A DNA stretch of 28,450 bases. Origin: a virus. Where the stretch lies: IMG/VR virus record IMGVR_UViG_3300028581_002006, positions 1 through 28,450 of that record. One strand, 5' to 3'. Within the stretch, counting starts at the first letter, position 1; each line of letters starts with the position of its first letter. The position numbers were made by a program, and so were the translations under genes. The notes beneath the pieces were generated by a model that did not search any database, was not told the origin of the DNA, and saw only the letters and a list, made by a program, of their open reading frames with translations. Shown piece by piece: positions 1-28,450 of the stretch.

Positions 1-885
1 ACTTGGAATCATTTTGCAGTAACTTGGGATGGAACAACTACTAAAGTATATGTAAACGGGCAGGAGTCTATTAGTTCTACAACACCTACATATTCTGGTA
101 CAGTAGATTTATCTATCGGCGAATCGACATATTCACCCTTTGGTTATATTAGCAATTTTAGAGTTGCAAATAGTGTAGTCTATACTGCAGCATTCACACC
201 TCCAACATCACCGCTAACAGCAATAGCTAACACAAGTTTATTAACAAATTTTACTAATGCAGGCATTATTGACCAAACCGGTAAAAATAATTTAGAAACT
301 CTTGGAGGTGCACAATTAAGTACCGCGGTTAAAAAGTATAATAACGCTAGCATATATTTTGATGGAACAGGGGACTATCTGTATTCACCCCCAAGCTTAA
401 ATTATGCTATGGGTTCTGGTAACTTTACTATGGAATTCTGGTACTATCCAGTAACAAGTACTAACATTGATCCTACTATTATGGGAAATTATACCGCAAC
501 ATGGACAAGTAACAAATGGGCATTTCACGCGCCGCATGCTAGTTATGCTAGTAAGTATAGTTTTTGGGTGAATAATTATGCATCTGGTTCGGCAATATTA
601 GTTAGCACATCTAATATAACAAACAATGCTTGGGCACACATAGCAATAACCCGCTCAGGTAGTACTTGGAAAATGTTTATAAATGGCGTGGCAGAAGCAA
701 CTACTACTTCAAGTGTGGCATTAGATGGCGGTACTGCGGCAAGCATGGATGGATTATATGTCGGTGCCAATTTTTACTCAGGCGGCGGTGGCCGACATAT
801 TAATGCTTACATAGACGACCTAAGGTTCACCAAAGGAGTTGCACGTTATACAAGCAACTTTACTCCCCCTACTGCTATAACTTGA
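1..885 (+). CDS. LamG/concanavalin-like phage adhesin, 5' end missing
   Basis: The reading frame is open from the first base of the window to a TGA at 885, giving 294 visible residues, so the N-terminus lies outside. It contains the end of one jelly-roll LamG-like domain and a complete second one (roughly residues 115-290). Each has the pattern W-x-H-x-A-[VI]-T ... [VI]-NG, followed by a strand ending in Y-T-x-x-F-T-P-P-T. This family is common in tail fibres and virion decoration proteins of marine T4-like phages, where it probably binds surface glycans. The same architecture recurs at 11660. An internal ATG at 409 is not the start because the upstream frame encodes the first domain. The virion role is inferred from family and context. 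Confidence 0.85.
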   Translation, partial: TWNHFAVTWDGTTTKVYVNGQESISSTTPTYSGTVDLSIGESTYSPFGYISNFRVANSVVYTAAFTPPTSPLTAIANTSLLTNFTNAGIIDQTGKNNLETLGGAQLSTAVKKYNNASIYFDGTGDYLYSPPSLNYAMGSGNFTMEFWYYPVTSTNIDPTIMGNYTATWTSNKWAFHAPHASYASKYSFWVNNYASGSAILVSTSNITNNAWAHIAITRSGSTWKMFINGVAEATTTSSVALDGGTAASMDGLYVGANFYSGGGGRHINAYIDDLRFTKGVARYTSNFTPPTAIT

Positions 886-892
886 TAATAAT

Positions 893-1339
893 ATGTGGAT
901 TTTAAGTTTTCTTCCTGATTGGATTTTTCATGCGATTGTAATTGCTGGTCTAGTGGCAGTAATCGTCGGAACATTTCTCAAATCAATACCAGTAATAAAT
1001 AACTACTCATTGCCCATAAAGGTAATTGGTTATATTGCACTTGCACTTGGAATCTTTTTAGAAGGTGGTCTTAATAACGAAAAAGTATGGCAAGCAAGAG
1101 TGAAAGAGGTTGAAGAGAAATTGGCTATAGCTGAAGCAAAATCCAAAGAAGAAAATGTCAAAATAGAAACCAAAATTATAACTAAAACACAAGTTATTAA
1201 AACCAGAGGCAAAGACATTGTTAAATACGTAGATAGAGAGATAGTAAAATACGATACAAAATTTGCACCCGGCGGTATATGTGAGATTCCTAAAGAATTT
1301 ATTAAAGCACATAACGACGCAGCTGAGGAACCAAAATGA
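893..1339 (+). CDS. membrane coiled-coil protein, inner-membrane spanin candidate
   Basis: This 148-residue protein has two hydrophobic segments (about residues 11-28 and 41-57). A long charged, Lys/Glu-rich coiled-coil stretch (about 62-120) and a short tail with one Cys follow. Its stop overlaps the start of a small lipoprotein by 4 nt (ATGA). A membrane-anchored coiled coil followed by an overlapping lipoprotein gene is the hallmark of Rz/Rz1-type spanin pairs, which fuse inner and outer membranes in the last step of lysis of Gram-negative hosts. Classical i-spanins have one membrane segment. With two, the coiled coil can be periplasmic only if the N-terminus is also outside. The spanin role is inference. 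Confidence 0.6.
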   Translation: MWILSFLPDWIFHAIVIAGLVAVIVGTFLKSIPVINNYSLPIKVIGYIALALGIFLEGGLNNEKVWQARVKEVEEKLAIAEAKSKEENVKIETKIITKTQVIKTRGKDIVKYVDREIVKYDTKFAPGGICEIPKEFIKAHNDAAEEPK

Positions 1340-1599
1340 AATATATTAGCATTTTACTTTTAACATTATTAATAGGCTGTTCAACTACTGTGCCTGTAAC
1401 TGCAAAGTTTCCAGAAGTACCGGAAAGGTTAATGAAAAAATGCCCTCAATTAGAAAAATTAGAAAACGACGCAAAGTTAAGCGACATATCAAAAACAATC
1501 ACAATTAATTATTCAACATATTATGAATGTGCAGTCAAGAATGATGGCTGGATAGAGTGGTATAATATTCAAAAGAATATTTTTGAATCTGTAAAATAA
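1336..1599 (+). CDS. small lipoprotein, outer-membrane spanin (Rz1-like) candidate
   Basis: This 87-residue protein begins with a short lipoprotein signal: a basic start, a Leu/Ile-rich core and the lipobox L-L-I-G-C at residues 11-15, so Cys15 would be lipidated. The mature part carries a Pro/Val-rich segment just after the Cys, a motif ending K-K-C-P, and a C-terminal amphipathic stretch rich in Tyr and Trp. It overlaps the preceding coiled-coil gene by ATGA, implying coupled translation. The pairing fits an o-spanin that meets the i-spanin across the periplasm. It is longer than lambda Rz1 and is not embedded in the i-spanin gene. Confidence 0.65.
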   Translation: MKYISILLLTLLIGCSTTVPVTAKFPEVPERLMKKCPQLEKLENDAKLSDISKTITINYSTYYECAVKNDGWIEWYNIQKNIFESVK

Positions 1600-1619
1600 A
1601 AAATAAAACTGGAGAGAAG

Positions 1620-3440
1620 ATGACTAAAGATGTAGTCCATGGGATTAATGTCGATTATTCTAAAGATAATCTGTTCGATGAATTAGGTATTAAAAGATTA
1701 AAAGAAAGCTATATGAAGGATGAGGAAGTATCTCCTCAAGAAAGATTTGCATATGTATCAGCCGCTTTTGGAAGTAACAAAAAACATTCTCAGCGCCTTT
1801 ACGATTACGCCAGTAATCATTGGCTCAGCTACAGTACTCCTATTCTTAGCTACGGTCGTAGCAAGCGCGGTTTACCTATCTCTTGCTTTCTACCGTATCT
1901 TGATGACAGCGCAGAAGGCCTTGTTAGTACATTATCAGAAGTAAATTGGCTCAGCATGCTGGGCGGAGGAGTTGGAATTGGCATTGGTATTCGTTCTTCT
2001 GATGATAAGTCTGTTGGTGTTATGCCTCATCTTCGCACCTATGACGCGTCATCGCTTGCTTATCGACAAGGTAGGACTCGCCGCGGTTCATATGCTGCTT
2101 ATTTGGACATTAGTCACCCAGATATTCTTATCTTTTTGGAGATGAGAAAACCAACAGGCGATCCTAATATGAGGACACTTAATTTACATCACGGTATTAA
2201 TATATCCGATGACTTTATGCATCTTGTTGAAAGATGTATGCAAGATAAAGATGCAGACGATACATGGGAATTAAAAGATCCACATTCAGGTGAAGTAAGA
2301 GATACTGTGCCTGCTAGAGAATTGTGGCAACGTATTATAGAAATGAGAATGCAAACAGGTGAACCCTATTTACATTTTATTGATACTAGTAATAGACAAA
2401 TGCCAGAGTTTCAAAAGAAACTTGGTTTAAGTATTAGACAATCTAATCTATGTTCTGAGATTATTTTACCTACAGATAAAGAGCGCACTGCGGTTTGCTG
2501 TTTATCTTCTGTTAATTTAGAATACTACGATGAGTGGAAGAACGATCCTACTTTCCTTCGTGATATTGCTGAAATGCTTGACAATGTTCTACAGTATTTT
2601 ATTGATAATGCACCTTCTGCTATTGCGCGCGCAAAGTATAGTGCCACTCGTGAGCGCAGCATTGGTATTGGCGCTTTAGGCTGGCATGCTTATCTACAAC
2701 GAAATAATATTCCATGGGAAAGCGCACTTGCAGTTGGAAGAAACAATCAAATATTTAAACACATACGAGGACAATTAGATGTTGCAAATTTACAGTTGGG
2801 TTCTGATCGTGGTGAAGCACCTGATGCTAGTGGTACTGGGAAGCGTTTTAGTCATATGCTCGCCATTGCTCCTAATGCTTCAAGTTCTATTATTATGGGC
2901 AATACGTCTCCTTCGATTGAACCCTTACGTGCGAATGCGTATAGACAAGATACTCTGAGTGGTTCTTCATTGAATAAAAATAAGTGGTTGGATAAAGTTA
3001 TCATGAAACATCTTGATCCAAATGATTCTGCATTGACGCCAAAAGGTGAGCAAGAATATGCAGACATTTGGTCTTCAATTATTGCCAATGATGGTTCTGT
3101 TCAACATTTAACTTGGATGGATGATTGGACTAAGGATGTATTTAAAACATCTATGGAAATAGATCAACGCTGGGTTATCCAACATGCTGCCGATAGACAA
3201 CAGTATATAGATCAGGCACAGTCTGTCAATCTATTCTTTAGACCAGATTCAAATATCATGTATCTACATGCTGTACATTTTATGGCATGGAAGCAAGGAC
3301 TAAAGACATTATACTATTGCCGCTCTGAAAAGATTGGTAAAGCGGATAAGGTATCTAAGAGAATCGAGCGCGATGTTATTAAAGAACTAGACATGAAAGC
3401 GATCATTGAGGGAGATACTTGTTTAGCATGCGAGGGATAA
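1620..3440 (+). CDS. nrdA: class I ribonucleotide reductase, large (alpha) subunit
   Basis: The 606-residue protein reduces ribonucleoside diphosphates to deoxyribonucleotides together with NrdB, in the cytoplasm. Active-site elements are visible. The redox Cys pair is Cys89 (context ISCFLP) and Cys293 (context VCCLSS). The thiyl-radical Cys278 sits in NLCSE with Asn276 and Glu280. The radical-relay tyrosines are Tyr565-566 (LYYCR), and the C-terminal shuttle pair is Cys601 and Cys604. E. coli NrdA has 761 residues. This one starts directly at the barrel-side helices and lacks the N-terminal ATP-cone that mediates dATP inhibition. GGAGAGAAG sits just before the ATG. NrdB lies about 4.3 kb downstream, separated by sulfation and Fe-S genes. 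Confidence 0.97.
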   Translation: MTKDVVHGINVDYSKDNLFDELGIKRLKESYMKDEEVSPQERFAYVSAAFGSNKKHSQRLYDYASNHWLSYSTPILSYGRSKRGLPISCFLPYLDDSAEGLVSTLSEVNWLSMLGGGVGIGIGIRSSDDKSVGVMPHLRTYDASSLAYRQGRTRRGSYAAYLDISHPDILIFLEMRKPTGDPNMRTLNLHHGINISDDFMHLVERCMQDKDADDTWELKDPHSGEVRDTVPARELWQRIIEMRMQTGEPYLHFIDTSNRQMPEFQKKLGLSIRQSNLCSEIILPTDKERTAVCCLSSVNLEYYDEWKNDPTFLRDIAEMLDNVLQYFIDNAPSAIARAKYSATRERSIGIGALGWHAYLQRNNIPWESALAVGRNNQIFKHIRGQLDVANLQLGSDRGEAPDASGTGKRFSHMLAIAPNASSSIIMGNTSPSIEPLRANAYRQDTLSGSSLNKNKWLDKVIMKHLDPNDSALTPKGEQEYADIWSSIIANDGSVQHLTWMDDWTKDVFKTSMEIDQRWVIQHAADRQQYIDQAQSVNLFFRPDSNIMYLHAVHFMAWKQGLKTLYYCRSEKIGKADKVSKRIERDVIKELDMKAIIEGDTCLACEG

Positions 3441-3590
3441 ATGTGGAGATTGTGGTGCAAGGCGCTTGGAGAAAAGGCGTCTGTAGATAACAAAGAAGCG
3501 GATAGAGTTGCTGTGATTAGAACTATAATTATAGCAACATATATAATAACCAACTGCTTTATTATAGCAGGCGTAATTAGACACTGGTAA
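3441..3590 (+). CDS. small single-pass membrane protein, 49 aa
   Basis: The start codon follows the nrdA stop directly. The protein opens MWRLWCKALGEK, has a charged middle, and then a hydrophobic helix (about residues 26-45) rich in Ile, ending in RHW. Short proteins of this look are familiar to me beside RNR genes of T4-like marine phages, but no function is known to me. Translation probably depends on coupling to nrdA. Function unknown. Confidence 0.7.
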   Translation: MWRLWCKALGEKASVDNKEADRVAVIRTIIIATYIITNCFIIAGVIRHW

Positions 3591-3600
3591 AGGAAACAAA

Positions 3601-3768
3601 ATGGCAGTTCCATTTTTACACGAAAGATATATTAGATACACTTGTTTAAAGTGTGGGCACAATGCACATTGCAACGGAGGCTGTTCTGCAGATCCTTGTA
3701 GGTGCGAAAAATGTGAATGCCCCGACTGTGTTGAGAAAAATTCCAACATAGAAAAAGGACAAAACTAA
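3601..3768 (+). CDS. Cys-rich putative metal-binding protein, 56 aa
   Basis: AGGAAAC lies upstream of the ATG. Nine of 56 residues are Cys (positions 15, 18, 24, 28, 33, 35, 38, 40, 43), arranged as C-x2-C, C-x3-C and C-x-C-x2-C-x-C-x2-C, with His20 and His23 nearby. That is enough for two metal sites, zinc or possibly an Fe-S cluster. There is no recognisable catalytic domain. It lies between nrdA and a sulfotransferase gene. The function is not recognised; metal binding is inferred from Cys spacing only. Confidence 0.65.
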   Translation: MAVPFLHERYIRYTCLKCGHNAHCNGGCSADPCRCEKCECPDCVEKNSNIEKGQN

Positions 3769-3769
3769 A

Positions 3770-4318
3770 ATGCTATATGACATAAACAACGAGAAACAAA
3801 TACTATTCTTGCACATACCGAAAACTGCTGGAACTAGTATTACAACTTGGTTAGATTCAAAAAGCAATAGGGTGCTAGGTAGTTTTTCTGGTCAACATCC
3901 TTCACTATCAGATATGACAAGTCTTGTTAATAAACCTTGTATGTCTTTTGCCGTTGTTAGAAATCCTTGGGATAGAGCTGTTTCTGCATATTTTCATATC
4001 AAATCAAGATTAGGATTTGTTGGTAGCTTTCAAGAGTTTTTGGCGGGCATTAAAGATGGAACTTATAACGTAGGTACTCCAAATATTTTTCAATCTCAAA
4101 TGGATTGGATTACTTCTCCTGTAGATCATATTATTAAGTATGAAAATTTAAATCAAGAATTTATTAAAATTCAAGAATACGTAGGTAGTAGCGATCCTTT
4201 GCCTGTAGAAAACACTACAGAACATACTGCATATCAGGATTACTACAACGAAGAAACAATACAGCTTGTAAGAGAAATATCAGAGAAAGATATATTAGAA
4301 TTTGAATATGCATTCTAA
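3770..4318 (+). CDS. sulfotransferase family protein
   Basis: This 182-residue protein carries both PAPS-binding signatures of the sulfotransferase superfamily. The 5'-phosphosulfate loop is at residues 15-23 (HIPKTAGTS) and the 3'-phosphate motif at 61-74, with Arg64 and Ser72 in VVRNPWDRAVS. It resembles the Golgi-type/bacterial carbohydrate sulfotransferase branch (Sulfotransferase_2-like) but is shorter than most cellular members. It would transfer sulfate from PAPS to a hydroxyl or amine, perhaps on a glycan. The acceptor cannot be read from sequence. Its 3' end overlaps the next gene, an APS-kinase-like/nucleotidyltransferase fusion, which suggests a shared pathway. Confidence 0.85.
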   Translation: MLYDINNEKQILFLHIPKTAGTSITTWLDSKSNRVLGSFSGQHPSLSDMTSLVNKPCMSFAVVRNPWDRAVSAYFHIKSRLGFVGSFQEFLAGIKDGTYNVGTPNIFQSQMDWITSPVDHIIKYENLNQEFIKIQEYVGSSDPLPVENTTEHTAYQDYYNEETIQLVREISEKDILEFEYAF

Positions 4319-5153
4319 GGCTAAAAGAATTTTAATTATGGGATTACCTGGTGCAGGTAAAACCTATTTGGCTCAACATATTGTTGACCATTTACAAGAT
4401 GCTTACAAAATAAATGAAAATTCTTTAACGCCCTTTAAAAATTCTAAAATTAAGGTCGGCTGGCTCAACGCCGATGATGTACGTAAGAAATACAATGACT
4501 GGGATTTTAGTGCAGAGGGAAGAATACGTCAAAGTCATCGTATGCGAGAGCTTGCAGACAATATGACAGATATAGATTTTGTCATATGTGATTTTGTTGC
4601 ACCATTACTAGAAATGCGCAACAATTTTAAAGCAGACTGGACTATTTGGGTTGATACCATAGACAAAGGTCGCTTCGAAGATACTAATAAAGTGTTTATA
4701 CCACCAGAAGTATATGACTTTAGAGTTACAGAACAAAATGCAGTAAAGTGGGGCGAATTTATTGCCGCACATATATTAGATAATAGACGCAGACCAACAT
4801 TTAATTGGCAAAAAGAAACAGTACAAATGCTCGGAAGATGGCAACCTTGGCACAAAGGTCACCGAGCATTGTTTGAAAAAGCTATTGCAAAGACAGGACA
4901 AGTTGTTATACAAATACGAGATTGTCAAGGATGGCAAGGATCAAACCCGTTTGCTATAGATCAAGTTAAGCAATATATACGTAGAGATTTAGATCCTTTA
5001 TATCAAGGTCAGTATGAAATACAAGTGGTTCCTAATATTGTTAATATTACTTATGGTCGCGATGTCGGTTATAGAATTGAACAGGAGTCCTTTGATGAAT
5101 CGGTTACCAATATCTCTGCGACAAAGATAAGAAAAGAAATGGGATTAGAATAG
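4308..5153 (+). CDS. APS-kinase-like domain fused to HxGH nucleotidyltransferase
   Basis: This is a two-domain protein of 281 residues. The N-terminal half has a P-loop (GLPGAGKT, 12-19), LNADDVR (53-59) and the stretch D-T-I-x-x-G-R-F-E-D-T-N (116-127), all resembling adenylylsulfate kinase, which phosphorylates APS to PAPS. The C-terminal half has GRWQPWHKGH (176-185, the HxGH active site) and ISATKIR (269-275), placing it in the nucleotidyltransferase superfamily. It is closest in look to NMN adenylyltransferase (NadM), but ATP sulfurylase belongs to the same superfamily. I start at ATG 4308 rather than TTG 4302. It overlaps the sulfotransferase by 11 nt. The substrate of the second domain is uncertain. 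Confidence 0.8.
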   Translation: MHSKAKRILIMGLPGAGKTYLAQHIVDHLQDAYKINENSLTPFKNSKIKVGWLNADDVRKKYNDWDFSAEGRIRQSHRMRELADNMTDIDFVICDFVAPLLEMRNNFKADWTIWVDTIDKGRFEDTNKVFIPPEVYDFRVTEQNAVKWGEFIAAHILDNRRRPTFNWQKETVQMLGRWQPWHKGHRALFEKAIAKTGQVVIQIRDCQGWQGSNPFAIDQVKQYIRRDLDPLYQGQYEIQVVPNIVNITYGRDVGYRIEQESFDESVTNISATKIRKEMGLE

Positions 5154-5791
5154 TGGCACACATCGTTGCAAATCTTCCTCCAGTAAAATGTTTTGTTCGA
5201 AGAGAGTTTCTATATGACTTTGAGAAAGGTCACGGAGAACTTGAGCCTTGCTGGTGGATAAGTCTCAAATCATTAAGAGGACAAGCATTTCGTATAGAAT
5301 CATATCTAAATGATTATGGTGCTATCTATGATAAACTACCTCTGCATGCGTATTGCTGGAAACCGATAGAAGGTGATCCTCTCCCATTAGATTATCTTCA
5401 GTTGTGGGATTGCCTATCGTATGATATAACAGTTCTTAAGAAATCGCAATTACAATCAATGAGGTGTAAATTTAAATTAAAGAATGGAGATTGGATGTAT
5501 GGTGTTTATCTTTTTACAGTTGATTCTGCTCATCCTGACTTTAACATTCTTGATACAGGGTTTTCTGAAGATGTCGAGGACCACAAGTCTTATAATTTCA
5601 TTCAGTGTGATAATGGGCAGTTTGCTGCTCAGCCAAATAATCGTTTAATCATATTAGAACCAAGTAGTAATCCAAAAGAACTTAAGCTACCAGATTTTAG
5701 GGTAGCAACTAAACGCTGGTCTGTAGAAACAGACTCGAAATGGGCACTAGGTGAAACTAACACAGTAATGTACGAAAGACAAGATGATTAA
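5153..5791 (+). CDS. conserved phage protein of unknown function, 212 aa
   Basis: It starts at a GTG that shares one base with the preceding TAG stop; the second codon gives the opening AHIVANLPPVKCFVRREFL. It is soluble, rich in Trp, Tyr and Phe, with no signal peptide, membrane segment or catalytic motif that I recognise. Proteins of this look occur widely in T4-like cyanophages and their relatives and are strongly conserved there, but no role is known to me. Its position between nucleotide/sulfate genes and iscU does not define a job. An internal stretch about residues 165-215 is Asn/Pro-rich. Confidence 0.8.
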   Translation: MAHIVANLPPVKCFVRREFLYDFEKGHGELEPCWWISLKSLRGQAFRIESYLNDYGAIYDKLPLHAYCWKPIEGDPLPLDYLQLWDCLSYDITVLKKSQLQSMRCKFKLKNGDWMYGVYLFTVDSAHPDFNILDTGFSEDVEDHKSYNFIQCDNGQFAAQPNNRLIILEPSSNPKELKLPDFRVATKRWSVETDSKWALGETNTVMYERQDD

Positions 5792-5812
5792 TCTATCAAG
5801 AGAAAAACAATA

Positions 5813-6196
5813 ATGGCATATTCAAGTAAAGTTATAGATCATTATGAAAATCCTCGCAATGTAGGTAAATTTGAAATAGACGATACGATAGGTACAGGTA
5901 TGGTCGGAGCACCTGCCTGTGGGGACGTTATGAAACTTCAAATAAAGGTAGAAGATGGCATCATCACAGACGCGCGATTCAAAACCTACGGCTGTGGATC
6001 CGCAATCGCGAGTTCCAGCCTCGTTACGGAATGGGTTAAGGGTAGAACACTTGAAGAAGCAGGATCCATATCAAATAGCGCTATTGCTGAAGAACTTGCT
6101 CTCCCGCCAGTAAAGATACATTGTTCTATATTAGCTGAAGATGCAATTAAAGCAGCGGTAGCAGATTATAAATTGAAACTTTTACAAAAGGATTGA
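5813..6196 (+). CDS. iscU: Fe-S cluster assembly scaffold IscU
   Basis: This 127-residue full-length IscU is close to E. coli IscU along its whole length. The cluster ligands Cys36, Cys61 and Cys104 are present, with Asp38 beside the first and His103 beside the last. LPPVK (97-101), the HscA chaperone recognition motif, is intact. IscU receives sulfur from the cysteine desulfurase IscS and builds [2Fe-2S] clusters. No iscS, hscA/hscB or fdx gene is in this window, so host partners would be needed. The middle of the gene is much richer in G+C than its neighbours (39 of 70 bases between 5971 and 6040 by hand count), suggesting fairly recent acquisition from a bacterium. The ribosome-binding site is weak. 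Confidence 0.96.
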   Translation: MAYSSKVIDHYENPRNVGKFEIDDTIGTGMVGAPACGDVMKLQIKVEDGIITDARFKTYGCGSAIASSSLVTEWVKGRTLEEAGSISNSAIAEELALPPVKIHCSILAEDAIKAAVADYKLKLLQKD

Positions 6197-6198
6197 AT

Positions 6199-6894
6199 AT
6201 GTTTGGTGCAAATTATGTAAGTGATACTGTATTAAATTACAGGTCAGCGGAAGAAATTAACAATGCAATGGGTCGTGTATATGGACATATGAGCTTGGCA
6301 GTTGTTGTGTCTATGCTGGTTAGTTACTGGGTAGGAACTACTCCGGAATTATTGCAGTTCTTTTTTACGGGTGTAACAAAATGGCTTGTGATTTTTGCCC
6401 CGCTTCTTGCAATATTTGGTATTTCTGCGATACTAGCTAACAATCCTAGTAAGGGTGTAGCACAGTTATGTTTACACGGCTTTGCGGCATTGATGGGATT
6501 GAGTTTTGCTACTATCTTTGCAATATTTACTATGGGTAGTATTGTGTCGGCATTTATGGGTGCGGCTATATTGTTTGGTGTAATGAGTGGATACGGGTAT
6601 TTTACCAAAAAGGATCTAAGCTCAATGGGACAAATGATGTTTGTTGGTCTGATTGCTATTGTAATTGCTAGCATTGTAAACATCTTTATTGGCTCAACTG
6701 TTATGCAAATGGTTATCAGTGCTCTAGCTATCATTATCTTTTTGGGATTAACAGCATACGATACACAACAGATTCGTGAAGCAGTTAGTGTTGACACTAG
6801 CCCAACTGTAGAAGTAACGGGCGCATTAACACTGTATATGGACTTTATTAACTTGTTTATTAACTTGTTACAGTTATTCGGCGACAGAAAGTGA
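6199..6894 (+). CDS. Bax inhibitor-1/YccA family membrane protein
   Basis: This 231-residue integral membrane protein has about seven hydrophobic helices and the family signature G-L-T-A-Y-D-T-Q-x-I near the C-terminus, whose Asp is part of the proton/calcium-sensing pair in bacterial homologues. Bacterial relatives include YccA (which binds and restrains the FtsH protease), YbhL and the calcium-leak channel YetJ. I prefer ATG 6199: AAGGA stands 6 nt before it, whereas TTG 6193 would have no spacing. It sits between iscU and iscA, nearly touching both. Its role in infection is unknown; protection of phage membrane proteins by restraining FtsH is one guess. Confidence 0.92.
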   Translation: MFGANYVSDTVLNYRSAEEINNAMGRVYGHMSLAVVVSMLVSYWVGTTPELLQFFFTGVTKWLVIFAPLLAIFGISAILANNPSKGVAQLCLHGFAALMGLSFATIFAIFTMGSIVSAFMGAAILFGVMSGYGYFTKKDLSSMGQMMFVGLIAIVIASIVNIFIGSTVMQMVISALAIIIFLGLTAYDTQQIREAVSVDTSPTVEVTGALTLYMDFINLFINLLQLFGDRK

Positions 6895-6895
6895 C

Positions 6896-7222
6896 ATGAT
6901 ATCACTAACTGAAAAAGCATATGAGAAAATTAAATCCCAACTTCTAAAACGAGGTAAAGGAATTGGAATTAAACTAGGTGTAAAAACTACAGGTTGTAGT
7001 GGACTTGCATATACACTAGAATACGTTGATAAGTATGATAGTGAAATAGGTGTAATTAATTACGCTCAAAAAGATTTTGCTGTTTTTGTAGATGCAAAAA
7101 GCGCAGTCTATCTAAACGGGTTAACAATGGATTGGGTTCGTAATGGACTCAACGAAGGATTTGATTTTAAAAATCCAAACGAAAGAGACCGCTGTGGATG
7201 CGGAGAAAGTTTCCGAATATGA
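6896..7222 (+). CDS. iscA: A-type Fe-S carrier IscA
   Basis: This 108-residue protein, the same length as bacterial IscA, has the three ligand cysteines Cys34 (TTGCSG), Cys100 and Cys102 (CGCGESF). The middle ([14 protein letters not shown]) matches IscA rather than ErpA. IscA accepts clusters or iron from the IscU system and passes [4Fe-4S] or [2Fe-2S] units to target enzymes. The gene starts 1 nt after the BI-1 stop and overlaps the next A-type carrier by ATGA, so three Fe-S proteins and BI-1 are translationally linked. A-type carriers are known in marine phages; having two different ones in tandem is unusual. Confidence 0.95.
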
Positions 7223-7542
7223 TAACAGTAACAGAATCGGCAAAAACAAAAATACTAGATTTGCTTGCAGAAGAAGATAATGCAGATTTAAAATTAAGAA
7301 CCTTTGTTCAAGGCGGAGGATGCAGTGGAATGAGTTATGGATTTACTTTTGATGAAATTAAAAACGATGATGATTTTGAAATACCATTGGGGCAACATGC
7401 AATATTGGTCGATTCTATGAGTATGCAATATTTGCAGGGCGCCAGTGTAGACTATAAAGAAGATCTTCAGGGCTCGCAATTTGTTATCAATAACCCTAAT
7501 GCAGAAACAACGTGTGGATGTGGGAGTAGCTTTTCCGTATGA
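7219..7542 (+). CDS. erpA: A-type Fe-S insertion protein ErpA
   Basis: This 107-residue protein has Cys35 in QGGGCSGM and Cys99/Cys101 in CGCGSSFSV. The matching E. coli ErpA elements include ADEDN-x-x-LKLR, YGFTFD, QYL-x-G-x-SVDY and NPNA[10 protein letters not shown]. ErpA delivers [4Fe-4S] clusters to apo-enzymes. I choose ATG 7219 because it overlaps the iscA stop as ATGA and begins the conserved region; ATG 7198 would add seven residues without homology. It differs clearly in sequence from the adjacent IscA, so the pair is not a recent duplication but two separately specialised carriers. Confidence 0.95.
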
Positions 7543-7787
7543 AAAAAATAATAAGATTTACCGCTTCTTGGTGTATGCCTTGTCAAGCAATGGCAAAACA
7601 ATTAGAAACTTCAGATATTAAAATACCTATTGATGTCGTAGATATTGACGTACATCCCGATATTGCGTTAGAATATGGGATTAGATCAGTACCTACTTTA
7701 GTAATGGTAGAAGAAAATAATACAATACTAAAAAGAATAACAGGCGTGAAACCGCCAGCAGAATTAAAAAAATGGATAGAAAAATAA
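7539..7787 (+). CDS. small thioredoxin-like protein (WCMPC)
   Basis: This 82-residue protein has a minimal thioredoxin fold: the redox motif WCMPC (Trp11, Cys12, Cys15) after the first strand, the cis-proline loop SVPT (Pro52), and an acidic C-terminal helix. It is shorter than E. coli thioredoxin (about 108 residues) and similar in size to phage T4 NrdC and NrdH-type redoxins. It overlaps erpA by ATGA, and its stop shares a base with the nrdB start. The likely task is to reduce the C-terminal disulfide of NrdA. A thiol role in Fe-S assembly is also possible. Confidence 0.9.
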
Positions 7788-8770
7788 TGGTAAAAACCAG
7801 AGTAACAGATAGTAGAAATTCGTTTAAACCTTTTCATTACCCTTGGGCATATGATGCGTGGTTAAAGCATGAGCAATCTCATTGGCTTCATACAGAAGTA
7901 CCAATGCTCGAAGACGTCAAAGATTGGAAAAAGAAATTAACAAATGAAGAAAAACAATTCCTCACACACATCTTCAGATTCTTTACTCAAGGAGATATTG
8001 ATGTCGCTGGTGGCTATGTCAACAATTATCTACCTTACTTTCCGCAACCTGAAATAAGAATGATGCTTATGGGCTTTGCTGCTAGAGAAGCATTGCACAT
8101 AGCAGCATATTCACATTTAATTGAAACATTAGGATTGCCCGAAACAACATATAATCAATTCCTTGAGTATCAGGAAATGAAAGACAAGCACGATTATCTG
8201 TTAGATTTGTCATCTAAAAATGGAACTAAAGAATCTACTGCCGCTCATATCGCAGCATTTTCAGCATTTACTGAAGGTATGCAATTGTTTAGTTCATTCA
8301 TTATGCTATTGAACTTCCCTCGTATGGGCAAGATGAAAGGCATGGGACAGATCGTAACTTGGTCTATTGTAGATGAAACACAGCATGCTGAAGGTATGAT
8401 TAAACTATTCCGCACTTATATTGAAGAAAACAAGGAGATTTGGAATGATACTCTCAAAGAAAAGATCTACTCGATTGCGGAAAAGATGGTTAGTCTGGAA
8501 GACAGGTTTATTGAGTTGTCTTTCCAATCTGGCGCTATTCAGGGGTTAACAGAGCAAGAAGTTAAAACCTATATTCGTTATATCGCTGATAGACGACTAA
8601 TTAGTTTGGGGCTTAAAGGTATATTTAAAGTTAAAAGAAATCCTTTGCCTTGGGTAGAGGAAATGATTAATGCACCTACACACACTAACTTCTTTGAGAA
8701 CAGAGCAACAGACTATGCAAAGGGTGCATTATCAGGTGGTTGGCATGAAGTATGGGGTAAAGCAGCGTGA
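7787..8770 (+). CDS. nrdB: class Ia ribonucleotide reductase, small (beta) subunit
   Basis: This 327-residue protein houses the diiron-tyrosyl radical cofactor of RNR. The ligands Asp70, Glu101, His104, Glu163, Glu197 and His200 are all visible. The radical Tyr108 lies seven residues after Glu101, as in E. coli (Glu115/Tyr122), so it is a tyrosyl-radical enzyme. The D-to-first-E spacing (31) and the spacing of the last two Glu ligands (34) equal the E. coli values. I choose ATG 7787, sharing a base with the thioredoxin stop; ATG 7772 would add five residues. It pairs with nrdA at 1620. Confidence 0.96.
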   Translation: MVKTRVTDSRNSFKPFHYPWAYDAWLKHEQSHWLHTEVPMLEDVKDWKKKLTNEEKQFLTHIFRFFTQGDIDVAGGYVNNYLPYFPQPEIRMMLMGFAAREALHIAAYSHLIETLGLPETTYNQFLEYQEMKDKHDYLLDLSSKNGTKESTAAHIAAFSAFTEGMQLFSSFIMLLNFPRMGKMKGMGQIVTWSIVDETQHAEGMIKLFRTYIEENKEIWNDTLKEKIYSIAEKMVSLEDRFIELSFQSGAIQGLTEQEVKTYIRYIADRRLISLGLKGIFKVKRNPLPWVEEMINAPTHTNFFENRATDYAKGALSGGWHEVWGKAA

Positions 8771-9483
8771 CAGAGTTAATCTATCTGTTGTTGATGACAC
8801 ACATTACTATTGTGTGTGTCACTCTTTACCTACATAGAGGACAAACACATAAAGGAATAACTTTTCATCCAATCGCCGCACATTTTATGCGTTTCTGGCT
8901 ATGGCTTACAACTGGAATGATAACGAAGCAGTGGGTAGCCATACATCGCAAGCACCATCAAATGTGTGAGAAACCCGAAGATCCACATTCACCCCATGTC
9001 TATGGAATATTGCATGTTTTATTCAGAGGAGCATTACTATACCATGAAGCAAGCAAAGATAAAGATATGGTTAATACATATGGTGTTGGTACTCCTGCTG
9101 ATTGGATGGAGCACAACATATACACTGCTTACTCCAGACTTGGCATTAGCATTCTCCTTGTGTTCAATCTAATTTTATTTGGTTGGATTGGTCTGTTAGT
9201 GTGGGGTATTCAAATGGTTTGGATTCCATTTTGGGCAGCAGGAGTTATAAATGGTTTAGGACATTGGTGGGGATATCGTAATACTGATACCAAAGATAAG
9301 TCAAAAAACATATCAATACTTGGAATAATTATTGGCGGAGAAGAGTTTCATAATAATCACCATGCTGAACCAGCAAATCCTAAATTAAGTAGAAAATGGT
9401 GGGAGTTTGATATTGGTTGGATGTGGTTTAAGATATTAGAGAAATTAAAATTAGCAGGAGTGAGACAGTATGAAAAAATTTGA
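8767..9483 (+). CDS. membrane fatty-acid desaturase (delta-9 type)
   Basis: This 238-residue membrane protein carries the three histidine boxes that bind the diiron centre: HRGQTH (23-28), HRKHH (60-64) and HNNHH (195-199), plus the late G-H-W motif. Hydrophobic segments lie around 3-20, 36-55 and 127-175. These enzymes use O2 and electrons from a ferredoxin, rubredoxin or cytochrome to put a double bond into acyl chains. It is shorter than many bacterial relatives but all boxes are intact. It starts at GTG 8767, overlapping the nrdB stop by 4 nt (GTGA). The phage could use it to adjust host membrane fluidity; its acyl substrate is unknown. Confidence 0.9.
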   Translation: MTELIYLLLMTHITIVCVTLYLHRGQTHKGITFHPIAAHFMRFWLWLTTGMITKQWVAIHRKHHQMCEKPEDPHSPHVYGILHVLFRGALLYHEASKDKDMVNTYGVGTPADWMEHNIYTAYSRLGISILLVFNLILFGWIGLLVWGIQMVWIPFWAAGVINGLGHWWGYRNTDTKDKSKNISILGIIIGGEEFHNNHHAEPANPKLSRKWWEFDIGWMWFKILEKLKLAGVRQYEKI

Positions 9484-9685
9484 TGAGGTAAGGGAAAGAA
9501 AATATCCTGACGGTACATTAATTAATAAAAAATTACCACCTGCATATGCAGTGGGTAATGCTAAAGAAAATTGTGCAAATTGTGGGGCGTTTGTTCCAGG
9601 TACAAAATATTGTAAAACCTGGGATGCCAAAGTGAAACCTAATTATTGGTGTAAAAAATGGATTCCGATACAGAAACAAAAGTGA
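9470..9685 (+). CDS. small Cys protein with HiPIP-like pattern
   Basis: This 71-residue protein has four Cys: Cys35 and Cys38 (C-A-N-C-G), Cys48 and Cys61, the last in N-Y-W-C-K-K-W. High-potential iron-sulfur proteins carry a C-x2-C motif that often reads C-A-N-C, then a lone Cys and a final G-W-C-x-x-W, so the pattern is similar, though the spacings (x9 and x12) are shorter than usual. No signal peptide is visible. It overlaps the desaturase gene by 14 nt. A [4Fe-4S] electron carrier is possible; a structural zinc site is the alternative. Confidence 0.7.
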   Translation: MKKFDEVRERKYPDGTLINKKLPPAYAVGNAKENCANCGAFVPGTKYCKTWDAKVKPNYWCKKWIPIQKQK

Positions 9686-9849
9686 TATCTTTTCTCGATA
9701 GAAGACGAGCAATGTGTTATTCATGTGAGCATTTAACTACATACGTTGGAATAAAATCTTGTTCTAAATGTGGTTGTGCAATATGGGGCAAGACTATGAT
9801 GAGAGGACAGAAATGTCCTGAGGGAAAATGGGATGCCGAAAAAGATTGA
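9658..9849 (+). CDS. zinc-ribbon-like small protein, 63 aa
   Basis: Six Cys (20, 23, 35, 38, 40, 53) form C-x2-C ... C-x2-C-x-C ... C, ending in C-P-x-G-K-W. A motif of this look recurs in many T4-like marine phage proteins of unknown role. The start at ATG 9658 overlaps the upstream gene by 28 nt; the next in-frame ATG is at Met19 (9712), just before the first Cys, so a 45-residue version is possible. Its end overlaps the dCMP deaminase gene by 17 nt. The likely metal is zinc. Confidence 0.7.
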   Translation: MDSDTETKVISFLDRRRAMCYSCEHLTTYVGIKSCSKCGCAIWGKTMMRGQKCPEGKWDAEKD

Positions 9850-10300
9850 TTATGCTCATATGAAAGTGGCTGAGGCATACTCAGAACTATCCTATGCAAG
9901 ACGATTACAAGTCGGTGCTATTGTAACTAAAGATGATAGAGTTATATCAATAGGGTATAACGGTACACCTGCGGGTTGGGACAATAATTGCGAGATAGAA
10001 GTCAGAAACGAATTTGAATATTATGTAGATCATGGTGGCGAAAAGTATAATGGAGCTACTATTGAGCTATTAACAAAAGATGAAGTGATTCATGCAGAAG
10101 CCAATGCCATAGGCAAACTTGCGAGATCATCTGAATCAGGAGAAGGTGCGACGATGTATATTACACACGCACCTTGCTTTGCCTGTGCTAAGATGATACA
10201 TGTAGCAGGCATAAATAAAGTATTCTATAGGAATCAATATAGAAATAGCGATGGTATAGAATTTTTAACTAAATGTAATATTGAAGTGGAGCAAATATGA
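9833..10300 (+). CDS. dCMP deaminase
   Basis: This 155-residue zinc-dependent deaminase converts dCMP to dUMP for dTMP synthesis. The zinc/catalytic residues are His87 and Glu89 (HAEAN) and Cys115 and Cys118 (PCFAC). The N-terminal stretch (ARRLQVGAIV, GYNGTP) is typical of the deoxycytidylate deaminase family. T4 encodes a homologue (gene cd), somewhat longer. It overlaps the gene before (17 nt) and the gene after (4 nt), so it is part of the same coupled chain as nrdB and works in the same nucleotide pathway. Confidence 0.93.
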   Translation: MPKKIDYAHMKVAEAYSELSYARRLQVGAIVTKDDRVISIGYNGTPAGWDNNCEIEVRNEFEYYVDHGGEKYNGATIELLTKDEVIHAEANAIGKLARSSESGEGATMYITHAPCFACAKMIHVAGINKVFYRNQYRNSDGIEFLTKCNIEVEQI

Positions 10301-10791
10301 TTAAGAAACGTATAGGGATAACAGCATCAACTTTTGACTTATTTCACGCAGGCCATGTTATCATGCTTGAGGAAGCGAAAAGACAATGCGATTATTTAAT
10401 TGCAGCAATACAAACGGATCCTACATTGGATCGAACAACAAAGAACATGCCTGTTCAATCTATTATTGAAAGACAGATACAAGTATCGGCATGCAAGCAT
10501 GTAGATGAAATTATCGTTTATTCTACAGAAAAAGAACTTGAGGATATCTTTATGTCCTTACCTATTGATGTTCGCATCATGGGAGAAGAATATAAAGACA
10601 CCGAATTTACAGGTAAAGTTATCTGTGAAAAGAGAAAAATAGAAATATATTTTAATAAGAGAGACCATTACTTTAGTTCGTCAGATCTTAGAACAAGAGT
10701 ATTTGAGGCTGAAGCTAAAAAGAGAGGAATTGATACATGGCTAAAAACAAACACCACGAGTGCGTCGAATGTGATGCCGTCTTTAAGATAA
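10297..10791 (+). CDS. cytidylyltransferase-like nucleotidyltransferase
   Basis: This 164-residue single-domain protein has FDLFHAGH (13-20; His17 and His20 of HxGH) and S-S-S-D-L-R (127-132), the two ends of the nucleotidyltransferase active site. R-I-M-G-E-E-Y-K-D (93-101) resembles glycerol-3-phosphate cytidylyltransferase (TagD) and other CTP-dependent sugar/alcohol-phosphate enzymes. It would join a nucleotide to a phosphorylated alcohol or sugar. The substrate is unknown. The last 18 codons overlap the next gene in another frame. Confidence 0.85.
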   Translation: MIKKRIGITASTFDLFHAGHVIMLEEAKRQCDYLIAAIQTDPTLDRTTKNMPVQSIIERQIQVSACKHVDEIIVYSTEKELEDIFMSLPIDVRIMGEEYKDTEFTGKVICEKRKIEIYFNKRDHYFSSSDLRTRVFEAEAKKRGIDTWLKTNTTSASNVMPSLR

Positions 10792-10904
10792 GTCACGATT
10801 TAGATAATCATCATTATAAAGTATCTTTCTGTCCTTTCTGTGGATCAGATATAGATCAAGATTTAATTGATGAGCAATACGAAGACATCGAAGACGACGA
10901 GTAA
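10737..10904 (+). CDS. small zinc-ribbon protein, 55 aa
   Basis: Two C-x2-C knuckles (Cys9/Cys12 and Cys32/Cys35) enclose about 20 residues with several His, followed by a very acidic tail (D/E-rich from residue 38). This is a classical treble-clef or zinc-ribbon layout. AGAGAGGAA precedes the ATG. It overlaps the upstream gene by 55 nt and the downstream gene by 35 nt, all in different frames. Similar short proteins are common in T4-like phages. Function unknown; the acidic tail could bind a basic protein. Confidence 0.75.
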   Translation: MAKNKHHECVECDAVFKISHDLDNHHYKVSFCPFCGSDIDQDLIDEQYEDIEDDE

Positions 10905-11232
10905 GTCTTGTCCGAAGTGCGGGACAGAGCATAGCAAGCCAGGCACATATTGTAGCAGGGCTTGTGCAAATTCTAGGCAATGGACGCCGGATCAAAAACA
11001 AGTATTCTCGGAGAAGCAAAAGGAATACATGGCTCGAGATGAGTCAGAAGAACATAGATATAAGAAATCCATACAAACCAAAATGCTTATTAAAACTGGT
11101 CTTATGGGAAAAGCATTAGCTACAGAAAGACTCGAGGATGTTATGACAGACCCCGATGACTACTTTCTCGTACCACCTAGAGATGAGCACGATCGCTTTT
11201 CAGAGGACGGTGACGTCTGGGAGATCATATAA
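10870..11232 (+). CDS. zinc-finger protein, 120 aa
   Basis: Cys14, Cys17, Cys28 and Cys32 form C-P-x-C-G ... Y-C-S-x-x-C-A-N-S-R, a finger often found at the N-terminus of phage homing endonucleases and related DNA-binding proteins. A Lys/Glu-rich helical stretch (45-70) and an acidic C-terminus follow. No HNH or GIY-YIG catalytic motif is present, so it may be a DNA-binding remnant or an independent regulator. I use ATG 10870; a TTG just before it is less likely. It ends right at the late promoter box at 11228. Confidence 0.75.
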   Translation: MSNTKTSKTTSKSCPKCGTEHSKPGTYCSRACANSRQWTPDQKQVFSEKQKEYMARDESEEHRYKKSIQTKMLIKTGLMGKALATERLEDVMTDPDDYFLVPPRDEHDRFSEDGDVWEII

Positions 11233-11235
11233 ATA
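11228..11235 (+). promoter_or_regulatory. late promoter box TATAAATA
   Basis: This is an exact match to the T4 late promoter consensus TATAAATA, recognised in T4 by gp55-type sigma with gp33 and the sliding clamp. It stands 21 nt before the start of the gene at 11257 and opens the structural region. Confidence 0.7.
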
Positions 11236-11256
11236 CTAATTTAGAATTGGTATTTT

Positions 11257-11658
11257 ATGTGGATATACAATAATTCTCCTTTAGAAATAGTTCCAGATGA
11301 TGCGTATGGTTATGTGTATTTAATTACAAATACTGTTACTGGACGAAAGTATATAGGAAAAAAACTATTTTGGTTTCGTAAAACCAAGCAAGTTAAGGGA
11401 AAAAAGAAACGTATCAAGGTTGAATCAGATTGGAGAGACTATTGGTCTTCATCCGATGATGTTAAAAAAGATGTAGAAACCTTAGGTGATGATAAGTTTA
11501 TTAGAGAGATACTACACATATGCCCTAATAAGGGATTATGTAATTATCTTGAAGCAAGAGAACAAATGGATAGACGAGTTTTAGAAACAGAAAATTATTA
11601 CAATGGGCAAGTGCAATGCCGTGTACATAAAACTCATATAAAAAATTTAAAGGTATAA
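11257..11658 (+). CDS. GIY-YIG-like putative endonuclease, 133 aa
   Basis: GYVYLITN (18-25) and KYIGKK (31-36) match the two halves of the GIY-YIG nuclease motif. Arg/Lys-rich segments, a late Glu-rich helix (NYLEAREQ) and an Asn near the end follow. It is a compact single domain with no obvious DNA-binding extension. Homologous-looking proteins sit among late or structural genes in many T4-like marine phages, where they are annotated only as putative endonucleases. It is the first gene after the late promoter, so it may act in DNA processing before packaging rather than in homing. Confidence 0.75.
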   Translation: MWIYNNSPLEIVPDDAYGYVYLITNTVTGRKYIGKKLFWFRKTKQVKGKKKRIKVESDWRDYWSSSDDVKKDVETLGDDKFIREILHICPNKGLCNYLEAREQMDRRVLETENYYNGQVQCRVHKTHIKNLKV

Positions 11659-11659
11659 A

Positions 11660-12427
11660 ATGCCAGTTACAATATCAGGTGCAATTATTAGCGGCGGATC
11701 GCAATTTTATGTTCCGCCACCGCCACCACCGCCTCCATCACCTGGCAGTGCTCAGTTTAGTGGAAGCAATTACCTTGACATTGCCTCAACCGCGGCATTT
11801 GGATTTGGAACTTCAAACCTTACTATTGAGTTCTGGTGGAGACCAACTGTAAACCAACGAAGCGATGTGCTTGATTTTTGGTCTACTGGACTTGGTGCTA
11901 GTATCACAGGTAGATTCGACATTGGTAGAGTCACTGGCTCTACTCTCGATTTATATACAGATAGTCCCGTAGGTGGAGGTGGCAGTGGTGTGAAAATTAC
12001 TGGACCATCAATAGCATCATTGCTCAACGCTTGGCATCACATAGCAATAACAAGAGAATCGGGTTCTATTAAAATGTGGGTTAACGGAACTCAGGCAGGT
12101 AGCAGTTACACTGCCAGAGTTTTAGATATGGGTAGTAGTATGCAACTTCGTATTATGGGAGACCATAATGCTAGCGGCAACGGCAGTGGTAACTTGTCTA
12201 ACATTCGTGTGGTTAGAGGCGTTGCTGTGTACACCGGAGCATTTACACCACCAACCTCACCGTTAACAGAGACACAAGGTGCAGGTACAAATATTTCTGC
12301 TATCACAGCAGGACAAACCCAATTATTGTTGCCATTAAATGCTTCTCCTTTCACAGATAGTTCAACTAATGCAATAACAGTTACTAATAACGGTAGCGTA
12401 ACAAGTTCAGCACTGAACCCATTCTAA
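11660..12427 (+). CDS. LamG-domain virion adhesin with polyproline hinge
   Basis: This 255-residue protein has a short N-terminal arm (MPVTISGAIISGG) that is probably the virion-binding part, then eight consecutive prolines (19-26), then a LamG/concanavalin-like jelly roll (about 32-205) with W-H-H-I-A-I-T and V-N-G. The C-terminal stretch is Ser/Thr/Asn-rich. It is related to the protein at the left edge of the window. It starts 1 nt after the preceding stop with a weak AAAGGTATAAA leader. It is likely a tail-fibre or capsid decoration protein. Confidence 0.85.
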   Translation: MPVTISGAIISGGSQFYVPPPPPPPPSPGSAQFSGSNYLDIASTAAFGFGTSNLTIEFWWRPTVNQRSDVLDFWSTGLGASITGRFDIGRVTGSTLDLYTDSPVGGGGSGVKITGPSIASLLNAWHHIAITRESGSIKMWVNGTQAGSSYTARVLDMGSSMQLRIMGDHNASGNGSGNLSNIRVVRGVAVYTGAFTPPTSPLTETQGAGTNISAITAGQTQLLLPLNASPFTDSSTNAITVTNNGSVTSSALNPF

Positions 12428-13264
12428 ATGATATTTGCTATTATATTATTACTAACAGCCTTAGTTATATCGGGCATAGCAGGATATTTTTCAATCATAG
12501 GATTGACCTACATATTCTCAGCAAGTCCGACTCCCATTTTAATAATGGGTGCTGCTCTTGAAGTTGGTAAGCTTGTAACAGCATCGTATGTTTATAGACA
12601 ATGGAACAGCATAAATGTATTGATGAGAACGTATTTCATTATTAGTGTGGTGGTGCTATCATTACTAACATCTATGGGTATATTTGGTTTTCTATCAAAA
12701 GCACATAGCGATCAAAATTTAGTATCGGGCGATGTTGCAGCCAAAATAGCAGTATATGATGAAAAGATAAAAGTTGCGAAGGAGAATATAGATGCCAATC
12801 GTAAAGCGCTTAAACAGCTCGATGACGCTGTGGATCAAATCATGGGCCGCAGTAACTCAGAAAAAGGTGCGGAAAAAGCAGTGGCTATTCGGAAGTCACA
12901 AACACAAGAGCGTACTCGCCTACAAACGGAAATCCAAACCTATCAGAAAGCAATTGGTCAACTTAATGAAGAGCGTGCACCAATCGCAGCTGAGGTCAGA
13001 AAGGTTGAGGCCGAAGTAGGACCCATAAAGTATATCGCAGCATTTATGTATGGTGCTACAGACACAAATATACTGGAGAAAGCCGTGTCATGGATGATTG
13101 TATTGATTATTGTGGTATTTGACCCTTTGGCTATTCTATTGGTTATAGGAGCAAACTCTATGCTTAAGAGTGATAGAAAACGATCAAGATACAGGAATTT
13201 AAGGAATTCAATAGAAATTGACAAAAATGCTGTTTTTTCGTTCAAAAACAAAGACATTAATTAA
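12428..13264 (+). CDS. membrane protein with long coiled coil, 278 aa
   Basis: The ATG follows the previous stop directly. Two to three hydrophobic segments lie at the N-terminus (about 5-28, 35-50, 70-92). A long Lys/Glu/Gln-rich coiled coil (about 104-205), another membrane segment (about 222-245) and a basic C-terminal tail follow. I recall similar proteins next to tail-fibre genes in T4-like marine phages, without known function. Possible roles are a virion-associated membrane protein, superinfection exclusion, or DNA-entry help. None can be read from the sequence. Confidence 0.8.
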   Translation: MIFAIILLLTALVISGIAGYFSIIGLTYIFSASPTPILIMGAALEVGKLVTASYVYRQWNSINVLMRTYFIISVVVLSLLTSMGIFGFLSKAHSDQNLVSGDVAAKIAVYDEKIKVAKENIDANRKALKQLDDAVDQIMGRSNSEKGAEKAVAIRKSQTQERTRLQTEIQTYQKAIGQLNEERAPIAAEVRKVEAEVGPIKYIAAFMYGATDTNILEKAVSWMIVLIIVVFDPLAILLVIGANSMLKSDRKRSRYRNLRNSIEIDKNAVFSFKNKDIN

Positions 13265-13272
13265 TATAAATA
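13265..13272 (+). promoter_or_regulatory. late promoter box TATAAATA
   Basis: This is an exact TATAAATA directly after the upstream stop codon and 25 nt before the start of the gene at 13298. The placement equals that of the box at 11228 and would drive the first adhesin cassette. Confidence 0.7.
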
Positions 13273-13297
13273 TAAGAGATCAAATAAGAGAGAAATT

Positions 13298-13525
13298 ATG
13301 CCTCTAACAAGAATTAAAACTACAGGAGTTGAACCTAATTCAATATCTACTGCTAAGGTGGTGGAAGATTCTTCTCGTCTGTATTATGCAAATACAAGAG
13401 TACAAGCAAATGTAATTGCGCTTTTGGTTAGTCTCGCAGGAAACAATGTAACAATCGAAGCAAATGGTAGAATTAATTCTACCGGCGGCGATGGATTTAA
13501 TGTGTTCTTTTTATCAGGAATGTAG
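13298..13525 (+). CDS. small adhesin-cassette protein ending FLSGM, 75 aa
   Basis: AGAGAGAAA precedes the ATG. The protein is Asn/Thr/Val-rich with no membrane segment, opening MPLTRIKTTGV and ending F-F-L-S-G-M. The 56-residue protein at 17333 ends F-L-L-A-G-M and is likewise followed by a 108-109-residue protein and a large adhesin. It is therefore the first member of a repeated three-gene set. The likely role is a virion component or fibre connector (inference from position). Confidence 0.75.
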   Translation: MPLTRIKTTGVEPNSISTAKVVEDSSRLYYANTRVQANVIALLVSLAGNNVTIEANGRINSTGGDGFNVFFLSGM

Positions 13526-13533
13526 GAAATAAA

Positions 13534-13860
13534 ATGGCAACAATTTATAAATTATTGGGACAATTAGATCCAAATCCAAATACAAATGAGGATATTTACA
13601 GAGTCCCCGAAGGAGCTACTGCTATCACGTCGACATTGGCAATAGCTAATAGAAGTGCAACTTCAAAAAATTATCGAGTAGCGATAAGACCGAACGGAAA
13701 TACATTAAGTAATGTACATTATATTGCATATGATATTCCATTAAATGGTAACGATGCGGTAATGTTAACTTTAGGAATGACTTTACCTGCAAATACCGTA
13801 GTAACTGTAAGAAGTCAAGGCGAAGTAACTTATAATTTATTTGGCTCGGAAATAACATAA
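13534..13860 (+). CDS. virion-type beta-sandwich protein, 108 aa (first copy)
   Basis: Reads MATIYKLLGQ at the start and V-T-Y-N-L-F-G-S-E-I at the end, with a central motif L-T-L-G-M-T-L. It is clearly paralogous to the 109-residue protein at 17513, sharing start, the LTLGMTL block and F-G-[ST]-E-I. Small proteins of this pattern are abundant beside tail-fibre genes of marine T4-like phages and are usually listed as structural. AGGAAATAAA precedes the ATG, and its stop touches the next ATG. Confidence 0.8.
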   Translation: MATIYKLLGQLDPNPNTNEDIYRVPEGATAITSTLAIANRSATSKNYRVAIRPNGNTLSNVHYIAYDIPLNGNDAVMLTLGMTLPANTVVTVRSQGEVTYNLFGSEIT

Positions 13861-16800
13861 ATGTCTATTAAAACGTTATCTAGATCAGGTACTAAAAATA
13901 ATACTGTAAAAAATCTTCAAGGAACGATTTCGAGTTTTAATATAGACTTGTCTACATCTTTTTTATCGGGTTCTAAATGGATACCGCGCTCAGATCCAAT
14001 AGCCATAAGTTTAAATACAGATTCTACTAAAATTTTTACTGTTACTAATAATGGAATTTTAGATCAATACTCTCTGCCTTTTCCAAACGCTCCATTATAT
14101 TCAGCTGTTTATGAAAAAAGTAACACTTTACCTTTAGGATCACTAAATCTAGTTAGAGGTTTATGTTTTTCTAGTGACGGATATAATATACACCTAATTG
14201 GGCGCAATGGTGGAAGCAACCAGGGAGAATTAAAACATTATCAAACTCCTGTTGCATTTGATGTAGGTAATGTTTTTTTAAGAAGTACTGTCGTTTTTGA
14301 AACTCCATTTGCACTAATCTCACAAGAATATCCGTCATCGATAGGATTTAGTAAAGATGGTTTAAAAATGTTTATATCCGATCCTTCGGTTATACAAAAT
14401 TTTCAGCTAAAAACACCATGGCAATCTAATACTGCTTATAATAAAGTTACGTTTTTCCCAAACCGTACTAGAATATCTTCAGATATTAAGTTTCTTAACA
14501 ATGGAAATACCATGATTCTTTTACATGGAGATGTAGATGAATTAAGAGAATACGCTCTTCCTTCTCCTTATGAACATTATAATGCTAATAGTGTAGGTAA
14601 TCTATATTTACAGAAAGAGATAGTTTCCACAACACCCGCGGCTTTTGATTTTAGTCAAGATGGAACAATTTTATATGTTGCGTGCGCTACATCAGACTCT
14701 ATCTTACAATACAATTTAAATACTCCTTTTGATATAAAAACTGCCAATATTTCTATAAATAAAAAGTTTCTTAGAGAATATAATACATTAAGCGGCAGTG
14801 AACCAAGAGGAATTTTTGTAGGAAATACCGGCAGTACATTGTTTTTTATATCAACAAGTTCAACTACTTCAAGACTCTATCAAGTTAATTTAACTGAAAA
14901 ATGGAACACTAATACTGCAGTATCTACAAATACTTTCATTAATTTAAATATAGATGATATAGGAGAAGGTGGAGGTGTTTTGTCATCATTATTTTTTGGT
15001 AATTCTGGAAGTTCTGCTTATTTTGCCGGATTTAATAACGATAGTATATATCAACTTAATTTAAAATCTCCTTGGAATGCTACCCTAGGTGCAAATATTG
15101 CAAATTCTAAAATCAGTTATTTTCAATATTCGGGTGTTTTAGAAAAATGGTCGTGGCAAAGTATTGCCAAACCGTTAGCGGTTAAATTTAATCCTGCTGG
15201 AAATGTTTTGTGGCATATGGCCAGGGATGACCTAAACGTGCGGAAAATTGGACAATTTAGTTTATCGACTCCTTGGAATTTATCAACTCTACAAAATTAC
15301 AACAGACAAACATTGATGAACGTTGATCCATTGTGTTTTAGATTTGGCAATGTGGGTTATAATGCCTATGTTACTTTTGACGGGGGTGCAGACGCAAATG
15401 TGCATCAATATGCTCTTTTAGCCCCCTATGATGTGGGCACTATGAGATATATGAAACATTTTCGTACTAGTACAGGAGAGGCAACTGCAGGTGGGCACGC
15501 ATTAAGTCAGGATGGGTCAAATCTATACGTAGTCGGTACAACCAAGGATACAATTAATCAATATACTCTTTCAACTCCTTGGGATATTGGAACAACAGGA
15601 AACGTCGTTGTGTCTAGTGCTAATATATTTGTAACGGATGGCGCACCTATTGATATGAGGTTTAATCCTGAAGGGAATGTTATGATTGTTCTTGGGGAAA
15701 ATACAGACTTTCTCCATACATTTAATTTAGGCATTCCTTGGATGGTAAGTACTGCTATAAAAGCAAACACACATAGTGCAAATGCTTTTGGTGAAGCTCT
15801 ACCAAAAGATTTCTTTATAAATCCTGAAGGAAATGTATTAATTTTATATGGTCAAACAAAGAAACGTCCTGTTCGAATACCTTTAAACGAAAGTTGGAAT
15901 TTAGCATCCGCATCCAACGCAGATGTTACATTCGGTTCTGCCAAATTTGAAACATTTGAGGGAACACCAACAACTATAGATTTTAATCCGTCAGGAAAAA
16001 TAGCATATATTGGTGGAACTATGAACGATAGAATATTTCCTGTGTTCCTTGCAAATTCTTATTATAACACTAGCACAGCAGACTTTGGTTTTCCTCTTAA
16101 TAATATGACTTTTGGAAACGAGGGAGGAGATTTTGTTTGGTCAAATACAGGTTCTTCTTTATTTGTTATGGACAACGCGTGTGTTATAAAACAATTTAGT
16201 GCAAAAGTACCGTATGATCTTTATTCTATCGATATTGGATTTGACATCAACAACCCACAACTTAAAATTAATAATTTAGAAACAACTTCATATAGTTTGG
16301 CTATTAGTGACGATAATCAATACTTATATGTTTTAGGAGCTAATGATAATTTATATCGAATACAATTTAAAGATCCGCATAATCCAAATTTGTCTAATGT
16401 TACTCTGCCTATCAAAAATTTAGCTAAAGATCTTACAACTGGTTTAATCCCTAGTTCTATAAAAGTTTTACCTAACGGAAATATTATTGTAGGTATTAAT
16501 ACTGTCTCAGGTAGCGGATTTCCTTCTGCAGGGTTTTATGACTATCCCGCACCAATTAATGCAAATGTTTCAGACATATCATATACATATAGTAATGTTT
16601 ATACTTCAACTTCTGCAAATGATACATTACCTACTGCAATAACCTTTGTAAATAATGGCAATGTTGCCTTTATTACAGGGGAGACATCTAACGACATAAC
16701 TCAACATCTTTTATCTCAAGCGTATAATATAGCAACGGCAAGAAGATCTACAGATGCAGCAAATACCTATACGGAAATTACTTTTGCAGATATAGGTGGT

Positions 16801-17286
16801 TTGGAAACAAGCCAAGATGGTAGATATATTTTTGCAACAGAAAAAAGTAGTACTAATGGAAGAGTATGGAGAGTAGAAATGCTCACACCAAATGTGATTG
16901 CAAATACAAGTATATATAATCGTGCAGGTGGAACTGTATTTAATATATCTCCTTGGAATGGAACAGGAACAACAACCGAAGATAATTTTGATTTTAATGA
17001 AGATGGAACAAAACTGTTCTATTTACCATCAAACCCATACAACAAAAATTTTGAGACGGGTGTCTTGGCTTCCTCAGAGATAACACAATTTGATCTAACA
17101 ACACCGTATGATGTTGCTCTGATGTCTAATTCTGGAATTTCAGCAAATACATCATATTTTAATGTTTATAACGCGGTTGATATGAAATTTTCAAAGAATG
17201 GAAGGTGTTTGTATATAACTCAATCAGAAGATCAGACTAATTACTATGTGACTCAAGCGTATTTAATAGATAAAAATGCATTATAA
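13861..17286 (+). CDS. giant beta-propeller-repeat adhesin, 1141 aa
   Basis: After a short N-terminus (MSIKTLSRSGTKNN) that matches the start of the protein at 17842, the rest is built from about 19-20 degenerate repeats of 50-67 residues. Each repeat reads approximately x-x-D-G-x-x-[LIM]-[YF]-[VI] ... D-x-I-x-Q-[YF]-x-L-x-[TS]-P-[WYF]-[DN]. This is the look of YVTN/WD-type beta-propeller blades, and 20-21 blades would make about three seven-bladed propellers. No signal peptide is seen. It is probably a receptor-binding or fibre protein. The start codon follows the preceding stop directly. Confidence 0.85.
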   Translation: MSIKTLSRSGTKNNTVKNLQGTISSFNIDLSTSFLSGSKWIPRSDPIAISLNTDSTKIFTVTNNGILDQYSLPFPNAPLYSAVYEKSNTLPLGSLNLVRGLCFSSDGYNIHLIGRNGGSNQGELKHYQTPVAFDVGNVFLRSTVVFETPFALISQEYPSSIGFSKDGLKMFISDPSVIQNFQLKTPWQSNTAYNKVTFFPNRTRISSDIKFLNNGNTMILLHGDVDELREYALPSPYEHYNANSVGNLYLQKEIVSTTPAAFDFSQDGTILYVACATSDSILQYNLNTPFDIKTANISINKKFLREYNTLSGSEPRGIFVGNTGSTLFFISTSSTTSRLYQVNLTEKWNTNTAVSTNTFINLNIDDIGEGGGVLSSLFFGNSGSSAYFAGFNNDSIYQLNLKSPWNATLGANIANSKISYFQYSGVLEKWSWQSIAKPLAVKFNPAGNVLWHMARDDLNVRKIGQFSLSTPWNLSTLQNYNRQTLMNVDPLCFRFGNVGYNAYVTFDGGADANVHQYALLAPYDVGTMRYMKHFRTSTGEATAGGHALSQDGSNLYVVGTTKDTINQYTLSTPWDIGTTGNVVVSSANIFVTDGAPIDMRFNPEGNVMIVLGENTDFLHTFNLGIPWMVSTAIKANTHSANAFGEALPKDFFINPEGNVLILYGQTKKRPVRIPLNESWNLASASNADVTFGSAKFETFEGTPTTIDFNPSGKIAYIGGTMNDRIFPVFLANSYYNTSTADFGFPLNNMTFGNEGGDFVWSNTGSSLFVMDNACVIKQFSAKVPYDLYSIDIGFDINNPQLKINNLETTSYSLAISDDNQYLYVLGANDNLYRIQFKDPHNPNLSNVTLPIKNLAKDLTTGLIPSSIKVLPNGNIIVGINTVSGSGFPSAGFYDYPAPINANVSDISYTYSNVYTSTSANDTLPTAITFVNNGNVAFITGETSNDITQHLLSQAYNIATARRSTDAANTYTEITFADIGGLETSQDGRYIFATEKSSTNGRVWRVEMLTPNVIANTSIYNRAGGTVFNISPWNGTGTTTEDNFDFNEDGTKLFYLPSNPYNKNFETGVLASSEITQFDLTTPYDVALMSNSGISANTSYFNVYNAVDMKFSKNGRCLYITQSEDQTNYYVTQAYLIDKNAL

Positions 17287-17298
17287 GATATTCTCAAA

Positions 17299-17306
17299 AA
17301 TAAATA
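17299..17306 (+). promoter_or_regulatory. weak late-type promoter box (AATAAATA)
   Basis: One mismatch from TATAAATA, 26 nt before the ATG at 17333. That is the same distance as the exact boxes before 11257 and 13298. In an AT-rich gap this could be chance, so the call rests on the position. Confidence 0.4.
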
Positions 17307-17332
17307 TATCAACAATAACATTCTAAACAAAT

Positions 17333-17503
17333 ATGACAACAAAAATATTAATAACACAAGTAGAAGCCGTACCCGGCGTAGCAACGCAAGGACAGAGTTT
17401 GTCACTTCAAGTAGGTGCAAATAACGCTATAATTGCCTCAGTAACATCTGCAGCTGGCGGCAGCAGCGACGAAATAGATTCATTCTTATTAGCAGGAATG
17501 TAA
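17333..17503 (+). CDS. small adhesin-cassette protein ending FLLAGM, 56 aa
   Basis: The protein opens MTTKILITQVEAVPGV, has a Gln/Ser/Ala-rich middle, and ends I-D-S-F-L-L-A-G-M. It parallels the 75-residue protein at 13298 in position and in its last residues, and is followed by the second copies of the other two cassette genes. No catalytic motif or membrane segment is visible. Probably a virion component. Confidence 0.7.
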   Translation: MTTKILITQVEAVPGVATQGQSLSLQVGANNAIIASVTSAAGGSSDEIDSFLLAGM

Positions 17504-17512
17504 AGGAACAAA

Positions 17513-17842
17513 ATGGCAACAACCTATAAGATTCTCGGGCAAGGAATGCCCACAGCAAATACATATTTTGATTTGTATACTGTACCTGCAAGTAATAGTG
17601 CAGTTACTTCCACACTAAATGTATGTAATACTACAGCATCAAATGTAACCTTTAGAATTCTTGTAAGACCGCAAGGCGCAGCAGCAAACGTATCACAGGC
17701 AATTGTATTTGATGCAGCACTGCCAGCACAAGATGCTATTGGCCTTACTTTAGGTATGACACTTGGTGCTACAGATAAAGTTACAGTATATTCATGGCAA
17801 GGTAACGTAGCCTTTTCATTATTCGGTACTGAGATTTACTAA
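17513..17842 (+). CDS. virion-type beta-sandwich protein, 109 aa (second copy)
   Basis: Starts MATTYKILGQ, contains L-T-L-G-M-T-L-G and ends F-S-L-F-G-T-E-I-Y. It is a paralogue of the protein at 13534. Hydrophobic strands alternate with Asn/Thr-rich loops and there are no catalytic residues. AGGAACAAA precedes the ATG. The stop shares one base with the start of the glycine-rich adhesin. The composition is more Ala/Gln-rich than the first copy, so the duplication is old or the copies came from different phages. Confidence 0.8.
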   Translation: MATTYKILGQGMPTANTYFDLYTVPASNSAVTSTLNVCNTTASNVTFRILVRPQGAAANVSQAIVFDAALPAQDAIGLTLGMTLGATDKVTVYSWQGNVAFSLFGTEIY

Positions 17843-18789
17843 TGTCAATTCGTCGTCTTTCCCAGAGAAGTATTCTATCTGTTAGTAATAGAGTAAACTC
17901 TGCCAACGTAAAAACAATACTAAGTGTACCTCCAAGACTTTATGCTGAGTATTTAGTTGTAGGTGGCGGTGGAGCTGGCGGTACCTATGGTGGAGGTGGA
18001 GGTGGCGGTGGCTATTTAACCAGTAATCTTAATATTATAGCAGGAAAAACATATGTTATAACTGTTGGTGCCGGTGGAGGTTACTCCGTAGATCCCAAAG
18101 CAGGTTTTAATGGTTCTAATAGTTCAATTATTTCAGACATATCACCATCTGCAAATGTAATAGCGTATGGTGGTGGTGGCGGAGGTGGTAGCGCTGAAGC
18201 CCCCACGGGCAGAAACAACGGCGGAAGTGGAGGCGGTGGTTCACAAGGCCAACCTGGCGGTATAGGTATATATCCAGGTTCTGCATTTGTAAGCGCTCCA
18301 AGGCAAGGATATGACGGTGGATTCGCACCAGGCGGTGGCAATTATCTTGGTGGAGGTGGCGGCGGCGCAGGACAAGCAGGATTTGAAGGATACAGCGGCT
18401 CCGATTTACCTCCAGGCAATAGAGGAAATGGTGGTAATGGATTAGTTTGGTTAAATGGAGTGTATTATGCCGGCGGTGGGGGTGGTAATGGATATCCAAC
18501 CAGTCACCGCAAGGGACAAGGTGGTCTTGGCGGTGGGGCAACTGCTCCAAGTGATTCAATTAGTCGCGGTGCGAATGCTACGATTAATACAGGCGGTGGC
18601 GGTGCAGCTGGCGGATATGGAGATCCAACATTTATTGTTGGAGGCTTCGGGGGATCCGGAGTTGTTATTATTAGATCTTTAGTTGTTGGTGCTACTACTG
18701 GATCAAATGTACTTGTTACCAGCGCAACATTAAACGGAGACGAAGCAGTTCAATACACATTCTATTCATCAGGCACAATAACATTCTAA
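17842..18789 (+). CDS. glycine-rich tail-fibre adhesin, 315 aa
   Basis: The N-terminus MSIRRLSQRS resembles that of the propeller protein at 13861. Residues about 35-275 are dominated by poly-Gly runs (GGGGG with A, N, Y and S), starting with Y-L-V-V-G-G-G-G-A-G-G and closing with G-G-S-G-V-V-I-I-R. This is the layout of polyglycine-type phage adhesins, such as the receptor-binding tips described in T-even phages. The final 35 residues form a non-Gly cap ending T-F-Y-S-S-G-T-I-T-F. The Gly-run loops probably contact the host receptor. Confidence 0.85.
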   Translation: MSIRRLSQRSILSVSNRVNSANVKTILSVPPRLYAEYLVVGGGGAGGTYGGGGGGGGYLTSNLNIIAGKTYVITVGAGGGYSVDPKAGFNGSNSSIISDISPSANVIAYGGGGGGGSAEAPTGRNNGGSGGGGSQGQPGGIGIYPGSAFVSAPRQGYDGGFAPGGGNYLGGGGGGAGQAGFEGYSGSDLPPGNRGNGGNGLVWLNGVYYAGGGGGNGYPTSHRKGQGGLGGGATAPSDSISRGANATINTGGGGAAGGYGDPTFIVGGFGGSGVVIIRSLVVGATTGSNVLVTSATLNGDEAVQYTFYSSGTITF

Positions 18790-18795
18790 ATAAAT

Positions 18796-19008
18796 ATGCA
18801 AACAATCGCAGAATTTGTCTTAAGTAATCCGGCTAACATAAACGCTGAGACTTTAGGTACAAGCGACCCTACCCTTGCTAAGCAAGAATTTGAGGCTCGG
18901 ATTACTTATGACAATATTATAACGGAAGCAGACCCAACTATGGTCTATATAAATAATAACACAATAATTGCCTGGTATGAAAAAGATGCTATGGTAGGAT
19001 TCATTTAA
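18796..19008 (+). CDS. hypothetical protein, 70 aa
   Basis: A soluble, acidic protein with no motif that I recognise; the middle is rich in Thr, Asn and Glu. It follows the glycine-rich adhesin by 6 nt, and the leader is TAAATAAAT with no clear ribosome-binding site, so translation may be coupled. The position suggests a virion or fibre-assembly role, but nothing in the sequence shows it. Confidence 0.6.
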   Translation: MQTIAEFVLSNPANINAETLGTSDPTLAKQEFEARITYDNIITEADPTMVYINNNTIIAWYEKDAMVGFI

Positions 19009-19021
19009 GGAGAGTAAGAAA

Positions 19022-19411
19022 ATGTCACATTTTGCACAAGTAGTTAATGGAATTGTAGCACAAGTTATTGTTGCTGAACAAGATTTCATAAATTCGGGAG
19101 CTGTCGGCGATCCAAGCCAATGGGTACAGACAAGCTATAATACATATGCGGGTGCCCATCGCAATGGCGGTACACCCTTACGTAAAAATTATGCCGGCAT
19201 CGGTATGGTTTATGATGCCGGCAGAGATGCATTCTATGCACCTCAACCATATCCAAGCTGGACTTTGGATGAAGCAACTTGCGTTTGGGGTGCACCTGTT
19301 GCACAACCAGATGTCGTTCTTCCAACAACCGAAGCAGACGGTACAGGTTGGCAATGGGATGAAGCAACAGTAAATTGGATAGCTGTAACTATTCCAAAAT
19401 TATCCGCTTAA
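19022..19411 (+). CDS. conserved phage protein, possibly structural, 129 aa
   Basis: AAGGAGAG precedes the ATG. The protein opens MSHFAQVVNGIVAQVIVAEQ and contains R-K-N-Y-A-G-I-G-x-x-Y-D, P-x-P-Y-P-S-W-T-L-D-E and W-x-W-D-E. Proteins with this exact layout are very common near tail genes of marine T4-like and other phages, but their function is not established to my knowledge. No membrane segment or catalytic motif is visible. It is the last gene before the terminator at 19430. Confidence 0.8.
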   Translation: MSHFAQVVNGIVAQVIVAEQDFINSGAVGDPSQWVQTSYNTYAGAHRNGGTPLRKNYAGIGMVYDAGRDAFYAPQPYPSWTLDEATCVWGAPVAQPDVVLPTTEADGTGWQWDEATVNWIAVTIPKLSA

Positions 19412-19429
19412 CGATTTGATTAAGCAAAG

Positions 19430-19454
19430 ACCCGGCATCTGACCGGGGTTTCTT
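19430..19454 (+). terminator. stem-loop terminator after the adhesin block
   Basis: CCCGG (19431-19435) pairs with CCGGG (19443-19447) around a 7-nt loop, followed by GTTTCTT. The stem is short but GC-rich in an AT-rich genome. The -35 box of the next promoter starts inside its T-rich tail. Confidence 0.6.
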
Positions 19455-19481
19455 GACTTCTGCAGTCAAGTGTTATATAAT
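19453..19481 (+). promoter_or_regulatory. sigma-70-like promoter for lysis genes
   Basis: TTGACT (19453-19458) and TATAAT (19476-19481) are separated by exactly 17 nt. It directly follows a stem-loop, the arrangement of T4-type PeSL cassettes. It would drive the endolysin and holin-candidate genes, with a leader of about 80 nt. Confidence 0.85.
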
Positions 19482-19501
19482 TAGTTCTGTGATATAGAAA
19501 T

Positions 19502-19551
19502 CCCCTGAGAAAAAAGTACTACAGCACCCTTTTTCTCAGTTTTCTGAGGGG
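19502..19551 (+). promoter_or_regulatory. leader hairpin(s) before the endolysin gene
   Basis: CTGAGAAAAA (19505-19514) pairs perfectly with TTTTTCTCAG (19530-19539). The overlapping left arm CCCCTGAGAAAA (19502-19513) can instead pair at 11 of 12 positions with TTTTCTGAGGGG (19540-19551). The two pairings share an arm and exclude each other unless they merge into one bulged stem. It lies between the promoter and AGGAG at 19561, so it could control endolysin timing. Confidence 0.55.
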
Positions 19552-19570
19552 AATAACCATAGGAGAAAAT

Positions 19571-20149
19571 ATGAATCTAAGTTTGAAACCTAATACTCTT
19601 AGAGTAGTAGATTGGTCAGCAAGGATGTTAAGAATAATTGGTTTATTACTTGTAATGTGGATAGTGTTTCTTGTATGTGATGAAAAACTCACTACATTAA
19701 AAGAAAGTAATAATCAATGGCAGACAGGTTATGTTAGTGCACAAGACAAATTGAAACAATTAGATTGTCTAACAAGAAATATTTACTGGGAAGCAGCGTC
19801 TGAGCCGTTTGAAGGTAAAGTAGGTGTAGCACAAGTAACGATGAATCGTTTAGAATCTGGCAGGTTTGCAGATACTGTATGTGGTGTAGTATATCAAAAG
19901 AATATAGTATATCAAAAGGTTGTATGTCAATTTAGTTGGTATTGTGAAAACAATCATGCTGTTAGACCCATACACAAAGAATTATGGAAAGAAAGTGAAT
20001 TGGTAGCTAAGAAAGTTCTTTTAGAAAATTTTAGATTACCATCTTTAAATAAGGCATTATATTACCATGCGGATTATGTTTCGCCTAATTGGCGCAAACC
20101 TAAAATTGATCAAATTGGCAGACATATATTCTATGGAGACAGAACATGA
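19571..20149 (+). CDS. SleB/CwlJ-type cell wall hydrolase, membrane-anchored endolysin
   Basis: This 192-residue protein has a single N-terminal hydrophobic segment (about 19-36), then a SleB-type hydrolase domain (Hydrolase_2 family). Its L-x-R-x-x-Y-W-E-A motif contains Glu74, the expected catalytic acid of these transglycosylase-like peptidoglycan hydrolases; Q-F-S-W and G-R-H-x-F-Y follow. The N-terminal helix would export it to the periplasm as a signal anchor. A strong AGGAG lies 5 nt before ATG. An 18-nt tandem duplication (19887-19918) inserts an extra Y-Q-K-N-I-V unit just before the QFSW region. It is the likely phage endolysin, next to a holin candidate. Confidence 0.85.
   Translation: MNLSLKPNTLRVVDWSARMLRIIGLLLVMWIVFLVCDEKLTTLKESNNQWQTGYVSAQDKLKQLDCLTRNIYWEAASEPFEGKVGVAQVTMNRLESGRFADTVCGVVYQKNIVYQKVVCQFSWYCENNHAVRPIHKELWKESELVAKKVLLENFRLPSLNKALYYHADYVSPNWRKPKIDQIGRHIFYGDRT
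19887..19918 (+). repeat. in-frame 18-nt tandem duplication in the endolysin gene
   Basis: The 14-mer TAGTATATCAAAAG occurs at 19887-19900 and again at 19905-19918, an offset of 18 nt. The protein therefore reads V-Y-Q-K-N-I-V-Y-Q-K. The perfect identity suggests a recent slippage event. Confidence 0.85.
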
Positions 20150-20448
20150 GATTCAATATTAATGCAATTAGAAACTTTCTAAACGAACATCTGCATAAAA
20201 TATCTGCAGATACGCTAGGATGGTTAGCAGCAATCGTAATACATTGTGCTACACTACCATCACTATTAGCGTTATTGACAGGTCTTAGTGACCACACCCC
20301 AAGCATAGATGTAGTTTTGTTTATGTGGACAGGTCTTGTTTTATTATTTGCTAGAGCAGTAGTCTTAAAAGACTCCTTAAATATAATTACAATCGGAGTA
20401 GGATTTATCGCTCAAGCAGCATTGATGGCACTAATACTTTTTAAATAA
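20146..20448 (+). CDS. small three-helix membrane protein, holin candidate
   Basis: This 100-residue protein has a charged N-terminus (about 20 residues) and three hydrophobic segments (about 23-45, 53-71, 77-98), ending in a single Lys. It overlaps the endolysin stop by ATGA. Size, number of helices and position next to a peptidoglycan hydrolase fit a class I holin, which would depolarise or perforate the inner membrane and trigger lysis. There is no sequence signature to prove it. The alternative is another lysis-cassette membrane protein. Confidence 0.6.
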   Translation: MRFNINAIRNFLNEHLHKISADTLGWLAAIVIHCATLPSLLALLTGLSDHTPSIDVVLFMWTGLVLLFARAVVLKDSLNIITIGVGFIAQAALMALILFK

Positions 20449-20449
20449 T

Positions 20450-20677
20450 ATGTCTAAACTTGAATTATGTGGCAGACCCTATGTGACATTTAATCCGTAC
20501 AATAAAGACCATCGAAAATGGTTTGCGGAATTCAACAAGAACCGCACTTGGTCTAAGTGTCCTGTTCGATTCGTTATAGATAACGACCACGGAGATCTTA
20601 TTACTATGATTCAGAGAAATCTGATACAATACTATGTAGATCGTGAATTTCGAAAAAGGTTGACGCCTTCACCTTAG
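20450..20677 (+). CDS. hypothetical protein, 75 aa
   Basis: A small basic soluble protein with N-P-Y-N-K-D-H-x-K-W-F and R-x-W-S-K-C-P-V-R-F motifs. It starts 1 nt after the holin-candidate stop. Its 3' end contains the promoter at 20660. I do not recognise the family; similar-looking short proteins occur in T4-like phages. Confidence 0.65.
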   Translation: MSKLELCGRPYVTFNPYNKDHRKWFAEFNKNRTWSKCPVRFVIDNDHGDLITMIQRNLIQYYVDREFRKRLTPSP

Positions 20678-20688
20678 TGTGTTATAAT
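20660..20688 (+). promoter_or_regulatory. sigma-70-like promoter
   Basis: TTGACG (20660-20665) and TATAAT (20683-20688) with a 17-nt spacer, the -10 extended by GTGT upstream. It begins inside the end of the preceding gene and lies 19 nt before the metallophosphoesterase ATG. No stem-loop precedes it. Confidence 0.85.
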
Positions 20689-20707
20689 ATGGCTTTAAGG
20701 AAATAAA

Positions 20708-21634
20708 ATGAAAATCGCACTTACATCAGATATTCATCTAGAATTTGGAGAATGGGTTCCCGTTAACCCAGAAAACGCTGACGTTTTAATTTTGTCTGGA
20801 GACATTTGCGTAGCAAAGGACTTAGGAGAAAAAGATTCATACAATCTTATGGGGGAGCATACCCGTAGTAATATGTATCATCGTTTCTTTGAAGCATGCT
20901 GCACAGAATATAAAGACGTTATCTATATCATGGGGAACCATGAGCATTATAATGGTGACTTTGCTGAGTCTTATAACACATTAAAGACAAAACTTGCCTA
21001 CCTACCAAGATTGCACATTCTTGAAAAAGAAATAGTAAAGATTGAAGATGTAACATTCATCGGTGGAACACTTTGGACAGACATGAACAATGAAGATCCC
21101 ATTACACTTCATGCAATGACACGTATGATGAATGACTTCCGTTGCGTAGATAATAGCAAACGAGATGCAGAACGCTGGGTTCCTACATATAAAATGAATG
21201 AGGATGGTAGCATCTTTAAAAATGAAAATGGTTTTCCTGAGCAAATAGGAGAAAAGCGTCAAAAGTATACACCTTTGTTCTCGCCCGTAGATGCAGTAGA
21301 TGAGCATAAGGGAATGCTTGGCTACATCAAGACTATTGTTGCTGAAAAAGGAAGTGATAAGTTTGTTGTGGTTGGTCATCATGCTCCATCTAAGCAATCT
21401 ACTAAGCCTCGCTACAAAAATGATACTGTTATGAACGGTGGTTATTCTTCTGATCTATCAGAGTTTATTTTAGATAGACCACAGATCAAAGCATGGACAC
21501 ACGGACATACACATGATTTGTTTGATTATATGATTGGTAGTACTCGTATAGTATGTAACCCTCGAGGATATGTACTATATGAAAGAGGTAGCAATGATGA
21601 AGAACCATATCTACCATACGTTTTTGAAGTATGA
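20708..21634 (+). CDS. calcineurin-like metallophosphoesterase, 308 aa
   Basis: All motifs of the metallophosphoesterase fold are present: Asp8 and His10 (SDIH), Asp32 (SGDIC), Asn77 and His78 (GNHEH), V-G-H-H-A-P near residue 222, and G-H-T-H near 266. These ligate two metal ions that hydrolyse phosphomono- or diesters. Between the third and fourth motifs sits an insertion of about 60 residues rich in charged residues. The substrate is unknown; in phages such enzymes may act on nucleic acids, nucleotides or modified proteins. AAGGAAATAAA precedes the ATG, and it is driven by the promoter at 20660. Confidence 0.9.
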   Translation: MKIALTSDIHLEFGEWVPVNPENADVLILSGDICVAKDLGEKDSYNLMGEHTRSNMYHRFFEACCTEYKDVIYIMGNHEHYNGDFAESYNTLKTKLAYLPRLHILEKEIVKIEDVTFIGGTLWTDMNNEDPITLHAMTRMMNDFRCVDNSKRDAERWVPTYKMNEDGSIFKNENGFPEQIGEKRQKYTPLFSPVDAVDEHKGMLGYIKTIVAEKGSDKFVVVGHHAPSKQSTKPRYKNDTVMNGGYSSDLSEFILDRPQIKAWTHGHTHDLFDYMIGSTRIVCNPRGYVLYERGSNDEEPYLPYVFEV

Positions 21635-21774
21635 CAGACGAAGAAGCACTTCAACTTTATGCTTTGATGCGGGAGCGCTGGGGGGATAAATTACCCGACC
21701 CCGATGTGCATCCCGCATCTTTTTCTTATTTTGTTAAACTATATCGTTATTTGAGTAGAAATAACATACTATGA
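21631..21774 (+). CDS. hypothetical protein, 47 aa
   Basis: Begins in an ATGA overlap with the phosphoesterase stop and ends in an ATGA overlap with the next gene. It is a helical, charged protein with W-G-D-K-L-P-D-P-D-V-H-P in the middle and a Tyr-rich end. No known function. The double overlap supports it as real. Confidence 0.65.
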   Translation: MTDEEALQLYALMRERWGDKLPDPDVHPASFSYFVKLYRYLSRNNIL

Positions 21775-21980
21775 TTATAGTCGACAATATGGATCATATG
21801 CTAGAGCTCTATGAAGTTGCTAGTAGATCTGGCTCACAGCCTAAGTATTGGACAACGTCTAGAGAATTTAAATTAGATCCTTTGTTTATACAAAAAGAAA
21901 AAACATATGAGGAAGATCTTGTACTAAAGAAAAAGGAATATCCGTTTGTACTATCAACAATACCACAACTAAAAAGATGA
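21771..21980 (+). CDS. hypothetical protein, 69 aa
   Basis: A charged soluble protein opening MIIVDNMDHMLELYEVAS, with a Lys/Glu-rich C-terminal half. It overlaps the genes on both sides by 4 nt, so it is translated as part of the metallophosphoesterase operon. No motif recognised. Confidence 0.65.
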   Translation: MIIVDNMDHMLELYEVASRSGSQPKYWTTSREFKLDPLFIQKEKTYEEDLVLKKKEYPFVLSTIPQLKR

Positions 21981-22777
21981 AGTATTTACTAGCATTTTTA
22001 TTCTTTATATGCTCAAATGTATATGCACAAACAGGATCCTATTTGCTATATGATTTTGAATTAGGAACTTCGCAAGTAGCACACAATATAAATGAGGTTA
22101 GGCCAATAGCAAGTATTACTAAATTATTCACTGCTATAATTATATTAAGAAGCGGCGAAGATTTAAATGAAAAGGTAAAGGTTCAGGGCAAAAGCAGTGG
22201 CAGGTTCCCAAGAGGGACAAAGATAGCTAGAATCGATCTGCTGCGCGCGATGCTTATTAGTTCAGACAACTTAGCAGCGGAGACACTTGCAAATACATAT
22301 CCAGGTGGATTTAAAAAGTATATACACGATGTAAATCAATATGCCAGAGGTATGGGGCTTATTAATACTAAACTTGTAGATAGTACAGGATTATTATCGG
22401 GCAATATAAGCACAGCAAAAGAATTAATTGTATTTCTATCAAAGATAGAAGCCAATGAGGTTATACGTAATATTGCAAATGAAAGACACGATTCAATTTC
22501 CGTACCGAAGGGTAAGAAGAAATTAATCATTAAACTACGCAACACAAATCCTAGTCTATTTGTATTTGATAATATTATAATAAGTAAAACAGGATTCACC
22601 AACCCTGCAGGTAGATGTGTGGTCATGCTTGTAGAGAAAAATAATAAACTATATGGCATAGCCATACTTGGTCAAAAGAATGTTAGAGATCGTTCTGAAA
22701 TTGCAAGAGAATTAATTCAATTGGAAGCATTGGAAGCGCCGAAAGATGAACCAATCGAATTCGTATTCCCAATTTGA
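21977..22777 (+). CDS. periplasmic D-Ala-D-Ala peptidase (S11 family)
   Basis: This 266-residue protein starts with a signal peptide (cleavage probably after VYA, residue 17). The penicillin-binding-protein triad follows: S-I-T-K (Ser46 nucleophile, Lys49), S-D-N (96-98) and K-T-G (204-206). This is the low-molecular-weight PBP/DacA-PbpG family, which trims or cleaves D,D-bonds in peptidoglycan peptides. The protein lacks the long C-terminal beta domain and membrane anchor of PBP5, so it is closer in size to the endopeptidase PBP7. It may assist lysis, remodel the wall during infection, or alter the wall against rivals. It is the last gene of its operon. Confidence 0.9.
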   Translation: MKYLLAFLFFICSNVYAQTGSYLLYDFELGTSQVAHNINEVRPIASITKLFTAIIILRSGEDLNEKVKVQGKSSGRFPRGTKIARIDLLRAMLISSDNLAAETLANTYPGGFKKYIHDVNQYARGMGLINTKLVDSTGLLSGNISTAKELIVFLSKIEANEVIRNIANERHDSISVPKGKKKLIIKLRNTNPSLFVFDNIIISKTGFTNPAGRCVVMLVEKNNKLYGIAILGQKNVRDRSEIARELIQLEALEAPKDEPIEFVFPI

Positions 22778-22788
22778 ACAACTATAAT

Positions 22789-22817
22789 TTGACACGCAAA
22801 GCAAACGGCTTTATAAT
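22789..22817 (+). promoter_or_regulatory. sigma-70-like promoter of early gene cluster
   Basis: TTGACA (22789-22794) and TATAAT (22812-22817) with a 17-nt spacer, 23 nt before the ATG at 22841. This is a consensus -35 and -10. No stem-loop precedes it. Confidence 0.88.
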
Positions 22818-22840
22818 CAAGTACAACCTCAAGGAATTAT

Positions 22841-23074
22841 ATGTCTTACTCAATTAATGGACTAACTCTAGAACAAGTCGAAATGCTAGACGAAATGTGG
22901 TCACTCGAATCTGAAGAAGAGTTTCTAATTTGGTATGCTTGTCTCGATGAAGATAAGCAACACACTGCAGATTTGCTTCAACGATTGTTGATTATGGAAG
23001 CAATGGACAACGACTTAATGGAGACCAAGAAGTTTCCTGACGCTAAAAAAGCCTTAAAGAAGTTTATGATATGA
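22841..23074 (+). CDS. acidic hypothetical early protein, 77 aa
   Basis: CAAGGAATTAT precedes the ATG. The protein is strongly acidic and helical, with L-T-L-E-Q-V-E-M-L-D-E and many Asp/Glu, and a basic C-terminus (K-K-A-L-K-K-F). It is the first gene after the promoter at 22789. Early, acidic, small proteins in T-even-like phages often bind host proteins; no specific target can be read. It overlaps the next gene by 4 nt. Confidence 0.75.
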   Translation: MSYSINGLTLEQVEMLDEMWSLESEEEFLIWYACLDEDKQHTADLLQRLLIMEAMDNDLMETKKFPDAKKALKKFMI

Positions 23075-23286
23075 ACATTATGGTAAAACCTCTACATCAA
23101 AGAATAGATATAGAAGCGGCATTAAATCGTTTTTATAGTACAAGCGTATTACACTACGGCGATGGTTCATACGCGGCAGGTGCTTTCTTTATCACCCTTG
23201 CAGAAATAGCAGCAAACCTGCCAAGACACGAACAAGATAAAATTTTAGATAAATTTGCTAACCTAGAAAAACAATTAATGAAATGA
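23071..23286 (+). CDS. hypothetical early protein, 71 aa
   Basis: A helical protein with D-G-S-Y-A-A-G-A-F-F-I-T-L-A in the middle. It overlaps both neighbours by 4 nt. There may be a second start at Met4. Family not recognised. Confidence 0.7.
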   Translation: MNIMVKPLHQRIDIEAALNRFYSTSVLHYGDGSYAAGAFFITLAEIAANLPRHEQDKILDKFANLEKQLMK

Positions 23287-23573
23287 AAGAACCATACCAG
23301 GCTTTAGTACAATATCCAAAGCGTACTCATGAATATGCGAATACTATAGATATTAACAAGTTAATTGACGAATCAATGTCTGATACAAGTGGTAAATGGA
23401 TGTCCAAAGACCACATAAAACAATATACTAAGCAAATAGTTAAATTGTGCATAGATGCTGTTGAAAATACACCAACAAATCATTCATACACAACATATGA
23501 TGCTAGCCTTGCAGAGGCTACGATTGAAAGAAGCGTAAAAAATATCAAATCTAAATTCGGTTACCATGACTGA
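23283..23573 (+). CDS. hypothetical early protein, 96 aa
   Basis: Soluble protein with D-K-x-x-H-I-K-Q-Y-T-K-Q-I-V-K-L-C-I in the middle and a basic C-terminus. ATGA overlap with the previous gene and an 8-nt overlap with the next. No recognised motif. Confidence 0.7.
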   Translation: MKEPYQALVQYPKRTHEYANTIDINKLIDESMSDTSGKWMSKDHIKQYTKQIVKLCIDAVENTPTNHSYTTYDASLAEATIERSVKNIKSKFGYHD

Positions 23574-23793
23574 GAAGATATTGAAAAATTCTTATTACCA
23601 AATAAGTGTAGAAATGCACGATGGTTTTAAGTTTAAAGTTCCTGCTAGGGGGTTTAATTTGAAATCTCTGTTGGAGTTTGAGAAATCTCTAGATTATGTG
23701 ACAAAGTATTCGTACAAGGAAATAACTCTTAGAGAATATGAAAAATTGATTTATGGTAAACCAGATTCTAAACCTAACAGAAGGATTAACTAA
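23566..23793 (+). CDS. hypothetical early protein, 75 aa
   Basis: A basic protein opening MTEKILKNSYYQISVEMHDG, with Lys/Tyr-rich helices and a C-terminal P-D-S-K-P-N-R-R. No known family. It overlaps the gene before by 8 nt and ends 1 nt before the next ATG. Confidence 0.7.
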   Translation: MTEKILKNSYYQISVEMHDGFKFKVPARGFNLKSLLEFEKSLDYVTKYSYKEITLREYEKLIYGKPDSKPNRRIN

Positions 23794-23794
23794 A

Positions 23795-24052
23795 ATGGAC
23801 TTAGATTCATATCTAACATTCACTATTGCGTCATTACTAATTAGTATTGGCCTTCTCTTTTTATCAGCCACTTTAATTATATTAAATAATATCTTTCATA
23901 AGTTTTGGAAACCTGTTAAAATTTTTACTCCGGATAGTTGGAAGGGGTTCTTCCCTCCACAATATTCTCCACAATATTCTCAAGAGCCAGAACTGATAAA
24001 CGACGCTGGCATTGATAAATCTAAAGAACCAAAGTTAAAAGAAGTTAAATGA
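23795..24052 (+). CDS. small membrane protein with PQYS repeat, 85 aa
   Basis: GAAGGA stands 9 nt before ATG 23795, which also begins the natural N-terminus; an upstream ATG at 23753 in the same frame would add 14 residues that overlap the previous gene. One strong hydrophobic helix (about 7-30), then a basic stretch with W-K-P-V-K and D-S-W-K-G-F-F-P, a duplicated PQYS, and a charged tail (K-L-K-E-V-K). The tail is probably cytoplasmic. Function unknown. Confidence 0.7.
   Translation: MDLDSYLTFTIASLLISIGLLFLSATLIILNNIFHKFWKPVKIFTPDSWKGFFPPQYSPQYSQEPELINDAGIDKSKEPKLKEVK
23957..23980 (+). repeat. perfect 12-nt tandem duplication
   Basis: CCACAATATTCT occurs twice without gap (23957-23968 and 23969-23980), giving P-Q-Y-S-P-Q-Y-S in the small membrane protein. 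It is in frame and identical, so probably recent. Confidence 0.9.
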
Positions 24053-24177
24053 AATTAATAGCTGGGCTACTAGTAATACTATCATTCACAATGGTTATCT
24101 TGACATGGAACGAGCCTAGCTGTTTACCTTGGATAATTGCATTGATAGGTTGGATACCTCACGTCGATAAAAGGTAA
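24049..24177 (+). CDS. tiny membrane protein, 42 aa
   Basis: ATGA overlap with the previous gene. Almost the whole protein is hydrophobic: two helices (about 3-19 and 26-37) split by W-N-E-P-S-C-L-P, ending H-V-D-K-R. Its stop codon lies within the left arm of the hairpin at 24169, so ribosomes ending here would touch that structure. Function unknown. Confidence 0.65.
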   Translation: MKLIAGLLVILSFTMVILTWNEPSCLPWIIALIGWIPHVDKR

Positions 24178-24223
24178 AACCTTTTTATTACCTTTTAGTA
24201 ACCCTGCCGAGTGCAGGGTTTTT
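24169..24223 (+). terminator. double stem-loop terminator
   Basis: The first hairpin pairs AAAAGGTAA (24169-24177) with TTACCTTTT (24188-24196). The second pairs AACCCTGC (24200-24207) with GCAGGGTT (24213-24220) around CGAGT and runs into five T, a good rho-independent terminator. The promoter at 24225 begins 2 nt later. Confidence 0.85.
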
Positions 24224-24224
24224 C

Positions 24225-24253
24225 TTGACTTTCTGATCAAAAGGCTATATAAT
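24225..24253 (+). promoter_or_regulatory. sigma-70-like promoter, PeSL-type cassette
   Basis: TTGACT (24225-24230) and TATAAT (24248-24253) with a 17-nt spacer, directly behind the terminator. The expected +1 falls at about 24260, which is the ATG of the GIY-YIG gene. Confidence 0.88.
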
Positions 24254-24259
24254 TATGGC

Positions 24260-24565
24260 ATGATGAGAAAAAGACGTTCAGATCGTAGACATATAGTATA
24301 TTGCCTGACCAATTGTGTCACAGGCGATTTCTATATAGGTATCACTCAGGGTTTCCGTAAGAGAGACCTCAAGATCCGTGTGCAAAAGCACATACGTAGA
24401 GCATTGACTGAGGGTAAGTCCTGGGCATTGTGCGACGCTATAAGGTCCTACGGGGCGGGCTCGTTCGTTGCTCAAGAACTAGCAGTGGTCAAGGGCAAGC
24501 AAGCCGCACATGCTGTAGAACGAGAATTAATTGGTGAGTACTCACCAACATTGAACTCGCAGTAA
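24260..24565 (+). CDS. GIY-YIG nuclease domain protein, 101 aa
   Basis: Y-C-L-T-N ... D-F-Y-I-G-I-T (14-29) is the GIY-YIG core. A conserved Arg region (GFRKRDL, 31-37), a His (Q-K-H), a late Glu (V-E-R-E-L-I) and P-T-L-N complete the nuclease fold, which uses one metal ion to cut DNA. The single domain has no DNA-binding extension. GC content is visibly higher than in the neighbouring genes, suggesting separate origin. It could be a homing-type nuclease, a host-DNA degrading early enzyme, or a nuclease against competitors. The start may be 24260 or 24263; with the promoter just upstream there is no room for a leader. Confidence 0.85.
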   Translation: MMRKRRSDRRHIVYCLTNCVTGDFYIGITQGFRKRDLKIRVQKHIRRALTEGKSWALCDAIRSYGAGSFVAQELAVVKGKQAAHAVERELIGEYSPTLNSQ

Positions 24566-24585
24566 CCCTACAATGAAAAGGGTTA
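24563..24585 (+). terminator. stem-loop after the GIY-YIG gene
   Basis: TAACCCT (24563-24569) pairs with AGGGTTA (24579-24585) around a 9-nt loop. Only TTGCTT follows, so termination would be weak. It precedes a promoter by 4 nt, as in the other stem-loop/promoter units. Confidence 0.5.
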
Positions 24586-24589
24586 TTGC

Positions 24590-24618
24590 TTGATTAATGT
24601 TCCATTAGACATTATAAT
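24590..24618 (+). promoter_or_regulatory. sigma-70-like promoter
   Basis: TTGATT (24590-24595) and TATAAT (24613-24618) with a 17-nt spacer, 30 nt before the ATG at 24649, whose leader contains AGAAAGGAAAC. Confidence 0.8.
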
Positions 24619-24648
24619 AAGACATATTAGCAACAGAAAGGAAACAAA

Positions 24649-24858
24649 ATGCAAGCAATCAAAGATCTCCCAGCTGTCCCAAAAGTTGTAGCTCGAGAAA
24701 TGCAAGAAGACGCATTGGCGCAGTTTTTTGCTAACGGTGGAACTGTAGAAGTTCTCAAGGGTCGCAAAAATCCTAAGCCAGTATCTGCTCGAGGCAAATC
24801 CAATTCAGGTATGAAACCTATGGTTGACCCAACAGCACGCTTTCCTAAAAAGGATTAA
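24649..24858 (+). CDS. hypothetical early protein, 69 aa
   Basis: GAAAGGAAACAAA stands before the ATG. The N-terminal half is helical (A-R-E-M-Q-E-D-A-L-A-Q-F-F) and the C-terminal half is basic and Pro/Gly/Ser-rich, probably flexible and suited to bind nucleic acid. No family recognised. Confidence 0.75.
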   Translation: MQAIKDLPAVPKVVAREMQEDALAQFFANGGTVEVLKGRKNPKPVSARGKSNSGMKPMVDPTARFPKKD

Positions 24859-24859
24859 T

Positions 24860-25114
24860 ATGAAAACGAAACAGATCATTCCGGGTGTGAACAATCATCA
24901 ACGATTCAGAGTGATTTTGAATGGTGTGGGATTCTTTACAACTGTAAAAGAAATGACTAATATGCCATTCACAGAACAGCGTGTAGCAGTTTGGTTGGCG
25001 ATTGAGCGTATGAAGAATGGTCATCCGAATAGCACGGGGTTTGCTACGACACATCGTTTCTATGATGCACAGATGCAGTCAAAGGAATATCAAGTTCAAG
25101 TTGATTTAGTATAA
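24860..25114 (+). CDS. hypothetical early protein, 84 aa
   Basis: AAAAGGA stands 6 nt before ATG 24860; an upstream in-frame ATG at 24824 lies inside the previous gene and is less likely. Contains F-R-V-I-L-N-G-V-G-F-F and E-Q-R-V-A-V-W-L-A-I-E-R. Small and soluble, with no known motif. Confidence 0.7.
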   Translation: MKTKQIIPGVNNHQRFRVILNGVGFFTTVKEMTNMPFTEQRVAVWLAIERMKNGHPNSTGFATTHRFYDAQMQSKEYQVQVDLV

Positions 25115-25123
25115 GGATATAGT

Positions 25124-25294
25124 ATGAGTAAAATGTCAGATATACATATGCAAATTAATGATTTGCTGGATAACACCAAGCTTATGATTGATGAGATTGC
25201 AAACATTCTCGAAATCCCTGAGATTTGGGTTGCAGAGGTTGTTCTTGAGCGTTGGGAAAGGATTAAAGCCGACGCAGGAGTTACAAATGATTAA
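25124..25294 (+). CDS. small helix-turn-helix-like protein, 56 aa
   Basis: ATAAGGATATAGT precedes the ATG. Residues about 20-46 read like a short winged or simple HTH: I-D-E-I-A-N-I-L-E-I-P-E-I-W-V-A-E-V. This resembles many phage mini-regulators in which the IP-x-x-WV element is the recognition-helix side. It may bind DNA or a host protein. Function unproven. It overlaps the next gene by 8 nt. Confidence 0.65.
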   Translation: MSKMSDIHMQINDLLDNTKLMIDEIANILEIPEIWVAEVVLERWERIKADAGVTND

Positions 25295-25592
25295 TACAGC
25301 AGTGGCAATGGCAGTGCCATTGGATAGGTGCAGTTACTTTCCAAAGACAAGGAAATTGTTTATACCCGTTGAAGCATTCAAAGGTGTGATACCTGCAGGA
25401 AGTCGTTATCCTAGTACATTCTTTGTAAGATCACACTTTACAAACAACATACTTGAATTTAGGCCAGTACAACCTGACGATCCTCTATTTGATGAGGATC
25501 AATGGGATGGCGAGATGCAAGTATATAGACCATGCAACGGTGTAGTATCTAAAATTGATTACGCAGTTGTAGCACACGAGGATTTAGCATGA
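25287..25592 (+). CDS. hypothetical early protein, 101 aa
   Basis: GCAGGAG stands 6 nt before ATG 25287; an upstream in-frame start near 25188 lies inside the preceding gene and lacks a site. The protein is beta-rich, with F-I-P-V-E-A-F-K-G-V-I-P-A-G-S-R and acidic P-D-D-P-L-F-D-E-D-Q-W-D. No family recognised. Confidence 0.72.
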   Translation: MINTAVAMAVPLDRCSYFPKTRKLFIPVEAFKGVIPAGSRYPSTFFVRSHFTNNILEFRPVQPDDPLFDEDQWDGEMQVYRPCNGVVSKIDYAVVAHEDLA

Positions 25593-25825
25593 ACCGTTTA
25601 GAAATTGTAAAACTTGCATCCAAGATTGGTGCTAATGTAGACGCGCCAGCAAATTGGGTATTTACACTAGATCAACTTGAGGCATATACAAATGCTATTA
25701 TACCAAAGCCATTAGATGAACATCGTCTAGATGAGTATTTGCCTGCATGGGCGTATTTGGAAATGACTGATGGTATGCGAAGAGAAATTGTTCAAGTAAT
25801 TCAGAAACAACTAGGAGTGCTATAA
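25589..25825 (+). CDS. hypothetical early protein, 78 aa
   Basis: ATGA overlap with the previous gene. Mostly helical, with W-V-F-T-L-D-Q-L-E-A-Y and a central L-D-E-H-R-L-D-E-Y-L-P-A-W-A-Y. No motif recognised. Confidence 0.7.
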   Translation: MNRLEIVKLASKIGANVDAPANWVFTLDQLEAYTNAIIPKPLDEHRLDEYLPAWAYLEMTDGMRREIVQVIQKQLGVL

Positions 25826-25827
25826 TC

Positions 25828-26250
25828 ATGATGCCAGCAGGTGAATATTATATCGGCGACTTGTGTTATGTAATGACAGATGAGGAGTGGGAAGAGTTCT
25901 GTTCTATTACTATATCTACAGACGACAAGTGCTTAGACGGAGAATTTCAACTAAAGGATGGTCGTCGTTTTGCCACATACGGGACTATGTATGGCGATGG
26001 TGTATACTACGACCACTATGGGCATAGTTATTCTGTTGACGCTGGTCTAATTGGTTGTATTCTTGTAGAGGATATCAAGGCAAAAAAGTATGATAATTTG
26101 CTTGATCTCGGAGCCATCCAAAAGTTTGATACTAATTTTGTAACAGGCGGTGGTAAAGGAATCAAAGGCTGGGAAAACGGTGAAATTTTATTCGGCCATA
26201 TAGTAATAGAAACAAATACAACAAATACGATGGAGGAAGAGTATGAGTGA
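25828..26250 (+). CDS. conserved phage protein, 140 aa
   Basis: Opens MMPAGEYYIGDLCYVM and contains G-R-x-F-A-T-Y-G-T-M-Y-G-D-G-V-Y, S-V-D-A-G-L-I-G and a Gly-rich loop. Proteins beginning G-x-Y-Y-I-G-D-x-C-Y-V are widespread in phages and bacteria, but I know of no assigned activity. It is probably a soluble beta-barrel-like fold. GGAG lies 11 nt before the first ATG. Confidence 0.78.
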   Translation: MMPAGEYYIGDLCYVMTDEEWEEFCSITISTDDKCLDGEFQLKDGRRFATYGTMYGDGVYYDHYGHSYSVDAGLIGCILVEDIKAKKYDNLLDLGAIQKFDTNFVTGGGKGIKGWENGEILFGHIVIETNTTNTMEEEYE

Positions 26251-26422
26251 TTTTGATGTAGCACCTACAGGATACATGCGAGAAATTGCTCTGTCCCGAG
26301 CATTAGCAAATCAAATTGCTGACGCCATTAATGAAAAAGTAGAACTGCCCTTGAAAGTTGTGCAAGCATACAATCGTTTATACGGTGAATATATTAGGCA
26401 GCAACAAGCAGGTGAGATGTGA
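26243..26422 (+). CDS. hypothetical early protein, 59 aa
   Basis: GGAGGAAGAGT precedes the ATG. A helical protein with an amphipathic middle (L-A-N-Q-I-A-D-A-I-N-E-K-V) and a Gln-rich end. It overlaps the previous gene by 8 nt, and its stop shares a base with the next ATG. No known family. Confidence 0.65.
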   Translation: MSDFDVAPTGYMREIALSRALANQIADAINEKVELPLKVVQAYNRLYGEYIRQQQAGEM

Positions 26423-26934
26423 TGTGGCGTAAGAAAGAAATAGCAAAGTTAGTAGAAAAGGATAATATGCCTAAAGCATATATTCTAATCGGTCTGCCTG
26501 GTACAGGTAAGTCAACATGGATTAAGCAGCAGACTTGGGCATTGGGGCTAACTGTAGTTTCAACAGACCCGTTCATTGAAGATTATGCAAGAGCACAGGG
26601 CAAGACTTATTCAGATGTGTTTGAAAGCTATATGCCGCAGGCAGTTGAACTAATGGTTGCTCAAGTTGTTAGAGCACGTGAGCTTGGGCATAGTATAATA
26701 TGGGATCAAACATCTACAACGATTGCTAGTCGCAAAAGAAAATTCAATATGCTAGGTGACAGGTATGATATGATTGCTGTAGTGTTCATGACACCCGAAA
26801 AGGATGAATGGCAACGACGCTTGGCCTCACGACCAGGCAAAGTCATTCCTGATTATGTAATATCAGATATGCAAAAGAACTTTGAATATCCTAGATATGC
26901 TGAAGGATTTAGCAAAATGTATTTGGTAGGATAA
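26422..26934 (+). CDS. P-loop kinase related to polynucleotide kinases, 170 aa
   Basis: A Walker A motif G-L-P-G-T-G-K-S-T (24-32) follows a hydrophobic strand; V-S-T-D and W-D-Q-T-S give a Walker-B-like and a switch region, and R-R-L-A-S-R-P-G-K resembles the lid of AAA_33/zeta-type kinases. T4 Pnk has a similar N-terminal kinase domain, but no C-terminal phosphatase is present here. It would phosphorylate a nucleic-acid end, a nucleoside or another small substrate. An alternative start at 26467, with AAAAGGA just upstream, would remove the first 15 residues and matches usual homologue starts. Confidence 0.82.
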   Translation: MWRKKEIAKLVEKDNMPKAYILIGLPGTGKSTWIKQQTWALGLTVVSTDPFIEDYARAQGKTYSDVFESYMPQAVELMVAQVVRARELGHSIIWDQTSTTIASRKRKFNMLGDRYDMIAVVFMTPEKDEWQRRLASRPGKVIPDYVISDMQKNFEYPRYAEGFSKMYLVG

Positions 26935-27056
26935 TGGAACTATTCTGGCGAGTAATAGAAGATGATTTATACTACATTATTGCTTTGATATTTACAAGCG
27001 TATTTGCTTTTGACTTGGGTTTACTTATAGGTTTTATAATAACTAAGACCATCTGA
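26934..27056 (+). CDS. tiny membrane protein, 40 aa
   Basis: Starts one base before the end of the kinase stop. A short acidic N-terminus (V-I-E-D-D-L-Y-Y) is followed by a single hydrophobic helix (about 13-36). It probably sits in the inner membrane. Function unknown. Confidence 0.6.
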   Translation: MELFWRVIEDDLYYIIALIFTSVFAFDLGLLIGFIITKTI

Positions 27057-27063
27057 AGGTGTA

Positions 27064-27107
27064 ATAAAAAGGTTTTACCTTTAGTACCCGAGCGTACTGA
27101 AGGGGTT
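27064..27107 (+). terminator. stem-loops of the third stem-loop/promoter unit
   Basis: AAAGGT (27068-27073) pairs with ACCTTT (27077-27082), and AGTAC (27083-27087 with flanking A/T) pairs with GTACT (27094-27098). There is no clean T-run, so terminator strength is uncertain. The order TTACCTTT-AGTA-CCC matches the unit at 24188-24204. Confidence 0.5.
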
Positions 27108-27111
27108 CTGC

Positions 27112-27140
27112 TTGGCGATCTGATCATTAGGTGTTATAAT
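27112..27140 (+). promoter_or_regulatory. sigma-70-like promoter, PeSL-type cassette
   Basis: TTGGCG (27112-27117) and TATAAT (27135-27140) with a 17-nt spacer. CTGATCA and the GGTGTTATAATTATG context repeat those near 24225 and 27719. The -35 is the least consensus of the seven. Confidence 0.75.
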
Positions 27141-27168
27141 TATGACATAGCAACAAAGGAGTTAGTAA

Positions 27169-27411
27169 ATGACAGAAAGCGAGCAAAAGATGTTTGGTAT
27201 CAGTGTAGAACAAATCAAAGAAGAATATATGCAATCTTTAACAGCCCGCTTGAGTGGTCTGGAAATGGTAGCAATGGGTGTGTTAAGCGACGCTCAAGAA
27301 TTGATGTCATTCGGTCACGAGCAGGCAGTAGACCAAGCGCGCAAAAATATTAACATTGCAAAGTTCATTCTTTCAGAAATGATGGAAAACAGAAACAAGG
27401 AAACAGTATGA
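27169..27411 (+). CDS. helical hypothetical early protein, 80 aa
   Basis: AAAGGAGTTAGT precedes the ATG. Almost entirely helical and acidic, with S-G-L-E-M-V-A-M-G-V-L-S-D-A-Q-E-L. Proteins of this look are common in T4-like cyanophages, with unknown role. ATGA overlap with the next gene. Confidence 0.75.
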   Translation: MTESEQKMFGISVEQIKEEYMQSLTARLSGLEMVAMGVLSDAQELMSFGHEQAVDQARKNINIAKFILSEMMENRNKETV

Positions 27412-27722
27412 AATTGTTGATTACAACTCAAATTTACGAAAACTATGGTGCCCATGAATGGGATGGCAAAGGCGAGTGCCCTCAGTATTGGAAAGCCAAA
27501 GGCGGGATGGATTATGCCGTGCGAGGTATTAAGAACAGCGAACTAGCAACGATGGCTGTCATGTCGTTGCGAGACAAGATTGAACAGAACAATGAATACT
27601 ACCGTGAGAGTATCATTGGTTGGGTTTTGGTCAGCAATGATTATTTGACAGACTTTGAAAAGTCTCAACTTGAGCATGAAGGCAAAATTAGATTTTCACC
27701 AAAAGAGTTAGAGTGGGCTTGA
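27408..27722 (+). CDS. conserved phage protein, 104 aa
   Basis: Opens MKLLITTQIYENYGAHEWDG, followed by G-E-C-P-Q-Y-W-K-x-K-G-G. This start is shared by many T4-like phage proteins and some plasmid proteins without assigned function. It is soluble, with a C-terminal helix rich in Glu/Lys. The promoter at 27719 begins at its last codon. Confidence 0.78.
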   Translation: MKLLITTQIYENYGAHEWDGKGECPQYWKAKGGMDYAVRGIKNSELATMAVMSLRDKIEQNNEYYRESIIGWVLVSNDYLTDFEKSQLEHEGKIRFSPKELEWA

Positions 27723-27747
27723 CACAGAATACAAAAGGTGTTATAAT
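27719..27747 (+). promoter_or_regulatory. sigma-70-like promoter
   Basis: TTGACA (27719-27724) and TATAAT (27742-27747) with a 17-nt spacer, overlapping the stop codon of the previous gene. Consensus boxes, with GGTGT just before the -10. Confidence 0.88.
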
Positions 27748-27773
27748 TAAGACCCAGAACAGAAAGGTATATC

Positions 27774-28025
27774 ATGTTTCAATTGACATCTGAGCAAGAG
27801 CAAATGATTAACTCTGTAACAGATTATACATTTGATTTTAGAGATAAAGATTTCTCTGAAGAACTTGAAATTACAACTGAGCTATCAATCTACAATGCTA
27901 CGCAGTTCGCAAAGTCCGAAGACTTAGGTGGCTTAACAGTATACTATAATAAAGATAAAGACTTAGTTGCATTTTATGATTATGAGATGCAGTGTGGTCA
28001 TGTATTTGAAACAGAAACAGTTTAA
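27774..28025 (+). CDS. acidic hypothetical early protein, 83 aa
   Basis: CAGAAAGGTATATC precedes the ATG, 26 nt after the -10 box. The protein is very acidic (D-F-R-D-K-D-F-S-E-E-L-E) with a Cys and His near the end (Q-C-G-H). Small acidic early proteins may mimic DNA or bind host factors; no evidence beyond composition. Confidence 0.75.
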   Translation: MFQLTSEQEQMINSVTDYTFDFRDKDFSEELEITTELSIYNATQFAKSEDLGGLTVYYNKDKDLVAFYDYEMQCGHVFETETV

Positions 28026-28036
28026 GGGGAACTAAG

Positions 28037-28276
28037 ATGTTAGAGTATAAAGTTAAAGATTATGGTATGTTCTCATCTGAAGGCAATGAAGCAGTTCATG
28101 ATATTGTAGTACAGGCTGTAGAAAATAGTTGGCATTGGGCTAAGACTTATGCTGAACTTAGACAATTGGCTGATAGCAATGAGGATATGTACGGCGAAGC
28201 AATGGACACTATAGTTCGCGAAATCGTATATGACGCAATTGGTGCAGATAAACGAGGTGAGAATTTTTACTTATGA
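28037..28276 (+). CDS. hypothetical early protein, 79 aa
   Basis: AAGGGGAACTAAG stands before the ATG. An acidic helical protein with N-S-W-H-W-A-K-T-Y-A-E-L-R in the middle. Overlaps the next gene by 4 nt. No family recognised. Confidence 0.72.
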   Translation: MLEYKVKDYGMFSSEGNEAVHDIVVQAVENSWHWAKTYAELRQLADSNEDMYGEAMDTIVREIVYDAIGADKRGENFYL

Positions 28277-28419
28277 ATGATGAATTGAAAAAGCTAGTAA
28301 TTCAGGCTGGCGCACCTAAAGAGATTTTGAATGACCTTTGGTTCAATATCTTTTGTCAGAAGTTTGTAGATTTACTATTGACACAGGCAGAGGAAGAGGT
28401 ATTTGGAGTAACTGAATGA
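28273..28419 (+). CDS. hypothetical early protein, 48 aa
   Basis: ATGA overlap at both ends. A short helical protein with A-G-A-P-K-E-I-L-N-D-L-W-F-N-I-F-C-Q-K-F and an acidic tail (A-E-E-E-V-F-G-V-T-E). Function unknown. Confidence 0.65.
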   Translation: MNDELKKLVIQAGAPKEILNDLWFNIFCQKFVDLLLTQAEEEVFGVTE

Positions 28420-28450
28420 AACTTCAAATAAAATTACCCTGGGCTTTGGG
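28416..28450 (+). CDS. start of a further gene, cut by the window end
   Basis: An ATG overlapping the preceding stop as ATGA opens MKLQIKLPWALG and is still open at the window edge. Only 11 full codons are visible, so nothing can be said about its product. Confidence 0.5.
   Translation, partial: MKLQIKLPWAL

Follow-up and report, generated by a model that had tools for sequence, protein, structure and literature searches.

The stretch of DNA analysed here (28,450 nt; hereafter the window) probably spans the end of the late or structural block of an uncultivated T4-type phage and the beginning of its early-gene block, which is hypervariable and equipped with terminator-promoter cassettes and a 16-bp box. 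The cassettes resemble ones described in phages of E. coli. Some of them carry the perfectly conserved 16-base sequence TAAAACCTTTTTATTA. A stem-loop joined to a promoter within a hypervariable region suggests terminators coupled to early promoters, as in promoter-early stem-loops (PeSLs). PeSL-like cassettes in such an uncultivated T4-type lineage were not reported in the literature that we searched, and their extension to this lineage supplies many loci for testing cassette-driven gene exchange.

Results

All seven promoters listed in the preliminary description, each with an exact TATAAT and a 17-nt spacer, are present in the window (Table 1). In simulated windows from a second-order Markov model of the window (n=1000), sites with TATAAT, a 17-nt spacer and at most two mismatches averaged 1.0 with a maximum of 5, such that 0/1000 simulations reached the 7 observed; with at most one mismatch the simulated mean was 0.14 and the maximum 2, against 5 observed. 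The minus strand of the window holds one such 17-nt site. A looser promoter scan of positions 9000–28450 gave no excess (69 found versus 75.4 expected), so the signal is confined to near-perfect sites. That scan is what would be expected if the promoters were chance look-alikes in AT-rich DNA, yet the simulations, the conservation of spacer and leader, and the strand bias in the whole records of two relatives (30:1 in G001 and 32:1 in G002, with 0–1 per strand for a backward-pattern control) make this explanation extremely improbable; simulations and strand bias rule out a chance origin at the level of sequence.

These promoters form a genome-wide class in the relatives. On the coding strand of 80 relatives, a redundant set, TATAAT with at most one mismatch in TTGACA occurs 148 times at a 17-nt and 30 times at a 16-nt spacing, versus 3 times at 17 nt on the opposite strand. 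The counts for the 80 relatives and for G001 and G002 include duplicates. L067, L069 and L070 yield identical promoters, L006 is close to the window, and L211, L213, L218, L220 and L221 are 99.9–100% identical across their overlaps; because of this redundancy, neither the 148 promoters nor the 20 box copies described below are independent. A logo of 104 promoters reads GCTTGACA-N7-CCAAAAGGTGTTATAAT, with an extended -10 element.

Folding recovered the stem-loops described directly before the promoters at 19453, 24225, 24590 and 27112, such that a terminator-like stem-loop, predicted to terminate, adjoins 4/7 promoters in the window. A clear T run accompanies only the stem-loop at 24200, the other three having no long T run, and no known RNA family was found in positions 19000–28450 up to E 1. 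Just upstream of 138 non-redundant promoters of relatives (sequences that differ at no more than 6 of 47 nt being treated as one), CCC..GGG stems of at least 4 bp are present at 28, versus 0.62% of 20,000 random windows, and absent at 110; the median upstream folding energy is barely apart from random (-5.6 versus -5.1).

Table 1. Positions of promoters, stem-loops, box copies and the endonuclease-like gene in the window.
Feature	Position	Strand	-35 mismatches to TTGACA	Remarks
Stem-loop CCCGG..CCGGG	19431..19447	+		after ORF ending 19411; -9.4 kcal/mol, z -1.6
Early-type promoter, endolysin gene (19571-20149)	19453..19481	+	1	dyad TTGACT-N5-AGTCAA spans -35
Early-type promoter	20660..20688	+	1	overlaps end of ORF 20450-20677; precedes metallophosphoesterase gene (20708-21634); stem-loop not found
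Early-type promoter	22789..22817	+	0	12/12 consensus bases; stem-loop not found
AT-rich stem-loop TAAAAGGTAA..TTACCTTTTA	24168..24197	+		encloses 16-bp box
16-bp box TAAAACCTTTTTATTA	24175..24190	+		direct orientation; its TAA closes the 42-aa ORF before it
Terminator-like stem-loop AACCCTGC-CGAGT-GCAGGGTT with T run	24200..24220	+		-12.4 kcal/mol, z -4.5
Early-type promoter, GIY-YIG gene	24225..24253	+	1	6 nt from -10 end to ATG
101-aa GIY-YIG endonuclease-like protein	24260..24565	+		flanked by two cassettes
11-bp stem-loop	24559..24589	+		abuts -35 hexamer directly; -15.0 kcal/mol, z -5.0
Early-type promoter, ORF 24649-24858	24590..24618	+	2	-35 TTGATT
16-bp box, inverted	27062..27077	-		5 nt past stop of 40-aa ORF
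10-bp stem-loop CCTTTAGTAC-CCGAGC-GTACTGAAGG	27078..27103	+		-13.4 kcal/mol, z -2.6
Early-type promoter, ORF 27169-27411	27112..27140	+	2	-35 TTGGCG
Early-type promoter, ORF 27774-28025	27719..27747	+	0	12/12 consensus bases; stem-loop not found

The units at 24169 and 27064 had been called diverged copies, and they are more alike than chance allows: with the hexamers masked, the similarity of the pair 24225/27112 was matched by 1/1000 shuffles and 0/300 random window segments. Behind it came 24225/24590, 24590/27112 and 27112/27719, matched by 19, 30 and 44 of 1000 shuffles respectively, and each of the remaining 17/21 pairs was matched by more than 50. Because of these counts we regard two units as clear copies, and do not extend this to all seven as copies of one cassette. 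A perfect 22-nt stretch is common to both copies in inverted orientation (24170–24191 and 27061–27082); the direct comparison in the preliminary description had overlooked it.

A T4-type Gp23 was identified in three of six records (G001, G002 and G003; E below 1e-140), all of which have gene order or cassettes in common with the window. Within the window's own record none of the genes was recognised as encoding a capsid protein, and it is through these relatives that the window appears to be of T4 type. The phages nearest to the Gp23 of a relative are filed under Kyanoviridae, in agreement with the earlier proposal of a lineage outside the classical examples, and a search for a close cultured relative gave no match, either for the nucleotides of positions 1–25000 of the window or for the GIY-YIG protein. 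From the endolysin onward, window and relatives have much of their gene order in common, and a gene map of ten loci places several cassettes amid the small variable genes of a hyperplastic region. The T4-late-type motif TATAAATA occurs at 11228, 13265, 14754 and 18948 and nowhere after 19430, all seven 17-nt sites lying downstream of its last occurrence in the window; when G001 and G002 are divided into 20-kb bins, the counts of the two motif types overlap more than they do in the window.

The protein encoded between two of the cassettes matches PHROG 5123 (E 5.6e-9), and its GIY-YIG domain is weak by Pfam because PF01541 scores 20.9 bits (E 4.5e-4) versus a cut-off of 22.6. In each of the eight loci with this gene it lies at one shared place, which speaks against a freestanding homing unit, since such a gene would be expected to come and go at a site that is otherwise conserved. 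It encodes 101 aa in 5/8 listed copies, the other three being longer through mechanical start choice. Downstream of one GIY-YIG gene, similar cassettes are followed by different genes across phages.

The cassettes had also been suggested to aid gene shuffling, to be checked by comparison with gene turnover in relatives. Among 48 indel events, kept from 92 after de-duplication, cassettes carry 0.64 breakpoints per kb and other gene boundaries 0.62; counted per boundary instead of per kb, the ratio is 1.5-fold. A first, cruder test had placed 48/276 ends near promoters (17.4%, versus 12.1% expected), and a second 26/96 ends (versus 11.5%); this apparent enrichment was mostly gone under the fairer gene-boundary control. 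Both ends lie in cassettes in 8/48 events. Direct-repeat overlaps of at least 17 nt mark four events, three with both ends and one with one end in a cassette, all in a single cluster (L205, L207, L212 and L220). There, L207 has one cassette while L212 and L220 have two, 1.8 and 3.3 kb apart, with 55–58 nt of repeat overlap; the downstream match of L207 is short because that locus stops some 75 nt inside the gene that follows its cassette. Such indels, with a cassette at either end, have the appearance of cassette recombination products. The suggestion is partly supported, with one cluster in favour and no excess of breakpoints per kb over plain gene boundaries.

The 16-bp box, which is found in two window cassettes in opposite orientations, had gone unnoticed in the preliminary description. 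The 702,654 bases of the window and its relatives contain 20 exact copies versus 0.005 expected, each 25–52 nt ahead of an early-type promoter, at 1–3 copies per record and in about ten gene settings. Its conservation is all-or-none: within 100 nt upstream of the 138 promoters, 15 have the exact box, none has a version with 1 or 3 mismatches and one has a version with 2. As a raw count, 19 of the 29 box copies listed lie at the stop codon that precedes them; forward matches in L191 and L192 and inverted ones in L193, L194, L196 and L197 were left off the list as chance matches judged by eye. Copies with GGTAA arms fold at -5.8 to -6.7 kcal/mol, a TTAA-armed copy at 0 and the L195 type at -0.7; an intrinsic terminator hairpin would suit the first of these, and is weakened as a reading since a TTAA-armed copy is unfolded and the L195 type hardly folds. 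Three stretches of bacterial genomes with box and promoter were judged by eye to be chance, and the box core was absent from the literature searched.

Discussion

We propose that the seven sites act as early promoters for a host sigma70-type RNA polymerase and that, at four of them, the stem-loop after the preceding gene would stop or weaken incoming transcription, which the promoter would restart at once. This stop and immediate restart would make each gene or small operon a self-contained module of terminator, promoter, leader and gene. Because the modules would have similar ends, a gene could enter, leave or be exchanged for another between two cassettes with no disturbance to its neighbours, and direct cassette repeats may sometimes recombine, such that the intervening DNA is deleted or inserted. 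The box, which lies at or beside the preceding gene's stop codon in two cassettes and occurs in both orientations, would move or spread with cassettes.

On an alternative reading the cassettes would merely punctuate operons and stay where they are: each would be an ordinary terminator with the next promoter behind it, maintained by selection for compactness of the genome and playing no part in gene shuffling. The endolysin cassette, which occupies an identical place in the nine loci compared and is therefore not mobile there, fits this reading, as do breakpoints that track gene boundaries generally and the close pair formed by the window and L006, where 0/4 listed events are cassette-bounded. 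It does less well with the direct-repeat indels at cassettes in the one cluster, with similar cassettes that precede different cargo after the GIY-YIG gene, and with a box that recurs in so many gene contexts; we regard it as possible, though less probable than shuffling modules. Mobility could instead be driven by the GIY-YIG endonuclease, if it cut the box or cassette and repair copied the cassette. The gene does sit between two cassettes in the window, and the box lies upstream of it in the window, L006, G001, G002, G005, G006, L019 and L280. However, among the 39 loci displayed, a subset of all GIY-YIG loci, L205–L207, L211–L222, L224 and L225 have no box within 125 nt upstream, the gene was undetectable in 6/7 further box-bearing records searched (all actual or possible fragments), and its single conserved place and recurrent length speak against a driver. 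We consider this very unlikely, and a tie between box and gene is weakened, as neither needs the other.

The use of the box in either orientation indicates DNA rather than RNA, and it may most simply be read as a DNA-level recognition sequence; its all-or-none conservation would require a reader protein or a copying mechanism. It could be the operator of a DNA-binding regulator, encoded by phage or host, and so set some of the early promoters apart, in keeping with its exactness in either orientation and with copies that form little or no hairpin. An operator sits uneasily with a distance to the -35 hexamer that ranges from 25 to 52 nt, with an invariance across phages that is rare for operators, and with a box that in most listed copies hugs the preceding stop codon and not the promoter, and we view it as doubtful. 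Just as tentatively, we suggest that this T4-type lineage has an undescribed system that recognises TAAAACCTTTTTATTA. On this view the element starts with the stop codon TAA whichever strand is read, is placed at gene ends ahead of early promoters, and can face either way at one locus among related phages. It may be kept exact because a protein of the phage or its host, be it a recombinase, a nuclease or a regulator, has to read it, which would give a site-specific handle by which modules are exchanged or controlled. An exact, orientation-free box is a concrete, falsifiable target.

The likeness to PeSLs lies in a stem-loop that immediately precedes what is, by sequence, a strong early promoter of sigma70 type, in many similar copies, in hypervariable regions of a T4-type phage, and in indels between relatives. 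Architecture, location and phage type therefore fit the PeSL-like reading of the preliminary description; the occurrence of stem-loops at 28/138 promoters, the fixed endolysin cassette and breakpoints that are no denser at cassettes do not. The founding PeSL papers are said to be Arbiol 2010 and Comeau 2014, the former reportedly giving excised mini-circles as a PeSL trait. Among T4-type phages, one report places PeSLs in RB49, phi1, T4/PST and KVP40/nt-1 (PMC4503421), whereas the window phage belongs to another lineage, nearest to phages filed under Kyanoviridae by the Gp23 of a relative. In the stretches of RB49 that were read, nine spacers measure 16 nt and ten measure 17 nt, and some spacers themselves hold a hairpin; here nearly all are 17 nt with the spacer motif CCAAAAGG, and the 16-bp box is present here and absent from RB49.

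HTVC008M, Mosig, Melnitz and Synechococcus phage S-SKS1 also have TTGAC-N15..19-TATAAT sites. The invariant 17-nt spacer that had been taken to mark the window's promoters is not special, because 12/13 sites of HTVC008M have it too. These cultured relatives differ in having other spacer motifs and fewer sites per genome, split by strand as 10:4 in Melnitz (14 sites), 8:5 in HTVC008M (13), 5:2 in Mosig (7) and 0:18 in S-SKS1 (18). None of the four contains the exact box core, with one 1-mismatch match in Mosig. For Melnitz, the published account gives 31 early promoters and six terminators (PMC9004378).

The box is also reminiscent, in being short, palindrome-armed, multi-copy, present in both orientations and placed between genes, of the small palindromic elements, mobile or repeated, of bacteria (REP/MITE-like). 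The box differs from these in its low copy number per record, its exact core and its link to an early-type promoter in 20/20 exact copies of the records examined.

Results

The window, which makes up the whole of an IMG/VR record (28,450 bases), carries its seven promoters exactly where they were first placed (19453, 20660, 22789, 24225, 24590, 27112 and 27719), each with an exact TATAAT and a 17-nt spacer. In 1000 runs of a second-order Markov model built on the window, near-perfect sites averaged 1.0 per run and never numbered seven; those with no more than one -35 mismatch averaged 0.14, with a maximum of 2, versus five observed. A loose scan of 9000-28450 gave no excess of promoters, and thus the case for them rests on the near-perfect sites. 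The motif TATAAATA, named as the T4-type late motif in PMC2984593, is found in the window only at 11228, 13265, 14754 and 18948, all before 19430 (the copies at 14754 and 18948 within ORFs), and all seven early-type sites follow its last copy; in 20-kb bins, this separation is less clean in two larger related virus records, G001 and G002. We infer that the seven promoters act early.

A search with the metallophosphoesterase gene that follows the second promoter gave 242 viral loci. In the best 80, a redundant set, TATAAT sites with no more than one -35 mismatch were counted by spacer: the coding strand had 148 with 17 nt and 30 with 16 nt, and the opposite strand had three with 17 nt. Strand ratios of TTGACN-N17-TATAAT across the whole records G001 (222 kb) and G002 (190 kb) were 30:1 and 32:1, with 0-1 matches to a backward-pattern control, and a logo from 104 promoters reads GCTTGACA-N7-CCAAAAGGTGTTATAAT. 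The single minority-strand promoter-like site in each record (G001 153234-153262, G002 45791-45819) adjoins a cassette promoter back to back and has a similar spacer (CCCCTTTTGGTGT).

The T4-type capsid gene Gp23 was present in three of six records searched, the other three being shorter. Gp23 of G001 shares 66.6% identity with its counterpart in Pelagibacter phage HTVC008M. The top seven of the best 12 of its 2503 matches are HTVC008M, Mosig and Melnitz phages, placed in Kyanoviridae in the three records checked. Much of the gene order from the endolysin onward is common to the window, G001, G002 and the related records G005 and G006.

The stem-loops before promoters 19453, 24225, 24590 and 27112 are real (-9.4, -12.4, -15.0 and -13.4 kcal/mol; z -1.6 to -5.0). 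The units at 24169 and 27064 (promoters 24225 and 27112), previously described as diverged copies, are indeed copies: with the hexamers masked, their likeness was reached by one in 1000 shuffles, they are the best of 21 promoter pairs and the only one clearly alike, and they have a perfect 22-nt stretch in common, in inverted orientation. A wider set of 138 non-redundant promoters was drawn from the window, from eight related sequences and from another 29 loci. In this set, a CCC..GGG stem of at least 4 bp lies just upstream of 28, versus 0.62% of 20,000 random windows, and a general hairpin test was positive for 29, versus 7.6%. The pairing is far above chance, yet four fifths of these promoters have no stem-loop.

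Cassettes 24225 and 27112 also carry a 16-bp box, TAAAACCTTTTTATTA. The window and the eight related sequences (702,654 bases) hold 20 exact copies versus 0.005 expected, which are not independent because some sequences are close relatives. Every copy lies 25-52 nt upstream of an early-type promoter, a tally that takes in the TTGGCG promoters of the window and the close locus L006. Allowing one mismatch in the 15-base core added a single site, in G001, away from any promoter. Within 100 nt upstream of the 138 promoters, the best match was exact at 15, with one mismatch at none, two at one and three at none; matches with at least four mismatches were at background level.

Features of the window with coordinates
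Feature	Position	Orientation
Box TAAAACCTTTTTATTA	24175-24190	direct
Box TAAAACCTTTTTATTA	27062-27077	inverted
Dyad TTGACT-N5-AGTCAA	19452-19470	
Endolysin leader	19486-19570	
Peptidase-like protein	21977-22777	
-10 box and start of the GIY-YIG gene	24248-24265	
P-loop kinase-like protein	26419-26934	

About ten kinds of sequence follow the box, including the GIY-YIG gene, several different small genes, a gene of 300 aa and a stretch with no evident ORF. Before the MTE(S/R)EQKMFG gene it is inverted in the window and L006 and direct in G005 (locus L037); it is likewise direct in record G003 (locus L090) and inverted in loci L195 and L198, where the downstream gene looks related by eye. The box starts with TAA on either strand. 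At 19 of 29 listed copies the preceding ORF (at least 35 aa, called mechanically) ends at the box's own TAA or no more than 5 nt from where the box begins; the L283 ORF among these 19 probably arose by chance. GGTAA-armed copies fold into a hairpin and a TTAA-armed copy does not, indicating that the sequence is conserved rather than the fold. The exact 15-base core was not found in RB49, HTVC008M, Melnitz, Mosig or S-SKS1 (Mosig has one 1-mismatch match), nor in the literature searched.

Discussion

The first observation was sound: this is a further lineage with PeSL-like cassettes, outside the classical phages, in which the Gp23 of a relative, G001, is nearest to those of HTVC008M, Mosig and Melnitz. 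We take the box to be a putative DNA-level recognition sequence, and it is the part of the finding that would surprise a specialist.

PeSLs are the closest known kind to the window cassettes. The comparison drew on the account in PMC4503421, which describes PeSLs and disputes that they gave rise to a gene-rich insert in cyanophage S-PM2, together with general background. RB49 served as the yardstick; it has 24 such promoter sites on the coding strand and two on the other (spacers 15-19 nt). In three stretches examined, nine of its spacers measured 16 nt and ten measured 17 nt, and in some of its promoters the spacer itself contains a hairpin, which was not seen in the promoters here. Arbiol 2010 and Comeau 2014 are reportedly papers on PeSLs.

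The cassettes are like PeSLs in anatomy and may be full members of that class; apparent recombination between cassettes was seen in single cases. The early region is a patchwork of small genes whose order changes between loci. The GIY-YIG gene is followed by similar cassettes that open onto different genes in three groups of loci (L205/L207; L211-L214, L216 and L218-L221; and the window type); within the stretch examined, there was none after this gene in L019, L206, L215, L217, L222, L224 and L225. Where L212 and L220 carry two cassettes (1.8 and 3.3 kb apart), locus L207 carries a single one, with a 55-58 nt overlap, as would be expected had direct cassette repeats recombined; the match beyond the L207 cassette is short because L207 ends ~75 nt into the next gene. 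Indels and replacements together made up 48 unique events; of their 96 ends, 26 fell within cassettes, versus 11.5% by local chance, and eight events had both ends there. Breakpoints per gene boundary were 1.5 times as frequent at cassettes as at plain boundaries, but the rates per kb were equal (0.64 versus 0.62), and this fairer control weakens the apparent excess. Cassette recombination thus shows in individual cases but is unproven as a general rule.

In L206, L215, L217, L222, L224 and L225, the opposite strand upstream of the GIY-YIG gene appears, by eye, to hold a promoter of this kind followed by a leader, and a module may lie in reverse orientation there. The GIY-YIG gene of the window starts 6 nt after the -10 box, and a leaderless mRNA is therefore predicted. 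This distance is the same in all 23 close relatives listed; in distant ones, the gene starts 6-7 nt (such as L230-L232 and L238) or 8-10 nt (such as L239, L241 and L255) after TATAAT, which is far away in L248 and L263 and missing in L240. The stretch at 24248-24265 can act as a leader in other cassettes.

The dyad at the endolysin promoter holds its -35 and possibly represents an operator for a lysis gene. TTGAC-N7-GTCAA is kept in nine of nine endolysin promoters compared; L008 and L019 show a compensating change (TTGACA..TGTCAA), and L067 and L037 a sixth-position mismatch; a dyad at this spacing occurs in only five of the 138 promoters, all endolysin. The endolysin leader has a possible fold around the ribosome site (-18.6 kcal/mol, z only -1.3), and its TGTGA..AAATCCC stretch is kept in most of nine loci. 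The peptidase-like protein downstream of the endolysin gene matches PHROG 5304, and the P-loop kinase-like protein matches AAA_33 (E 1.3e-17), with a weak zeta-toxin match below the cut-off.
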